DNA of 59,459 bases from NCBI GenBank assembly GCA_029261965.1, contig JAJDAH010000375.1, positions 1 to 59,459 on the forward strand. The letters are read 5' to 3'. Positions 1 through 59,459 of the stretch are shown here, one piece after another. The DNA is from Polyangiaceae bacterium (lineage in GTDB: Bacteria; Myxococcota_A; Polyangia; Polyangiales; Polyangiaceae). The notes below the pieces were generated by a model. It worked only from the letters and a program-made list of their open reading frames with translations. It was not told where the DNA came from and searched no databases. A program made the position numbers and the translations under genes. Each line of letters begins with the position of its first letter. Position 1 is the stretch's first letter.

Positions 1-95
1 TGACACCGACCCGGCGGACAGGTTCCCACGAATGGGCTGCGTCCGGTGCGCAAGCCGGCGATGATCGGCGGTCCCCGTGGTAAATCGGACGTGGG

Positions 96-695
96 ATGTG
101 GCGGAAACGAGCGGAGCCGACCGAGCCGTGCTGGAAGGGTCGCTTGGCCCTGGCCAGCCGCAAAGCGCTCCACGACCTCTTGGGCACGGAAGACGCCCGC
201 GCTGAGCTCCTCGAGCGCCTCACGCCCGAAGCGCGCGAGCACCACACCGAGCGGCTGATCGCCACCGACTGGTATTCCGAACGCCACGCGGCGGAAATCG
301 TCGAAGTCGCCGCCACGGTGCTCGACCGACCGGTTCACGAGGTCGCTCAGGAGGTCGGCAGGCGCGGTATGACGCATCAGTTCGGGGGCATCGGCATGGC
401 CATCGCGCGGATCCTCGTCACGCCGCGGCTAGCAGTGCGCTACTCGAGCGCGAACTGGAAGAAGTACCGAAACACGGGGGACTTGGTCGCGGAGATCGTC
501 GAGCCGGGCGTCGTCCAGAACACCATCGTGGATTGGGGTGGGCATTGCCCGGCCCTGTGCCGAGGAACCTGGGGCGCCTTCGAAGAGGTCTGGAAGAACA
601 TGAAGGGGATCGAGCTTCAGTCGGTCCGTAGACTCGACTGCATCAGCTCCGGTGCCCGCAATTGCCGCTTCGAGCTGCGCTTCGATGGCGGCTGA
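96..695 (+). CDS. TIGR02265/V4R-like small protein, unknown function
   Basis: 199 residues, no signal peptide or membrane segment, so probably cytoplasmic. The C-terminal half has the layout of myxobacterial TIGR02265/DUF2378-like or V4R-like small-molecule-binding domains: an aromatic centre (SSANWKKYRNTGD, about residues 114-126) and a closing Cys-Gly-Cys-Phe block (CISSGARNCRFELRF). An in-frame TAA at 81-83 limits the start, and ATG 96 is the first candidate; later starts are possible because the first 20 residues look unconserved. It ends 14 bases before the convergent diguanylate cyclase gene. The family assignment comes from remembered pattern and is tentative; no ligand can be inferred. 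Confidence 0.6.
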   Translation: MWRKRAEPTEPCWKGRLALASRKALHDLLGTEDARAELLERLTPEAREHHTERLIATDWYSERHAAEIVEVAATVLDRPVHEVAQEVGRRGMTHQFGGIGMAIARILVTPRLAVRYSSANWKKYRNTGDLVAEIVEPGVVQNTIVDWGGHCPALCRGTWGAFEEVWKNMKGIELQSVRRLDCISSGARNCRFELRFDGG

Positions 696-709
696 CGCCG
701 CGCCCGATT

Positions 710-2089
710 TCAGTCGGAGTCGTGCGCGCCCAGCGACCAGCGAGCCACGGGTCCCGATTGCACGGCACCTCGTCGGCGCGCCTTCTTGACGCGGTACATC
801 CCTTGGTCAGCCGCGCTGAGTAGCTCCTCGGTCCCACTGGCGTCGTCGGGATAGACGGCGAAACCCAAGCTCAAGCCGAGCCCGGTGGGGCTCTCGGGCG
901 TCGCTTCTTGCATCGCCTCCCGGATTCGATCCATGGCTCCGCGCACGTCGTCATCAGTGCCGCAGTCCGTCAACACGAGGGCAAATTCGTCTCCGCCCAT
1001 CCTCGCGACGGTGTCGCAATCGCGCAAGCAGCTCGAGAACCTCGACGCGGCCAGCTGCAAGACGCGATCTCCAGCGTCGTGGCCGAAGGTGTCGTTGATC
1101 GCCTTGAAGCCATCGAGATCGGCGTAGAGCAGAGCAACACGGTGTCCCTGTCGTTTCGCCGAGGCTAGAGCGTGGGAGAGCCGATCGAAAAACAACCGGC
1201 GGTTCGGCAGCCCGGTGAGCTCGTCGAGATACGCCATGCCGGTGAGACGGCGCATCGACCGTTTCCGTTCTCGCGAGTAACGGATCACGCGGCGTAAGCG
1301 GTCGGCGCTCACTTCCCCCTTCACCAGGTAGTCTTGTGCTCCCCTTCTGACCGCGTGAGTCGCGAGATCTTCGTCGGTGGAGCCACTCAACACCACGACG
1401 GGAACATCCGTCGCGGTTCGCAACCGCAGAACCACGTCGATGCCGCGGGCATCGGGCAGCGAAAGATCAGCGAGAATCACATCGAAGTGTTCTCGCCCCA
1501 GCTCGTCGAACGCTGCGCTCAGACTACTAGCGACGGTGACGTCGAAGCGACCGACCTCGCCGTCGTCGAGCAGCTCGCACGTCAGGTAAACGTCTGCTGG
1601 CGCGTCCTCGACCAGAAGCACCGCGGTCGGGTCGTCCACGCAGGTTGCGCTCCGGACCAGGGCGGACGCCTCTTGTCGCCCCTCCTGGAGCGTCATCGCG
1701 AAGCTCAGAACCTCGGACAGATGCTGCTGGTCCCACGGTTTCTTGATGACGGCCGCGATGTCCCCAGCCGGGGACTGACTGTCCGGTAGCCTGAGGTCAG
1801 AGGCGCCCGTGACGAGCACGTAGGTGAGGCCTGCGTGTTTCGCTCGGAGGTGCTCGATGAGCTCGAGCCCATCCAAGTCCGGCATCTGGTAGTCACAGGC
1901 GACCACCTCGTACTTCCGAGACTCGACTAAGGCGATCGCATGTGCCGCCGAGGCCGCGGTGTCCACCCGGTATCCCAGCCGTTCGACGGCGCGTGAAAAG
2001 CTCCGGCAGACGGTCGGCTCGTCATCGACGAACAGCACCCGGCCTGCTGGAGCAGGAGTACTTTCGACGAGCTTTAGTGCAGTAGACAT
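710..2089 (-). CDS. REC-REC-GGDEF response regulator, diguanylate cyclase
   Basis: 459 residues from ATG 2089 (MSTALKLVES); an upstream in-frame extension exists but reads as non-coding. Domain order: REC1 (about 16-130, acidic pair D22-D23, phosphoacceptor D66 in ACDYQMP, K117), REC2 (about 155-275, phosphoacceptor D208 in LADLSLP), then GGDEF (about 285-445). The catalytic signature is an intact GGDEF at 365-369. RDCD at 356-359, five residues upstream, fits the RxxD inhibitory I-site, so it should make c-di-GMP with product feedback. It is soluble. The input kinase is not adjacent, but hybrid kinases lie 2-7 kb away. The gene is convergent with the small protein at 96 and divergent from the GGT-like gene. 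Confidence 0.93.
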   Translation of the reverse strand: MSTALKLVESTPAPAGRVLFVDDEPTVCRSFSRAVERLGYRVDTAASAAHAIALVESRKYEVVACDYQMPDLDGLELIEHLRAKHAGLTYVLVTGASDLRLPDSQSPAGDIAAVIKKPWDQQHLSEVLSFAMTLQEGRQEASALVRSATCVDDPTAVLLVEDAPADVYLTCELLDDGEVGRFDVTVASSLSAAFDELGREHFDVILADLSLPDARGIDVVLRLRTATDVPVVVLSGSTDEDLATHAVRRGAQDYLVKGEVSADRLRRVIRYSRERKRSMRRLTGMAYLDELTGLPNRRLFFDRLSHALASAKRQGHRVALLYADLDGFKAINDTFGHDAGDRVLQLAASRFSSCLRDCDTVARMGGDEFALVLTDCGTDDDVRGAMDRIREAMQEATPESPTGLGLSLGFAVYPDDASGTEELLSAADQGMYRVKKARRRGAVQSGPVARWSLGAHDSD

Positions 2090-2112
2090 GGCCTTGCGCC
2101 GTGAACCGACGC

Positions 2113-2195
2113 TCTGAAAACGGTTCCCCAGCGCAAAGCTTGAGAAGAACGGGCCAGGGGGGGCGCTCATCACCAGAAAAGCCAGTGTTTTCAGA
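2113..2195. promoter_or_regulatory. Long-spaced inverted repeat in divergent intergenic region
   Basis: Between the divergent starts at 2089 and 2302, TCTGAAAAC (2113-2121) and its exact reverse complement GTTTTCAGA (2187-2195) are separated by 65 bases. The arms are AT-richer than the surroundings and could be paired regulator sites. Nine matching bases over this distance could also be chance. Confidence 0.25.
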
Positions 2196-2301
2196 CTGTC
2201 CGAGGCTCCGCCGTGACGGCGCTCCAGCCCTCTCGAGAGGACCTGGCGCAGAGCGGCGGTCGGAGCTCGGGGGCACCTGGACGAGCCACACGTTCGCATC
2301 G

Positions 2302-3990
2302 ATGCTCCCCTTGCTCATGTACTGGTGCACAGCGGCGCTCAGCCTCGTATTCGCGGCGTCGGCCTGCGCAGGCAGCCCGACCACCGTCAGACCCAGTCCG
2401 CCCGCGACCCCCGAGGTGTCAGCGCCGAGCCCTGCGAGGGCGGTCGTCGCCGCCGCGACCCCGGAAGCGGCAACGGCGGGAAGGCGAGTGCTCGAGGCCG
2501 GAGGAAACGCGGCCGACGCAGCCGTGGCCGTCGCATTCGCCCTCGGCGTGACGGAGCCAGCGATGAGCGGGCTGGGTGGGCAGCTTCAGGTGCTGGTGCA
2601 TCCACCCGACGGCAAGCCGTTGGTCATCAATGGCACGAGCGTGGCACCCCGAGCAACGCCGCTCGACGCCAAGCGCGAGTCCCTCGTCGGGCGGAACGCG
2701 TCAACGGTCCCGACGAGCATCAAAACGCTCGCGCACTTGTTCGAAAACCACGGAAGCGGCCGGGTCACCTGGGCACAGACCATCGAGCCGGCGCACCGCT
2801 ACGCCGAGTCGGGGTTCGAGGTGGGCGCATTCCGCGCGGACGTCTGGAAGGGGCGGGAAAAAGCGTTGCGCGACGACGGCGGTGCCCGAGCGATGTTTCT
2901 CGATGCCGAGGGGCAGGCGCCGGTCGTCGGCGCGACGTGGCAACAGCCCGCGATGGCGAAAACCCTCGCCCGCCTGGCACGCGGTGGCCCCGATTCGTTC
3001 TACACGGGTGACATCGCCCAAGAGATCCTCGAGGACGCCCGCGCCAACGACTCTTGGCTCTCGAAGCAAGACCTCGCGGAGATCCCACCACGAAGCGAAG
3101 AAGCCCCGCTTACCGGCACCTATCGCGGCGTTACGGTCTCGACTCAGACCCCGCCGGGTGGTGGGTGGGTCGTGCTTCTGGCGTTGAACTTGCTCGAGCG
3201 GCACTCCCCTGAAGATCTCCGAGGCAAGCGGCGTGAAATCCACATGGCCGAGGCGCTCGCGTTGGCGCATCGCGAGCGACGGCGTGCGCCTGTCCAGAAC
3301 CTCTTGCACTTTCGCGAGGAGACGGACGTGCGCACGTCGAAAGAGCACGCCGCGAAGCTCGAGCGAGAATCCATCGAATCACGACACCCGCCAAGCGACG
3401 AAACCGGTGGGGAAACCACACACTTTTCCGTCGTCGATGCGACGGGCTTCGCGGTCAGCGTCACCGCGAGCATCAACGCCATGTTCGGAGCAAAAGTCGC
3501 GCACCCGACGCTCGGGTTTCTCTTCAACGACTACATGCACGAGCTCCGTGTCACATCCAAACCACATCCGTTTCGGTTGCGGCCTCGGGCCGCGCCGTAC
3601 TCTTCGATGAGCCCGACGATTCTGTCGATTGATGGCAAGCCGGTGCTCGTCTTGGGCAGCCCCGGTAGCGCGCGCATCATCAGCGCCGTGGTTCAGGTCG
3701 TGCAGTGTTGGGTGGATGAAGTCCGCGACATCCAGCAGTGCGTCGGGCGACCGCGTGTGCATGCGGACGCCGAGGGGCGAGCATTCGTGGAAGATCCGCT
3801 GCCGCCGACCGAACGAGGCCTCGTGGATCACCAGTTCGAGGTCCAGCGCGCGCCGAAGCGCTACGGCGGAGGCCGTCTCAGCGCCTACTTCGGCGGCGTT
3901 CACGCGGTCGCACTCGAGCAAAACGCTTGGACGGGCGCCGCCGATCCGCGGCGAGACGGAGCAGTGGAGATACTCGAAACGAAACCGTGA
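2302..3990 (+). CDS. Gamma-glutamyltransferase family lipoprotein
   Basis: 562 residues from ATG 2302; the N-terminus (MLPLLMYWCTAALSLVFAASACAG) is a lipoprotein signal, so the enzyme is probably periplasmic or outer-membrane anchored. GGT proenzymes self-cleave before a Thr that becomes the nucleophile. Here the matching motif is ETTHFSVVD with T372 at the expected place, followed by the small-subunit segment with the oxyanion-type LGSPGSARII motif. The large-subunit start (RRVLEAGGNAADAAVAVAFALGV) and SGLGGQ also match. Length fits the family. It probably acts on gamma-glutamyl peptides such as glutathione, or on related amides. It is convergent with the hybrid kinase (22-base gap). Confidence 0.88.
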   Translation: MLPLLMYWCTAALSLVFAASACAGSPTTVRPSPPATPEVSAPSPARAVVAAATPEAATAGRRVLEAGGNAADAAVAVAFALGVTEPAMSGLGGQLQVLVHPPDGKPLVINGTSVAPRATPLDAKRESLVGRNASTVPTSIKTLAHLFENHGSGRVTWAQTIEPAHRYAESGFEVGAFRADVWKGREKALRDDGGARAMFLDAEGQAPVVGATWQQPAMAKTLARLARGGPDSFYTGDIAQEILEDARANDSWLSKQDLAEIPPRSEEAPLTGTYRGVTVSTQTPPGGGWVVLLALNLLERHSPEDLRGKRREIHMAEALALAHRERRRAPVQNLLHFREETDVRTSKEHAAKLERESIESRHPPSDETGGETTHFSVVDATGFAVSVTASINAMFGAKVAHPTLGFLFNDYMHELRVTSKPHPFRLRPRAAPYSSMSPTILSIDGKPVLVLGSPGSARIISAVVQVVQCWVDEVRDIQQCVGRPRVHADAEGRAFVEDPLPPTERGLVDHQFEVQRAPKRYGGGRLSAYFGGVHAVALEQNAWTGAADPRRDGAVEILETKP

Positions 3991-4012
3991 GGCGCCGCGG
4001 CGGAACGTGCGC

Positions 4013-5758
4013 TCAATCCGAGCCCGACCGCTCCGGACGCGAACCCAGCCGCTCGATGGTTTCGAGCAGAGTCGGCAACTCTACTGGCTTCGAGATCAAC
4101 GGGACGGTCGGGTTTCGCTGCGCCTCGTCGGCACGCTCGGTAAATGCCCCGCCGCTCATGAACGCAAAGTGGCTCGAGAGCTCGGGGTGCCGGTTTCGAA
4201 CGTGGTCGAGCACGTCGATGCCATCTAGGCCGGGCATCATGAGATCGCACAGGATCACGTCGAAAGCGCCATCTCGATCGAGTCGACCAATCGCAGCCTG
4301 GCCGTCATTCTCGACTTCGACGTCGTGGTGCGCTGTCAATGACCGCTTGAGAGCAGAAGCCAACGCGCGCTCGTCGTCTATGATCAAGATTCGCAGACGT
4401 CGAGTGGCCGCCACGGCTTTGAGACGGCGCACGGAGCTCGCCCCCGTTTCGGCAGGCCGTTGCGTCGGCAGCACGATTTCGAAACGGCTGCCGTGACCCG
4501 GCGTGCTCGTCATCCGAATCTCACCGCCGTAGCTGCGCACGATGTCGGCCGCGATCGGCAGCCCGAGCCCCGTGCCCACGGATCGCGATTTGGTGGTGAA
4601 GAACGGCTGAAAAATGCTCTCTCGAAGCCGCGGCGGGATCCCGCACCCGGTGTCCTCCACGAAAAGCACGACTCGAGCGCCTTCGGTACGGGTCCCGATC
4701 CGAACCTCGTTCTTCTCCGGGTGCCCTTCGGTGATCGAATGGGCCGCGTTGACCAACAGATTGATCACCACCTGACCGAGCTTCTTTGGATGGGCGGCGA
4801 CCTTCGATACCGGATGGAAGTCCAGCACGAGCCGAGCCCGGGGCTTGAGCTCGTGCATCACCATGGTCGAGGCACCGCGGCTCAATTGCTCCAAGTCGAC
4901 GAGCTCCACCGCATCGGCTTCGGTACGCGAGTAGGGACCGAGCTCGCGCACGACAGAAACGATGCGTTCCAGCCCCAAGCGAGACTCCTTTATCAACCCT
5001 TCCATCGTCTCGAGATTGCGAAGCGCCCGCTGCTGCACACCCGACGCGCGACGCAGGGTGGAGCGGACCTCGGTCGCTCGCTCGGCGAGCTCGTCGAGGT
5101 TTATCTGAAGAAACGCCGCCGGATTGTTGATCTCGTGCGCCACACCTGCAGCGAGCTTTCCGAGTGTGGCCAAGCGATCCGCGTGTTCGAGGCGTCGATT
5201 GAGGTCTCGGGCACGGGCACGGGCGAGTGCGTGACCTATCGCCCGCCGCAGAACCGATACTTCGAGCTTGTCCTTCTCGACGTAGTCGTCGGCCCCGGCT
5301 TCGAGGCACCGCGACGCGAGAAACTCGTCATTCATCCCCGTCAGAACCACCACTGGCGCCCCGCCGGCGTGCTTGACGACGTCGCCCAAGGCGTCCAGTC
5401 CCGATCCGTCCGGAAGCCGCAGGTCGAGCAACACGATCTCGAAGGGGCGGGCTTCGATTTCTCTCAAGCCGTCCCGCAGCCTGGACGCTCGAGTCACCTC
5501 GAAGCGGGTGTCCGAAGCGCCCAAGAACTCTTCGACGAGCTCGGCGTCGAGCGGATTGTCTTCGATGAGCAACAGCGCAATCGCATGGTCGCCAGGACTC
5601 GTCCCGTCCTCGCCGTCGGAAACGCCCCGGGGCACACGCGCAGACAATGCCGGAGGCCGCGCCATCGCCCCGCGAAGCTCCGGCAGGGTCGGCACGCCAG
5701 GCGACGCCGACACCGCCGTCAGGTACCGAGTTCCCTCGAGGGCACGGGCGCGACTCAT
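4013..5758 (-). CDS. Hybrid histidine kinase, REC-HisKA-HATPase-REC
   Basis: 581 residues, soluble. Domains: REC (about 60-180, phosphoacceptor D112 in LLDLRLP), dimerisation/phosphoacceptor helix with H208 in GVAHEINNP (HisKA of the NtrB/PAS-kinase type), HATPase_c (about 320-430, N box NLLVNAAHS, G1 DTGCGIP, G2 GTGLGLP), and a C-terminal REC (about 450-570, D505 in LCDLMMP). A REC-first kinase is normally fed by an upstream phosphodonor; the adjacent regulator and MASE1 kinase are obvious candidates. Its ATG overlaps the stop of the preceding regulator gene by 4 bases, so it is the last gene of a translationally coupled operon 9364 to 4013. Confidence 0.93.
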   Translation of the reverse strand: MSRARALEGTRYLTAVSASPGVPTLPELRGAMARPPALSARVPRGVSDGEDGTSPGDHAIALLLIEDNPLDAELVEEFLGASDTRFEVTRASRLRDGLREIEARPFEIVLLDLRLPDGSGLDALGDVVKHAGGAPVVVLTGMNDEFLASRCLEAGADDYVEKDKLEVSVLRRAIGHALARARARDLNRRLEHADRLATLGKLAAGVAHEINNPAAFLQINLDELAERATEVRSTLRRASGVQQRALRNLETMEGLIKESRLGLERIVSVVRELGPYSRTEADAVELVDLEQLSRGASTMVMHELKPRARLVLDFHPVSKVAAHPKKLGQVVINLLVNAAHSITEGHPEKNEVRIGTRTEGARVVLFVEDTGCGIPPRLRESIFQPFFTTKSRSVGTGLGLPIAADIVRSYGGEIRMTSTPGHGSRFEIVLPTQRPAETGASSVRRLKAVAATRRLRILIIDDERALASALKRSLTAHHDVEVENDGQAAIGRLDRDGAFDVILCDLMMPGLDGIDVLDHVRNRHPELSSHFAFMSGGAFTERADEAQRNPTVPLISKPVELPTLLETIERLGSRPERSGSD

Positions 5759-6189
5759 TCCGGTAACCGCGCGGTGGTGAGCCAGAAGCCGGCGAGTGAG
5801 CGTAAGTTCTGCACGAGCTCCGCGGGATTGTCCGCTTTGGGGACGTACGCGTTGACATGCGTCGAATAGCAGTCCTGCACGTCGATATCCGAGCTCGAGC
5901 TGGAAAAAACTATCACAGGTATTCGAGCATACCTCGCATCGCCTTTCAGCTCGCGCAGAACCTCCGTCCCGGACTTTTTGGGGAGGTTGAGGTCGAGCAG
6001 AATCAGGTCAGGCCGCGGGGCATCGTGAAAACGACCGCGGCGCCATACCATGTCGACAGCTTCGGCCCCGTCCTTGGCAATCAGGACGCGGTGCTCGGGA
6101 CAAACGGTCTCGAAGGCTTCCTCCATCAGCAACACATCGCCGGGATTGTCCTCAACCAAGAGAATCCATCGTGCGGGCTTCTGCGCCAT
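5755..6189 (-). CDS. Single-domain response regulator, Rcp1-like
   Basis: 144 residues from ATG 6189 (MAQKPARW). It is one REC domain: acidic pair E13-D14 in LVEDNPGDV, phosphoacceptor D66 in LILLDLNLP, conserved Ser stretch VFSSSSSD, and K in YVPKADNP, where the usual Pro after Lys is Ala. There is no output domain, so it likely passes phosphoryl groups between the MASE1 kinase upstream (38-base overlap) and the hybrid kinase downstream (4-base overlap). The EDNPGDV start and RPDLILLDLNLP core are typical of regulators partnered with phytochrome-type kinases. It is closely similar to the regulator at 11254-11694, suggesting duplication of a kinase/regulator module. Confidence 0.93.
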   Translation of the reverse strand: MAQKPARWILLVEDNPGDVLLMEEAFETVCPEHRVLIAKDGAEAVDMVWRRGRFHDAPRPDLILLDLNLPKKSGTEVLRELKGDARYARIPVIVFSSSSSDIDVQDCYSTHVNAYVPKADNPAELVQNLRSLAGFWLTTARLPE

Positions 6190-9100
6190 CGCTTGCGACC
6201 TCTCTCGTCCGAGACGAAACTGAAAAATGGAAGCCGGCGCCATGCCCGGGCTGGGATTCCACCCAGATCCGCCCGCCGTGCCGTTCGATGATTTTCTTGC
6301 AGATGGCCAATCCCACGCCGGTGCCAGGGTATTCCTCTCGTGTGTGCAGCCGTTCGAAGACTTCGAAGATGCGATTGGCGTAGGTCATGTCCAGTCCGAT
6401 CCCGTTGTCCGACACCGTGATCTCCCAGAGCGACCCCTTTCGTCGGCACTTGACCGTCACCTCGGGCGGCTCGTCACGCCGAAACCGGATCGAGTTGCTG
6501 AAGAGGTTCTGAAACACCTGCACGAGCTGCGCTTCGTCGCCTGGAATAGTGGGTAAATCCACGGACTTTTGTATGCGGGCGCCGCTCTCGAGAATCGCCT
6601 CACGGAGATTGCCGACGGCCTTGTCGAACACCCTGTCCAGATCCGTTGGCGCGAAGGTACTCCCGCGGCTTTCGACCCGACTGTACTCGAGCAGCGACTG
6701 GAGAAGCCGCTGCATGTGGTCCGCCCCCTGCACGGCATGGCCGATATAGCGCTGGGCACGATCGTCGAGCTGGGCGGAGTATCGTTCGGACAGAAGCCCG
6801 AGAAACGAGGTGACCATGCGGAGCGGCTCTCGGAGATCGTGCGACGCGACGTGGGCAAAAAGCTGAAGCTCACGGTTGCTCCTCTCCAGCGCCGCAGCGT
6901 AGTAGCCCTGGTCGAGCGCCCGGGCTCGTTCGACTACCCGGCCAGACTGTGTTCCGATTTGCTCCACGATACTTAGCAGTCGGGCGTCCCGAGGCTGAGG
7001 CTCCACACTGAACAACTCCACGACGTGCGTCACCTCGTCGCCGACGACGACGGGGAACGCAAAGGCGGCACGCACGAGGTCGTTTTCGACATCGCGACGC
7101 AGGAAGTTTTCGTGCTGCCTCGCGTCCTCGAGCCACACCGGGCGCTTCTCCATGAGCACCCGGCCCGGCAAGCCTTCTCCCGCCGCAAACGTCGTGCTCA
7201 TCGTGATCCGCCGAAACTCACGAAAGCGCTCTTCGTCGTCGATTTGCCAGATGTCGGTCGGGTGGAGATCGCCAGTTTCTTGGTTGACCTCGTAGACGTG
7301 CGCCACCGGCCATTCCGTGAGGGCTCCCGCGTGTTTCACGCACGCGAGCAGCGCGTCTTCGACAGAATCCGTACTGTTCGACGCGATCGCAATCTCACGG
7401 AGCAACTCGAAAGAACGCTCCGACCGGCGGCGCTCCGAGACGTCCCGAATTGCCGCGGTGATGACGAGGCCTTCCGCCGTCTCGATCGGGCTCAGGCTGA
7501 TGTCGACGGGAAACTCGGTGCCGTCCTTCCGTCTTCCGCGGAGGTCGACTCCGACACCCATCGGCCGCACTGACGGCTCCTCGAGGTAGCGACTTCGATG
7601 AGCCTCGTGCACCCGGTGCAGGGTCTCGGGGAGCAAGAACTCGACGGGTCGCCCCACCAGTTCAGTACGCTCGTAGCCGAACGTCGCTTCGGCTTGCGCG
7701 TTGACGAGCACGATCGACCCGGTCGAATCGATGTTGACGATCGCGTCGGGCGCGGCGTCCAGCAAATCGCGAAAGCGCTCCTCACCGCGAGCCAATTTTT
7801 CGTTGGCCTCGCTGAGCTCGGCCGTGCGCTCGGTCACGAGCCGTTCGACAGCGGTAGACCGCCCGGTCACGATGAGTAGCAACGCCCCGACTAGCGCCGT
7901 GATGGCCGTAGCGGACAGCAAGACTGCCGCCGCCTCCCAGCTGGGGAGGGCAGCCAAGTAGGCCGGGCCCGCGCGAGCTTCGATCATCCACTTCCGTCCA
8001 CCCACATCGATGGGCAACCACTCGACGAATCGTCGAGTGGAGTCCTTACCGAAAGTGCTGAACATCTCCTGTCCCGAACCCTCGTCCGTAATCTCGAGAT
8101 CGATCGGGTGCTCGATCCGCTCCGAAGCTGCGCTTCTGGCCAGGGCCCCCACCCGCAAGACTCCGAGGGCGAATCCGCGCACGCCTGTCGGATCCCCCGG
8201 ACTGGACTCGGTGACCGGCGCGAGAATCAGAACCCCGGCGCCCTCCCCTGAACCCGATCTCTGCACGAGATCTATTGGTGCCGACGCGACGGGCACCCCC
8301 GACCGTTGCGCTCGCTCGATCGCCTCGCGGCGCGTGGGCTCGGAAGCAAGGTCGAATCCCAGCGCACGCCGATTCTCGGCGTTGGGCTCCACGAAACGGA
8401 CTGGATAGTACTCGGCGCGGTCGCTGGCGCGAACCAGTCGTCCGTTGGTGCGCTCCAGAATTCCGACCCCGGAAGCCCGACGAAGCTCTCTCTCGAAGGC
8501 TTCCCGGTCGGCGTGGCGCACGCGCGGAATCCATTCGAGGGCTCGAGCCCGCTTTGCCTCGAGCGCGCCACTGGCGAACATTTCGAACCGCTCAGGACTC
8601 ATCTCCGGAGTGGTTTCGAAAGCAGCGGCGACCGACTCGACGGTCGCGATGGAAATCGCCACCCTCTGGCGCACCGCGTCTGCGACGGCCTGCGCTCGGG
8701 CAGTGAATTCGCTCTGCATGCGACGCTCTTCGTGCCGACTCGTCGCGACATAGGCGACGACCGACAGGGCAAACAGTCCCAACAACGGAACGGCCACCGT
8801 GTACCGCCTTTGCCGCCATGCATTCGACGGTCGAGCCAACACGGCCAGCGCCACTGGTGCAAGCGAGACGACCCCGAGCAAGTCTCCGGCCCACCACGTC
8901 ACCGCCTGCGAAAAGTACGCGGCGCTTTCGATAGTCCCCGTCGCGAGCAGGGCCGCCGGCCCGACCAGAGCGTTGACGACGCAAGCGACCGGACCAGCCA
9001 AGACCAAGAAGCGCACGACATCGCGCGCTTCGATCAGCGATTGGGGCTGCGCGACGAAGCGACGAACGAGCTCGGCCCCGGCCAACGCCTGAAGAGCCGC

Positions 9101-9364
9101 ACCGACTCCGATGAGCGCCGCCGCCAACGACGCGGTACTGAGTGAGGCGCCAGCGCCCACAGCCACCTCGACGTTGACAAGAGCGGAGCCAAGCAACACG
9201 GCGAGCCACGCTTGGCGGCCGAGCAAGAGAGCGCCAACGAGCGCGATCCCCGCTGCTGGCCAAACCGGCGTCGCGAACCCCGGTGGGATCGCCAAGAGCA
9301 GACTCAGGCGGGCCGCAATGTAGTACGACACCGCGAGGCCGAGCAGGGACGCAAAACGCCGCAC
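6152..9364 (-). CDS. MASE1-CHASE-PAS-GAF sensor histidine kinase
   Basis: 1070 residues, GTG start. The N-terminal 205 residues are strongly hydrophobic with about eight helices in MASE1 style (PVWPAAGIAL motif near 35). An extracytoplasmic CHASE-like domain follows (about 225-450, with ALEWIPRV and YYPVRFVEP), then another membrane helix (about 480-505), a PAS domain (about 540-655, DAAPDAIVNID), a GAF domain (about 665-805), a kinase core with H842 in VASHDLREPL, and HATPase_c (DNGIGLD, GTGVGLAICKK). The His box is of the phytochrome-like type. It is the first gene of the overlapping phosphorelay operon. The CHASE region suggests sensing of a small periplasmic ligand; the ligand is unknown. 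Confidence 0.92.
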   Translation of the reverse strand: MRRFASLLGLAVSYYIAARLSLLLAIPPGFATPVWPAAGIALVGALLLGRQAWLAVLLGSALVNVEVAVGAGASLSTASLAAALIGVGAALQALAGAELVRRFVAQPQSLIEARDVVRFLVLAGPVACVVNALVGPAALLATGTIESAAYFSQAVTWWAGDLLGVVSLAPVALAVLARPSNAWRQRRYTVAVPLLGLFALSVVAYVATSRHEERRMQSEFTARAQAVADAVRQRVAISIATVESVAAAFETTPEMSPERFEMFASGALEAKRARALEWIPRVRHADREAFERELRRASGVGILERTNGRLVRASDRAEYYPVRFVEPNAENRRALGFDLASEPTRREAIERAQRSGVPVASAPIDLVQRSGSGEGAGVLILAPVTESSPGDPTGVRGFALGVLRVGALARSAASERIEHPIDLEITDEGSGQEMFSTFGKDSTRRFVEWLPIDVGGRKWMIEARAGPAYLAALPSWEAAAVLLSATAITALVGALLLIVTGRSTAVERLVTERTAELSEANEKLARGEERFRDLLDAAPDAIVNIDSTGSIVLVNAQAEATFGYERTELVGRPVEFLLPETLHRVHEAHRSRYLEEPSVRPMGVGVDLRGRRKDGTEFPVDISLSPIETAEGLVITAAIRDVSERRRSERSFELLREIAIASNSTDSVEDALLACVKHAGALTEWPVAHVYEVNQETGDLHPTDIWQIDDEERFREFRRITMSTTFAAGEGLPGRVLMEKRPVWLEDARQHENFLRRDVENDLVRAAFAFPVVVGDEVTHVVELFSVEPQPRDARLLSIVEQIGTQSGRVVERARALDQGYYAAALERSNRELQLFAHVASHDLREPLRMVTSFLGLLSERYSAQLDDRAQRYIGHAVQGADHMQRLLQSLLEYSRVESRGSTFAPTDLDRVFDKAVGNLREAILESGARIQKSVDLPTIPGDEAQLVQVFQNLFSNSIRFRRDEPPEVTVKCRRKGSLWEITVSDNGIGLDMTYANRIFEVFERLHTREEYPGTGVGLAICKKIIERHGGRIWVESQPGHGAGFHFSVSSRTREVASDGAEARTMDSLG

Positions 9365-9608
9365 GACTAACAGGTTACGGCAAGCACGCCCGCTGACGTA
9401 AGAGCTGAAGTTCCGAAGGCCGGTCGCGCAGTCACCCTACTGCGTACTTGTCCTCCGGGGTTCTCCGGACCTCCGCCGGCTCCCGCGGGTGCGATTCGGA
9501 ATCCGACGGGGGTGTCGGAATTCAACATCTCGGTCGCGATTGCCCCGGATGCCACGGTGATTCGCAAGCCGCCAGTCGCGGCGAACGACGAACCTCGGAG
9601 GGTATCAA

Positions 9609-10955
9609 ATGAAACGTGGAATCTTGACGACTTTGGTGGCTTTGGCCGTGGCATCCGCATGCAGCAGTGGGGGTAGCGGCGACGGAAACCTCAATCCCGG
9701 CAGCGACGCTGGCTCGGACGCGAGCTCCGACCCTTGCGGCGCCGAGGGGTGCCCCGACGGACGCTGCGATCCGCTGGCGGAGGAGTGCGTCGAATGTTTG
9801 TTCGACCACGACTGCGAGCCTGGAAACCGGTGCGACGATCGACAGTGTCAAGAGATCGTCACATGCTCCAACAGCCGCGACTGCGTCAGCGCGCCGGGGG
9901 GCCGGAGCATCTGCGACGAGGACGCTGGACAATGCGTCGACTGCGTGGTCAACGCCGACTGCGACAACGGCGCGGAGTGCCGGGACAATGTCTGCCAAGC
10001 CGATCCGGAGTGCACGGTCGATGCCGATTGCTCCGGTGACATGAATCGCTGCGTCGGTCAGAAGTGCGTAGAGGTCATCGAGTGCGACTCAGACAACGAG
10101 TGCACGGACCAAGGCCTGCTGTGCGATCGAGATGCCAGAGAGTGTGTCGAATGTCGTCGACACGCCGATTGCCCAGAGATCTATCACTGCGTCGATACCG
10201 CCTGTGTACTCGACGTTTGTGACCTCGATCAATCCCGCTGCGAAAACGGGGACGTGCGCGAGTGCAACGCCGTCGGTGACGGGTTCGACGATCCGATCGC
10301 TTGCGACTCGATGAACGAATGCGTCGAGCGCGGCCACCGCGCGTCCTGCGGCGGCGCCGGTCTCGGAGGCGCGCCGGGCATGGGTGGCGCCGCGGGCATG
10401 GCCGGCATGGCAGGCAGCTCCGGCATGGGCGGCTCGGCCGGGTCGGCCGGCAGCGGCGGCTCGGGCGGTGGAACCGGCGGCTCGGGCGGTGGAACTGGTG
10501 GCTCGGGCGGCTCGGGTGGCGGCACGGGCGGCACGGGCGGCGGGGCAGGCACCGGTGGCTCCGGGGGCGGTTGCACCGATGTCTTCTTCCGAGACTCGGA
10601 CGGTGACACCTTCGGCGATCCGGCCAACTCACAGACCGCCTGCTCCGCTCCTTCCGGCTTCGTCACCAACTCCGACGATTGCTTCGACTCGAACGCCGAC
10701 GCGAAGCCGGGCCAAACCATGTTCTTCGGCACCGACCGAGGAGATGGCAGCTTCGACTACGACTGCAGCGGCGGAGCCACGGTGCGCTGGCCCGACGCCG
10801 GCGCCTGCCAGGGCGCCACCTGCGCGTCGACCGTCGGTTGGTCGCCGCTGGCGAGCGTTCCGGCATGTGGAGCGGCGGCGCAGTGGATACTGAGCTGCTC
10901 AGGAGTGGGGATCTGCACGGCCAACGAGGAGACGCGCACCCAAGAGTGCCGGTGA
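9609..10955 (+). CDS. Cys-rich lipoprotein with Gly linker and MopE-like domain
   Basis: 448 residues with a good ribosome site (GGAGG about 9 bases upstream) and a lipobox near SACSSG, so exported and lipid-anchored. Residues about 40-245 hold repeated Cys clusters (CVECxxDxDCxxGxxC, CVDCVVNADC, CVECRRHADC) typical of myxobacterial Cys-rich surface proteins. A low-complexity Gly/Ser/Thr linker follows (about 248-320). The C-terminal 125 residues (DSDGDTFGDP, DDCFDSNADAKPGQ, DYDCSGG) resemble the MopE D/N-rich metal-binding motif and match the whole C-terminus of the protein at 17463-18038. A metal-binding or structural surface role is inference. It is divergent from the MASE1 kinase and followed by a clear terminator. 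Confidence 0.88.
   Translation: MKRGILTTLVALAVASACSSGGSGDGNLNPGSDAGSDASSDPCGAEGCPDGRCDPLAEECVECLFDHDCEPGNRCDDRQCQEIVTCSNSRDCVSAPGGRSICDEDAGQCVDCVVNADCDNGAECRDNVCQADPECTVDADCSGDMNRCVGQKCVEVIECDSDNECTDQGLLCDRDARECVECRRHADCPEIYHCVDTACVLDVCDLDQSRCENGDVRECNAVGDGFDDPIACDSMNECVERGHRASCGGAGLGGAPGMGGAAGMAGMAGSSGMGGSAGSAGSGGSGGGTGGSGGGTGGSGGSGGGTGGTGGGAGTGGSGGGCTDVFFRDSDGDTFGDPANSQTACSAPSGFVTNSDDCFDSNADAKPGQTMFFGTDRGDGSFDYDCSGGATVRWPDAGACQGATCASTVGWSPLASVPACGAAAQWILSCSGVGICTANEETRTQECR
10455..10517 (+). repeat. 21-bp imperfect tandem repeat encoding Gly linker
   Basis: About three copies of a 21-base unit beginning GGCGGCTCGGGCGGTGGAAC run head to tail inside the lipoprotein linker, giving repeats of GGSGGGT. 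The unit is a multiple of three, so copy-number change keeps frame. Confidence 0.7.
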
Positions 10956-10970
10956 CGAACATCAGTACGA

Positions 10971-10996
10971 GGGCCTACGCAAGATCGCGTAGGCCC
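10971..10996 (+). terminator. Hairpin terminator after Cys-rich lipoprotein
   Basis: GGGCCTACGC and its perfect reverse complement GCGTAGGCCC flank a 6-base loop, 16 bases after the stop codon. There is no U-tract, as is common in high-GC genomes, but the 10-bp stem and position fit an intrinsic terminator. Confidence 0.65.
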
Positions 10997-11011
10997 TCCC
11001 GGGGGACCCTG

Positions 11012-11252
11012 ATGAGAGTTTTGACGGCGCATTCTCGAATCGTCGTCCACGAATGCGTCGCCATTGGTGCACAAGACTATCTGAGCAAGATCACCATCGA
11101 CGCTCGGTCGATTGGCTACTCCATTTCGCAACGACCCCTGCGGCGAGGCGGGCATCATCTACAAACCGTTCTTGGTGAGCGCCCTTTTGACACGAGTGCG
11201 CGAGCTCCTCGACCGCGACCGAGAATCCGAAGGGCAACCTCGGGAAGCGTGA
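11012..11252 (+). pseudogene. Decayed response-regulator remnant
   Basis: Two REC C-terminal fragments sit in different frames with no full gene. From 11012 one frame reads AIGAQDYLSKITIDARSIGY, close to the end of REC2 of the diguanylate cyclase (GAQDYLVKGEVSADRLRRVI). From about 11142 to the stop at 11250-11252 another frame reads GIIYKPFLVSALLTRVRELL, the KPF and final helix of a REC domain. The phosphoacceptor portion and everything upstream are missing. The simplest reading is a frameshifted, truncated regulator or hybrid-kinase receiver left between two signalling operons. It ends one base before the 3' end of the convergent regulator at 11254. Confidence 0.6.
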
Positions 11253-11253
11253 G

Positions 11254-11694
11254 TCACGCAGTAGCGTGCTTCGGCGGCAGCTTGGCGAATCCGAACCAGA
11301 AATCCTCCATCTTGGCGAGCATGGCGACATAGCCACCGAAGTCGCCTGGCTTGGTCAAATAGCAGTTGGCCTTGGCTTCGTAGCTCGCCAGGACGTCCAT
11401 CGCAGAAGCGCTCGAGCTCAAGATGATGACCGGGATCGCGCAGAGCGCCGCATCCCTCTTGATGATTTCGAGCAACTCGTGCCCGCTCATGCGTGGAAGG
11501 TTGAGGTCCAGCAAGATCAGATCCGGCCGAGGGGCATCGGGGAAACGACCCTCGCGCCTGAGAAACTCCAGGGCTTCGTCGCCATTGTCCACGACGAACA
11601 ACTCGCGAACGACTCGACTGTTCTCGAGTGCCTCCCGCGTCAGCTCGACGTCTCCTGGATTGTCCTCGACCATCAAGATGTCTACCGTCGTCAT
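11254..11694 (-). CDS. Single-domain response regulator, Rcp1-like
   Basis: 146 residues from ATG 11694 (MTTVDILMVEDNPGDV). REC only, with phosphoacceptor D63 in LILLDLNLP, the switch Ser stretch ILSSSAS, and Lys-Pro in YLTKPGD. Its start overlaps the stop of the kinase gene by 4 bases, so the two are translationally coupled and this is the kinase's cognate partner by context. It is more canonical (Lys-Pro retained) than its paralogue at 5755-6189. No output domain, so it probably works as a phosphate shuttle or through protein contacts. Confidence 0.93.
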   Translation of the reverse strand: MTTVDILMVEDNPGDVELTREALENSRVVRELFVVDNGDEALEFLRREGRFPDAPRPDLILLDLNLPRMSGHELLEIIKRDAALCAIPVIILSSSASAMDVLASYEAKANCYLTKPGDFGGYVAMLAKMEDFWFGFAKLPPKHATA

Positions 11695-13238
11695 GATGCC
11701 TCCCCAACTGAGCTCGCGTAGCGGAGTGTGAAGTTGAACGTCGTGCCGCATCCCAGCTCTGATTCTACCCAAATTCGTCCGCCGTGCCCCTCGACGATTT
11801 TTTTCGCCACCGAGAGCCCGATGCCGCTACCCGCTGGCGCCTCCCGGCCCCCGAGTCGCTGAAAAATCACGAACACTCGCTCTGCAAAACGCTCTTCGAT
11901 GCCAATTCCATCGTCCGCGACGGTGACTCTGCAAAAGTCGTCGTCTTCGCGTCGAGCGCCGATGCGGACCATCGGCCGCTCGGCGCCTCGAAACTTGATG
12001 GCGTTGTCGATTAGGTTCTGAAAGAGCTGGACCAACTGCGTGCGGTCGCCCACCACGAACGGTAGCTCCCCATGCTCGATCCGAGCGCCGGACTCTTCGA
12101 TCGCAATCTGAAGGTTGTCTCGAGCCAAAGCTACGACTTCCGTCAGGTCGACCCGAGAGCGCTCCTGGTCGTGGCCAACCTTGGAGTATTCGAGCAAATC
12201 GCCAATCAGTTGCTTCATCCGCGTGGCGCCGTCGAGAGCGAACCCCAAATACCGGTGCCCGCGCTCGTCGAGCAGGTCACCGTAGCGATCCGAGAGCAGC
12301 TCGGTGTACGCCGAAACCATTCGGAGAGGCTCACGAAGATCGTGCGAAGCGACGTAGGCGAACTGTTCGAGGTCCCTATTCGAACGCTCGAGGTCACACG
12401 TGCGTTCTTCGAGGGCCATCACCAGACGCTTGGTCTCGCTCACGTCGCGAGCGATCGCCGACGCCCCGATGACGCGGTCCAAAGCATCGAAGATCGGAGA
12501 CACGGTGAGGGAGACTGTGACTCGCATCCCGTCGGCGCGGACTCGCTCGGTTTCGAACGGCGGCACGCGCTTGCCCTCGCGTATCCGCGCGTGAATGTCG
12601 TGAACTTCGTCGAGGCGATCGAGCGGAACTATCGTCTCGACGCTCCGACCCACGATTTCCTCCGCTTGGTAGCCGTAGAGTCGCGCTGCCCCATCGTTCC
12701 AACTCGTTATCGTCCCATCGAGCTTCTTGCTCAAGATCGCGTCACCGCTCGATTCCACGATGGAAGACAACAACTTCATGCGAGCGCGCAGCTGGTCCAA
12801 CGTTTCCTTCGGCACCGAAGCCATTGGCGGCGTCGACAGTTGCGCGTCGAGAGCGCGGAGATTCCGGTCGAGACTCGCGCGTGCCTGAGCTCGCAAGCAA
12901 GCTGACCCTATCGTGGTCACCACCCTCGCGGTTTCGTTGGCGGCGACGACGGCAATCGACGCGGGAACGTAAGGGATGGTCTTGAGCGACTCCGAAAGCG
13001 ACGCGACTTTCTCGCTCGGTGGCGCGAGCACGATTTCGCTCGAGGGTGATTCACGATGCACTCGCTGGGCCACGACGAGGGGCGACGGGACGGCGGGTCC
13101 GAGCAGAACCACCTGGGTGTCTTTCAGCGGAAGGTCCCACGCTCTAGCCTCGACTCGGGTCGATTCACGCCATGCGAGTAACCGCCGTCGAAGCTCGACT
13201 TCCAGAGGAGGCAAACAGCCGACAAGGGTCACCCGCAC
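11691..13238 (-). CDS. PAS-domain sensor histidine kinase
   Basis: 515 residues, GTG start, no membrane segment. Residues 1-125 resemble a degenerate receiver-like or unknown input region (VVLLGPAVPSPLVV). A PAS domain follows (about 155-285, SGDAILSKKLDGTITSWN and VIGASAIARDVSE), then a phosphoacceptor helix with H299 in VASHDLREPL and HATPase_c (DNAIKF, DDGIGIE, GSGIGLSVAKK). The kinase core is very close to that of the MASE1 kinase. It starts 11 bases after the stop of the acyl-CoA-dehydrogenase-like gene and overlaps its regulator by 4 bases, so the three genes form a probable operon. Confidence 0.92.
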   Translation of the reverse strand: MRVTLVGCLPPLEVELRRRLLAWRESTRVEARAWDLPLKDTQVVLLGPAVPSPLVVAQRVHRESPSSEIVLAPPSEKVASLSESLKTIPYVPASIAVVAANETARVVTTIGSACLRAQARASLDRNLRALDAQLSTPPMASVPKETLDQLRARMKLLSSIVESSGDAILSKKLDGTITSWNDGAARLYGYQAEEIVGRSVETIVPLDRLDEVHDIHARIREGKRVPPFETERVRADGMRVTVSLTVSPIFDALDRVIGASAIARDVSETKRLVMALEERTCDLERSNRDLEQFAYVASHDLREPLRMVSAYTELLSDRYGDLLDERGHRYLGFALDGATRMKQLIGDLLEYSKVGHDQERSRVDLTEVVALARDNLQIAIEESGARIEHGELPFVVGDRTQLVQLFQNLIDNAIKFRGAERPMVRIGARREDDDFCRVTVADDGIGIEERFAERVFVIFQRLGGREAPAGSGIGLSVAKKIVEGHGGRIWVESELGCGTTFNFTLRYASSVGEAS

Positions 13239-13249
13239 CGGCGTGAACC

Positions 13250-14407
13250 TCAGCCACTCAGAATCGGGATGTCGAGCAGTGCCCGACCCGTCCAGGTGTA
13301 AAGAATGTCGGTGGTCGGCGACATCACGTGCGCCGCTCGCGCATCACGCAACAGTCGCGTCAGCACCGAGCCGTCTCGGTAGGCGCTGCCGCCAACGAGG
13401 GTCATGCACTCGTTGACGATGTTCACCGCAGCCGTGGCGACCTCGGCCTTCGCGGAACAGAGCGCTGGCAACGCGTCGGGGGCGCCGGCGTCCCCGGCTT
13501 CCGCAGCCCACAGACACAGCTGGCGCGTGCGTTGATACTGGGCCCATAGCTCACCAGTTCTGTGCTGCAGCACTTCCACCTCAGCCAGCGCGCCGCCCGT
13601 GTGGGTGTAGCTCCGCCCCTTGAGGTGCTCCACGGCTTCACTCATGGCGCGCCGGGCCAGCCCCAGGTACGTCCCGGCCATCGCCACCAAAAAATAGGGG
13701 GCAACGGCATTGAACACGTACCAGATTTGCTCGCCCTCATCGCCGAGGAGGTGCTCACGAGACACGCCCACCGAGTCCAGGTCGAGACTCCGGGAGGCAT
13801 TTCCGCGCATTCCCCAGCCCGACCAGGGTTGACCCCAGCGAATGCCCGCAGAGTCGGCAGGCACGACGAGCATCGAAAAGTGGCCCGGAGGCGCGTCCGG
13901 ATCCGCCGCGACCACCGAGACGACGTATGAGTCCGCGTGGCCACCGTTGGTGACGAAGCACTTCGACCCCGTCACGACGTACCCCTCTTCAGTCTTCTCG
14001 AGCCGCGCTTGCGGTAGGTAGAAGTGGCTCCCAGACCCGGGCTCACTCAGCGCGAGCGTGGTGAGGTGTTTCCCCTCCGCGATCGGGCGCAGAAACTCTT
14101 CGGCCTGGGACGGCGAAGCCTTGGCCGCCACGCAAGCCGTGCCCACGCAGTGCATGCCGAAGCAAAGCGCCGCCGACGCGTCGACTTCGCCGAGTCGATC
14201 GCAGACGCGCAGCAGACCCGACAAACCGTGCCCGAGGCCCCCGTAGCGCTCCGGCACGACCAGCCCCCCAGCTCCTGCCGCCTGAAGCGCCCGCAGAGTT
14301 TCTTCGGGCCATGCCGCGTGCTCGTCGCATGCTGCCGCGTGCTTCGAGGCGACGCCGTGCGCCACCTTGCTGGCCACGTCCACGACATTTTCGAATGAAG
14401 CGTTCAC
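13250..14407 (-). CDS. Acyl-CoA dehydrogenase family flavoprotein, atypical active site
   Basis: 385 residues from GTG 14407 (VNASFENVVDVASKV); the longer in-frame extension upstream reads as non-coding. The ACAD fold is clear: N-terminal helical domain, middle FAD/substrate motif (TTLALSEPGSGSHFY), second motif YVVTGSKCFVTNGG, and the C-terminal helical domain (LVGGSAYRDGSVLTRLLRDARAAHVMSP). Ordinary short-chain ACADs carry the catalytic Glu in a (Y)EGT motif after RDAR; here that stretch is VMSPTTDI, with no Glu. The base may lie elsewhere, or the protein may be an ACAD-fold monooxygenase or another oxidoreductase. It lies 11 bases upstream of a histidine kinase, an unusual partner. Confidence 0.85.
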   Translation of the reverse strand: MNASFENVVDVASKVAHGVASKHAAACDEHAAWPEETLRALQAAGAGGLVVPERYGGLGHGLSGLLRVCDRLGEVDASAALCFGMHCVGTACVAAKASPSQAEEFLRPIAEGKHLTTLALSEPGSGSHFYLPQARLEKTEEGYVVTGSKCFVTNGGHADSYVVSVVAADPDAPPGHFSMLVVPADSAGIRWGQPWSGWGMRGNASRSLDLDSVGVSREHLLGDEGEQIWYVFNAVAPYFLVAMAGTYLGLARRAMSEAVEHLKGRSYTHTGGALAEVEVLQHRTGELWAQYQRTRQLCLWAAEAGDAGAPDALPALCSAKAEVATAAVNIVNECMTLVGGSAYRDGSVLTRLLRDARAAHVMSPTTDILYTWTGRALLDIPILSG

Positions 14408-14534
14408 TGTGAAGCGATCCGTTGCTCGCCACTTTACACGGAGCAACGAGCCTGAACGCCGAAACGTTCCCGCTCCAGCGGGCCGACCGACGAACCTACG
14501 TACTACCGCGTACGGGTTGCCACGGTCTCGTCGA

Positions 14535-14554
14535 ACTAGTCGCCCCGGACTAGT
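14535..14554. promoter_or_regulatory. Inverted repeat, possible operator
   Basis: ACTAGTC (14535-14541) and its perfect reverse complement GACTAGT (14548-14554) are separated by six bases. This dyad lies about 130 bases upstream of the ACAD-like start. CTAG is rare in GC-rich DNA, so two copies in dyad are notable. The regulator is unknown. Confidence 0.4.
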
Positions 14555-14698
14555 GTCGCGTCTCGAAAGTCGCGAAGGGAATTCGCGCGGCGCGTATTCT
14601 CGCAAAGCTCGGGATTTCGGCGGGAGACGCGGCACTCGCGGTGCGAAGCACCGCAAGGAAACAGGAGAAGGGTCTGCTAGAGCGGTGGCGACCCGTAA

Positions 14699-14736
14699 CC
14701 GCTGGCGGCCCTCACCCCGGGGGGGGCCGCCGGCGG
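14699..14736. terminator. GC-rich hairpin, probable terminator
   Basis: Arms 14699-14711 and 14724-14736 pair over 13 positions (one G-T pair) around a 12-base loop. It lies 30 bases beyond the stop of the minus-strand methyltransferase gene, so it probably ends that operon. The T-rich run is on the plus-strand side (14737-14755), so direction is uncertain. Confidence 0.5.
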
Positions 14737-14765
14737 TTTACGATTGTTACTTTTGAGACAGACCA

Positions 14766-15632
14766 CTAGCTCGCGGGTTTGACGAACTTGATCGCGAACC
14801 GATCGCTCGTGCCGCGCTTGTCGCCGGCGGCGCTTGGCGACGCATTCCAATCTTTCGTGTCGGCCGGATTGCGAAGCGCGTCGTTTGCCGATTCGAAGCG
14901 GAATCCCGCGGCCTCCACCTCTTTTCGCAAAACGGCCTCCTCGATACGGTGCAGAGTCTTGACGTCCCCGACTCCGCGACCGCTCTTCGCCTCGTGATCC
15001 ACAATCACATAGGCGCCACCGGGCTTCAGAGCAGCAAGGACGGCGGCATTCATCCGCGGCCTGTCCACACCCATCCAGACGGTGTCGTGATAAAAAAGCA
15101 CGTTGACGACGAGATCGAGGTTTGTCGCTGCCGGCGGCAATGGATCGTCGAACTCTCTATCGACCCGCACGACGTGGGCCATTACGGGTTTCGCGAGGCG
15201 AGCCGTCAGCGGTTTTTCCGCGAAGCGCTCGAGAATGAACTGGTTGTTCTGGGCATAAACGACACCAGTCGATCCGACCGAGCGCGCGAGGAGCTCGGTC
15301 GTGTACCCGGTGCCAGCGCCGAGGTCGGCCACCTTCATTCCGAGCTTCACGTCCATGAACGCCAGGAGTGCCAGTGGCTTTCGCCCGGCATCCATCGACC
15401 GGTCGGCGTCCGAGCGATCCGCCGCTTCAACGGCGCTGACGAGGTGTGCCGGTAGAGCCGCCGGACCCGGATCCGGCGACGCTAGTGGCGCCGCCGACGC
15501 TGCTGAGGTTGGAGGAGCCGACGCCTCCGCAGCCGGCGGAGCGCTGGTCACCGGCTGCGCAGAATGGCAGCCGGCCAGCGCTAGCGGAAGGCAAGCCCAG
15601 CGGAACGCGCGGCGCGTGCCCGTGCTCACCAC
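14766..15632 (-). CDS. Lipoprotein with SAM-dependent methyltransferase fold
   Basis: About 288 residues; several TTG/GTG starts are possible (15638, 15632, 15629). The N-terminus is a lipoprotein signal with lipobox LALAGC, then an Ala/Pro/Ser linker. Residues about 75-285 form a class I methyltransferase: motif I VADLGAGTGYTTELLA, motif II/III region, LVVNVLFYHDTVWM, and the post-motif LKPGGAYVIVDHE. This group occurs in proteobacteria as predicted secreted methyltransferases. SAM is cytoplasmic, so activity outside the membrane is puzzling. It starts 21 bases after the rhodanese lipoprotein stop, so they probably share an operon. Confidence 0.85.
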   Translation of the reverse strand: MVSTGTRRAFRWACLPLALAGCHSAQPVTSAPPAAEASAPPTSAASAAPLASPDPGPAALPAHLVSAVEAADRSDADRSMDAGRKPLALLAFMDVKLGMKVADLGAGTGYTTELLARSVGSTGVVYAQNNQFILERFAEKPLTARLAKPVMAHVVRVDREFDDPLPPAATNLDLVVNVLFYHDTVWMGVDRPRMNAAVLAALKPGGAYVIVDHEAKSGRGVGDVKTLHRIEEAVLRKEVEAAGFRFESANDALRNPADTKDWNASPSAAGDKRGTSDRFAIKFVKPAS

Positions 15633-15653
15633 AATCAAGATATCACCAGCAGA

Positions 15654-16142
15654 TCAGCTGGTCGGCTTCTCGATGTCTTTGCCGGCCTTGGCCCAGCCTT
15701 TGATGCCTGCAGCCATGACGTTGACGTCCTCGTAGCCGGCCTTCTTGGCGAGCGTTGCGGCCTTCGGCGCCGCCGAGCACTTTTCGCTTCCGCAGTAGAA
15801 GACGAGCTTCGTCGACTTCTCGTCGGGGAGCTCACCTTCCTTCAGCTCCTTGTAGTTCGCGAGCTTCACCGCGCCGGGCACCATTCCGTGCTCCTTGCGC
15901 GTTTCGTCCGAGTTCACGTCGACGGCGACACAATCCGATTTGGCCAGCATCTTCTCGACCTCATCCGGCGTGAGCTGGTTGAACTCGTCGTGGGGGTCGG
16001 CTTTGGCGGCGGTCGGCGTTGCCGGCTTTTCGGCCTCGGGTGCAGCGGCAGCCTCGGCGGGCGCCTCTTTTCCTTTGTCGCACGCGCAGAGGGCTAGAGC
16101 TGGGGCCAGGGTGAGGACGGACAGGACGGTTTTGAAAGACAT
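15654..16142 (-). CDS. Rhodanese-domain lipoprotein
   Basis: 162 residues from ATG 16142 (MSFKTVLSVL) with a GGAGT ribosome site. Lipobox ALALCACDKG, then an Ala/Glu/Pro linker, then a rhodanese domain (about 60-160): DEVEKMLAKSD..VAVDVN, GMVPGAVKL, active-site loop FYCGSEKCSAAPKAA with the catalytic Cys, and AGIKGWAKAGKDIE. It should bind or transfer sulfur in the periplasm. It is the first gene of a two-gene unit with the lipoprotein methyltransferase, and divergence is absent: the LuxR regulator upstream ends 88 bases away on the same strand. Confidence 0.9.
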   Translation of the reverse strand: MSFKTVLSVLTLAPALALCACDKGKEAPAEAAAAPEAEKPATPTAAKADPHDEFNQLTPDEVEKMLAKSDCVAVDVNSDETRKEHGMVPGAVKLANYKELKEGELPDEKSTKLVFYCGSEKCSAAPKAATLAKKAGYEDVNVMAAGIKGWAKAGKDIEKPTS

Positions 16143-16230
16143 GGTGACTCCTGAACGGGCCGAAGTTTGCGAGGCGGCCCGAAGTGGGGCGAAGACTCTA
16201 GCAGATTCCAGAAAAGGTGGTCGTTTCCAC

Positions 16231-17358
16231 TCAGCCCGGCGCGCGGCGCATGGGCCAGGCGACGACCCCCGCCGCAATCGCCCACCTCGTCAGACCAGCG
16301 GTACCCCGCACCCCCAGCTTGCGCATCGCGTTTTCGCGATGCTTGTCGACCGTGCGCTCGGAGATGTCGAGCTCGAGCGCGATTTCCTTGCTGGAATCGC
16401 CTTCGGCAACGCACCGCACGACCTCTTGTTCACGTTCGGTCAAAGGAACTCGACCGAGGCCTCCATCATCGACGGAGGCGAGCAGGAACGGTTCGATATC
16501 CGGGCGCCGTCTGCGCTGGAGGTGAGCGTCGACGACCGCGTGCCGCAGCGGCGCGGCCGGCACCTCCTTCGAAAGCACCAACGCGGCGCCGGCGCGAATC
16601 ATTTGGTCCGCGTATTCCGGCAAGTCGATCCCGGTGAACCCGATGATCCGCGTGCGTGGCAATTTTGAGCAAATCGCCCGCGTCGCCTCGACGCCGCAAA
16701 CGGCCGGCATGCGCGCGTCCATCACGATGACGTCCGGTCGAACCGCGAGAGCGAGCTCGACAGCGCTCGAGCCATTCGACGCGGTGGCCACGACCTCGAT
16801 GTGGCGGCTGCGCTGAAACAGCCGCGCCAGCGCGTCGAGCGTGGTGGGGTGGTCGTCGCACACCTGCAGCCGGACCGGCAGCTCAGGCACTTCTACCGCG
16901 ACTTCCGCGAACGTCGCGACGGCTCGACTGACCCTCTCCCACTCACTCGCTGATGGTTGCATCGGAGCATCGTCGAAGAGCAACGCCACGGCGCACTCGT
17001 GCTCCGCGCCATCGCGAGGCACCCGAAGTGAAACCCCCGCGACCGCCGCGACGTTCGCCCGACCGGCGAGTTGGCGTCGCTTGAAAGCCTTCGACGTACC
17101 GGCGTGCTCGATCCACTCCGGCCGACCGAACTGATGAACCCGACCCGGCAGACCCTCGCTCAGGTCGTACGCCGGCGTGAGCTCGAACGCTTCGTCGATG
17201 GCCTTGGTGGCGGACCAGGAAGCCACGAGGCTGAGGCGCGAGCCGGTCAGCTCAAAAATCTCCGCGCGCACGAAGCCGAGCGCCGCCACCCGCCGCAACT
17301 CGGCATGCTCGAACCGATGGTCCGGGCTCACAGCGGTAGGATTTTTCGTGGAATGCAT
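16231..17358 (-). CDS. GAF-REC-LuxR transcriptional response regulator
   Basis: 375 residues. Residues about 20-155 look like a GAF-type sensory domain (GFVRAEIFELTGSRLSLVASW, SEGLPGRVHQFGRPEWIE). REC follows (about 162-285): VCDDHPTTLDALARLF, phosphoacceptor Asp in VIVMDARMP, and LSKEVPAA. The C-terminal HTH_LuxR reads PLTEREQEVVRCVAEGDSSKEIA then ISERTVDKHRENAMRKLGV. GAF-first order is unusual for NarL-type regulators, and may allow direct ligand control in addition to phosphorylation. No kinase is adjacent. It is divergent from the MopE-like lipoprotein gene at 17463, a possible target. Confidence 0.88.
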   Translation of the reverse strand: MHSTKNPTAVSPDHRFEHAELRRVAALGFVRAEIFELTGSRLSLVASWSATKAIDEAFELTPAYDLSEGLPGRVHQFGRPEWIEHAGTSKAFKRRQLAGRANVAAVAGVSLRVPRDGAEHECAVALLFDDAPMQPSASEWERVSRAVATFAEVAVEVPELPVRLQVCDDHPTTLDALARLFQRSRHIEVVATASNGSSAVELALAVRPDVIVMDARMPAVCGVEATRAICSKLPRTRIIGFTGIDLPEYADQMIRAGAALVLSKEVPAAPLRHAVVDAHLQRRRRPDIEPFLLASVDDGGLGRVPLTEREQEVVRCVAEGDSSKEIALELDISERTVDKHRENAMRKLGVRGTAGLTRWAIAAGVVAWPMRRAPG

Positions 17359-17462
17359 CGAGCTCGCGCCTTCGGCGGACCAGACAAATCTACAATATCC
17401 CTGATTCTGGAGATACTCCCGCGAGAAGGGCGCGCTCCCTAGCTGTGCTAGCTTGATGCCCC

Positions 17463-18038
17463 ATGAAACCGTGGAGCGCTGTGCTCTGGCTCGGACTGGC
17501 GGTCGCTTGCTCGTCCACCACGGTCACCCCGGAGCGGGAGGGAAGCGGCGGCAGCGCGGGAACCGGCGGGAGCGGCGCGGCGTCCGGCGGAGGCTCCGGT
17601 GGGGCAACCCAGCGCGATGCTGGTGCCGACGCGACCACGCCTGATGCCGCTGACTGCGCGTCGCCTCTAGTTTTCTACGTCGACTCCGACAGCGATGGCT
17701 TCGGCAACCCGTCGACGCCAGTCGTCGCATGCACGGCGCCGCTCGATCACGTCGACAACGGCGACGATTGCTTCGACAACAACCCAGACGTGCACCCCGG
17801 CCAAACGGCCTTCTTCGACAGCGATCGTGGCGACAAGAGCTACGACTACGATTGCGACGGCATCGCACGAACGGAATTGAACGCGACGGGCACGTGTGGA
17901 ACCCTATTGTGCAACGTGACGCCCGGATGGGTGGGGCTGGTTCCGGGTTGCGGGGAGCAGGGACCTTGGCTCGTCGACTGCCAGCAGTTGGTCACGTGCT
18001 CGCAGATGCAGGAACAGCGGCTCCAGGCGTGCAACTGA
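17463..18038 (+). CDS. MopE-like lipoprotein
   Basis: 191 residues with lipobox LAVACSS, a short Gly/Ser linker (about 25-50), and a 130-residue Cys- and Asp-rich domain: FYVDSDSDGFGNP, NGDDCFDNNPDVHPGQTAFF, DYDCDG, and paired Cys to the end. Asp-rich motifs of this type (MopE family) bind metals such as copper or calcium in some proteins. The domain aligns along its length with the C-terminus of the protein at 9609-10955, so they are paralogues. It is divergent from the GAF-REC-LuxR regulator. Function is otherwise unknown. Confidence 0.87.
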   Translation: MKPWSAVLWLGLAVACSSTTVTPEREGSGGSAGTGGSGAASGGGSGGATQRDAGADATTPDAADCASPLVFYVDSDSDGFGNPSTPVVACTAPLDHVDNGDDCFDNNPDVHPGQTAFFDSDRGDKSYDYDCDGIARTELNATGTCGTLLCNVTPGWVGLVPGCGEQGPWLVDCQQLVTCSQMQEQRLQACN

Positions 18039-18063
18039 TGCTCGCCCCTGGTTGACGAACCGC

Positions 18064-18876
18064 TTAGCGCGCCAAGAGTGCTCGGATCCTCGAGGATTGC
18101 GGATCGTTCGGCGAACGTGCGAGAAACCTTCTTCCGATGGCCTCGGCTTCGGCACGTCGGCCGTCGGCCAAAAGCGCCTGCACCTCCAGCGCCGTCGCTT
18201 CCGGACCGAGCACACCGGCACCGAACTTCTTTTCGCGAGCCCGGAGCGCGTCCAGGGCTTCTCGTGCGTTCTCGGTTTCGAGCGCCCGGCGCGCGTTGTC
18301 GAGCAAACGAACCTCCTCGGCGAGACGATCGGGATCCCGAGGGCGAGCGCGATCGAGCGGAGTGCTCTGACCTTCAACGCGACCCGGCGTTGCCCTTCGA
18401 GTCGTCGAGTGCCGATCTGCGCCGGTGCGGGGCGACGGAACGTCGTCGAAGGTCGCCGCGGCAGCGGACGACGGCGGCTCGTGCTCGATTGTGTCCGTCG
18501 CGGTCGGCGCCCGAATGGCCCCGGGTTCCTCTCGCGGTGGTACCGCGTGACCTGCTGGGGCCGCCACCGCGGCTCCGGTGCTCGGTCGGCGCTCTTCTGC
18601 CTCGCCGTCGAACACCCCGACCACGTGACCGGCCCCCATCGTCAAGACGCCGGAGAGAAAACCTCCACCGAACCAGACAATCACCGGGAGCGCGTTCAAC
18701 TTGGACAAGAGCGCCGCCGTCGCCGTCGTCGTCACCGCGGTCGTCGCGACTCCCACACCGACCGCGCCGAGAACGCGACCGCGCAGGCGAGGTGCGGGAC
18801 GCTCGTGGATACCGGCTTCGAGCAGAACACGCTCGAGATCGTTCGGGTCGCTGTCGATGAGTCGCTCGGTGGTCAT
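18064..18876 (-). CDS. Membrane protein with TPR-like tail, likely partner of ECF sigma factor
   Basis: 270 residues from ATG 18876, with a strong AAAGGAGG ribosome site inside the upstream sigma gene and a 4-base overlap. N-terminal 30 residues cytoplasmic, then two hydrophobic stretches (about 35-80), a Pro/Ala linker, and a C-terminal helical region (about 185-270: LDNARRALETENAREALDAL, EAEAIGRRFLARSPNDPQS) resembling TPRs. Myxobacterial ECF operons often pair the sigma factor with such a protein, thought to act as anti-sigma or signal receiver. That role is inferred from context; no anti-sigma zinc motif is visible. Confidence 0.8.
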   Translation of the reverse strand: MTTERLIDSDPNDLERVLLEAGIHERPAPRLRGRVLGAVGVGVATTAVTTTATAALLSKLNALPVIVWFGGGFLSGVLTMGAGHVVGVFDGEAEERRPSTGAAVAAPAGHAVPPREEPGAIRAPTATDTIEHEPPSSAAAATFDDVPSPRTGADRHSTTRRATPGRVEGQSTPLDRARPRDPDRLAEEVRLLDNARRALETENAREALDALRAREKKFGAGVLGPEATALEVQALLADGRRAEAEAIGRRFLARSPNDPQSSRIRALLAR

Positions 18877-19523
18877 CGTGACCTCCTTTGAGCTCGTTCG
18901 TGCTCCCACCGTGCTTGCACGCGCTTCACTTGCTCTTTGAACTTCTCGCGAGCGCGCCGGAGGCGTGAGGCCGCGGTGCCCTGGGGGATGTCGAGCATCT
19001 CCGCGATTTCCGGAACGCTGAGTGCGTCGAGCTCGTAAAGGGCAAACACGATTCGCAGCTCCTCCGGCAGAGTTTCGAGGATGTCGTCGAGCAGCTCGGC
19101 GGCACGACGTCGGTCCGTGAGCTCGTCTTGCAACGGCCGCGGGTCGACTTGGTCGTAATCGTGGCCGTCTTCAGCCTCCATCGCTCGTTGCCGCCCTCCA
19201 GCGCGCCGGGTCCGCGCCGCGATCCGAAGAGCCACACCGAACAGAAACGAGCGTTCCTTGCCCCGCTCGACGTGGTCGAGCTTGTCGGCCAGGACGACAA
19301 AAACCTGCTGGGTCGCGTCGTCCGCGTGGCTCTGAGTGACCCCGAGCCGGCGAAGGAGTCTCCAGATGAAGTCTAGGTTTTGCTCGACGACCTCGGTCAG
19401 CCAGGCGTCACGCGACACCGGCGCGGACCGGGCGTCGAGCTCCGGTCCCACCTCCGAAGGGTGGCTGCCCGGAGGGTTATCCACCTCCGAGCTGCTAGCT
19501 GGACCGAGCATGGTGAGCAACAT
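18873..19523 (-). CDS. ECF RNA polymerase sigma factor
   Basis: 216 residues. Sigma-70 region 2 (about 45-110: NLDFIWRLLRRLGVTQSHADDATQQVFVVL) and region 4 (about 145-195: LPEELRIVFALYELDALSVPEIAEMLDIPQGTAASRLRRAREKF) are clear, without region 3, as in ECF factors. It overlaps the downstream membrane TPR gene by 4 bases and lies 44 bases after a secreted/outer-membrane protein gene on the same strand, so the order secreted protein, sigma factor, membrane partner forms a probable stress or envelope-sensing operon. Confidence 0.93.
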   Translation of the reverse strand: MLLTMLGPASSSEVDNPPGSHPSEVGPELDARSAPVSRDAWLTEVVEQNLDFIWRLLRRLGVTQSHADDATQQVFVVLADKLDHVERGKERSFLFGVALRIAARTRRAGGRQRAMEAEDGHDYDQVDPRPLQDELTDRRRAAELLDDILETLPEELRIVFALYELDALSVPEIAEMLDIPQGTAASRLRRAREKFKEQVKRVQARWEHERAQRRSR

Positions 19524-19567
19524 CGAGCAGTCTCAAAGTAGGTGATCCCCCGAGGTCCCAGGAATGA

Positions 19568-20659
19568 TCACAGAAAATGCACGCCCACCCCCGCGTGGCC
19601 GGAGGCGGTGATCACCGGCATTTCGTAGACGGTTTCGTTGGGAATGATGAAATAGCGCGCCCGCACGGCTGGAACCGAGGCTCGGCCAGCAAGCCAAAAA
19701 AAGACCGCGCCAGAGGGATTCAAGATCACGACGCCCTCCAAACCTGGCGCGAGCCACGGCCGCCGTGAGCTCTGGGGCTCCGGCGTGTCTTCGCCATTCA
19801 CTCGAAGGGCGCCGACTTCGAGGACCGCGCACGGAGTCACAGCGAGAAGATCGCGCCAGACTGCCCGCACCGGACAGGCTGACAAGGCCGCTGCCGTCCA
19901 TCGAAAGACGCCGCGGCCATCGGTAACGGTCACGCTCCGTTCCAAAGACCGGAAGAACTGTGCACGAAAGCTCGGATCAACCGGAGTTCCGCGCCGATCC
20001 CGCCATGCGCCCAGGGTGGCGCCGAACGCGGTCGTGACGCCGGGAGCCACCGCACCGACTTGCGCGACCTGGGCGCCAGCACCGAATCGCCACCGATCTG
20101 CGGGTCTCGGCCGGCTTGGTGGTACATCGCGAGGCTCGCTGGACCGGGACGCCTCCGGTCGCCGGAGCGGTTTTGAATCAACGGTGGGTTCGGGCGAAGC
20201 GGCAGGCTCGGGTGGCGGGGGGTCAGTGGTTGCCGAGGGCGGCGTCGGCAAGACGGGCTCGTCGTCGTCGGCGAGAACGCGTTTGGCCTCGGGGTCCACC
20301 GCCAGAGCGATGATGAGTCCAAGGGCGCGCACGACGCTTTCGCACGTCGCGCCGGGAACGCTTCTGGTCGAGGGTGGGGTATTGGGTTGAAGCAAAGTCA
20401 GCTCCGCGACGGCGCCAGCAGCGTCCTCGCGGATCGCAATCGTGTAGCTCCGGGCCCACGCATCGTCCGCGCCGACTATGCGAACCTTGTCGGTCCGGCG
20501 CTGGACTGCGCGACTGAGCTCGGCCGCCGGGGGACACGGGCTCGGCGCGGTGTATTCGACGTGAACGGCGACGAAGTCCTGGGCCCACACCGGCGAGAGC
20601 CACAAGAAGACCGCGAGTGCGAGTACACCCGAAACTATGGGGGAAAGGCGAGGGCGCAC
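19568..20659 (-). CDS. Secreted or outer-membrane protein, unknown, first in ECF operon
   Basis: About 363 residues; GTG 20659 has a GGAA ribosome site, TTG 20668 is an alternative. Signal peptide ends near SPVWAQD. Residues about 25-130 form a small domain with one Cys pair (SPCPPAAEL, PGATCESVVRALGLIIALA), followed by a Pro-rich linker. The C-terminal 170 residues show alternating hydrophobic strands (WRFGAGAQVAQVGAVAPGV, FFWLAGRASVPAVRARYFI, GHAGVGVHFL) ending in a hydrophobic residue, as in an outer-membrane barrel. The architecture recurs in myxobacteria beside ECF sigma genes. Function is unknown; an envelope sensor role is inference. Confidence 0.75.
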   Translation of the reverse strand: MRPRLSPIVSGVLALAVFLWLSPVWAQDFVAVHVEYTAPSPCPPAAELSRAVQRRTDKVRIVGADDAWARSYTIAIREDAAGAVAELTLLQPNTPPSTRSVPGATCESVVRALGLIIALAVDPEAKRVLADDDEPVLPTPPSATTDPPPPEPAASPEPTVDSKPLRRPEASRSSEPRDVPPSRPRPADRWRFGAGAQVAQVGAVAPGVTTAFGATLGAWRDRRGTPVDPSFRAQFFRSLERSVTVTDGRGVFRWTAAALSACPVRAVWRDLLAVTPCAVLEVGALRVNGEDTPEPQSSRRPWLAPGLEGVVILNPSGAVFFWLAGRASVPAVRARYFIIPNETVYEMPVITASGHAGVGVHFL

Positions 20660-20759
20660 AGATCGCAAATTCCGGTGTTTTGGTGATCGGGATCGCCGCT
20701 GAAATCGATCACGAAATCGACAGACGAGCGATCCGACGCAAGGCCGATACTATGATCGC

Positions 20760-22676
20760 ATGGCTGGCCGATCGCGATTAGTGCTCATGCGCGTTTGGCC
20801 ATTGCTCGTTTCCTGCGGTTCGTTGGTGGCGGCCTGCTCGGACGACGTCGCCATCGGCGGCGCTCGCGACGACCTCGGCGCCAGTGGGGCGGCCGGCGTG
20901 GATGGCAGCGGAGGAGCTTCCACGGAAGCTGGCGCCGCGGGGACGGCGGCAAGCGCAGGCACGAGCGGTGATTCCGGCGCCTTCGACAGCTCGGCTGCTG
21001 GGGCGTCCGGCAGCGCCGGTACTGCTGGCACCGGAGGCTCGTCCGGCGGCGCGGGCACCGCGGGCTCCGGCGGAGGCGACGCCGGCGGGGACGCCTGCTC
21101 GACTGCCGACGACGACGGGGACGGGTTCAGCGTCTGCGATGGAGACTGCGACGACTCGAGCGCGTTCACGTTCCCCGGTGCGCCCGAAGTTTGCGGTGAC
21201 GCGGCCACGAACGACTGCGCGAGCTCCGCCCTGGCCGACGACGGGTGCGGCGGAGAGGGCACCTTCGCCGCACCGCCACCCTTCGGATCGCCCACGGGCA
21301 ACGGCACGATGGCGTCACCATTCGACGACATCGCCGCCGCGATTGTCAAGTCGGACGAGATCGAGCGGGGCGGCGGGCCAGCCGATCTCGACGTCTACGT
21401 GGCGGCGGGCGACGGGACCCCAGGGTCGTTCGACATCGGTGACTCGTTGATCCTCTTCGAAGGCGTGAGCCTGCTCGGCGGCTATGACCCGATCGATTGG
21501 CGAAGGGACATCACCAACAACGTCGTCAACGTCGACTCGGGCCTGTTCGGGATCCTCGTCGACAGCTCGATCACCCGCGGCACCGAAGTCTCGGGCTTCA
21601 CGTTCAACGAGGGGACGACTTTGACGACGAACGTGACGACGACGGTCATCGACATCACGGACGGGTCACCCACCATCCGCGACAACATCATCTTCATGCA
21701 CGCCGGAGGCGGCGAAGACCGCGCCATCTACGGACTCGGGACGAGCGCGCGACCGCGACCCCTCATCTTGAACAACCTCGTCATTGGGGGACCGAGCTCG
21801 ACCGGGCAAGCCAACGCCATCCACTTCGAAATCGCCGAGCCGGAAATCCGCAACAACGTGGTCAGAATGCCGCGCTCGAGCGACAACCCCCCGAGCGGCA
21901 TCTGGTGCTCGAACTGCGAACAGGGCACCGAAATCGTCGGGAACACCGTCGACGGCGAAGGCATCAGCAACCCGCTGGCGTTCGGGCTCTCCGTTTCCTC
22001 CGGCGGTGGTCTCGTCGATTCGAATCAAGTTCACCCGGGCACCTGCGTGGTCGACGGTTGCGTCGGCATCAACCTCGAAACCATCGGCGCCAACGGCCTG
22101 GACCTGGTGGTCAGCAACAACGTCGCCTACGGCGGCGACGGCGTGCAGTCCTTCGCTTTGCTGTTCAACATGGCCGAGCTCGCGTCGCCACCGTCGACAC
22201 GCATCGTGAACAACTATCTGCACGGGGGCGACTCCCCGACGGGCCTGAGCAGTGGTTTGGCCTTCGAAGCAGCCGGCGCCGTTCAGATCGCCGCCGGCGA
22301 CGTCGCCAACAACATCGTGCACTCCGGCACCGGTCTTTTTCGGTGGGCCATACGCGAACGCTCGCCGGTCGCCAGGCCACTGTCGGTGCAGAACAACGTG
22401 CTCACCGTACCGACGGACGTCGGCGCGACGAGCGTCCTCTACGAAGACCGGACGGGAGCCCAGCTCAGCATCGGCGAGCTCAACATGATCACGGGAAACA
22501 GCAACAACGCGGAGGGCACTTGCGGGCTCGTTTCCGCGACGTGGATGGGCGACCACCATCTCACGGCGGGAGCAACGGCCTGCATCGACCGGGCGGCGCC
22601 TTCGTTCGCCCCGCCCAACGACTTCGATGGTGTAGCGCGCGGGCCGAGCCCCGACATCGGCCCCGACGAGCGCTGA
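20760..22676 (+). CDS. Lipoprotein with MopE motif and parallel beta-helix
   Basis: 638 residues; ATG 20787 (MRVWPLLVSCG) is an alternative start closer to the signal. Lipobox near LVAACSD, then a long Gly/Ala/Ser linker (to about 110), a classic MopE calcium/copper-type motif (DDDGDGFSVCDGDCDDS, PGAPEVCGDAATNDC, about 116-158), then about 430 residues of irregular repeats with N-N-x-V turns (IRDNIIF, LILNNLVIG, EIRNNVVRM, VSNNVAYGG, IVNNYLHGG, VANNIVHSG), the signature of a right-handed beta-helix. Probably surface-attached, polysaccharide-binding or lyase-like; no catalytic residues were identified. It is divergent from the ECF operon. Confidence 0.85.
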   Translation: MAGRSRLVLMRVWPLLVSCGSLVAACSDDVAIGGARDDLGASGAAGVDGSGGASTEAGAAGTAASAGTSGDSGAFDSSAAGASGSAGTAGTGGSSGGAGTAGSGGGDAGGDACSTADDDGDGFSVCDGDCDDSSAFTFPGAPEVCGDAATNDCASSALADDGCGGEGTFAAPPPFGSPTGNGTMASPFDDIAAAIVKSDEIERGGGPADLDVYVAAGDGTPGSFDIGDSLILFEGVSLLGGYDPIDWRRDITNNVVNVDSGLFGILVDSSITRGTEVSGFTFNEGTTLTTNVTTTVIDITDGSPTIRDNIIFMHAGGGEDRAIYGLGTSARPRPLILNNLVIGGPSSTGQANAIHFEIAEPEIRNNVVRMPRSSDNPPSGIWCSNCEQGTEIVGNTVDGEGISNPLAFGLSVSSGGGLVDSNQVHPGTCVVDGCVGINLETIGANGLDLVVSNNVAYGGDGVQSFALLFNMAELASPPSTRIVNNYLHGGDSPTGLSSGLAFEAAGAVQIAAGDVANNIVHSGTGLFRWAIRERSPVARPLSVQNNVLTVPTDVGATSVLYEDRTGAQLSIGELNMITGNSNNAEGTCGLVSATWMGDHHLTAGATACIDRAAPSFAPPNDFDGVARGPSPDIGPDER

Positions 22677-22682
22677 CGCGTT

Positions 22683-23660
22683 CTAAGCGGGCAGCTGCCC
22701 AAGGGCTCGGTAGCCGTCGACTGCCTCTCGGAGCGTAGCGTCCAGCGTGTCCTTTGGGCGCCAGCCGAGCTCGTTCTGGATCCGGTCGCTCGAGCAGACG
22801 AACGCGGGCGCGGTCATCTGCTGATACTGCTTGAGATCGAGCTGGTTGAGGCGGCCGGTGAGCTTCGAAAGCCCGGTAGACGCGAGCATGCCGACAAACA
22901 CCAAGGACTTCGGGACCCGCAGTACACGGACAGAACGGTCCATCGCCGCGGCGATGCTGCGGATGAGCTCATCGTTGCTCGTCACATCGTTCGCGGCGAC
23001 GAAAAGGACACGATGCTGCTCGCTCGCATCCTCGCTCATGAGAATCATTGCGTCGACCAAGTCGTTCACACTCACGAAGCTCAGCATCTGCTCGCCAAAA
23101 CCGGGCAGTACCGCGACTCCCGAGCTCGCCATTCGGTACAGCGTGAGCGTCGCCGGGTCCCCCGCGCCGAGCACGATGCTCGGGCGGAACGACGTGGTCG
23201 GAAACGGCTGAGCCTTCATGAGTGCTTCGGCCGCGAGCTTGGCGCGACCGTAGGCGTCGACTGGATGTGGCTCGTCGTTCTCGTCGAGAGGTTCGCTTCC
23301 GGAAGGGCCAGCGGCAGCGAGGGAAGACGCAAAGAGGACTCGCCGCGGCGTCCATTTCTGTGCCCGCAAAGCCGTGAGCATCCTCTCGACCGCGTCGTAG
23401 TTGACCTCGGCGTACTCCTTTTGAGTCTTGCCTGCGATCACCGCGGCAAGATGAACGACGACGTCGACTTCGGGTAGCTCGAGGTGCGGATCATCGAACA
23501 GGGAGAGGTCCCCGCGCATGACTTGGATGCGCTCGGAGAGATCTCCCGCGAGCTTGCTCGGCGTGCGCACGAGCCCGAGGACCTCGTGCCCAGCACCGAG
23601 CAGTTGCCGACAAAAGTGAGTTCCAATGAAGCCGGTGACGCCGGTGACGAATACGCGCAT
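22683..23660 (-). CDS. Extended SDR, NAD-dependent epimerase/dehydratase
   Basis: 325 residues, cytoplasmic. N-terminal nucleotide-binding motif VTGVTGFIGTHF (GxxGxxG), acidic residues after beta-2, VVHLAAV, the Ser in FASSLAAAG, and YGRAKLAAE (YxxxK) give the complete catalytic set. The family includes sugar epimerases, 3-beta-hydroxysteroid dehydrogenases and ketoreductases; the substrate cannot be read from sequence. It is convergent with the beta-helix lipoprotein (6-base gap) and lies 31 bases downstream of the desaturase gene on the same strand, so the two may be co-transcribed. Confidence 0.88.
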   Translation of the reverse strand: MRVFVTGVTGFIGTHFCRQLLGAGHEVLGLVRTPSKLAGDLSERIQVMRGDLSLFDDPHLELPEVDVVVHLAAVIAGKTQKEYAEVNYDAVERMLTALRAQKWTPRRVLFASSLAAAGPSGSEPLDENDEPHPVDAYGRAKLAAEALMKAQPFPTTSFRPSIVLGAGDPATLTLYRMASSGVAVLPGFGEQMLSFVSVNDLVDAMILMSEDASEQHRVLFVAANDVTSNDELIRSIAAAMDRSVRVLRVPKSLVFVGMLASTGLSKLTGRLNQLDLKQYQQMTAPAFVCSSDRIQNELGWRPKDTLDATLREAVDGYRALGQLPA

Positions 23661-23691
23661 GTTTCCGCTGCGACGCCTGGGTGTGCGAGTG

Positions 23692-24492
23692 CTACCAGAA
23701 CGCGCGGTTGAGATGGCTGTCGGGTATCCGGTCAGATATGCGCGCGTGCAGGATCGGCAAACGCGACCAGTGAAGGCCCGGACTCACGTGATGCGCCGTG
23801 TGGTAGCCCAGGTTCATCGACAAGAAATTGTAGAGCGCGTTGATGCGGTTGCGGCTGGCGTGCATGGGCACGTCGGTGTCGAGACCCGCGTGATGCTCGT
23901 AGGTGACCCAACTCGTGTGCAGCAGCGTCAACATCGGGGTCACCACGAACACGATCAAAGTATTGACCGGGTTGACCCACGCCATCCCCGCTAAGATCGC
24001 GTACCGGGGAAGCTTGAACAACAGGTACCGGCGGTAGATGCCCGGGTGTTTGCGCCCGACGCGATGGATGTCGAACGGATGACGAAAAAACAACCGCAGG
24101 GTGTATTCGACTCGGCCCATCTGACTGCCGTCTCCGCGCGTCCAACGCGACTCGTCCACTTCACGGCCGGGATGCTGCTCGAGATAGTTCAGATGGTGCC
24201 CTAGGTTGTGGTGGAGCACCCAAGCGTAGGATCCCACGCCCGTCTGCAGAGCCAGGGGGATCTCGAGAAGCCGATTGAGCGTCGGACTCCAAAAGGTGTT
24301 GATGTGCTGATGGTTGTGGTGGATCGGAGCCGAAATCAGCGAGACGATCAGCAGCCCCGCTGCAGCGATCGCCGCGAGCCACGGCGGCGCGAAGTACCAA
24401 ACCGTCAGTTGAGCCACGAACAGGAGCGCGACGACGACCAGTGGAAACCAGTCGACGCGGTAGCGAAGGATTCTCCCGTTTCGCGGATTCAA
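23692..24492 (-). CDS. Membrane fatty acid desaturase/hydroxylase family protein
   Basis: About 266 residues from TTG 24492, chosen for its AGAAGG ribosome site; a GTG at 24582 is possible. Four hydrophobic segments (about 15-60 and 160-200) and three His-rich boxes: HHNHQH (about 58-63), HHNLGHH (about 93-99), HHAG (about 200), and HTAHH near 233, which supply ligands for a non-haem di-iron centre. Such enzymes desaturate or hydroxylate acyl chains, carotenoids or sterols. Its upstream neighbour across a divergent gap is the receptor; downstream is the SDR. Confidence 0.88.
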   Translation of the reverse strand: MNPRNGRILRYRVDWFPLVVVALLFVAQLTVWYFAPPWLAAIAAAGLLIVSLISAPIHHNHQHINTFWSPTLNRLLEIPLALQTGVGSYAWVLHHNLGHHLNYLEQHPGREVDESRWTRGDGSQMGRVEYTLRLFFRHPFDIHRVGRKHPGIYRRYLLFKLPRYAILAGMAWVNPVNTLIVFVVTPMLTLLHTSWVTYEHHAGLDTDVPMHASRNRINALYNFLSMNLGYHTAHHVSPGLHWSRLPILHARISDRIPDSHLNRAFW

Positions 24493-24693
24493 AGTCCCCG
24501 ACCTTCTTCGGCTTTCGCTGAAAGCACAACCAGGATCGTCGGTCCTGACGGCATCGTGACGGTGCGCTGACCAATGCTGCACGGTATTTCACTTTTTCGG
24601 GCGTGGGGGCCGCCGATTCGGCGTCAGCGAGACGACGAGCTCTCGGCTCGTCCACACCGACACTCTTCGCCGAAGCGAACCGTAAGTGCTGGC

Positions 24694-26961
24694 GTGTTGT
24701 CACGGAGCTTCGTCGGCCGAGTAGTGGCAACTCTGGTGCTGAGCTGCGCGACGGCGCACGGGCAACCCCGAGTGAATTCACCAGATCCCGAAAGCTCGCC
24801 CGGCCCCGAGCTCGCGCCACCCGAACCCGCTTCGTCGACCGGCGTCGACTATCCCTCCGGGGCCGATGGCGACGCGGTTGTCTTGCTCGAGCTGACCATC
24901 GGCGCCGATGGGCAAGTGAACCGAGCGCGGGTCGTCGACGGCGACGAACCGTTCGCAACGGCCGCTGAGCTCGCGGCGAAGGCGTGGCGGTTTCGACCCG
25001 CGAAGAGCAATGGCCAAGCTGTCGCCGCGAAGATTCGAGTGGAGGTCTCCTTTGCGGCGCCGTCGCGCGATCCGGCCCAGGACCCCGACCGAAGGGCGAG
25101 CGGACTGGGCTCCGCAACCGTCGAGCCCGCGAACGCGGTCGATGGTCCCGAAGTGCTGGTGGAGGACGACCGCCCGGATCCGGCGGCTCACCACTTAGGG
25201 CGCGTCGAGGTCCGTCAGATGCCTGGCGCCTTCGGCGATCCGTTTCGGGCGATCGAAGCTCAACCCGGGGTGACGCCGTTTTTGAGTGGAACGCCGATAT
25301 TCTTCGTGCGCGGTGCACCTCCCGGGAACGTGGGCTATTTCCTCGACGGCATTCCCCTCCCGCTTCTGTTTCACGTGGCCACGGGACCCGCGGTCGTGCC
25401 GCCAGGACTCATCGAGGGTCTCGCTTTCTACCCGGGCGCGTACCCGGCTCGTTACGGGCGAGCTGCCGGCGGCATCCTCGCCGCCGAGACCGTCCGGCCT
25501 CGCGCCGAGTGGCACGGCGAAACGACCATCCGCGTGCTCGATGCCGGGGCGATGGTGGAGGCGCCGTTCGCGGGCGGCAGAGGCACGGCGCTCGTCGGGG
25601 GGCGACACGCCTACAGCGCCAAGCTGGTCAGCGATCTGCTGAACGACGTCGAATACCGCTACTGGGATTACCAAGCGCGAGTCTCCTACGAGCTCAGCCC
25701 ACGCGACCGCGTCCAGCTCTTCGGTTTCGGCTCGAACGACTTTCTCGGGGCGAGCTCGGGCGTGTTCGACGACAACACGACTTTTTTCGATGCCGAATTT
25801 CACCGGATCGACGTTCGGTACGACCGCTCGATCAACGCGCGGTCGAGCGCCAGGGTCGGCGTGACTTTGGGCCTCGACGAGACTCGTGGCGACGACGATG
25901 ATTTCGGAAAGTCACGAAAACTCTCGGTTAGAGCGCGCACCGACGTGCACCACCGCGCCGGCGAACACACGACGGTTCGTGTCGGCGCAGACATCTCGGT
26001 CGCCGACGTCGACTTTCGGCTCCCGAGGAACTCGACCAGCTTGGAGGATCTCGCGAGCCTGGCACGCAACTTCAACTCTCGCATCGACAGCGTCATCGGC
26101 ACCTATGTCGACGCGGAATTCCGGGTCACGCCGCGGATCACGCTGAATCCCGGCGTTCGCGCCGACTTATTTCAGTCCGGCGACAACAGCGAGGTCGGCA
26201 TCGACCCACGACTTTCGGCAGTGTTCGAGTTGACCCCCCGAGTCCGAACGATCCACGCCGTGGGGATCTCGCATCAGCCCCCGAGCTTTCTCATTCCGGT
26301 CCCCGGCGTAGACATCGCCGGCTTGCGAGGGGGTCTACAGCGCGGGGTGCAAACGAGCTCCGGCGTCGAAGCCGATCTCCCGGAAAAGCTCGCGGTCGGG
26401 ACTACGTTCTTTCACAACGCCATCATCGACAGCTCGGATCCATTGAGTCTCTTGAGGATCGGTGTCGACGACGAGCTCGATCTGCGCCCGCTCGGACGGA
26501 CGGTCGGCGTGGAGCTCTCCGCCCGCCGCCCGCTGACCGAACGACTCGGAGGGTTCGTGTCCTACACGCTGTCGAAGTCGGTTCGCAGCTTTGGACGAGA
26601 AAGCGGACCGGGCGGATTCGACCGGCGTCACGTGCTCAGCGCGGCGCTCGGCTACGACTTCGGTCGCCGATGGAGAGCCGGCGCTCGGTACCTCTACTTC
26701 ACCGGTGGCCCCGCCGAGGTCGACAACATTCGGCTGGCACGCGATCCACCGCGCACCCGTCCTTTTCATCGCCTCGACCTCCGCGTCGAGAAACGTTGGC
26801 CCATCGGTAGCGCCGGCGCGTGGATAGCCCTGGTGTTCGAGGTGCTCAACGCGACCCTGTCGGTCGAAGAGGTCGGGCTCAAGTGCGAGCAATCGGTGTG
26901 CGAAAGCGACGAGTTCGGCCCGCTCACCGTGCCGAGCGTCGGGCTCGAAGCCGCGTTCTAG
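24694..26961 (+). CDS. TonB-dependent receptor with N-terminal TonB-C domain
   Basis: 755 residues from GTG 24694, which puts a signal peptide first (VLSRSFVGRVVATLVLSCATAHG); in-frame starts back to 24574 exist. Residues about 50-120 match the TonB C-terminal energy-transducer domain (VVLLELTIGADGQVNRARVV, AAKAWRFRPAKSNGQAV). A receptor plug follows (about 165-260: DPFRAIEAQPGV, FFVRGAPPGNVGYFLDGIP, YPARYGRAAGGILAAE), then a beta-barrel ending in a terminal Phe. TonB-C normally sits on a separate inner-membrane protein, so this fusion is unusual. Substrate unknown. It is convergent with the P450 gene (14-base gap). Confidence 0.88.
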   Translation: MLSRSFVGRVVATLVLSCATAHGQPRVNSPDPESSPGPELAPPEPASSTGVDYPSGADGDAVVLLELTIGADGQVNRARVVDGDEPFATAAELAAKAWRFRPAKSNGQAVAAKIRVEVSFAAPSRDPAQDPDRRASGLGSATVEPANAVDGPEVLVEDDRPDPAAHHLGRVEVRQMPGAFGDPFRAIEAQPGVTPFLSGTPIFFVRGAPPGNVGYFLDGIPLPLLFHVATGPAVVPPGLIEGLAFYPGAYPARYGRAAGGILAAETVRPRAEWHGETTIRVLDAGAMVEAPFAGGRGTALVGGRHAYSAKLVSDLLNDVEYRYWDYQARVSYELSPRDRVQLFGFGSNDFLGASSGVFDDNTTFFDAEFHRIDVRYDRSINARSSARVGVTLGLDETRGDDDDFGKSRKLSVRARTDVHHRAGEHTTVRVGADISVADVDFRLPRNSTSLEDLASLARNFNSRIDSVIGTYVDAEFRVTPRITLNPGVRADLFQSGDNSEVGIDPRLSAVFELTPRVRTIHAVGISHQPPSFLIPVPGVDIAGLRGGLQRGVQTSSGVEADLPEKLAVGTTFFHNAIIDSSDPLSLLRIGVDDELDLRPLGRTVGVELSARRPLTERLGGFVSYTLSKSVRSFGRESGPGGFDRRHVLSAALGYDFGRRWRAGARYLYFTGGPAEVDNIRLARDPPRTRPFHRLDLRVEKRWPIGSAGAWIALVFEVLNATLSVEEVGLKCEQSVCESDEFGPLTVPSVGLEAAF

Positions 26962-26975
26962 TTTCGGCTAGATAG

Positions 26976-28421
26976 TTAGCGAGGCGGGGCGCGTCGACGC
27001 CAAGTCACCGAGAGCTCGCTCTTTGGAGGAAAGATCCCGAGTCCTACGCGGCTCAGATCGTGCGCCGGGAGGGGCTCGGTCGGCGCGTCGAACGTGTAAC
27101 GACGCAGGAGCGTCGCGACGAGCAACTTGACCTCGTTGACTGCAAAAAACCGACCGGGACACATGCTCTTGCCGGCGCCGAAGGGCATGAACGCAAAACC
27201 GACGCGTTCGCCGTCCTTGGTGAATTGCGGCCGCTGGCCGTCTCGGACCAGAAAGCGGTCCACCACGAAGCGTTCCGGGTCCTCGAACACGCCGGGGTCG
27301 TGATGCGTCAGGTGCGGTGCGAGGCACACCCGGTCGCCTCGTCGAACTTTCCAATAACCCGAGCGCGTCTCGATGCTCGTCGCGTCGACGACCTTGCGGA
27401 CCGTGAGCGAGCCGCTGCTCAACCGCAGCGCCTCTCGAACCGCGCTTTCGAGCCGAACCATGGCGTCGAGTTGCTCGATTCGAATCGCGCCGTCCCCCGA
27501 CTCGGGCCCGGCACCAGACAGAACCTCGTCGACTTCGATTTGGATCCCCGCCGCCGCCGCGGGGTCCACCAGGAGGAACGCCAACGTCCAGAACGCGGCA
27601 GGGATCGAGTTGGCGTGCACCGCCCACAACACCGACGTTTGCACTCGACCGACCTTTTTTGGCTCGACTTGCCGGAATATCGCGAGACGTGCCCTCATCC
27701 ACTGGCTTGCCGCCGGCCCCAGATCCTCGAAGAGTGGAACCAGCTTCTCGAGCCCCGCGGCGCCTTTCCGCGTCATCATCTTCGGCATGCCAGCGACCAT
27801 GAGGGGAAAGTCTCGGTCGAGATCCCCGAAAGCGGCGGCCGCTTCGGGGCAGAACTTTCCATCACCAAAAAGCGCGTCCGTGCCGGCGGCGAACATCAGG
27901 TCCCAGACGAGCCGGTAGAGATCGGCCTCGCCAGAAGCCCCCGCGAGCCGTGTCTTCTCGAGCTCCCCCAAGACCCGCGTGAGCGCGGCTCCCATGCGTT
28001 CGCTCAAAGGCGTGAGCGCCGGCGTTTTCAGATATCGTCTCGCGGCGTCGTCGGATTTTTCGACGTCGAAGGTTCCGTGCATGTTCGGCAGATCGAACGC
28101 TTTGTCCATCACGTCCGAGGCGATCGGGCCGAAGCTCAGGTCCGGATTTTTGAGCACACCGCCGAACGAAAGCGGATCCAGCACGAAGGTCATGCGCTGA
28201 CCGGCGATGAGCAAGGTGAAGACGTCGCCATGCTGCGCGCGACAGTGGTTCAAGTACCTGTTCGAATCTCGACCGAAAGCCAGGGCGACCCCGAGGTGCG
28301 GGAGCGATCCTCGGACCAGTGGTGGCTCACCCACGCGACGCCGACCGTTGAGGACGCGCCACGCCCCAAAGTAGGCGGCACCAACGGCGGACGCGGCAAC
28401 AAACCCGGGCAGAAGTGGCAC
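26976..28421 (-). CDS. Cytochrome P450, CYP7/CYP8/CYP39-like
   Basis: 481 residues, GTG start. N-terminal hydrophobic anchor (about 4-22) followed by GEPPLVRGSLPHLGVALAFG (31-50), then the P450 fold with ExxR (E330-R333) and the haem loop FGAGKSMCPGRFF (ligand C421). The I-helix reads HANSIPAAFW (269-278), lacking the usual acid-alcohol pair, exactly as in animal CYP7A1/7B1, CYP8 and CYP39 sterol and prostanoid enzymes; LRLSSGSLTVRKV also fits that clan. Sterol or related lipid hydroxylation is inferred. Redox partners are not in the window. It neighbours a desaturase and an SDR across the receptor gene. Confidence 0.9.
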   Translation of the reverse strand: MPLLPGFVAASAVGAAYFGAWRVLNGRRRVGEPPLVRGSLPHLGVALAFGRDSNRYLNHCRAQHGDVFTLLIAGQRMTFVLDPLSFGGVLKNPDLSFGPIASDVMDKAFDLPNMHGTFDVEKSDDAARRYLKTPALTPLSERMGAALTRVLGELEKTRLAGASGEADLYRLVWDLMFAAGTDALFGDGKFCPEAAAAFGDLDRDFPLMVAGMPKMMTRKGAAGLEKLVPLFEDLGPAASQWMRARLAIFRQVEPKKVGRVQTSVLWAVHANSIPAAFWTLAFLLVDPAAAAGIQIEVDEVLSGAGPESGDGAIRIEQLDAMVRLESAVREALRLSSGSLTVRKVVDATSIETRSGYWKVRRGDRVCLAPHLTHHDPGVFEDPERFVVDRFLVRDGQRPQFTKDGERVGFAFMPFGAGKSMCPGRFFAVNEVKLLVATLLRRYTFDAPTEPLPAHDLSRVGLGIFPPKSELSVTWRRRAPPR

Positions 28422-28617
28422 TTCGGTTTCGACCTATTTCAACCGAACCGTCGGCTCGCGCGCTGGGCCATGGCGCAGCCCGAAAGCAGCGATCGCGACC
28501 ACGGACCAGAGCATCCGCCCCGTTCCTAGCACGGGATCGCGCCTATTGTTGTCGTCCAACGTGCGTTTGACGTGAACGAGCTTCGAGGCATCGCCCTGCT
28601 AGGATCCACGAGCCCAC

Positions 28618-29397
28618 GTGGACATCGAAAAAGCGACTGACCTGCCCTCGAAACGCGTAGTCGCAGCACTCCTGATCAGCGTGGCGGCGACGCTCGCCCT
28701 GCCCCACATCCCCGTTGCGCGCTACGCGGTTTGGCCTCTGACGCTGCTGTCGACCTTCGCCCACGAGCTGGGACACGGCATCGCCGCGATGCTCGTGGGC
28801 GGACACTTCGATCGGCTCGAGATCTTCTCCAACGGCTCGGGCGTGGCGTACAGCGCCTACGGAAGCGGTCGATTCGCGCGCGCCTTCGTTTCCGCCGGCG
28901 GACTCGTCGGTCCAGCCATCGCGTCGATGGGACTCTTCGCCCTGGCACGAAACGAACGTCGGGCGCGCTTCGCGCTCGGCGGGGTCACGGTGCTCGTCGC
29001 CATCGCCCTGCTCTTCGTCGTTCGAAACTTCTTCGGCGCAGCCTACGTGCTCGCCCTGGTCATCGTGCTCTCGTTGATCGTCAAGCTCGGAAACCCGTTC
29101 GCTGCTCGACTCACTCTCGTGTTCGTCGCGGTGCAGCTCGCGGTCAGCGTGTTCACTCGCGCCGACTATTTGTTCACGCCGGTGGCGCGAACCGGCGCCG
29201 GAGAAATGCCCTCGGACGTCGCCAACATGGCAAGCGCGCTCTTTCTCCCGTACCAATTCTGGGGTGCGCTCTGCGGAGCGGTGTCCGTCGTCGCCCTCGT
29301 CTTGGGGCTCGCGATGTACCTGCGTCCGCCGCGCCAGAAGAAATCTCCACCGAAACGCCTGCCGGGCCGCGTCGCGGGAGGCCCCCGTCTCGGGTAG
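28618..29397 (+). CDS. M50B-like membrane zinc metalloprotease
   Basis: 259 residues, GTG start. About six transmembrane segments. The first is followed by FAHELGHGIAAMLVGG (about 51-66), an HExxH zinc-binding motif inside a membrane context as in M50B/site-2-like proteases. A positively charged tail closes the protein. The NPDG-type second motif typical of S2P is not obvious, so it may be a non-proteolytic relative. It is divergent from the P450 gene (196-base gap), with no linked substrate gene. Confidence 0.8.
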   Translation: MDIEKATDLPSKRVVAALLISVAATLALPHIPVARYAVWPLTLLSTFAHELGHGIAAMLVGGHFDRLEIFSNGSGVAYSAYGSGRFARAFVSAGGLVGPAIASMGLFALARNERRARFALGGVTVLVAIALLFVVRNFFGAAYVLALVIVLSLIVKLGNPFAARLTLVFVAVQLAVSVFTRADYLFTPVARTGAGEMPSDVANMASALFLPYQFWGALCGAVSVVALVLGLAMYLRPPRQKKSPPKRLPGRVAGGPRLG

Positions 29398-29586
29398 AAT
29401 CGAGGGTTGGGCGCGAACCGGTTTGCGCCTTTGACACCTCGTCGTGCGGCCAAATCGCCGTTCCTCCTAGCACTGGTGGCGGCGTTTTCGGGTCTCTGGC
29501 TGCACCGCAGCTAACGCCCGAAATTCCCGGTTCATCGGGTATACAGCTGGGCGACCGCCCCCGCCGGCGACCCGAGCCCGAGCGCA

Positions 29587-32052
29587 ATGCCGACTAGCAC
29601 TACGCCAAGCACCGCCGGGCCTGTGGCGTCGAAGCTCGCGCGACCCGGCGCGCTCATCTTCGTGCTCGCGCTCGCCGTGATGATCCTCCAGGTCTCGCTG
29701 ACAAGGGTGTTCTCGTTCATCACCTATCACCACATGACGTACCTCGTGATCGGTGTCGCCATGCTCGGCTTCGGCGCCGCCGGGACGTTCTTGACGCTCC
29801 GACCGGATCCCGAGGACGCAGGTGCATCGTCGCGGCTGCCGCTTCACGCCGCGCTTTTTGCGCTGTCGATCCTGGTGGCTCTGTTTCTGGTGCCGAAGAT
29901 CCGGTTCTACCCGATGAACATGTACCAGCTGGGCGACACCCGGAACGTGCTCGCACTGTTGCCCATCATCGTGTTGACGGCTGCGCCCTTCTTTTTCGGC
30001 GGTCTCGGGGTGGCGCTGCTCATCAATCGCGCTGGTGCGGCAGTCAACCGCATCTACTTTTCCGATCTCGTCGGTTCGGCGTTCGGTGCACTGCTGGCGA
30101 TCGTTCTGGTCAACAATGTCGGCGCGGTGGCCTCGTGTGTGCTGGCTGCAGCGCTGGCTATGCTGGTCGCCGCGATGGCGAGTACCCGGCGCCGGTGGCT
30201 CGGGCTCCTCGGGACGGTAGCGCTCGTCGCGTTCGCTCCGCTCAGCGAGAGGCGCAGCGTGCTGCCGCTGTACGTACCGCCGGGCAAGCAGCTCTATGGG
30301 AACGAATATCAGATCGAAACCGTCAAGTGGCACGTCATCACCCGTCTCGACGTCGGCGCTCCGTTTCCTTGCAACTGCTCCTTCGGCGGGGGCCTCTCGA
30401 ACAAATACGACGGGCCCAAGGCCGACGTTCGGCTCGTATTCCAAGACGGGTCGAACCTCACCGGCATCATCCACCCGCACCCCACCCCGGAAGAGACGCC
30501 TTCGCTCGGCTTCTTCATGCAGGGGGCGCAGTACAAGCTACGAAAGAAGGCCAAAGCACTCGTCATCGGCTCCGGCGGCGGCGTCGACGTGATGGTGGCG
30601 CTCCACCACGGGGCAAGCCATGTAGTCGCCGTGGACGTCAATCCCAAAATGATGGGTTTGGTCAAGAACGAGTACGCGGACTTCGCTGGCAACGTCTTCA
30701 CGCGTGACGACGTCGAGACCGTCGTGTCCGAAGGGCGTCACTTTCTCAGCCGAGACGACAGAAAGTTCGACGTCATTCAGCTGAGCGGAGTGGACACCTG
30801 GGCAGCGCTCTCGTCCGGTGCCTACGCGCTCACGGAAAACTTCGTCTACACGGTGGACGCTTTCGAGCGATACCTCGAGCATCTCGAACCCGAAGGAATC
30901 GTCGGATTCTCGCGACCGTTCGGCAATCCCCCGTTCGAGACGCTCCGGCTGGCCGCCACGGCTGTGGAAGCATTGGAACGCTCCGGCGCGGAGGTCCCTT
31001 CGAAGCACATCTTCATTCTCGAAGGCCAAGGTCAGTCGGCGGACTTTCCGTGGGCGCAAACGCTCATCAAGCGCTCGCCCTTCACGACGAGCGAGACGAC
31101 GACGCTGACCCTTTGGGCACGGCAGATGGATTTCCGCGTGCTCTACAACCCTCACCACGCACGCAAGGGGAAGTTCGACCACCTGATCCGAGCCAATACG
31201 AAACGTCGGGAACAGCTGCTCAAAGCGTTCCCGCTGAACGTGAGCCCGGCGACGGACGATGTGCCCTTCTTTTTTCAGTTTCACCGCTGGCGAGATCTTT
31301 TTGGTGCGCCGATGGGAATCAAGGCGCCGTTGGCGATGTGGATCCTCGTCGGAAGCTTCGTCCAGACACTCGTGCTGAGCGCGATCTTCATCCTGCTGCC
31401 GCTCTACCGAAGGAAGTCCAAAGCGAGCGAAAGCGGCCGCCGCGGTCCGATATTTTTCTACTTCGCTTCGCTCGGCATGGGTTTCATTCTCGTGGAGATC
31501 GCGCTGTTGCAGAAGCTCACGGTGTTTCTCGGCGGGCCTGCGTACGCGCTCTCCATCACGCTGTTCACGCTACTCTTGGCGTCGGGGATCGGGAGTTTTC
31601 TGTCCCAGAAACGCGCGGCGGAACCCTTTCGCTTGATGAGCGTGGTCATGCCGGTGCTAGTGGTGGCGATCGGCGCCGAAGCATTCCTGCTCGACCCGGT
31701 GCTCGAAAAACTCATGGGGTTGTCTCTGACCGGGCGCGCGGCGGCGGCTGTTGTCCTGGTGGCGCCCTTGGGGATCTTGCTCGGTGTGCCCTTCCCCGCC
31801 GGGCTGCGTTTTCTCGACCAGGCGCGCCCGGAGCTCAAACCTTGGGCCTGGGGCATCAACGCGTGTGCGACGGTCGTCGGCACGACCACGTGCATGCTCA
31901 TCGTCACCTCGGTCGGTTTCCGCGCAGCACTCGCGACGGCGGCCGGCGTCTACCTGCTCGGATGGCTCGCGCTGCAAGCCGCGCGAAGCGCCGAGAACGA
32001 GAACGACCCCTCAGCGCCCGAGAGCCCGCTGTCTCAGACGTCGCAATCGTAA
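29587..32052 (+). CDS. Membrane-embedded spermidine-synthase-like protein
   Basis: 821 residues. The N-terminal third has six or so transmembrane helices (about 20-215), a central soluble domain (about 235-560) has a spermidine-synthase/methyltransferase Rossmann core (ALVIGSGGGVDVMVALHHGA about 338-357, VVAVDVNPKMMGL, FDVIQLSGVDTWAAL), and the C-terminal region (about 575-805) has further helices. Such fused proteins are widespread but mostly uncharacterised; the substrate may be membrane-associated. The residues of polyamine synthases that bind putrescine are not obviously conserved. No operon partner: both flanks are over 180 bases from the nearest gene. Confidence 0.85.
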   Translation: MPTSTTPSTAGPVASKLARPGALIFVLALAVMILQVSLTRVFSFITYHHMTYLVIGVAMLGFGAAGTFLTLRPDPEDAGASSRLPLHAALFALSILVALFLVPKIRFYPMNMYQLGDTRNVLALLPIIVLTAAPFFFGGLGVALLINRAGAAVNRIYFSDLVGSAFGALLAIVLVNNVGAVASCVLAAALAMLVAAMASTRRRWLGLLGTVALVAFAPLSERRSVLPLYVPPGKQLYGNEYQIETVKWHVITRLDVGAPFPCNCSFGGGLSNKYDGPKADVRLVFQDGSNLTGIIHPHPTPEETPSLGFFMQGAQYKLRKKAKALVIGSGGGVDVMVALHHGASHVVAVDVNPKMMGLVKNEYADFAGNVFTRDDVETVVSEGRHFLSRDDRKFDVIQLSGVDTWAALSSGAYALTENFVYTVDAFERYLEHLEPEGIVGFSRPFGNPPFETLRLAATAVEALERSGAEVPSKHIFILEGQGQSADFPWAQTLIKRSPFTTSETTTLTLWARQMDFRVLYNPHHARKGKFDHLIRANTKRREQLLKAFPLNVSPATDDVPFFFQFHRWRDLFGAPMGIKAPLAMWILVGSFVQTLVLSAIFILLPLYRRKSKASESGRRGPIFFYFASLGMGFILVEIALLQKLTVFLGGPAYALSITLFTLLLASGIGSFLSQKRAAEPFRLMSVVMPVLVVAIGAEAFLLDPVLEKLMGLSLTGRAAAAVVLVAPLGILLGVPFPAGLRFLDQARPELKPWAWGINACATVVGTTTCMLIVTSVGFRAALATAAGVYLLGWLALQAARSAENENDPSAPESPLSQTSQS

Positions 32053-32182
32053 CCACTGCTAGTCCCCTGGATCTGTGATTGCTTACAAAACTTGGCGGCC
32101 CCTCCGGGCGAGACCGCCGAGTTTTGACCGCAAAAGGCACAGATCTGATCCGTGTCCCGATTCTTTCCAGAGTGTGGTGGAC

Positions 32183-32205
32183 GTGGTGGACCACTGGTCC
32201 ACCAC
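32183..32205. promoter_or_regulatory. Perfect 23-bp palindrome between convergent genes
   Basis: GTGGTGGACCA (32183-32193), one central C, and TGGTCCACCAC (32195-32205) form an 11-bp perfect dyad. It lies between the 3' ends at 32052 and 32234. The one-base centre makes a simple RNA hairpin poor, so it may be a protein-binding site, a cruciform or a bidirectional terminator. A direct repeat of GTGGTGGAC precedes it. Confidence 0.5.
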
Positions 32206-32233
32206 ATAGAGGCAGAGGCTTTCCCTGTTTGCC

Positions 32234-33256
32234 CTACCGCCTGCGGCGTGCGAGCAACGCGATGAGCGCCGGTGCGCCGAGCGCGGCGGTCACCACGCCG
32301 ACGGGGAGCTCGCGACCTGGCAGCGCGATCCTCGCCACGGTATCGCACGCGACGAGGAACGCGGCTCCGCCGACGAGCGAAAGCGGTAACAGCACACGGC
32401 GACTCACTCCGACCGCGAGCCGCACGCCGTGAGGAACGATGAGTCCGACGAACGCGATCGGACCGCACCAGGCGACGCACGCCCCGACGCCGAGAGCACC
32501 CACGCCAAGCGCGAGCGTGCGCACTCGCGCGACGTCCACCCCCTGGGCTCGGGCGAGATCCTCGCCGCCGGTGATCGTCTGAAGCGCTCTGGTCAACGTC
32601 AACAGCACGCCGATGCAGATCACGACGAACGGCGCGAGCAACGCGACCCCGCGATAGCCGACCTGCGGAAGGTGCCCAAGCGACCATTGAATCGCCGCGA
32701 AGAGCGCCCCTTGGTCCGCGGTGTACTGGATGCCCGTCGAGATCGCCGTGGTCGCAAGGCTCGCGGCGATTCCTGCCAGCACGATGTCGTTGACCCGGGC
32801 GCGGCCGCTCGCGGCGAAAGCTGCCACGAACAGGCTCACGACGAGCGCGCCCGCAAACGCTGCCAAAGGCAGCACCGGCAAACTGGTGAGCACCGCGCCT
32901 CCGCCGATGGTGAGGGCGACGAGCGCGCCGAGGGTCGCACCGGCCGTCGTGCCCACGGTGCTTGGGGTCGCCAGGCCGTTGGAAAAGATAGTCTGAAACA
33001 CGGCGCCGCTCAGTCCGAGGGTTCCACCAACCATCGCGCCAACCAGAACGCGTGGGACGCGAAGCTGCCACAGGACGAACTCTCCGGCCGGTCCGTCGAG
33101 ATTCGCACCCACGAGCGGCGACACCGCGAGCACCAACGCGCTTGCGACGCAGAGCCCGATGGACCGCCCGCTCCGGCCGCCGAGGGCCTCGGCGACCGCC
33201 CGCGACGACTCAGGCGTGCTCTTGGGCCGGGCAGGGAACGATGATTCGCCGTCCAT
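32234..33256 (-). CDS. FecCD/BtuC-type ABC transporter permease
   Basis: 340 residues with about ten transmembrane helices and the family motifs: RVPRVLVGAMVGGTLGLSGAVFQ, NGLATPSTVGTTAGAT, and the EAA-like loop before FVGLIVPHGVRL. Permeases of this family import cobalamin, haem or ferric siderophores. It overlaps the ATPase gene by 47 bases and is the last gene of the importer operon. Specificity cannot be decided: no cobalamin riboswitch is visible upstream. Confidence 0.92.
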   Translation of the reverse strand: MDGESSFPARPKSTPESSRAVAEALGGRSGRSIGLCVASALVLAVSPLVGANLDGPAGEFVLWQLRVPRVLVGAMVGGTLGLSGAVFQTIFSNGLATPSTVGTTAGATLGALVALTIGGGAVLTSLPVLPLAAFAGALVVSLFVAAFAASGRARVNDIVLAGIAASLATTAISTGIQYTADQGALFAAIQWSLGHLPQVGYRGVALLAPFVVICIGVLLTLTRALQTITGGEDLARAQGVDVARVRTLALGVGALGVGACVAWCGPIAFVGLIVPHGVRLAVGVSRRVLLPLSLVGGAAFLVACDTVARIALPGRELPVGVVTAALGAPALIALLARRRR

Positions 33257-33992
33257 GGGCTTCCAGGGCCAAAAGCTCCAGAGCGAACAATTCGCTCAGT
33301 CGCTGCGGGAGTTCAGGAGAGGAGTAGGGGACGTCGAATTGCAACCGGCCGCGTTCGAGACCGACGACCCGAACGCGTTCCGGGTTCCCGACGTTCGCCA
33401 CGAGATTCACGTCGTGGGTGACACACAAGACACCCAACCCCGCGCGCCAGAGCTCGCCAACGAGGCGATACGCGTCGATTTGATGAGAGGGATCGAGGTG
33501 ATTGGCAGGTTCGTCGAGCAAGACGATTGGCGCGTCTTGCGCCAGAAGTGCCGCGAGGGCCGCGCGCTGGCGCTCGCCACCAGACAGCTCGGTGATTCGA
33601 CGCCCGGCAAGACCGTCAGCGCGCACTCTCTTCAACGCCTCCATCCCGAGCTCGGCGGATTGTTGGAAGCTCTCGTTGAATCGGTAGCGCGCTGCCGCCA
33701 CCAGCTCGAGAACGGTGAGCGGCTCGTCGATGGAGGCTTGTTGCGGCAACCACCCCACATGGCCGGCTCGCTCCCTCGGGTTGATGGTTCCGACGGGGCG
33801 CGAGTCGAGAGACACCGAGCCCGACTCGAGTGGCACGAGGCCGAGCGCTGCGCGAAGCAACGTCGTTTTTCCGGCACCGTTCGGGCCAAGCAGCACGACA
33901 AGCTCGCCCGGCTCGAGCGAGAGAGACACGGCGTCGAGCCTCTTTTCTCCGCCGAGAACGGCCGTGGCGGTATCCATCAATAGGCCGCTCAT
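33210..33992 (-). CDS. ABC transporter ATP-binding protein, FecE/BtuD-type
   Basis: 260 residues with all ABC ATPase motifs: Walker A GPNGAGKTT (about 37-45), Q-loop WLPQQASID, signature LSGGERQRAALA, Walker B IVLLDEPANHLD, and the switch His in CVTHDVN. It starts 4 bases inside the 3' end of the binding-protein gene and its own 3' end overlaps the permease by 47 bases, so the three are translationally coupled. It should power import of an iron complex or cobalamin. Confidence 0.93.
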   Translation of the reverse strand: MSGLLMDTATAVLGGEKRLDAVSLSLEPGELVVLLGPNGAGKTTLLRAALGLVPLESGSVSLDSRPVGTINPRERAGHVGWLPQQASIDEPLTVLELVAAARYRFNESFQQSAELGMEALKRVRADGLAGRRITELSGGERQRAALAALLAQDAPIVLLDEPANHLDPSHQIDAYRLVGELWRAGLGVLCVTHDVNLVANVGNPERVRVVGLERGRLQFDVPYSSPELPQRLSELFALELLALEAHGRRIIVPCPAQEHA

Positions 33993-34900
33993 TGTCGAAG
34001 CCTTCGAATCTCGACGGCCAGGCGGTCGACGAGATCGAGGATGCGCGGCCCGTTGACGAACACTTCGCGCCCGTCGAGAACCCCGATGCGGTCGTTTTTC
34101 ACAGCTTGCAGAGTCCCGAGCTTACGCCATTCGGCGAGCACGGGCTCGGCGTCGGGAACCCTGTCGCGGACCAGGACGATGATCATTTCCGGATCCACCT
34201 CGACGAGCCGTTCGAGGCTCATTCGCGGTACCCCCGACACGTCCTCCTGTAGGGCGTTTTTCCCGCCAGACGCGCGGAGTACCGCTCCGTGGAGCGAGTT
34301 TCTCCGTACGAACCACACGTCGTCCAACTTGCTCGGTTTCACCTGCAGTGCGAGCAACACCCGAGGGGCGTCGAGGGGAGCGGGGACCTGCAGGCGCGTG
34401 GCGATCTTGTCCGCCAGGGCATCGCCCGCTTCCTTCCGCCCGGCAATCTTCCCGAGCTCGCGAGTGGAGTCGAGTACCTCTTCGAGCGACAGCCACGGCA
34501 AGAGTCGGGTCGTCGAGATACTCGCCAACTCGTGTTTCTTCGCGGCTTCGTTCGCCTCGTTGACGACGAGCGTCGGGGCGAGCCGCGTGATGGCTTCGTA
34601 GTTGGGGGCGATGCCCGATCCCACTCGCGGCAGCTTCGTCGCCTCTGGGGGGTAGCGGCAGAAGTCGCTGACGCCGACGACCTGATCCGCGGCGCCGATG
34701 GCAAAGAGCGTCTCGGTGAGCGCCGGCGCCAGCGAAACAATCCGGTTCCTACCGACAGCGCGGTTCTGACCGCCATCCGTGCCAGCCGTCGTCCCGTGCC
34801 CGAAGCCGACCGTGAGCGCGTACGCGATCGCCGCCGCGAGGACCGCCAGGCCGACGACGAGCCCGATCGAGCCGCGCGCGCTTTGCACCGAGCGAGTCAA
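33989..34900 (-). CDS. Periplasmic binding protein, FecB/BtuF-like, membrane-anchored
   Basis: 303 residues. Instead of a cleavable or lipoprotein signal, the N-terminus is an uncleaved-looking hydrophobic helix (about 10-33) without a lipobox Cys, suggesting an inner-membrane-tethered binding protein. The body matches the PeriBP_2 fold: IVSLAPALTETLFAIGAADQVVGVSDFCRYPPE (about 54-86), LAPTLVVNEAN, EVDPEMIIVLV. Start of the importer operon on present evidence; 43 bases separate it from the arylsulfotransferase-like gene upstream, so that gene may belong too. Confidence 0.88.
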   Translation of the reverse strand: MTRSVQSARGSIGLVVGLAVLAAAIAYALTVGFGHGTTAGTDGGQNRAVGRNRIVSLAPALTETLFAIGAADQVVGVSDFCRYPPEATKLPRVGSGIAPNYEAITRLAPTLVVNEANEAAKKHELASISTTRLLPWLSLEEVLDSTRELGKIAGRKEAGDALADKIATRLQVPAPLDAPRVLLALQVKPSKLDDVWFVRRNSLHGAVLRASGGKNALQEDVSGVPRMSLERLVEVDPEMIIVLVRDRVPDAEPVLAEWRKLGTLQAVKNDRIGVLDGREVFVNGPRILDLVDRLAVEIRRLRQ

Positions 34901-34943
34901 GCGCGCCGGGAACCCACTGACAAGACCTGCGGAAGGCTCATTG

Positions 34944-36329
34944 TCACTGCAGGACCGAGCCTACTCGGGGCTCGATGCGCTCGGATCGATAGACGCCGAA
35001 TGTGGGCGGCAGGATCAGGTGCCACTTTTCGTTCGCGTCCGGACCCACCTCGATGATGCGTGACGGGCGCAGCGTGTTTCGTTCGCCAAAAGTCACCAGC
35101 GTGTTGCCGTCGGCGAGGCGATCGGCGTCGCCCCAAATCGGCGTGAAGGTCCCATCACGAGGGCGAAACTCCCAAACGACGTTCGCGGTACCGGCGCTTT
35201 CGTCATACGCAATCTCGATGGCGCGACTGAATTGTCGCAAGACGAAGTGACCGTTGTCGAACAAGAGGATGTTGCCGTTGCTCTGAATCTCCGGAGCGTG
35301 CTGCTGGTAGAACACCTGATCTGGGTCGAGCGCGATGTCGCCGCCTTGCCCCATCCGCCAGCGGATGTTGCCCGTCGCGCGATCGACCTTGAAAAGCGAA
35401 TTTTGGTTCCTCGACGACACGAGCAACGCGTCTTCACCCGGGAATCGCACGACGGTGTTGAGGTGTGCCCAGTCGGCGCGGATCATTGGCGGGGTGTAGT
35501 GGTCGCAAATGCGCCAGGTCCACACCGTTCGGTCTTCCATTCGATCGAACAACTCGACAGTGTCGGCGCCAACGCCCCCGTTGCACGTGTCGTCGGTGGA
35601 GAGATGCAGCAGTCGGTTGCTATCGCCATCCGGTCGCAGATCGTGGTGCATCTCGAAGCTGCCCCGCCACGCCACGTCCCCCTGCCAATCGACGAGCCAA
35701 GGCGGGCTCGAAGGCGAGCCACCGACCAGTATCCCCTCTTCGATCGTCCTGACGTCGATGGTCGCGTCATAGGGCGTCAGCTCCGTGTACCACCGGTAGC
35801 GCCCTCGGCCGTCGACCGCGACCACGATGAGGGGGATGTCGCGAAAATCGCTGTTGAGATTGAAGAGCGTCCAACCTCGAGCCGTCCCATCGTCGGCCTG
35901 CAGGGACAAGATGGGGAAGTGACGTGGGAGTGGTCCGGCAGCGAACGTCTCCGTCGCGGTGGCGCGGGCGTCGCCCGACTCCGCGATCACGGTCAGCGTG
36001 CAGTCGACGCCGTTTAGCAGTCCCATCACGAACACCGAATGCTCGATCGACTCGGCAGAACCCTCGAACGTTTCGGCGAACGCCGCGCCACAGTCTACGC
36101 GCAAGTCGGTCTTCGTGGGCACGTCGGTTCGCCAATCCACGAACACGGACAGACTGTTGTTCGGATTGGGCACGACGCTCAGCGCCTCGATACGCGCTGG
36201 CGTCGGGGGCGTGACATCGACGCCGGCGTCCTCGGGCTTGGACTCGTTTTGGCTACTCTTCGAGCCGCACGCGAGACATCCCAACGCGAGAAGAAACAAG
36301 ACGTGCCGTAGAGCGGTGCCGCTCGACAT
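34944..36329 (-). CDS. Arylsulfotransferase (ASST)-like lipoprotein
   Basis: 461 residues from ATG 36329 (MSSGTALRHVLFLLALGCLAC); upstream in-frame ATGs exist. Lipobox ALGCLACGS. A fibronectin-like N-terminal section (about 35-140) is followed by a propeller with the ASST-family motifs: HHDLRPDGD, DWAHLNTVVRF with the catalytic-type His, LVSSRNQNSLFKVDRATGNI, QHAPEIQSNGNILLFDNG. Enzymes of this family move sulfate between phenolic compounds in the periplasm; this one may be a non-catalytic relative. Its start lies only 11 bases from the divergent CcmH-like gene, leaving little room for promoters. Confidence 0.85.
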   Translation of the reverse strand: MSSGTALRHVLFLLALGCLACGSKSSQNESKPEDAGVDVTPPTPARIEALSVVPNPNNSLSVFVDWRTDVPTKTDLRVDCGAAFAETFEGSAESIEHSVFVMGLLNGVDCTLTVIAESGDARATATETFAAGPLPRHFPILSLQADDGTARGWTLFNLNSDFRDIPLIVVAVDGRGRYRWYTELTPYDATIDVRTIEEGILVGGSPSSPPWLVDWQGDVAWRGSFEMHHDLRPDGDSNRLLHLSTDDTCNGGVGADTVELFDRMEDRTVWTWRICDHYTPPMIRADWAHLNTVVRFPGEDALLVSSRNQNSLFKVDRATGNIRWRMGQGGDIALDPDQVFYQQHAPEIQSNGNILLFDNGHFVLRQFSRAIEIAYDESAGTANVVWEFRPRDGTFTPIWGDADRLADGNTLVTFGERNTLRPSRIIEVGPDANEKWHLILPPTFGVYRSERIEPRVGSVLQ

Positions 36330-36340
36330 ACCGCCCCATC

Positions 36341-36916
36341 GTGCCATTATCCCGCCGGTCTGTGGCTGAGCTCGCATCCCGATTGCTCACGTGCCCTCCG
36401 CGGTCCTTTTGGGCAGCGATCGCACTCGGCGCATGCTTTACTTTGTCGGCCGTCCCGGCCGCGGCCGTTGACCCGAGACCGGCCTCCGCCGGCGGGCTCA
36501 CCGAAGACCAAATCGATCAGAAGGCGGCAGACATCTCCGCCGAGGTGATGAGCCCGTTCTGCCCGGGACGCACACTTTCGTCTTGCCCGAGTCCCAACGC
36601 CACGGCGTGGCGCGAAGAAATTCGGACTTGGCTCCGCCAGGGCGACACTCCGCAGGAGATCCAGAAACGCCTCGAGAAGCGCGTCGGCAAAGACCTCTCG
36701 GGCGGTCCATCCGGCTCGATGAGCTGGGGGCTTCCGGTCGGCATTGGCGTTGGGAGCGTCATTTTTCTCGCACTAGCAGCGAGCCGTCTCTTGCGGCGCG
36801 AAGACGACGAACCCGCTCCGCCGAAAGGCAAAAAACGTCCCAAAGAGGACGATGCCAGCCTCGACGCGCGGATCGACGAGGAGCTCGAGAAGCTCGACAA
36901 CGACGGGCCCGAGTGA
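36341..36916 (+). CDS. CcmH/NrfF-like cytochrome c biogenesis protein, variant Cys motif
   Basis: 191 residues, GTG start at 36341 (a GTG at 36362 is an alternative). Signal peptide ending near AVPAAAVD, a periplasmic domain (about 50-125), a membrane helix (about 127-147), and an acidic/basic cytoplasmic tail. The domain matches CcmH: helix WREEIRTWLRQGDTPQEIQKRLEKRVGKDL. The usual LRCxxC redox motif is replaced by FCPGRTLSSC, a C-x8-C arrangement. It would reduce apocytochrome c haem-binding cysteines if functional. No other ccm genes are nearby. Confidence 0.75.
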   Translation: MPLSRRSVAELASRLLTCPPRSFWAAIALGACFTLSAVPAAAVDPRPASAGGLTEDQIDQKAADISAEVMSPFCPGRTLSSCPSPNATAWREEIRTWLRQGDTPQEIQKRLEKRVGKDLSGGPSGSMSWGLPVGIGVGSVIFLALAASRLLRREDDEPAPPKGKKRPKEDDASLDARIDEELEKLDNDGPE

Positions 36917-36971
36917 GAGCATTTCCATCGCGAGGGTCGACGACCGACGATCTGCGCGTCAGAGTTCCCAC

Positions 36972-37508
36972 GTGAAAGCGTACCGCATCCACACCAGCGT
37001 CGACGTTCACTTCGCGCACCACATTCGCGGACATCAGGGCCCCTGCGTCAACATCCACGGCCACACCTGGAAGCTCGAGGTCGGCTTGACCGCCTCCGAG
37101 CTCGACAAACAAGGGTTCGTCGTGGACTTCGACGAGCTCGACACACGAGTGCTCAGCCCCTGTTTCCGGCTGCTCGACCACGCGATGGCGATTGGAGAGG
37201 AAACCTTCGGCGACGTGGCCGGCGAGCTCGAACAGATCGGGGTCAAGCTCGTGAAGAGCCGAGTCGCGGTGCACGGGGAATCGAAGATCACTGCACCACA
37301 GGCCACCAAACTCCACGGCGCCGAAAATCGTTTCCCCGGCGGTATCAAAGTCGCGGTCTTTCCCTTTAGCCCGACCAGCGAACGCCTGGCTCGCTGGCTC
37401 TACGAGGCGGCCGAGAGCCAGGTGGGCAACGAGCGCGTCGGCGTCGCCTACGCGCGTGTGTACGAGACACTGCGACCCGTCGAGCAAATGGCGGAGTACG
37501 CACCTTGA
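36972..37508 (+). CDS. queD: 6-carboxytetrahydropterin synthase (QueD)/PTPS family
   Basis: 178 residues from GTG 36972; the long in-frame extension upstream is not credible. The active-site set is visible: zinc ligands in AHHIRGHQ (H16/H17) and HGH (H29, H31), catalytic Cys25 in GPCVNIHGH, VVDFDEL, and LDHAMAIGEE. QueD converts dihydroneopterin triphosphate to 6-carboxytetrahydropterin in queuosine synthesis. A longer internal section (about 100-145) carries an insertion compared with short QueD. It follows the CcmH-like gene by 55 bases. Confidence 0.85.
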   Translation: MKAYRIHTSVDVHFAHHIRGHQGPCVNIHGHTWKLEVGLTASELDKQGFVVDFDELDTRVLSPCFRLLDHAMAIGEETFGDVAGELEQIGVKLVKSRVAVHGESKITAPQATKLHGAENRFPGGIKVAVFPFSPTSERLARWLYEAAESQVGNERVGVAYARVYETLRPVEQMAEYAP

Positions 37509-37515
37509 CGGGCCG

Positions 37516-38340
37516 TCAGTCAGTCGCGATTTTCCGATTCTTCAGATACTCGACATAGACATTCGGTTCGGCACGCGGCGGCACGTCGCCGCGCTCGACC
37601 GCCTGCTCGAGCTCGGCCATTATTTCGCCGACGCGGGGCCCGGGGGCGAGACCGAGCTCTCGGATGATCTCGGTCCCGAGTCCTTTGGGAAGCAGCGGGA
37701 GCTTGCTGTCTGCCTCGGCGATGACCCTTGCGCGTTCGACCAGCTCGTCCATGCGTTCTCGGTGCCGTCGGCGTTTGTCCGCATGCTTCGTCGTGATGTC
37801 GGCGCGAGCGAGCTTGACCAGCTCGGCGAAGTGCTCCCCCATGTCGCGGTGCAGACGGCGCACCGCGCTGTCGGTCCAGTCGACCGAGTAGGCCTCGACG
37901 TGTCCGAGGTGGCGAACGAGAAAACGCACGCGTTTTCTAAACTCTCGTTCCATCTCGGTGCGGCGCGCCGCCTTGTCGAACATGCGTGCGCTCACCACTT
38001 CGTGCCCGTGGAAGGTGACCTTGCCGGTGTCCCGGCTGAATGTCGGCACTTTGCCGACATCGTGAAATAGCGCGGCCCAGCGCACGGCTCGCTCCGAAAC
38101 AGTTTGGGCAACGACCTTCTTCGTGTGCCCCCAAAGATCCTTGTGACCCTGGCCGTCACCACCAAAACCAACCATCGCCGCCACCTCGGGGAAGCTGGCC
38201 GACAAGATCCCAGCGGTCATCAACTGCTCGAGCTGCTGCTCGGGGTCGTCGCTCATCAGCACACGATCGAGTAGCTCGATCGGCTCGTTCGGCGCGGCCC
38301 CCTCGGCGCTCGCGGGGGATCCTTCGGTTCGGGGGTTCAT
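37516..38340 (-). CDS. HD-domain hydrolase, CCA-enzyme-like HD domain
   Basis: 274 residues from ATG 38340 (MNPRTEGSPAS); the open frame runs on upstream to 39216 but that portion is antisense to the GNAT gene. The HD domain (about 60-190) shows GHKDLWGHTKKVV, WAALFHDVGKVPTF, the metal residues HGHEVVSA, then helices as in the HD domains of bacterial tRNA CCA-adding enzymes and poly(A) polymerases, but no nucleotidyltransferase domain is present. It probably hydrolyses a phosphodiester or nucleotide; the substrate is unknown. It is convergent with queD (7-base gap). Confidence 0.83.
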   Translation of the reverse strand: MNPRTEGSPASAEGAAPNEPIELLDRVLMSDDPEQQLEQLMTAGILSASFPEVAAMVGFGGDGQGHKDLWGHTKKVVAQTVSERAVRWAALFHDVGKVPTFSRDTGKVTFHGHEVVSARMFDKAARRTEMEREFRKRVRFLVRHLGHVEAYSVDWTDSAVRRLHRDMGEHFAELVKLARADITTKHADKRRRHRERMDELVERARVIAEADSKLPLLPKGLGTEIIRELGLAPGPRVGEIMAELEQAVERGDVPPRAEPNVYVEYLKNRKIATD

Positions 38341-38475
38341 TGGCACGGTGTTTCTTCGCGGCTCGATAGCACAGCGCTCGCGAGTAGACCCACCCGTCAC
38401 AATCCTGCGCCAAAACCGCGAGCGCAGGCCCGTAGCGCTCGACCGATACGGTCGTGCCACAATGCCAGCCGAAGA

Positions 38476-39090
38476 ATGCCCCCTGGCAAACTCGTCACGC
38501 TGGAGGAACGCGACGCGCGCGCTGCAGCCAAGGTGCTGGCTCGGGCCTTTCACGACAACCCCGTGGCCCGTCACGCGCTTCGTGGCGAGGGCCCCGTCGA
38601 ACGCACTCACAAGCTGGAGCGCATGTATTGGTGGTTGGTCAAAGCGTGCTGCCGCTTCGGCGAGCCGGAAGCGGTCTCGCTCGACGGGGCGATCGCAGCA
38701 TCCGCGCTGGTTTACGCGCCGGGCGCGTATCCGCTCTCGGTGCGCGGGTGGCTGTTCGCCGGGATCGGAGCGCTCGGGATCGGCCCCATCTACACCTGGC
38801 GCTACGCCAAGGTCGATGCCTTCATGCACGAGCACCATCCAAAGTCTCGCCACTACTACTTGTTCATGCTCGGCACCGAACCCGAACGGCAGGGCCAAGG
38901 ACTTGGAAGGGTGTTGCTCGACAGCCTGGGAGATCGAGCGGATGCCGCGAAGACGGATATCTACTTGGAAACCGATGTGGCCGCGAACGTGAAGCTCTAC
39001 GAGCGTTTCGGCTACGAAGTCATCGGCGAGGGCGAGGTGAAGCCGTTCGACAGGCTGAAGATGTGGTTGATGCTGCGAAAACCGCGTTGA
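38476..39090 (+). CDS. GNAT family acetyltransferase
   Basis: 204 residues. The acetyl-CoA-binding motif A is clear: YYLFMLGTEPERQGQGLGRVLL (about 126-147), followed by IYLETDVAANVKLYERFGYEVIGEG. The first 60 residues form the acceptor-side helices (LARAFHDNP). The architecture matches a common small-molecule GNAT group; the substrate is unknown. It is divergent from the HD hydrolase (135-base gap) and convergent with a second, unrelated GNAT 16 bases downstream. Confidence 0.87.
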   Translation: MPPGKLVTLEERDARAAAKVLARAFHDNPVARHALRGEGPVERTHKLERMYWWLVKACCRFGEPEAVSLDGAIAASALVYAPGAYPLSVRGWLFAGIGALGIGPIYTWRYAKVDAFMHEHHPKSRHYYLFMLGTEPERQGQGLGRVLLDSLGDRADAAKTDIYLETDVAANVKLYERFGYEVIGEGEVKPFDRLKMWLMLRKPR

Positions 39091-39106
39091 TCGAGCTCGC
39101 TTCTCC

Positions 39107-39583
39107 TCAGCGAGTGATCGGGAGCTGCATGCTGACGGCGTCCTGCCCGCGCGGGTAGTACGCCGGCTCCCGATGCTCGATGCTGAAACCCGCCGCAAGG
39201 AAAACCTCGAGAGCACCTAGATTGGCCTCTGCGGTCACCAGACGAAGGACCCGCACGCCGTTGGCGGCAGCCGCGTCTATGACTCCGTGGAGCAGTCGAG
39301 TACCGATTCCTCGTCCGCGTGCCGGCGCCGCGACGGCAATCGCGAGAAGGTGGCCCTCGCTTCCTCCAGTGAGCTTGAGTACGGCGAACCCGCACACTTC
39401 GTCATCGACCACCGCGACGAAACTCAGCGCCCCGCGCTCGTCGCACATGGCGACGGTTCCGCTGCCGGCGTTCGCCGAGTATTCCGAGAAGGCTTCGAGC
39501 GAGATGGTCGCGATCGTCACTTCGTCGGAAGCTCGCTTTCGGCGCAGCTTCATTCGGTACGGAACACCGGCGACACTCGACAT
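39107..39583 (-). CDS. GNAT family acetyltransferase
   Basis: 158 residues from ATG 39583 ([11 protein letters not shown]); ATG 39553 ([11 protein letters not shown]) is an alternative. Motif A reads [27 protein letters not shown], followed by [24 protein letters not shown], diagnostic of GNAT. Shorter than the neighbouring GNAT and not a close copy. It is divergent from msrA with a 43-base gap. Confidence 0.85.
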
Positions 39584-39626
39584 CGGGCAACAAAGGCCCA
39601 ATATTGGGCGCGGAGAACCATGGACC

Positions 39627-40274
39627 ATGTTGTTTAGCCGCGCAAAGCTCGAGCCCCCGACCCGCAAGAACGCTCTTCCAGGCCGGAACGAGCGCATGCC
39701 CGTTCCCTCGAAGCACTTCGTGCTCGGCACGCCGCTCGCCGGCGACTTCCCGGGCATGGAGCGCGCGGTGTTCGGTATGGGGTGCTTCTGGGGTGCCGAA
39801 CGCAAGTTCTGGCAAGCCGATGGCATTCATACGACCGCCGTGGGCTACGCCGCCGGCCTCACCCCGAACCCGACCTACGAGGAGGTTTGCTCAGGGAGAA
39901 CGGGCCACAACGAAGTGGTGTTGGTGGTGTTCGACCCGGCTCTCACGAGCTACGGCGCCGTGCTCAAGACGTTCTGGGAAAACCACGATCCGACCCAGGG
40001 TATGCAGCAAGGCAACGACGTCGGTACACAGTACCGATCGGGCATCTACTGCTACTCCGACGAGCAAATGAAGGCCGCGTTGGCGTCGAAAGAGGCCTTT
40101 CAGGCGAAGCTCACCGAGGCGGGACTCGGCCGGATCACGACCGAGATCCTCGATGCGCCCGAACTCTACTACGCCGAGGAGTACCACCAGCAGTACCTGG
40201 GCAAGAATCCCAACGGCTACTGCGGACTCGGCGGCACCGGCGTGAGCTGCCCGGTCGGCCTCAGCTCGGCCTGA
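39627..40274 (+). CDS. msrA: Peptide methionine sulfoxide reductase A
   Basis: 215 residues from ATG 39627 ([20 protein letters not shown]), with a GGAG ribosome site; the longer upstream frame is antisense to the GNAT gene. The catalytic Cys is C53 in GMGCFWGAE; resolving cysteines are C199 and C208 in [40 protein letters not shown] and GTQYRSGIY are all conserved as in E. coli MsrA. It repairs S-methionine sulfoxide in oxidised proteins using thioredoxin. It is convergent with the PilZ-like gene (9-base gap). Confidence 0.96.
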
Positions 40275-40283
40275 AGGGACGCG

Positions 40284-40769
40284 CTACCTGGAGCCGCGTT
40301 TCGACTGGCGGCTTTTCGGCAAGGGTGTCGGAAAGCGCGGCGAAGGCATGGTGGAAGAGCGCGGTGGCGGAGTGAACGCCTGCGGCTCCGGCACGACGGA
40401 CTCGGGTGCCGGCTCCGGCGCTGGGGGTTCGGGCGGCAGCTCCGGGCGACGCATCGAGGGCAGCGTCCGCGAACGTTCGGGCCCTTCTTCGCGGCCCAGC
40501 TGGGATTCGATGGCTCGGACCTGGAGCGGAGTCAGCCCGGGGAACGAGGCGCGGAGCACCGTGCCTGTTTCCGATGAAAACTCGTCGAGAGTCGCTCTCA
40601 GTACGATTTTCGTGTCGTCGGGGAGCACGACCTGGATGGTGCCTTCGTGGCGGACTTCGGTCGCTTCGGCCGGCAGAATCAGCCGGCACGACTTGAGGTG
40701 GCGCTCGTACAAGCGCTCGAGCATGTCCCGCGAGGTGCACCGGAGCGTGATGTCAGCGCGATCGGCCAT
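40284..40769 (-). CDS. PilZ-like small protein with Pro-rich tail
   Basis: 161 residues, no signal. Residues about 1-95 form a small beta-rich domain (RLILPAEATEV, TIQVVLPDDTKIVLRATL, GTVLRASFPGL, LQVRAIESQLG) reminiscent of the TIGR02266/PilZ-like domains common in myxobacteria, but the c-di-GMP signature RxxxR and D/NxSxxG is not complete. The C-terminal 65 residues are Pro/Glu-rich and end basic. It lies 33 bases downstream of the cardiolipin synthase gene on the same strand. The assignment is tentative. Confidence 0.6.
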   Translation of the reverse strand: MADRADITLRCTSRDMLERLYERHLKSCRLILPAEATEVRHEGTIQVVLPDDTKIVLRATLDEFSSETGTVLRASFPGLTPLQVRAIESQLGREEGPERSRTLPSMRRPELPPEPPAPEPAPESVVPEPQAFTPPPRSSTMPSPRFPTPLPKSRQSKRGSR

Positions 40770-40802
40770 GTCTAACCCCCGTCGAGGGAGGGCGGGAGTC
40801 TA

Positions 40803-42239
40803 CTACAACACCGGCGAAAACAGCCGGGCGGTCGCGTCGAAGATGCGCCGCCTGAGAGGCGCGTCGGTCACGTCCTCGAGCTCGACGGCTCGGGCCTTGC
40901 GACAGTCCGCGCGAAACATGTTGGCGAGAGTCGAAGCACAATCCTCACCGTAGACGACGCAGGCGTCCTCGAAGTTCAACTTGAAGCTGCGATTGTCGAT
41001 GTTGGCGGTCCCGATGATGCTCAGGTCGTCGTCCATCACGAGGGTCTTCGCGTGGAGCATTGCGGGCTGGTACTCGAAGATTTTGACTCCCGCGTTGATT
41101 AGAGTCTCGTAGTAAGAGCGCGCCGCGGCCGCCACGATGCGCAGATCGTTGAGCTCGGGGCGAGGCAAGAGCAGCCGGACGTCCACGCCGCGGAGCGCGG
41201 ACGTCACCAGCGCCATGAGGATCGCCTCGTCCGGCACGAAGTATGGCGTGGTCACGAGAACACGCTCTCTCGCCGACGCGATGGTCGTGAAGTAGACCTT
41301 GTGGATCGGATTGTTCTGCTCGTCGGGTCCCGAGCCGAGCACCTGCACGAGGTGTTCGCCCTTGGGGGTCAGCACTGGGCAGTACTTCTCCTCGGTCGGC
41401 GCGCGGCCGGTGGCAAAGTGCCAATCCTCCAGAAAGAGCAGCTGCAGCCCACGCACGGCGGCTCCGACGATACGAAGGTGGGTGTCACGCCAAGCCTTCT
41501 CGCCACTGTGTTCCGACGTGTGCAAATTGGAAACGTTGATGCCCCCCGTGAATCCGACTCGACCGTCGCAAACCACGATTTTTCGATGGTTGCGAAAGTT
41601 GATGAGGCGAGGGCGCAAGTGTGGACCGCCGATCGCCGGATTGAAGTAGGCGACCGTGCCGCCCGCGCTTTCGAGCGCCGCCCAGAACGACCGGTCCGCC
41701 CCAGGGGAGCCGAAAGCGTCGATCAACACGCGGACCTCGACGCCTTCGGATGCAACCTTGACGAGCGCGTCGCGCAGCCGTCGGCCCGTCTCGTCGGGTT
41801 CCCAGATGTAGTACTCGACATGAACGTGATGCTTTGCGTTTCGAATCGCCTCTTCGATCGCAGCGTAGGTGGCCGCGCCACCGTCGTAGACCGTGAGGTC
41901 TTCCACCCGGGTCGGTGGCTCGTACGAGGTCTTCTCGGCCAGTTGCACGAGCTGGTTCAGGATGACCGCGCTCGGCCCCGTCTTCGGGAGGTCTTCGCAC
42001 ACCGAAGAGGGCTCGAGCGCGCCGGCCACGGTGCGACGCGCCCCGGCATGCCGGAGCTGTTTTCGCCTCAGCCTTCTCGGACCGAGGAACAGATAGATCG
42101 GAATGCCGATGATCGGGAGCAGCGACAGCCCCAGAATCCAGGCGATGGTGGCGGCAGGGCTGCGCTTCTGGACGATGATCCAAAGCGAGAGCCAGATGAC
42201 CCAGAGAGCCTCGAGCCCCGAGAGAATGACCCAGTTCAA
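40803..42239 (-). CDS. cls: Cardiolipin synthase, PLD family
   Basis: 478 residues, TTG start supported by GGAGGA at 6-base spacing. Two N-terminal membrane helices (about 3-50, with [11 protein letters not shown]) precede two phospholipase-D domains with catalytic HKD motifs: HRKIVVCD (about 218-225) followed by GFTGGINV, and HAKTLVMD (about 397-404) followed by [12 protein letters not shown]. It makes cardiolipin from phosphatidylglycerol at the inner membrane. Length and motif order fit ClsA-type proteins. Confidence 0.94.
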
Positions 42240-42353
42240 TCGCGTCCTCCTCGGTGGCTCGGCTGTACCACGGTCGGGCCTATCGGACCCTTTTTGGGGA
42301 TTTCCCTCTCGACTGGGTCGACGCTGGAGGACCGGCGCACTAAGTGCTCGGCG

Positions 42354-43025
42354 ATGATCGATCTCTACACTTCCTCCACACCCAACGGCTGGAAAATCTC
42401 GGTGGCGCTCGAGGAGCTGAGCCTGGAATACAACGTGATTCCCATTCAGCTGAGCGAGAACGAGCAGAAAGAGGAGTCTTACCTCGCGATCAACCCCAAC
42501 GGTCGGATCCCGACCATCGTGGACCGGGACAACGACGATTTCGCGGTTTTCGAGTCAGGAGCCATCCTGGTCTACCTCGCCGAGAAGACCGGCAAGCTCA
42601 TGCCGAGCGACGTCAAGGGACGCTCCGTCGTGATGCAGTGGCTCATGTTTCAGATGGGCGGCATCGGCCCGATGATGGGACAAGCCAACGTCTTTTTCCG
42701 CTACGCGCCGGAGAAAATCGAATACGCCATCGGCCGGTACCAGCGCGAATGCCGACGGCTGTACGAGGTGCTCGACAAGCGCCTCACCGACAACGAGTTC
42801 TTGGCCGGCGACTACTCGATTGCAGACATCGCCAACTATTGCTGGGTGAGCACGTACCCGTGGTCGGGCACGAGCGTCGACGGGCTGACGAATCTGGAAC
42901 GTTGGTTGCACCAGATCGCGGAGCGTCCGGCGACGATCGAGGGACGCGCGGTGCCCGGCAAGGTCGACCTCGACAAGGTGGACAAAGAGACGTTCATCAA
43001 GGGCGCGCGGAACATGCTCGCCTGA
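42354..43025 (+). CDS. yfcG: Glutathione S-transferase, YfcG-like
   Basis: 223 residues from ATG 42354; the in-frame sequence back to 41301 is antisense to cls. N-terminal thioredoxin-like domain (1-85: [49 protein letters not shown]) and C-terminal helical domain ([34 protein letters not shown]). These match E. coli YfcG/YghU disulfide-bond reductases, which use two glutathione molecules rather than a catalytic Ser or Cys. It is divergent from cls (114-base gap) and convergent with the lipoprotein at 43063. Confidence 0.92.
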
Positions 43026-43062
43026 ATCGGGCGACCGGCTACGGCGCGTTACTACTGGCTGC

Positions 43063-45642
43063 CTACTCGCTTCCCCACTGAACCGTCAGCCACCTGACCC
43101 GACCCTTGGCGTCGCGAGTCTGGTCGGCAAACAGCAAACCGTCTCCGACGACAGCCGGGGCGACTGACTGGTCTCCGGGGCCGACGGCCTTCCAGAGCAC
43201 TGTCGGGCTCGGCGCCGCACCACCGGGGGTCCACGTGAACGCGTGGAGCTCGGAGCGGCCTTCGATACCGGTAGAAAAAACGACGCGACAAGAACGACCC
43301 TGACAATCCACGCTCGCCGAGCGGGGTCGGCCGAGAGCCTTGACGTAGGTCGGCGCACCGACCTTGCCGTCGGAGCTCACGGTGGCGAGCCCAACGGCCG
43401 GCTCCGGTTCGCTTTCGACCCACGCAATGACCGCGCCCTCTTCCAAGACACCCAGCGCGGGGGAGTGCGAGTGCGCCGGAGTCGCCGCCACGCGAACCGC
43501 GGCGCCGATGGGAGTCGCCGTATTCGACGCCAAACGGGTGAAGTAGATGTCGGAGCGCCCGGGATCCGCCGAATCTCGGGAATCCGACCACGCCGTGAAG
43601 ACTTCCTTCCCTCGGGCCAGCATCGTGACCCCGGTCGCCCCGCCCTTCGTGCTGGTCACCCGCTGGTCCGCACCGGTTCGCGCGAGCAGACGGGTGACCT
43701 TCGCAGCATAGACTTCCGGATCACCATGCCGATCGTCGACCCAGCCGACGATCCAGCCGTCATCGCCGGAGTAGGCAGCGGCGACGTCGCTCACCTCGCC
43801 CTTGGATCGGGTGAGCATCTGTTGGCGACGTTTGGCGCCATCGTCGCCGAGCACGGTCACGAACACCTGGGGGATCTTTCGATCGACCGCGGTCCACGCC
43901 AGAAGCGTCTCTTTGTGTGCCGCGCCTCCGGGAGCGAGCGCCACGCCGCCGAGGGTCCGGGCGCGAAGCGAAATGGTTTGCGGCGTCGAGAACGTGCCGC
44001 CGGTCTTGTTCGAAGCCACTTGGACCAACGCCCGGAGCGGATCGAAGCGACCGTCCGGCGCTGGTTTCGTGCGCCTCACGTAGGGCGTCGTGTGATCGAA
44101 GAACGTAACCCACGCCGCGAGGGTGCTTTCTCCCATCTGCGCCGCGTCGACGTCAGACAAGGGATCGGTGGCGGCGATCGCCTCCATCTTCGATGCCCGC
44201 GGTGGCTTCGGCGCCACCACGCGTTCGGCCGCCGCGCGGTAGTGATTCGACTTGGCCTCGAGAGTGACCGCATAAACGGGCGCCGGAGCCGTCGCTTGGG
44301 CGGCGAGCGCGATGCACCCACTCGCCCGACACGTGAGGCCCCAAGACAGCTCGCTCGCGCCACCCAGCGCTGTCAGGAACATCGGCTCCGACGCGGCAAC
44401 ATCGAAATTTTCGTCGAGCTCGACGAAGGTAGGCAGCAGGTCAGCCTCGGCGCAGTCGGCGCCCCGCGCACAAACCCGCGCGAGGGTGAGCGCGGCGATG
44501 CCCGTTTTGGTCGCGGCCAGCTCCGGGAGCGTTCCGTCGTCGGACGCCATGCGGATGAGGCCCCGCCCTTCGCCAACGCTGCCGTCCTGAGCGATCTTGG
44601 CCACGGTGACGTCGCGCCCACCGGCGGCTCGCGCGCCCACATTTTCCCACGCGACGTACGCGGCGCCGCCGGCGACGGCGGGCACGAGCCGAATCAGCGC
44701 CTGCTCTCCGAGCGCATCCATCATCGGCGCTGCTGCCTTTTTGACGACGCCCTTCGAGTCGAGAACCGTGGAAAAAATGCGGGGCTCGATCCGTCGGTAG
44801 TCGCTCCACCCGACGACGATGTTTTCACCGATGCGCACCGCATCGAGGTCGAGCTCCGCCGTCGTCTCGTGGCTCAAGACGATCGGAGTACCTACGGGTT
44901 TTGCAGAGCCATCGAGCCGAAGCAGCTTGACCGGACCGGGCATGCCGGGGTCCTTGCCCGCCGTCACCGCCGCAATGGCCAAGCCCGAATCCGTCGCCAC
45001 CGCTTGCCATGCCCGAACATGGCGAAAGACCGGACCGGCGCCACCGACTTTGCTGCCACCGCTACCGAGCTCTGCAGCGTACACGTCGGCTCGATCTCCC
45101 TGCCGAACCGCCCACAGCGCGATTGCTCCACGGGACGTCGGCACCGACTCGACCCAGACCACGTCGTCGGGCGATTCGCTGAGTGCCGCGGGCTGGCCGA
45201 CGAGCTGCCCCCCGGTCCCGACCGTGAACGCCTCGACCGTTTGTCCACCGGAGGCCGGGCGGGTGAACATGACGGTGTACCCCGCGTTCGATCCCGAGCC
45301 GAACCCGCGAACGACGACGAGACCCACTTCGCTCGGAGCCTGGGTGACCGTCATCGGCTCCGCCGGCGCTGCCGAGCCAACCACGGCGGAAAACCATTGG
45401 CGCCGGTCGCCGACCACGGCCGCCCAGATCGCGACGGTCCCGCTGGGCCCGTCACCAAGATAAGGTCCGTAGGTGCCATCGGGCACGCTGCCGATGAGCA
45501 CGGCGTCCAACGCCGGCACGGTGCGCGCGGCGGGTGGCGCCGGCGGCGAAGGCGACGACGTCGGGGTCGTGGGCCCCGGCGCATCGGTCTTCGCCGGCGT
45601 GCAGGCTACCGCCAGCGCGACGGACCACACGAGTCGGCACAT
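43063..45642 (-). CDS. Large secreted lipoprotein, probable beta-propeller
   Basis: 859 residues from ATG 45642 (MCRLVWSVALAVACT); a GTG at 45651 is possible. Lipobox ALAVACTP, then a Pro/Ser/Thr linker. The body repeats short strand patterns with VxWxD or AWxD turns (VVGWSDYRR, AYVAWENVG, WIVGWVDDRHGD, VFTAWSDSRDS, VIAWVESEPEP) spaced 50-90 residues apart, as in the blades of sialidase-like propellers. No catalytic residues are identifiable. Such proteins are common in myxobacterial secretomes. It is divergent from the NtrY-like kinase (121-base gap). Confidence 0.8.
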   Translation of the reverse strand: MCRLVWSVALAVACTPAKTDAPGPTTPTSSPSPPAPPAARTVPALDAVLIGSVPDGTYGPYLGDGPSGTVAIWAAVVGDRRQWFSAVVGSAAPAEPMTVTQAPSEVGLVVVRGFGSGSNAGYTVMFTRPASGGQTVEAFTVGTGGQLVGQPAALSESPDDVVWVESVPTSRGAIALWAVRQGDRADVYAAELGSGGSKVGGAGPVFRHVRAWQAVATDSGLAIAAVTAGKDPGMPGPVKLLRLDGSAKPVGTPIVLSHETTAELDLDAVRIGENIVVGWSDYRRIEPRIFSTVLDSKGVVKKAAAPMMDALGEQALIRLVPAVAGGAAYVAWENVGARAAGGRDVTVAKIAQDGSVGEGRGLIRMASDDGTLPELAATKTGIAALTLARVCARGADCAEADLLPTFVELDENFDVAASEPMFLTALGGASELSWGLTCRASGCIALAAQATAPAPVYAVTLEAKSNHYRAAAERVVAPKPPRASKMEAIAATDPLSDVDAAQMGESTLAAWVTFFDHTTPYVRRTKPAPDGRFDPLRALVQVASNKTGGTFSTPQTISLRARTLGGVALAPGGAAHKETLLAWTAVDRKIPQVFVTVLGDDGAKRRQQMLTRSKGEVSDVAAAYSGDDGWIVGWVDDRHGDPEVYAAKVTRLLARTGADQRVTSTKGGATGVTMLARGKEVFTAWSDSRDSADPGRSDIYFTRLASNTATPIGAAVRVAATPAHSHSPALGVLEEGAVIAWVESEPEPAVGLATVSSDGKVGAPTYVKALGRPRSASVDCQGRSCRVVFSTGIEGRSELHAFTWTPGGAAPSPTVLWKAVGPGDQSVAPAVVGDGLLFADQTRDAKGRVRWLTVQWGSE

Positions 45643-45763
45643 TCTGCTCACGGGGGGACGGACCCTAGCAGGTTCGGCCAGCCGAGTCCGCCCTCGCTTC
45701 GAGGACGAAAAGCACTGCTCGGGCGCGTTAGGGCCATAGTCTGTAGCCTCGGGGTACCACGCC

Positions 45764-47434
45764 ATGACGCTCGCCCAGCGCTTCGCCGTCGCCATCGGCA
45801 TCGTGACCGTCGTCACGACTGTCGCGTTGAGCTTCGGCGTGCGCGAGGCTTGGCGTCGAACCGAAGCCGAGAGCTTCCGCAATCAGTTTCTCGGGGCGGT
45901 GGAGCGACTTGGCGACGTGCTCGCCACACAAAGCGTCGACCTGCAGCGCGAAGTGGAACCGCTCTGCACCGACGATCCGTTCGTCGACAGCGTGCTCGTC
46001 GACCTGCGCACGGGTGCGATTCGCGAGCGCCGGTTGTCCATCAGCCAACTGGTCCCCAAATTGATGAAAGGTCGCTCGCTCGACGAGCTCGTCTTGCTCA
46101 CCGGGCAAGGGGAGGTCCTTGGCGCCGGCGATCCGGGGCTCGTCGGCTCCCGACGGCCGAAGCTCGCCGCGAGGATCGCGGGACCTCAGAAGAAAGCGGT
46201 GCTGCGGTCGAGTGACGGTCCGCTCGCTCTCGAAGCCTTTTGCACGAGGAGCGAGCAGGACGCATCGGTCAGCGTGTACGCGGCCCGACACGTCGACGAG
46301 CTCTTGACGACCGTGGCGGCGGGCTCTGGCCTCACTCTGTCGTTGTCGGAGCCGTCGACGAGCCCCGACGCGATGGTGCACGTCGTAGAGCTGGCCGAGC
46401 TCGGCGGGGTGGCGGTCTATGCCACGCAATCTCGAATTCCTCTTCGCCGGGCTTTGAGGAAACTCGACACGACCGTTCTCGTCATCGGAGTGGGAACGTT
46501 CGGGTTGGCGTTGGTATTCGCGCTGTTGCTCAGCCGTGGGTTGGCCAGACCCATCGAACGCCTCGCGGCACAAGTCCGTGAAGTCGTCGCCGGCGAGCCG
46601 AAACCGGTGAAAGGCTCGGGGGGCCGCGAGCTCGTCGAGCTTTCCGTCGCGTTCAACAAGACGATTTCCGACTTGACGATCATGCGCAAGAGGCTGGCCG
46701 CCACCGAGCGCATCGCGGCTCGCCGAGAAATCGCCCGGCGCGTGGCCCACGAAATCAAGAACCCGCTGGCGCCGATTCAAGCGTCGGTCGAAACGCTCCG
46801 CCGACTTCGAGCGCGGGACGATCCGCGTTTCGACGAATACTTCGACGAGGCGACGCGAACCGTGCTCGAAGAAGTCGCGCGGATCGCGAACATCGTCACC
46901 GAGTTCACACGATTCGCCCGGTTGCCCCCGCCAAACCCGGCTTCCCTCGACCTGGTGGAAGTCGCGCGAAAGGTCGTCGGTCTGCACGCCGAAGGCGCCG
47001 CGAAGGTCACCCTCGACGTGAGCCAGTGCCCCACGATCCGCGCCGACGCCGACCAAATGGTGCAGGTGCTCACCAACCTCGTCCAGAACGCGATCGATGC
47101 GGCCGCTCAGAGCGATGAGCCGGAGGTCGTCGTCTCGGTTCAGCCCGAGGGGCGCGACCACGTCTCGGTTCGGGTTCGAGACAACGGTCCGGGCGTTTCA
47201 CCAGAGATGCGCGACCAGCTCTTCGAACCGTATGCCACCACCAAACCGGCCGGGACCGGGCTCGGGCTCGCCATCGTGCATCGAATCGTCGTCGAGCATG
47301 CCGGCGAGATCAGCTACGCGGACGCTCCGGCCGGGGGCGCGGAGTTCACAATCGTCATGCCGATCAGCGGACCTTCGCTCCTGCCCCAGGCACCGACCAG
47401 CACCCCGCTGACGGGCGGCGAAATGGCGAACTAG
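45764..47434 (+). CDS. Sensor histidine kinase, HAMP, NtrY-like
   Basis: 556 residues. N-terminal helix (about 8-26), a periplasmic sensor region (about 27-225), second helix (about 232-255), HAMP-like linker (about 255-305), phosphoacceptor helix with His in RVAHEIKNPLAPIQ (about 329), and HATPase_c (NLVQNAIDAA, DNGPGVS, GTGLGLAIVHRIV). The AHEIKNPL box and HAMP order match NtrY-type kinases that partner with sigma-54 activators; no NtrX-like gene is in the window. A sigma-54-like promoter lies about 2.6 kb downstream. Confidence 0.9.
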   Translation: MTLAQRFAVAIGIVTVVTTVALSFGVREAWRRTEAESFRNQFLGAVERLGDVLATQSVDLQREVEPLCTDDPFVDSVLVDLRTGAIRERRLSISQLVPKLMKGRSLDELVLLTGQGEVLGAGDPGLVGSRRPKLAARIAGPQKKAVLRSSDGPLALEAFCTRSEQDASVSVYAARHVDELLTTVAAGSGLTLSLSEPSTSPDAMVHVVELAELGGVAVYATQSRIPLRRALRKLDTTVLVIGVGTFGLALVFALLLSRGLARPIERLAAQVREVVAGEPKPVKGSGGRELVELSVAFNKTISDLTIMRKRLAATERIAARREIARRVAHEIKNPLAPIQASVETLRRLRARDDPRFDEYFDEATRTVLEEVARIANIVTEFTRFARLPPPNPASLDLVEVARKVVGLHAEGAAKVTLDVSQCPTIRADADQMVQVLTNLVQNAIDAAAQSDEPEVVVSVQPEGRDHVSVRVRDNGPGVSPEMRDQLFEPYATTKPAGTGLGLAIVHRIVVEHAGEISYADAPAGGAEFTIVMPISGPSLLPQAPTSTPLTGGEMAN

Positions 47435-47447
47435 AGCAAAAGCTCTA
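47432..47447 (+). terminator. Small hairpin at kinase stop codon
   Basis: TAGAGC (including the stop codon TAG), loop AAAA and GCTCTA form a 6-bp perfect stem. Too short to be certain as a terminator; it could also affect ribosome release or the downstream gene. Confidence 0.3.
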
Positions 47448-47496
47448 TGCCGGGGAGACTCTGAGGTCCTTGGCCGTAAGAAAGAACAACAAGGCC

Positions 47497-48156
47497 ATGA
47501 AAACTCCCCGATTCCCCAATTCGCTGCTCCTCGGCACCGCCGCCGCTCTCGCCCTCGCCAGCAACGCGTGCACCATCTACACGCACAGCGCCGGCGGCGC
47601 GCATCAGTTCAGCACCTCGCCGCCAGTGGGAGTCGCCTACGGCGCCCCGCACGGTCATGCGGCTCCTCGCGCACCGGGCCATGCTCCGGCGCCGGTAGCG
47701 GTGGCGAACGGCACGCGCGGGGCAGCGCCCGGCCACGTCGGCACCGCGCCGGCGACCCATGTTCGGCCGTATCCCGCACGACCCGTCGCCACTCCGGTGG
47801 GACGAACGACAAAAACACCCCCGCGCTTCGCCAACGCGTCGCACACGGTGCGCCCGAACCCGGCAGCCACACGACCGCCGACGGGGATCCGACCCAACGT
47901 CCCCGCAGGACGACCAGCCCCTCCACGGGTGACGGCGCGTCCCATGCCGCCCAAGGGCATCAAACCCGCCCCCACCAAGCCGCGCCCCACGACCACGCCT
48001 ACCGGCCCAACCACAGTCGCGACGAAGGCGGCGAAGCGGGGCTCGAAGGACCCGTGGCTGGTTTGGACCAATCCTCAGAAGAGCGGAAAGGCCCCTACCA
48101 AGCCGAACCGAGTCCGCCGCCACCCGTCGGCGATGAAAGCCGCCCCCAAAAAGTAG
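47497..48156 (+). CDS. Pro/Ala/Thr-rich lipoprotein, unknown
   Basis: 219 residues from ATG 47497 (MKTPRFPNSLLLG); TTG 47470 is possible. Signal with lipobox ALASNACTIY. The mature part is low-complexity, rich in Pro, Ala, Thr, His and Arg (GHAAPRAPGHAPAPV, TTTPTGPTTVATKAAKRG), with a single short ordered-looking segment (SKDPWLVWTNPQKSG), and ends basic. No domain is recognised. Possibly periplasmic or cell-wall associated. It follows the NtrY-like kinase by 62 bases. Confidence 0.7.
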   Translation: MKTPRFPNSLLLGTAAALALASNACTIYTHSAGGAHQFSTSPPVGVAYGAPHGHAAPRAPGHAPAPVAVANGTRGAAPGHVGTAPATHVRPYPARPVATPVGRTTKTPPRFANASHTVRPNPAATRPPTGIRPNVPAGRPAPPRVTARPMPPKGIKPAPTKPRPTTTPTGPTTVATKAAKRGSKDPWLVWTNPQKSGKAPTKPNRVRRHPSAMKAAPKK

Positions 48157-48323
48157 GGCTTTTATAAGCTGCCCGACGAGAACCGCCCCGCTCGGCCAAG
48201 CTGAGCGAGGGCGAGTCCGGGCTTGTTAGCGGCGCGTACCCCCAATACTCTCGGGGACTCGCGCGGTTAGGCGAAACTTCGCTGGCCGCGGTGCTCGACC
48301 TAGGTTCAGCGCCTTTCGCCAAG

Positions 48324-49934
48324 ATGAGCAACCCCTCCCAGCGCCAGCTCGCCCTGATGGGGGTCATTGCGGCGGCGGCCATCGTGGCGTTCGTGGCCAA
48401 GCTCGATCCGCCGTGGGTCGGTGCTGCCCTGGTCGCAGTCTTCGGCCTCGTCGCCGTCTACCTCGCGGGCAGCGGTGCGTCGGAGACGCATTCGGATGCC
48501 TTGGCCGAGGCCGCGCGCAACGCCGCCGAGGGCCAGTCGTCAACCGTGCCCGCGGACGCAAACGAAACGACGCGGCGCGCATTCGAAGCCCTGAACGAGG
48601 TGGCCGACCGGGTAGAGGAGCACCGAGCCAGAGACGACGAGCGGGGCACTGAAGCCGACGCGGCCAGCAAAGGTGTCACCGACAGCTTGCGCATGCTGAC
48701 CGATGGAGTCTCGGCCCAGATCGATTCGAGTCAGCAGACGGCAGCGTTCGTCAAAGAGATGAGCGCGTCCTTGCACGACATCGCCCAACACGTCGAAGTG
48801 CTCGCCGCGAGCGCGGAGGAGAGCAGCTCCTCGATTCTCGAGATGACGGCGACCAACGACGAGGTCGCCGACAACATCGGCGAGCTGGCATCGAGCGTGC
48901 GGGAAACCGTCGCCTCCATCGAAGAGATGGCGTTCTCGATCAAAGAAGTCGCCAAGAACGTCGACGCCCTCTCGCTGACCGCCGAGGAAACCAGCTCGAG
49001 CATGAACGAGATGGACGTCTCCATCGACCAAGTGCAGTCGAACGCCAACGAGACCGCGCGTTTGAGCGAAGAGGTCGCCCAAGACGCCGAGCGCGGCGCC
49101 GAGTCGATTCTCAAGACGATCGGGGAAATCTACCGGATCAAGGAGAGCAGCCAGGAGGCCGTCGCGGTCATCTCGAACCTCGGCAGCCGAATCGATGCCA
49201 TCGGACAGATTCTGAACGTCATCGACGAGGTTGCCGAGCAAACGAACCTGCTCGCGCTGAACGCCGCCATCATCGCCGCCCAAGCGGGTGAGCACGGCAA
49301 GGGGTTCGCCGTCGTCGCGGACGAAATCAAGGATCTAGCCGAGCGTGCCGGAGCGAGCACGAAGGAGATTGCGGATCTCATCAAGACGATTCAGGCCGAG
49401 AGTCGCAATGCGATCCAAGCGGTGGAGCGGGGGGCGCAGAACGTCGACCGAGGCGTCGAGGTCTCGAACGAGGCCGAGCGCGCGTTGAAGAAGATCCTCG
49501 AAAGCTCCCAGAAGAGCACGAACATGGTTCGAGCCATCGCCCGGGCCACCGTCGAGCAGGCGAAGGGCAGCAAACAGGTCACCGACGCCATCGGCCGCAT
49601 CGCCGAAACCGTTCAACAAATCGCCGCGGCGACCGCCCAACAAGCCCGCGGCTCCGAGCTCATCATGAAGAGCGGCGAAAAGATGCGCGCCATCAGCCAA
49701 CAAGTCGAGCGCAGCAGCCAAGAGCAGGCGCGGGGCGGCCGCCAGATCACTCAGTCGATCGAAAACATCAGCAACATGGTGAACCAGTTGAACGCCTCGC
49801 AGCGCGCGCAAACGCGCGGCACCGAGCAAGCGCTGGCCGCCGCCGGCCGTCTCGAAGAGGGCGCGCGCGAGCAGGACGGAGCGCTGCAATCGCTCATCAC
49901 GAGCGCCGAACGGCTGCGGCGCGCCGCAGACTGA
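48324..49934 (+). CDS. Methyl-accepting chemotaxis protein without periplasmic domain
   Basis: 536 residues from ATG 48324 ([13 protein letters not shown]). Two membrane helices (about 8-25 and 30-48) joined by a 5-residue loop leave no periplasmic sensor. The rest is a long coiled-coil with the MCP signalling hairpin: [42 protein letters not shown] (about 305-345), flanked by Glu/Gln-rich methylation helices. In most MCPs the tip reads NAAIEAARAGE; here I and Q replace E and R. It probably senses cytoplasmic or membrane signals. No che genes are in the window. Confidence 0.92.
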
Positions 49935-49994
49935 CCGCCGGGGCGCGATGGGTCGGCGCCCAGTGATGTCGGGCTTTGTGCCAGACTGGCCCAG

Positions 49995-50015
49995 CGCGAG
50001 GTCCCCAACCTCGCG
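49995..50015. promoter_or_regulatory. Inverted repeat upstream of sigma-54-like promoter
   Basis: CGCGAGGT (49995-50002) and its perfect reverse complement ACCTCGCG (50008-50015) flank CCCCA. It lies 61 bases after the MCP stop and 21 bases before the -24 element, so it may be an activator-binding site or the MCP terminator (the following bases are AAATCT). Confidence 0.45.
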
Positions 50016-50035
50016 AAATCTGTACGCCAGGCGCG

Positions 50036-50050
50036 TGGCACGCTTCCTGC
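50036..50050 (+). promoter_or_regulatory. Sigma-54-type -24/-12 promoter
   Basis: TGGCACGcttcCTGC matches TGGCACGnnnnTTGC at ten of eleven defined positions, with the GG and GC pairs exactly 10 bases apart. Transcription would start near 50062, leaving a 44-base leader with a GGGAGG ribosome site before ATG 50106. Confidence 0.65.
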
Positions 50051-50105
50051 GATGACATGATTCCAACGACGCGCGGTTGATCGCCTGCCGCGGGAGGATG
50101 CGACC

Positions 50106-50975
50106 ATGACGACCTTGCGAACGAACCCTTTGACGCGAGCGGCAGGCTACACGCTCGCCTTTGCGATGATGGCGGCCGTGGCGCAGGCCTGCGGTGGCCA
50201 GAGCTTCGGTGACGGTGATTCCGACGGCAGTGGTGGGTCGGCAGGTAGCACGGGCGGTGCGCCGGCAAGCGGCGGCTCCACGGCAACGGGCGGAGGCCCT
50301 GCGGCTGGCGGAGGCCCTGCGACTGGCGGTGGCCCCGGCAGTGGTGGCAGCTCGAACACCGGCGGTGGTCCGGGCAGCGGTGGAAGCGGCGCGACTGGTG
50401 GCGGAACCGGCGGCGTGCCCTGCGGTCCGGTCACGTGCGAAGCCGGTCGCATTTGCTGCGACGACGCTTGTGGGATCTGCGGAACGAGCAACGCTTGCCC
50501 GAACATCGCGTGTGTGCCGCCGCCGGACGGCGGCCCACTTGGGATCCCGTGCGGACCAGCGATTTGCTCGCCGGGCGAGGTTTGTTGCAACGAAAACTGC
50601 GGCATCTGCGCGCTCCCCAACCAGGGGTGCCCCACCATTGGTTGCCCGCCTCCGCCGGTGGACGCCGGCGGACCCGGGGGAGGGTTTTGCGGTCGCGACA
50701 TCTGCCAGCCGGGCGAGTTCTGTTGCGATCAGAACTGTGGACTCTGCGCGCCCATCGGTGGCGGTTGCCCCGACATTTTCTGCCCGCCGGCATGCGATCC
50801 TATGGATGCGCGCGGAGTCGGAGCGTGCGCCGCGTTTTTCGGCTACTCGTGGAACGGCAGTGGCTGCGTCGGAATCGGCGGATGCGATTGCGCCGGACAG
50901 GATTGCGGCCAGCTCTTCACGAGTGAAGAGCACTGTCGCGTTGCTCAGGCCGGCTGTTTCGTGCCGCCGGGCTGA
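50106..50975 (+). CDS. Gly-linker lipoprotein with three Cys-rich repeats
   Basis: 289 residues, ribosome site GGGAGG 8 bases before ATG. Lipobox AVAQACGG, a Gly/Ser/Thr linker (about 35-103), then three similar modules beginning CGPVTCEAGRICC, CGPAICSPGEVCC and CGRDICQPGEFCC, each with CGIC or CGLC and a closing CP..xCPP, and a C-terminal domain with paired Cys (CAAFFGYSWNGSGCVG). The Cys spacing suggests disulfide-bonded surface modules. The gene is behind a sigma-54-like promoter, hinting at starvation or developmental control. Function unknown. Confidence 0.87.
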   Translation: MTTLRTNPLTRAAGYTLAFAMMAAVAQACGGQSFGDGDSDGSGGSAGSTGGAPASGGSTATGGGPAAGGGPATGGGPGSGGSSNTGGGPGSGGSGATGGGTGGVPCGPVTCEAGRICCDDACGICGTSNACPNIACVPPPDGGPLGIPCGPAICSPGEVCCNENCGICALPNQGCPTIGCPPPPVDAGGPGGGFCGRDICQPGEFCCDQNCGLCAPIGGGCPDIFCPPACDPMDARGVGACAAFFGYSWNGSGCVGIGGCDCAGQDCGQLFTSEEHCRVAQAGCFVPPG

Positions 50976-50999
50976 ATCCCGGAGGGCTACTTGACCGTC

Positions 51000-51752
51000 C
51001 TAGAGGGAACAGGAGCCGGCCAGTGGGACGGCGTCTGCGACGAGCCGCTCACTGGTGGGGACGAAGGGGGCGCCCGTCGCAAAACCGAGCGTCATGTCGA
51101 ACGTCGCCGATACGGGAAAAACGCCGCTGTCGCCAAAGTCGAACCTCAACGTACCGGTTGCGGATGTGGCGTCCGCGTTGCCGGGTCCCGGACTGGGGAA
51201 CGACGCGCAGGCCGCCGCACCATCGAAGACGCGCGCCGACTCGACCGCCCAATCCGTCGGCGTGCTCACCGCGAACGCCGGGTTTCCCCCACCCTGAAAA
51301 ACCAGCGTGACGGTCGAGCAGACGTCGCGCGTAGTGTCCGCTTTGGTGACAGCAACGCGGATTAGACCCGTCGGCACGTCGCAGAAACCATAGAGCACCG
51401 AGCCGCCGTCTCCGCCGGCGCCCGCGACACCACCGGTGCCACCGCCGCCCGCACCAGCACCACCGCCCGCACCACCGCCGCCGCCGGTTCCCGGTCCGCC
51501 CCCGCTACCGCCACCGCCGGATCCCGATCCGCCAGCGGTGCCTCCGCGGCCACCTGCGCCGGATGCGCCGCCGCCCGACCCCCCGCTACCGCCGGAACCC
51601 GGGCCCCCACCGGTCGCCGCCCCACCGCTACCCGTGGCGCCAGCCATGCCCCCCGTCGCTCCGCCCGCATCCACCGTGCCAGTGGAGCCGCCCGTGGAAC
51701 TTCCGCATGCGGTCGCGAGCATCAGCGACAGCGCCCCGAGCGCTCGGCGCAT
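51000..51752 (-). CDS. Gly-rich-linker lipoprotein, coupled to EF-hand gene
   Basis: 250 residues from ATG 51752 (MRRALGALSLMLATACGS); the start overlaps the EF-hand stop by one base (TGATG), so translation is coupled. Lipobox ATACGSS, then about 100 residues of Gly/Ala/Ser/Thr (GGGGAGGGAGAGGGG), then a 120-residue beta-rich domain with Cys at CDVPTGLIRVAV, CSTVTLVF, CASFPSPGPG and a final Cys. The terminal domain has no recognised family. Likely secreted and outer-membrane-anchored. It is convergent with the Cys-repeat lipoprotein (24-base gap). Confidence 0.82.
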   Translation of the reverse strand: MRRALGALSLMLATACGSSTGGSTGTVDAGGATGGMAGATGSGGAATGGGPGSGGSGGSGGGASGAGGRGGTAGGSGSGGGGSGGGPGTGGGGGAGGGAGAGGGGTGGVAGAGGDGGSVLYGFCDVPTGLIRVAVTKADTTRDVCSTVTLVFQGGGNPAFAVSTPTDWAVESARVFDGAAACASFPSPGPGNADATSATGTLRFDFGDSGVFPVSATFDMTLGFATGAPFVPTSERLVADAVPLAGSCSL

Positions 51753-51970
51753 CACTGGCTCGACCACCACTGGCAAAACTCACCGAAATCAATCTGACCA
51801 CTGGCATCGATGTCGATGGCGCTGAACGCCACCTGAACCTGCTCCGCGGTCAACCGAACGCCGATCGCCACGAGCAGTTGTCCGAACTCGGCCTGATCGA
51901 TGGCCCCGTTCGAGTCGGCGTCGAACCGTTGGAAGTGGGCGCGCAGCTCGCCCCGCTTGGCTTCGTCCAT
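51752..51970 (-). CDS. Two EF-hand calcium-binding protein
   Basis: 72 residues from ATG 51970 (MDEAKRGELRAHFQRF); ATG 52006 is an in-frame alternative. Two complete 12-residue EF-hand loops: DADSNGAIDQAE (17-28) and DIDASGQIDFGE (53-64), each with acidic residues at positions 1, 3 and 12 and Gly at 6, separated by helices as in calmodulin lobes. No signal peptide, so cytoplasmic. It should bind two calcium ions cooperatively. Its stop overlaps the lipoprotein start (TGATG). Confidence 0.9.
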   Translation of the reverse strand: MDEAKRGELRAHFQRFDADSNGAIDQAEFGQLLVAIGVRLTAEQVQVAFSAIDIDASGQIDFGEFCQWWSSQ

Positions 51971-52153
51971 GCAAAAGGCTGTATCGGGTCTCAGCGTCGA
52001 CCTCAACGACGGCTGCCGAAGTGTGAACTCCGCTCGGACCCCTGGCTGACATGGCGATCAGGGGCGCTGGTCGCGAGGAGGGAGCGCTGAGCCAATCCTC
52101 AGCGATTCGGCCCGCGAGCTTCGCTGAGCACGGGGCTTGCAGCAGCTCGGAGC

Positions 52154-52663
52154 ATGTTAACCCTAGGCATGCTCCAGCCGTCTCGAATTCGCCAACTCTG
52201 CGCCTACGCGGGGGTGCTGCTCGCCGCGGGCGCGTCGATCGCGACGTCGCAGAACGTGCCCGCCCTGTCCGACCAGATCTCGGGTGACCAACGGCTCACG
52301 GCGGACCGCCCGGAGACGGCGCTGCACTTCACGGTCGATTCGAGCGAAGCGCACCGCGTGACCTTCGAGGCCATTGCGAGCCCGACGGACTCGGTGGTGT
52401 CGGTTCAGATCCGCCTGACATCAGACGATACGGGCGAGAGCGTCGAGGACGTGTTTGCCGTCTCCGACACCGGTGACATGGGAGCGGCCATCGGCATCGA
52501 CGACCCCTGCACGTCGAGCTGTGGGGGCGGATACACGGCGCTCATTTCGCTCGTGAACCCGAGCGACGGCGACACCGCGGACATCGATTGGACCGTTCAT
52601 GGTCGGGTAGACGACTCGGACCGCGCTCCGAAGGACGCTTTCATCGACGTGAACGAAGACTGA
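52154..52663 (+). CDS. Secreted protein, unknown function
   Basis: 169 residues (ATG 52154; ATG 52169 also plausible). Signal peptide ending near GASIATSQN. The mature part is beta-rich, with one Cys pair (DDPCTSSCGGGY) and many Asp and Ser, resembling a small immunoglobulin-like or jelly-roll fold. No family recognised. The stop is 4 bases before the next gene's ATG, so the two form an operon. Confidence 0.7.
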   Translation: MLTLGMLQPSRIRQLCAYAGVLLAAGASIATSQNVPALSDQISGDQRLTADRPETALHFTVDSSEAHRVTFEAIASPTDSVVSVQIRLTSDDTGESVEDVFAVSDTGDMGAAIGIDDPCTSSCGGGYTALISLVNPSDGDTADIDWTVHGRVDDSDRAPKDAFIDVNED

Positions 52664-52667
52664 ACTC

Positions 52668-53228
52668 ATGTTGGCACGAGGCCCCAGAACGATCGCGAAG
52701 CCCGAGCCGCGACCGCACGTCGCGGCCGAGGCGCTACTTCACCCCGTGTCGGTCGGGGCGCTGTCGGTGCTCGTCCTCAACGACCATTGGTGGAAAGCGG
52801 CTTGGCCCGGCGTCGTCACTGGCAAACTGTCCGATTTCGCCGGGCTGATTTTCTTTCCGCTCTTCTTGCTCGGCGTTTGGGAGATCGCGCAAAAACTTCG
52901 CTCCAAAGAAGCACGCGACTCCGGCCGAATCCTGCTGAGCGCCTGCATAGCGACCGGGATCGCGTTTGCACTCATCCAAGTGTGGTCGCCGGCGTCGGAG
53001 GCATACCGAATCGGTCTCGGGGCGGTCCAGTGGGGGTTCTTCGCGCTGGGAGATCTCGCTGTGGGGGACACCATCCCGCCCCTCGGTCGCATCGGGCTGA
53101 CTCCGGATCCGAGCGATCTCGTCGCGCTCGTGTCACTACCGATCGCGTGGACGATCGGCCGAAGGCATCCAAGAAAGAGCGGCGAGCCGCTACTTCTGCT
53201 CCGGCGGTCCGAGGATCCGTTGGTGTAG
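52668..53228 (+). CDS. Conserved membrane protein with GKLSDFAG motif
   Basis: 186 residues with about five hydrophobic segments. The first part carries LHPVSVGALSVLVLNDHWWK and GVVTGKLSDFAGLIFFP, a motif combination seen in an uncharacterised myxobacterial and actinobacterial membrane family (recognised by pattern only). No catalytic residues. Upstream gene ends 4 bases earlier. Its 3' end overlaps the convergent Cys-rich gene by 39 bases. Confidence 0.7.
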   Translation: MLARGPRTIAKPEPRPHVAAEALLHPVSVGALSVLVLNDHWWKAAWPGVVTGKLSDFAGLIFFPLFLLGVWEIAQKLRSKEARDSGRILLSACIATGIAFALIQVWSPASEAYRIGLGAVQWGFFALGDLAVGDTIPPLGRIGLTPDPSDLVALVSLPIAWTIGRRHPRKSGEPLLLLRRSEDPLV

Positions 53229-54257
53229 CAGCCCCTCGAGCTCCGACTCTTCGAGCTCGACTCCGGCGTCGGCGACCGCCCGGAGCGCCTCGGTCGTGGA
53301 ACGCTCACCATCGAATGCCGTGAGCGCGTCCAAGAGCGCGGAGGAGAGCACCGCGGGGTGGTATCGACTGTAGGACACCACATGTTCGCGCGGGCCTTGG
53401 CGGGACACACGACGCAGGTCCGGTGCCAAAACGAGCTGTTCGGGAACGTGCCCGTCCTTTGCTTGCTCGAACGAAGACTTCACGGCGGAAAGGCGTTCGG
53501 CGTGGGCGTCGGCGCCCACGATCTCGACCAGTCGGTCGTGGTCGAGATCGGATACGGCCGCAGCGCACGCCCGATAGAACTCCTCCTCTCGCCCGACGTA
53601 CGCACGCCAATACGATCGGTACGTCGCGTCGCTCGGAGGCCGATCCTCGAGTTCTTCAACCGTCATGTCGCGGCGCGCGGGTGGCTCACGAGTCGAGGGG
53701 TCGACTTGCCTCGCAGCCCAAGCGCTCAGCCCCCGTTCGACGAGCACGAGGTAGGCGCCCATTGCTCGCCAAAAGCTCTGCCCATCCGCCGCTTCTTCGT
53801 ACTTGCAGAAAAAGGTCGAGCAGTCGCTTTCCCGGAACTTCCAAATCGTGCAGTTGCCGTCGCTCTTCTCGTAGAACGGGCAGAGCAGACTCGCCGACCT
53901 CCCGAAGCTGTTGTTGCGAGACGCCTGGAGCAACACGTTGAACTTCTTCGGCGGCGCCACCCATTGCGGCGTAATTCCGATACGCGCGCCGATCTTCTGT
54001 CGAACCCGTAGTCGACCCTCGTCGAGCGCCGGATCGGTGTCGTCGAGCAGGGCACCGACGAGGTAGCACGGCAGCTTCGGGTGATAGGTGCAGCACTTGG
54101 TGTCCGGCCGGAATTGCAGCACACCCGAGGGCGCTTCGGGGCGGCACATGGCGCAGTCGTCGCACGTGGCGAGTCGCTCGGGCATCGACAGCTCGTCGAG
54201 AATCGGAGCCAGCATCCGCCCGTAGAGCGCAGGCAGGGTTTGTCGGATCGTCGTCAC
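53190..54257 (-). CDS. Cys-rich cytoplasmic protein, unknown
   Basis: 355 residues, GTG start. No signal peptide. Nine or more Cys cluster in the first half: CDDCAMCRPE (about 32-41), KCCTYHPKLPC, CPFYEKSDGNCTIWKF, CSTFFCKYE, a pattern that suggests Fe-S or zinc binding and is loosely like YkgJ/CxxCxxCC proteins. The second half is mostly helical and acidic (ELEDRPPSDATYRSYW). It overlaps the convergent membrane-protein gene by 39 bases. Function is not inferred. Confidence 0.7.
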   Translation of the reverse strand: MTTIRQTLPALYGRMLAPILDELSMPERLATCDDCAMCRPEAPSGVLQFRPDTKCCTYHPKLPCYLVGALLDDTDPALDEGRLRVRQKIGARIGITPQWVAPPKKFNVLLQASRNNSFGRSASLLCPFYEKSDGNCTIWKFRESDCSTFFCKYEEAADGQSFWRAMGAYLVLVERGLSAWAARQVDPSTREPPARRDMTVEELEDRPPSDATYRSYWRAYVGREEEFYRACAAAVSDLDHDRLVEIVGADAHAERLSAVKSSFEQAKDGHVPEQLVLAPDLRRVSRQGPREHVVSYSRYHPAVLSSALLDALTAFDGERSTTEALRAVADAGVELEESELEGLLHQRILGPPEQK

Positions 54258-54343
54258 GGCGCAGCATCATACTCGCGTCGCGACGCTACGCACGCCACGG
54301 GCTTGCTGGCGGCCGCGGTCGCGTTGGCCTAACGTGGCCACCC

Positions 54344-56059
54344 GTGAGCGACCGAAAGGCTACGGCCAAGACGCAAGTCCTCGTCAACGCCGACGTGCGC
54401 GTGATGGACGCCATCGACAGCCGCGCCGAAGCCGTCGCGTGGCGAAACCAAAACATCGTCGGCGTGGGGACACGCGAAGACGTGCTCGGCGCGGCCGGCG
54501 ACGACGCCATCGTTCACGACGCGGCCGGAGCGACCGTCCTGCCGGGATTCATCGATCCCCACCATCACGCCAGCATGGTGTCGCTCTACAGTGGCCTCGT
54601 GCGACTGACGCCCCCGAGGGTGACGAATATCGCGTCGCTACAGGACACGCTCCGAACCGTCGCCCGCTCGATCGAAGACGAGCGCTGGCTCGTGGCGACA
54701 CAATGGGACGAGCTCCTGCTCGAGGAACGCCGACCCCCCACGCGCCAGGAGCTCGACGAAGCCGTGCCGGATCGACCGCTGATGGCGTTCCAGTACAGCT
54801 TTCACCGCGCGGTCGCGAACAGCCGCGCGCTCGAGCTCGCCGGCATCGACCGGCATACGGCGGATCCCGCGGGCGGAGCAATCGAACGTGGCGCCGACGG
54901 TTTGCCGAACGGGCTGCTCGTGGAGCGCGGGATGAGTCGGGTGGAGTCTCTGGCGCGCGCGAGCTTGATCAGCCAGACTGCCGAGGCGTTCTTTTCCCGA
55001 CTGGGCGAACATCACCAGGCGCTCGTCGAGTCGGGAATCACCCGCATCGCCGACGCGACCGTGCCCGGCGACATGGTGGTGCTCTACCGGGAGGCCGATG
55101 AGAGGGGCGTGCTCGTCGTCCCCACCATCGTCATGCCGGTGTCCACCAGTGGTTACCTCGAGGCACCGTGGGAAGCCCTCGACGGCCCGGTCACCGGAGA
55201 GCAGCAGGGCCTGTTGACCTTCGGGCCGGTGAAGCTCGTCTTCGACGGGGCGCCGGGGTGCGCGATGTGTCTCAGCTGGTGGCAAACCGCCGGCGTGACG
55301 GTAGGCACTTGGAAGCTCGCCCTCGAGCTTCGATCGCTCGATCCCATTCGCAACGCGTTCTCGGTCGCGCCGCGCGTCGGTCGCAAAGTTCGCACGGGTA
55401 TCCACATCTACGAACGACCAGAAGCCCGCGAGGTCGTTCGAGCCGCCGTCGACCGTGGTTTCGCGGTTGCCACTCACGCCATCGGCAACGCCGCCGTCGA
55501 CATCGCGCTAGATGCTTACGAAACCGTCGGGGGCCGGCTCGGCGATGCGGGCCGGCCGCGGATCGAACACGCGACGTTTCTGAGTGACGACTTGGTCGAC
55601 CGTATCGCCGACGTCGGCGCGGCCGTCGTCACTCAACCGCATTTTCTGAGCCTACCAGCGTTTGCCCAGGCCCCGTCGATCCCCCGCGTGAAGAACGGCG
55701 CTCTGCGCTGGTTGCTCGACCGAGGTGTGCTCGTGTCAGGAAGCTCGGATCACCCCGTCGGAGGTTTCGTTCCTCTCGACGGCGTGCGGTCCGCGGTGAC
55801 GCGGCGCACCGCTCGCGGCAACGTGTTCGAACCCGACCAGTGCATCGAGCTGTTCGAGGCACTCACGATGTACACGCGCGCCGCCGCCGAGGTGTGCGGT
55901 TGCGCCGACGAGTGCGGCACGCTCGAAATCGGCAAGCGCGCGGACCTCGTCGTCTTGGACGCTCCACTCACCCCGACATCGCTCGCGGAGGCCGAGGTGC
56001 GCACGACAGTTCTCGGGGGCCGGACGGTTTTCGGCAGCCTCGAAGCCCGCCGGAGCTGA
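54344..56059 (+). CDS. Amidohydrolase, YtcJ/LAF3-like
   Basis: 571 residues, GTG start. N-terminal beta-sandwich strand followed by GFIDPHHHASM (about 66-76), the first metal-binding motif of the amidohydrolase superfamily, then VFDGAPGC, HAIGNAAVD, IEHATFLSDD, GSSDHPVGGF (the late Asp) and the returning beta strand ending in KRADLVVLD. The layout matches YtcJ-type metal-dependent amidohydrolases, which act on amides or N-acyl compounds. Substrate unknown. It is divergent from the Cys-rich gene (86-base gap). Confidence 0.88.
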   Translation: MSDRKATAKTQVLVNADVRVMDAIDSRAEAVAWRNQNIVGVGTREDVLGAAGDDAIVHDAAGATVLPGFIDPHHHASMVSLYSGLVRLTPPRVTNIASLQDTLRTVARSIEDERWLVATQWDELLLEERRPPTRQELDEAVPDRPLMAFQYSFHRAVANSRALELAGIDRHTADPAGGAIERGADGLPNGLLVERGMSRVESLARASLISQTAEAFFSRLGEHHQALVESGITRIADATVPGDMVVLYREADERGVLVVPTIVMPVSTSGYLEAPWEALDGPVTGEQQGLLTFGPVKLVFDGAPGCAMCLSWWQTAGVTVGTWKLALELRSLDPIRNAFSVAPRVGRKVRTGIHIYERPEAREVVRAAVDRGFAVATHAIGNAAVDIALDAYETVGGRLGDAGRPRIEHATFLSDDLVDRIADVGAAVVTQPHFLSLPAFAQAPSIPRVKNGALRWLLDRGVLVSGSSDHPVGGFVPLDGVRSAVTRRTARGNVFEPDQCIELFEALTMYTRAAAEVCGCADECGTLEIGKRADLVVLDAPLTPTSLAEAEVRTTVLGGRTVFGSLEARRS

Positions 56060-56183
56060 GCGCGTCGCCCCACCCGCGCGAGCCGACCGTGTCGTGTCGT
56101 CTTCGCTTTGGCCGAGCGCTGGCCGCGGCCTTCGAATTCCGCCGGAGCCCCCCCCCCTCGACGCTGTCCTTGCGCTCTCCTCA

Positions 56184-56207
56184 CATATGTACTATTTCGT
56201 ACATATG
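56184..56207. promoter_or_regulatory. AT-rich dyad overlapping a start codon
   Basis: CATATGTAC (56184-56192), TATTTC, and GTACATATG (56199-56207) form a perfect 9-bp inverted repeat in otherwise GC-rich DNA. The right arm contains the start ATG 56205. Its size and 6-base spacer resemble a TetR/PadR-type operator; binding would block transcription or translation start. Confidence 0.55.
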
Positions 56208-57458
56208 GCGGTCGCACGAATAGCTCGGAGTGGTTTTGCCGCGGTGTTTGCGATGGCCGCTCTTGGGTGCGGGTCCAGCCAGGCGGACGAGGGCGAGCCA
56301 AGGCCCATGCCCACCCAGGCGCCCGTGTACTACGCGCCCGAGGCGCTCGGTCCCTACCCCGTCGGCAACGTCAGCGGCTTCGTGATCGACGAAACTCGCG
56401 CCGAGCTGTCGACGGACGCGCCCAACGACCGGCGCACGCTGCCGATCGAAGTCTGGTACCCCGCACAGGAGCAGACGCGGAGCTTACCCCGCGGGACCTT
56501 CGCCGAGTTCATCGGCGAACGCGCCGTCGAGCTGCTTCCGGCGGTCGCGCCGTTTCTCGGTCTCGATCCCGACGCGCTCGACGGGCTGCTCGAAGATCCG
56601 ACCGGGAGCGTGCCCAACGCTCCCATCGACCACGGCGGACCCTTTCCGTTGATCGTCTTTTCTCACGCCAGCATCGGCGTTCGGTTTCAATCGTTCTTCC
56701 TCACCGAATGGTTGGCCTCACACGGCTACATCGTCATCAGCGCCGACCACACCGGCAGCTCGATCGTGTCTTTACTTCCCGACGGGACCCTGATGACGAC
56801 CATGGAGCTGTTGAAGGTCGCCGTGCCCGACGCCGTCGTCGCGAGCGAGGAGTACCGAACCGATCCCAATCTCGCCTTCTCCGACCGAGTCGCAGACGTG
56901 CGTTTCCTCGTCGACGTGATGAGCAAGTGGAATTCCGACGACCCTTCCGGCCGTTTCACCGGCAAGGTCGACCTCGACGCGGTCGGAGTGACCGGTCACA
57001 ACCTCGGCGGATTCGCCGCGGTCGAGGCGCTCGCCATCGACGAGCGCTTCAAAGCGGGAGCGCCCGTCGCCGGTTTCGTGGCGCCCACGGTCATGGACCG
57101 CCCCGTGATGCACGTTCTCGGGACGGAGGACGGCAGCATCCCGAGCTCCACGATCGAAGCGAGCTTCGCCGCCGCCACCGGTCCGAAGATGCTCGTCCGG
57201 GTGGTCGACGCCGGACACTTTTCGTTCAGCAACCTCTGCCTGCTGTTCCCAGCCCTGGGCGACGGTTGCGGTGACGGCACACGAGAGAACGGCGAGACGT
57301 TCACCTATCTACCCGACACCGAAGTGCACGCGGCCACGAGGTTCTTTCTGACCGCGCTATTCGGTCGATACGTAAAGAACGACGAGCGCTACGGCGCCGA
57401 CCTGATGCAAAATCCGTTCGGCGAAAGCGTCCAGATCGAGCAGCACAGCATGCCTTGA
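56205..57458 (+). CDS. PAF-acetylhydrolase-like lipoprotein, nucleophile Ser replaced by Asn
   Basis: 417 residues from ATG 56205 (ATG 56187 possible). Lipobox ALGCGSS. The alpha/beta-hydrolase body matches plasma PAF-acetylhydrolase/dienelactone hydrolase-like proteins: LPIEVWYPA, PFPLIVFSHASIGVRFQS (oxyanion region), HGYIVISADHTGSSIV, the nucleophile elbow, VMHVLGTEDG (likely acid) and DAGHFSFS (likely His). The elbow reads GVTGHNLGG: the nucleophilic Ser of GHSxGG is Asn266, codon AAC at 57000-57002. Thus it is probably inactive as a hydrolase or works differently. It is 145 bases after the amidohydrolase, with an AT-rich dyad at its start. Confidence 0.85.
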   Translation: MAVARIARSGFAAVFAMAALGCGSSQADEGEPRPMPTQAPVYYAPEALGPYPVGNVSGFVIDETRAELSTDAPNDRRTLPIEVWYPAQEQTRSLPRGTFAEFIGERAVELLPAVAPFLGLDPDALDGLLEDPTGSVPNAPIDHGGPFPLIVFSHASIGVRFQSFFLTEWLASHGYIVISADHTGSSIVSLLPDGTLMTTMELLKVAVPDAVVASEEYRTDPNLAFSDRVADVRFLVDVMSKWNSDDPSGRFTGKVDLDAVGVTGHNLGGFAAVEALAIDERFKAGAPVAGFVAPTVMDRPVMHVLGTEDGSIPSSTIEASFAAATGPKMLVRVVDAGHFSFSNLCLLFPALGDGCGDGTRENGETFTYLPDTEVHAATRFFLTALFGRYVKNDERYGADLMQNPFGESVQIEQHSMP

Positions 57459-57477
57459 GCGGCGATGCCGTTCCAGT

Positions 57478-58851
57478 TCAGCTCGGGCGTGCGCCTCTTC
57501 GACGCCACCGCTTTTTCGGCGCACGGTTCGGCACAGCGGCGGGCGCAGGCGCGGGCTCTGGGGCCGGGGGATCGCCGGTGACAGGCAAGCGTGTACGAAT
57601 CAGTCGCTCGATGTCGACGAGCAAGCTGCGTTCATCCGCCGCGCAGAACGAAATTGCCCGACCCACGGCGCCGGCTCGCCCGGTTCTGCCGATTCGATGC
57701 ACGTAGCTTTCGGCGACGTTGGGCAGGTCGAAGTTGATGACGTGGGAGATGCCTTCGACATCGATGCCGCGAGCTGCGACGTCGGTGGCCACGAGCACAC
57801 GCGTGGCTCCACTTCTGAATGACGCCAGCGCTCGCTCACGCGCCCCTTGACTCTTGTTGCCGTGAATTGCCTCGCACGAGATCCCCGCTCGGTCGAGCTG
57901 CTTCGACAGGCGGTTGGCACCGTGCTTGGTGCGAGTGAAGACGAGAGCTCGTTCGACGTCTTCGTCGCCGAGCACGTCGCGCAGAGCCGCTTGTTTGTCG
58001 GCCTTCGCGACGAACACTACCGATTGCTCCACGGTCTCGGCGGTCGTCACCTTCGGGCTCACCGAAACGCGTGCGGGATTTTCCAGCATGCCACGCGCAA
58101 GCGAATCGATCGCCGGCGCCATGGTTGCCGAAAACAGCAGCGTCTGTGGATGCCCGGGCAACGCCTTGGCAATCCGTTTCACGTCGTGCACGAACCCCAT
58201 GTCGAGCATTCGGTCGGCTTCGTCGAGCACGAAATGGGTCACGCCATCGAAACGGACGAGGCCTTGCTGCATGAGATCGAGCAGGCGACCAGGGGTGGCG
58301 ACGAGTAGGTCGGGCGAAGCACGAAGCGCCTTTTCTTGTCGCAGTTGGCTGACACCGCCATAGATGACCGCATGTCGAACCTCGACATGGCGGCCGTATA
58401 CCCGGGCGCTCTCGGCGATTTGGCCAGCGAGCTCACGCGTGGGTGTGAGCACGAGCGCACGGATCTCTCCGTTTTTCGCGCCCGCAGCAGACAGGTGGTG
58501 AAGGATCGGGAGAATGAACGCTGCCGTCTTGCCCGTGCCGGTTTGGGCACAGGCCAGCACGTCTCTTCGATCGAGCGCGTGGGGGATGACCTGGGCCTGC
58601 ACGGGGGTCGGGGTCTCGTAGCCTTCCTCGATCACCGAGCGCACTAGCGCCGGAGCGAGACCCACCTTGGTGAACGCCGAAGCGGCAATCGCCTCGAGCT
58701 GTTCGGGTGTTGCGGGTCGCTGAATCGGCGCCGGTCGCGCTGCCGCGGGGCTCGTGCCGTTCGGACGTGCCGGGCGTCCGCCGGAGCTCTTTTGGAAACG
58801 ACGCCTGGGGCGCCGGGAGTTGGAAAAAGTCACAGAATCGATTTTACTCAC
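57478..58851 (-). CDS. rhlE: DEAD-box RNA helicase, RhlE-type
   Basis: 457 residues from GTG 58851 (VSKIDSVTF), chosen for GGGAGG 7 bases upstream; ATG 58896 is an alternative. Helicase motifs in order: Q motif (GYETPTPVQAQ), Walker A AQTGTGKT, PTRELAGQ, TPGRLLD, DEAD box (VLDEADRMLDMGF), SAT (LLFSATMA), VFTRTKHGANRL, ATDVAARGID, HRIGRTGRAG. N-terminal basic tail and C-terminal Pro/Arg-rich tail (KKRWRRRGARPS) likely bind RNA. It probably assists ribosome assembly or mRNA turnover. Convergent with the PAF-AH-like gene (19-base gap). Confidence 0.93.
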   Translation of the reverse strand: MSKIDSVTFSNSRRPRRRFQKSSGGRPARPNGTSPAAARPAPIQRPATPEQLEAIAASAFTKVGLAPALVRSVIEEGYETPTPVQAQVIPHALDRRDVLACAQTGTGKTAAFILPILHHLSAAGAKNGEIRALVLTPTRELAGQIAESARVYGRHVEVRHAVIYGGVSQLRQEKALRASPDLLVATPGRLLDLMQQGLVRFDGVTHFVLDEADRMLDMGFVHDVKRIAKALPGHPQTLLFSATMAPAIDSLARGMLENPARVSVSPKVTTAETVEQSVVFVAKADKQAALRDVLGDEDVERALVFTRTKHGANRLSKQLDRAGISCEAIHGNKSQGARERALASFRSGATRVLVATDVAARGIDVEGISHVINFDLPNVAESYVHRIGRTGRAGAVGRAISFCAADERSLLVDIERLIRTRLPVTGDPPAPEPAPAPAAVPNRAPKKRWRRRGARPS

Positions 58852-59116
58852 TCGACTGCCTCCCGCTGTTTCGCGGGCCTTTGGAGAACGGTCCATCCTC
58901 GGCAGTCGGGGTCGGATGGGAGCCGCCCGGCGCTTAGTCGCACCGTCGTCACGCCTGCCGGTTCTGAGCTCGCCCCGTGGCCCGCATTCTTTGCGGTCTC
59001 AGCGGGCGCGCTGGCTGTCGGCTGGCTCGAGTGGGCAGAAACCTACACGCGCGAGGGGATCCACGCAAGTTGAGCCAAGCTCGAGAGTAGCCGTCGGACC
59101 CTGCGGAGCGGCTTCG

Positions 59117-59459
59117 CTAACCGCAATCGGCGGCGCAATTGCAGCCGTTCTCGCCAGTGCCGCACGAGCCATTCGGGCAATCGAGGCAGACGAGCACGCC
59201 GGCGATCGGCGCGCATTCACCGGGGTCGGTCTGTTGGACCGCCATCAATCCGCCGCAGCAAGGCGAACCGCCTTGGGAGGTGGTCATGCCCTCCGCAACG
59301 CATGCGGCGCCGCCGCTGCCGCCCGTGCCGGCGCCACCGGTGCCGGCGCCACCCGTTCCAGCGCCGCCCGTTCCAGCGCCGCCCGTTCCAGCGCCGCCCG
59401 TTCCAGCGCCGCCCGTTCCAGCGCCGCCCGTTCCAGCGCCGCCCGTTCCAGCGCCGCCC
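59117..59459 (-). CDS. Gly-linker lipoprotein, 3' part only
   Basis: The reading frame is open from the window edge to the stop TAG at 59117-59119 (114 codons plus); the start lies beyond the window. The visible part begins with GGAGT pentapeptide repeats and ends with a Cys-rich domain (SPCCGGLMAV, CAPIAGVLVCLDCPNGSCG, CNCAADCG). It therefore has the same layout as the other Gly-linker lipoproteins in the window. The repeat is DNA-perfect, so copy number may differ between isolates. Confidence 0.8.
   Translation of the reverse strand, partial: GGAGTGGAGTGGAGTGGAGTGGAGTGGAGTGGAGTGGAGTGGAGTGGSGGAACVAEGMTTSQGGSPCCGGLMAVQQTDPGECAPIAGVLVCLDCPNGSCGTGENGCNCAADCG
59361..59459 (-). repeat. Perfect 15-bp tandem repeat in coding sequence
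   Basis: The unit gcgccgcccgttcca (plus strand) occurs six times without mismatch from 59361 to 59450 and a seventh runs off the edge; one-mismatch copy at 59346-59360 and a weaker copy at 59331-59345 precede it. On the minus strand each unit encodes GGAGT, and copy-number change keeps frame. Confidence 0.92.

Follow-up and report, generated by a model that had tools for sequence, protein, structure and literature searches.

A cytochrome P450 gene in a Polyangiaceae bacterium resembles the CYP7 and CYP8 enzymes of animals. Is the protein a true member of their clan, and on which substrate would it act in a bacterium? Clan 7 unites CYP7, CYP8 and CYP39, placed in one clade in PMC8110760. De novo synthesis of cholesterol in a bacterium was reported in 2023 (Lee, Wei and Welander, 2023; PMC10202945). 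A clan-7 P450 opens the question of oxysterols in bacteria to experiment and bears on the origin of the animal bile-acid enzymes.

The gene and its place in clan 7

The window, i.e. the whole stretch of DNA analysed, has a length of 59,459 nucleotides. The P450 that an earlier note on this DNA had located at 26976-28421, naming no strand, is present there on the minus strand. The complete open frame, from a GTG start codon at 28421 to a stop codon that ends at 26976, encodes 481 amino acids; no strong ribosome site was seen by eye, and the true start is uncertain. The Pfam p450 model matches the protein at 1.5e-36, and the generic hallmarks are present: ExxR, the cysteine of the heme loop and, in the predicted structure, the P450 fold. 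A possible N-terminal membrane helix (residues 3-25; 28347..28415, minus strand) was modelled as helix 4-25. Its hydropathy is borderline (1.40), and the first three blocks of ten residues have mean pLDDT values of 57, 64 and 75.

All motifs quoted in the earlier note are found in the protein, encoded on the minus strand. The stretch GEPPL...LPHLGVALAFG (residues 31-50; 28272..28331) is close to CYP7A1, CYP8B1 and CYP8A1. HANSIPAAFW (residues 269-278; 27588..27617) belongs to the I-helix. LRLSSGSLTV (residues 332-341) lies within the ExxR motif and its following stretch, EALRLSSGSLTVRK (residues 330-343; 27393..27434), the CYP7A1 counterpart of which is ESLRLSSASLNIR. After ExxR, the window protein reads LRLSSGSLTVR, CYP7A1 LRLSSASLNIR and CYP8B1 LRLRAAPTLLR. 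The heme loop FGAGKSMCPGRFF (residues 414-426; 27144..27182) contains the axial Cys421 and the sequence CPGR, as in CYP7A1 and CYP8B1. Human CYP8A1 has CLGR, a weak sign against CYP8A1 since the zebrafish enzyme also carries CPGR.

The lack of an acid-alcohol pair in the I-helix, as claimed before, was borne out by column-by-column alignment, which places Ala270 in the acid column and Asn271 in the Thr column. Either A-N or G-N occupies these columns in 17/17 bacterial and 4/4 animal clan-7 rows. H-T is found in eight CYP51-type rows, and E/D-T in the five other P450s of the own genome. Trp266, Asn271, Pro274 and Phe277 of the window protein are invariant across the four animal rows; the resulting pattern W...N..P..F is taken as a clan-7 feature from the present alignment, not from the literature. 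Together with 22 more positions, these four make up 26 columns at which clan 7 differs from a set of 12 other bacterial P450s. The 26/26 score of the window protein is partly built in, because this protein was one of the 17 bacterial sequences used in picking the columns.

The window protein is 30-32% identical to the four animal proteins. The value for CYP7A1 is 30%, within a range of 27-38% across the 17 bacterial proteins. A CYP family is named by an identity of about 40% or more to a member. The window protein misses this threshold for CYP8 proper, with 32% to CYP8B1 and 32% to human CYP8A1.

A phmmer search of the PDB, of which the best 60 of 149 matches were considered, gave CYP8B1 at 5.9e-60, CYP7A1 at 2.8e-57 and 3.1e-57, and CYP8A1 from 1.4e-55 (human) to 5.2e-50. 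The top three animal matches cover residues 25-477 of the window protein. The next family was CYP51 (Methylococcus) at 4e-23. A profile built from alignment A2 with 17 bacterial homologues matched, among the best 60 of 339, CYP7A1 at 2.5e-130 (438 bits), CYP8B1 at 1.3e-111 (377 bits), CYP8A1 at 7.2e-100 (338 bits) and CYP51 at 2.7e-43 (151 bits). At 34 columns differing among the three human enzymes, the window protein agrees eight times with CYP8B1, five times with CYP7A1 and four times with CYP8A1, so that the preference of the profile for CYP7A1 is less clear-cut in this particular case. Two CYP51 proteins served as controls, one from the own genome and one from another myxobacterium. Both matched CYP51 chains first (1.9e-140, to the Methylococcus enzyme, and 5e-166, respectively), and no CYP7 or CYP8 was among the PDB matches listed.

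Tree 1 comprised four animal, 17 bacterial clan-7-like and eight CYP51-type proteins (seven from other Myxococcota, one own) as well as four other P450s of the own genome. Clan 7 is represented in the trees by CYP7A1, CYP8B1 and CYP8A1, i.e. three enzymes of two families; CYP7B1, CYP39, CYP120, invertebrate and fungal P450s are outside their scope. L004, a short frame, was left out of all trees, the long branches L005 and L007 out of trees 2 and 3, and L104, overlooked by the frame finder, out of tree 3, to which two more bacterial proteins were added. Each of the three trees unites the clan-7 proteins of bacteria and animals in a single clade at 100/100, with CYP51 and the other P450s of the genome outside. 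The phylogeny thus places the window protein with CYP7A1, CYP8B1 and CYP8A1, where the earlier note had expected it. Within the clade, it groups with proteins of Enhygromyxa and Plesiocystis (94/88), then with two MAG proteins (94/90).

An AlphaFold2 model on A2 reached a mean pLDDT of 89.6 and a pTM of 0.90. Comparison of this predicted model by VIA-align with 1000 Foldseek-chosen chains ranked 3sn5, CYP7A1 with cholest-4-en-3-one, first (Z 44.9; 1.9 A over 441 residues). The first nine entries of the list all belong to clan 7, with Z 40.4-44.9; Naegleria CYP51 comes next with 34.5. The common fold, as modelled, agrees with the sequence result and is no proof of function. Searches, trees and predicted fold all support the original CYP7/CYP8 clan assignment, and the window protein is confirmed as a genuine member of clan 7 and not a mere look-alike. 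That it is an ordinary bacterial P450 of CYP51 or CYP120 type with a chance resemblance in the I-helix has a negligible probability: CYP51 is the next closest family by sequence, profile and structure, but full-length scores, tree, fold and the 26 columns set the protein off from it. Chance resemblance is ruled out by the PDB search, the profile and the structural comparison, CYP51 identity by the separate clade and the I-helix VHANSIP.

Distribution of the gene and of sterol genes

Thirteen of 377 Myxococcota genomes match the window protein at 1e-20, six of them, the own genome included, at 1e-60 or better (best four candidates scored per genome). The weaker seven, at about 1e-21 to 1e-23, have AGHHT I-helices and fall into the CYP51 clade. 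Within the window's order, 1/183 genomes matches at 1e-60, namely the own (best eight candidates per genome). The rarity in bacteria that had been proposed thus holds for the genomes searched. A contig scan with two peptide patterns identified 16 loci, five of them already among the phylum-sample matches: Enhygromyxa salina, Plesiocystis pacifica, six Nannocystis and eight MAGs, one labelled Cellvibrionales. The scan missed three relatives found later and is no census. Among 194 relatives of the Cellvibrionales MAG, four matches were obtained, the MAG itself included. The carrier genomes number at least 20 in total. Two relatives of this MAG (genomes G551 and G507) contain the clan-7-like P450s L103 and L105, in which the Asn-Thr of the I-helix is kept and the Pro is lost, as in L035; these P450s possibly represent a separate subfamily.

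The analysis thus extends the window protein to a set of bacterial homologues, most of which occur in myxobacteria with sterol genes. In a literature search outside subscription papers and CYP naming lists, none of the 12-25 best titles per query concerned a clan-7 P450 of bacteria, and such proteins may already be named in those lists. Nor did a paper on the active-site residues of CYP7A1 or CYP8B1 turn up; a sea-anemone paper that mentions Plesiocystis and P450 deals with an amine oxidase, and PMC4076195 and PMC4229089 provided background. The lone presence in the order, together with the grouping with Nannocystaceae proteins, suggests a transfer between myxobacterial orders; the alternative is loss elsewhere. 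This contig is probably not a contaminant of the assembly, with a GC content of 0.654 vs 0.649 in a rough test. The tetranucleotide correlation of the window's middle third, where the P450 lies, is 0.966 with the contig of the oxidosqualene cyclase, compared with 0.61-0.87 for sequence stretches from eight other carriers.

The earlier note had called for a genome search for two sterol enzymes, squalene epoxidase and an oxidosqualene cyclase. Both were identified in the own genome, adjacent on contig C316. The cyclase (658 aa) contains SDCTAE. It reaches 827 bits with the oxidosqualene-cyclase model TIGR03463, just below the cut-off of 851, 670 with TIGR01787, above the cut-off, and 310 with a hopene-cyclase model, below the cut-off. 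The adjoining gene (L069:10522-13947, minus strand) encodes a squalene epoxidase-squalene synthase fusion of 1141 aa, with the epoxidase domain in front, a match to a cyclase model at residues 607-687 and the synthase domain at the end. Several other Myxococcota have an epoxidase match within an open frame of 1100-1250 codons. Downstream of the cyclase on the same strand, a short-chain dehydrogenase (L069:6929-8125) matches 7-alpha-hydroxysteroid dehydrogenase models below their cut-offs. Contig C140 carries an ERG4/ERG24-type sterol reductase about 1.2 kb from CYP51. An EBP-type sterol isomerase had no match in this genome, and its sterols may therefore differ from cholesterol.

Squalene epoxidase was detected in 56/377 Myxococcota genomes and the cyclase, at 1e-100, in 62/377; two of the 62 score above the curated cut-off. 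All 19 cyclases checked contain DCTAE, six from phylum-sample loci, the own included, and 13 from carriers. Of the six phylum-sample carriers, G000, G221, G362 and G367 have both enzymes, G014 and G296 neither. The cyclase is thus present in 4/6 carriers vs 58/371 others (Fisher p 0.008) and the epoxidase in 4/6 vs 52/371 (p 0.005), kinship being ignored in both tests. Among the 16 carriers of the contig scan, 13 have a cyclase at 1e-50, all with DCTAE and six from one genus; Enhygromyxa, Plesiocystis and Nannocystis are represented. Nannocystis exedens reportedly contains steroids, according to the title of a paper; for Plesiocystis and the MAGs, the evidence consists of their gene content. 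No cyclase match at 1e-50 was obtained in G385, G391 and G392, and G385 and G392 also had no ERG24 or EBP match. These three carriers indicate that a genome can retain the gene in the absence of a sterol pathway. Nine carriers were tested for further genes: ERG24 matched in 7/9 and EBP in 5/9, and PF04116 was uninformative because it matched in 9/9.

E. salina is a sterol maker with a homologue 54% identical to the window P450. It is reported to produce cholesterol, and acid hydrolysis of its lipids released 25-hydroxycholesterol and other putative hydroxysterols; the enzyme for the C-25 hydroxylation was left open there (PMC10202945). In the main text of that report, "P450" appears a single time, within the title of a reference, and "CYP" a single time, as CYP51; a clan-7 P450 is not discussed in it.

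Proposed function and its alternatives

It appears fairly likely that the window P450 is a hydroxylase dependent on O2 and electrons that acts on the cell's own sterols, yielding oxysterols. Membership in the family, the predicted fold and the conserved motifs are shown, as are sterol genes in its own genome and in most carriers examined; we infer which molecule is hydroxylated and where, the redox partner and the use of the product. CYP51 and the sterol reductase would act first, followed by the clan-7 P450 on demethylated sterols. In the catalysing enzyme, Asn271 would take the place of the usual Thr, and the redox partner would probably be a ferredoxin with its reductase. CYP7A1 acts at C-7 and CYP8B1 at C-12 (PMC7711093). 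By analogy with these two enzymes, the likeliest site would be the alpha face of ring B or C, with C-7 as first and C-12 as second candidate. The results suggest that, in some bacteria, an enzyme of the same type as the bile-acid P450s modifies the sterols that the cell itself makes. The main evidence against a sterol substrate is the group of three carriers without cyclase.

The gene has no sterol gene beside it. A TonB-dependent receptor gene (24574-26961, plus strand) converges with the P450 gene, and an M50B peptidase gene (28618-29397, plus strand) is oriented divergently to it. A fatty-acid desaturase (23692-24582, minus strand) and a NAD-dependent epimerase (22683-23660, minus strand) lie further out. 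The receptor also has a TonB C-terminal domain and is weakly like the receptor MxcH for the siderophore myxochelin. Pfam searches with 20 more proteins, ten in the window and ten beside the P450 in L030 and L026, indicated no sterol role. None of the neighbours matched the neighbours at 16 other loci. Between the loci of other genera, few neighbour pairs are alike (31-42% identity), and the six Nannocystis loci share most neighbours; this comparison relied on a rough gene finder, which overlooked even the P450 at L021, L023 and L025. The missing sterol neighbourhood is a weak argument, as the sterol genes of E. salina are scattered and not clustered (PMC10202945).

Other parts of the window were also annotated. 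A membrane protein encoded at 29587-32052 (plus strand) has a weak spermidine-synthase/methyltransferase-like part. Judged by sequence, it belongs to a paralogue expansion in the own genome, with 15 matches at 1e-30, itself included, and it has none in 16/30 genomes. The region 710-17358 is rich in signalling genes (GGDEF with two receiver domains, receiver/PAS kinases, a MASE1-CHASE-PAS-GAF kinase, a LuxR-type regulator), among them an acyl-CoA dehydrogenase.

A non-sterol substrate, i.e. another lipid or a secondary metabolite, or a lipid peroxide isomerised in the manner of CYP8A1, is unlikely. This role keeps some weight because prostacyclin synthase, of the same clan, is an isomerase. CYP8A1 lies inside the clade of the window P450, the carriers without oxidosqualene cyclase fit a non-sterol role, and so do the desaturase and the epimerase nearby. 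Myxobacteria are, moreover, rich in secondary metabolism. Profile and structure, however, favour CYP7A1 over CYP8A1, the CPGR loop differs from that of the human CYP8A1, and sterol genes are enriched among the sampled carriers.

A second reading accepts a sterol and moves the oxygen to the side chain: the window P450 would be the missing C-25 hydroxylase of these myxobacteria and not a ring hydroxylase. A clan-7 P450 in cholesterol-making bacteria is a candidate enzyme for the hydroxysterols described in PMC10202945, and the 25-hydroxycholesterol of E. salina, found together with its close homologue, speaks for C-25. The top structural and sequence matches, however, are ring hydroxylases acting at C-7 and C-12, and the other putative hydroxysterols of E. 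salina need an enzyme, too. A role at C-25 therefore has a small chance.

Distinctly improbable is an action on sterols from prey or the environment, for uptake or breakdown. Myxobacteria prey on other microbes, some carriers have no cyclase, and the receptor gene converges on the P450 gene. Against this stand the sterol genes of the own genome and the siderophore-type resemblance of the receptor. Hydroxylation of the cell's own sterols is the preferred reading.

Origin and comparison with known enzymes

The animal proteins (n=4) sit inside the bacterial set, also after two long rows were dropped. In tree 3, the fork that joins them with 14 bacterial rows, leaving the group of the window protein outside, has a support of 96/94. 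In the AU test, bacterial monophyly was not rejected (p 0.299 in tree 2 and 0.21 in tree 3). A tentative and somewhat doubtful interpretation is that clan 7 is deepest in sterol-making bacteria, that animals obtained it from there, and that CYP7-type hydroxylation in bacteria is independent of animals. If so, bacteria already made oxysterols or lipids like bile alcohols independently of animals.

The nearest family outside clan 7 is bacterial CYP51, itself a sterol enzyme (Methylococcus capsulatus; 6mcw, 7jj1). The window protein has 22-23% identity to three myxobacterial CYP51s. The I-helix motif of CYP51 is AGxHT. Unlike the window P450, these proteins have AGHHT in the I-helix and form a separate clade; an annelid CYP51 has AGQHTS (PMC4229089).

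Prostacyclin synthase, CYP8A1 (3b6h, 2iag, 3b98), belongs to the clade of the window P450, and the human protein matched at 1.4e-55. It is an isomerase with CLGR in the human protein, and it ranks below CYP7A1 and CYP8B1 by profile and below CYP7A1 by fold. Human CYP8B1, the sterol 12-alpha-hydroxylase (7lyx, 8eoh), is the best single-sequence match (5.9e-60). Both proteins have the heme loop CPGRFFAxxEVKL in common, whereas CYP8B1 has GNTGP in place of ANSIP and LRLRAAPTLLR after ExxR.

Human CYP7A1, the cholesterol 7-alpha-hydroxylase (3sn5, 3v8d, 3dax), is the top profile match and the top structural match. The window protein is 30% identical to it and differs in the N-terminal anchor, which is weak here and was not seen in six Nannocystis homologues. 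Common to both are the I-helix ANxIPAxFW, the stretch LRLSSxSLxxR after ExxR and the CPGR loop.
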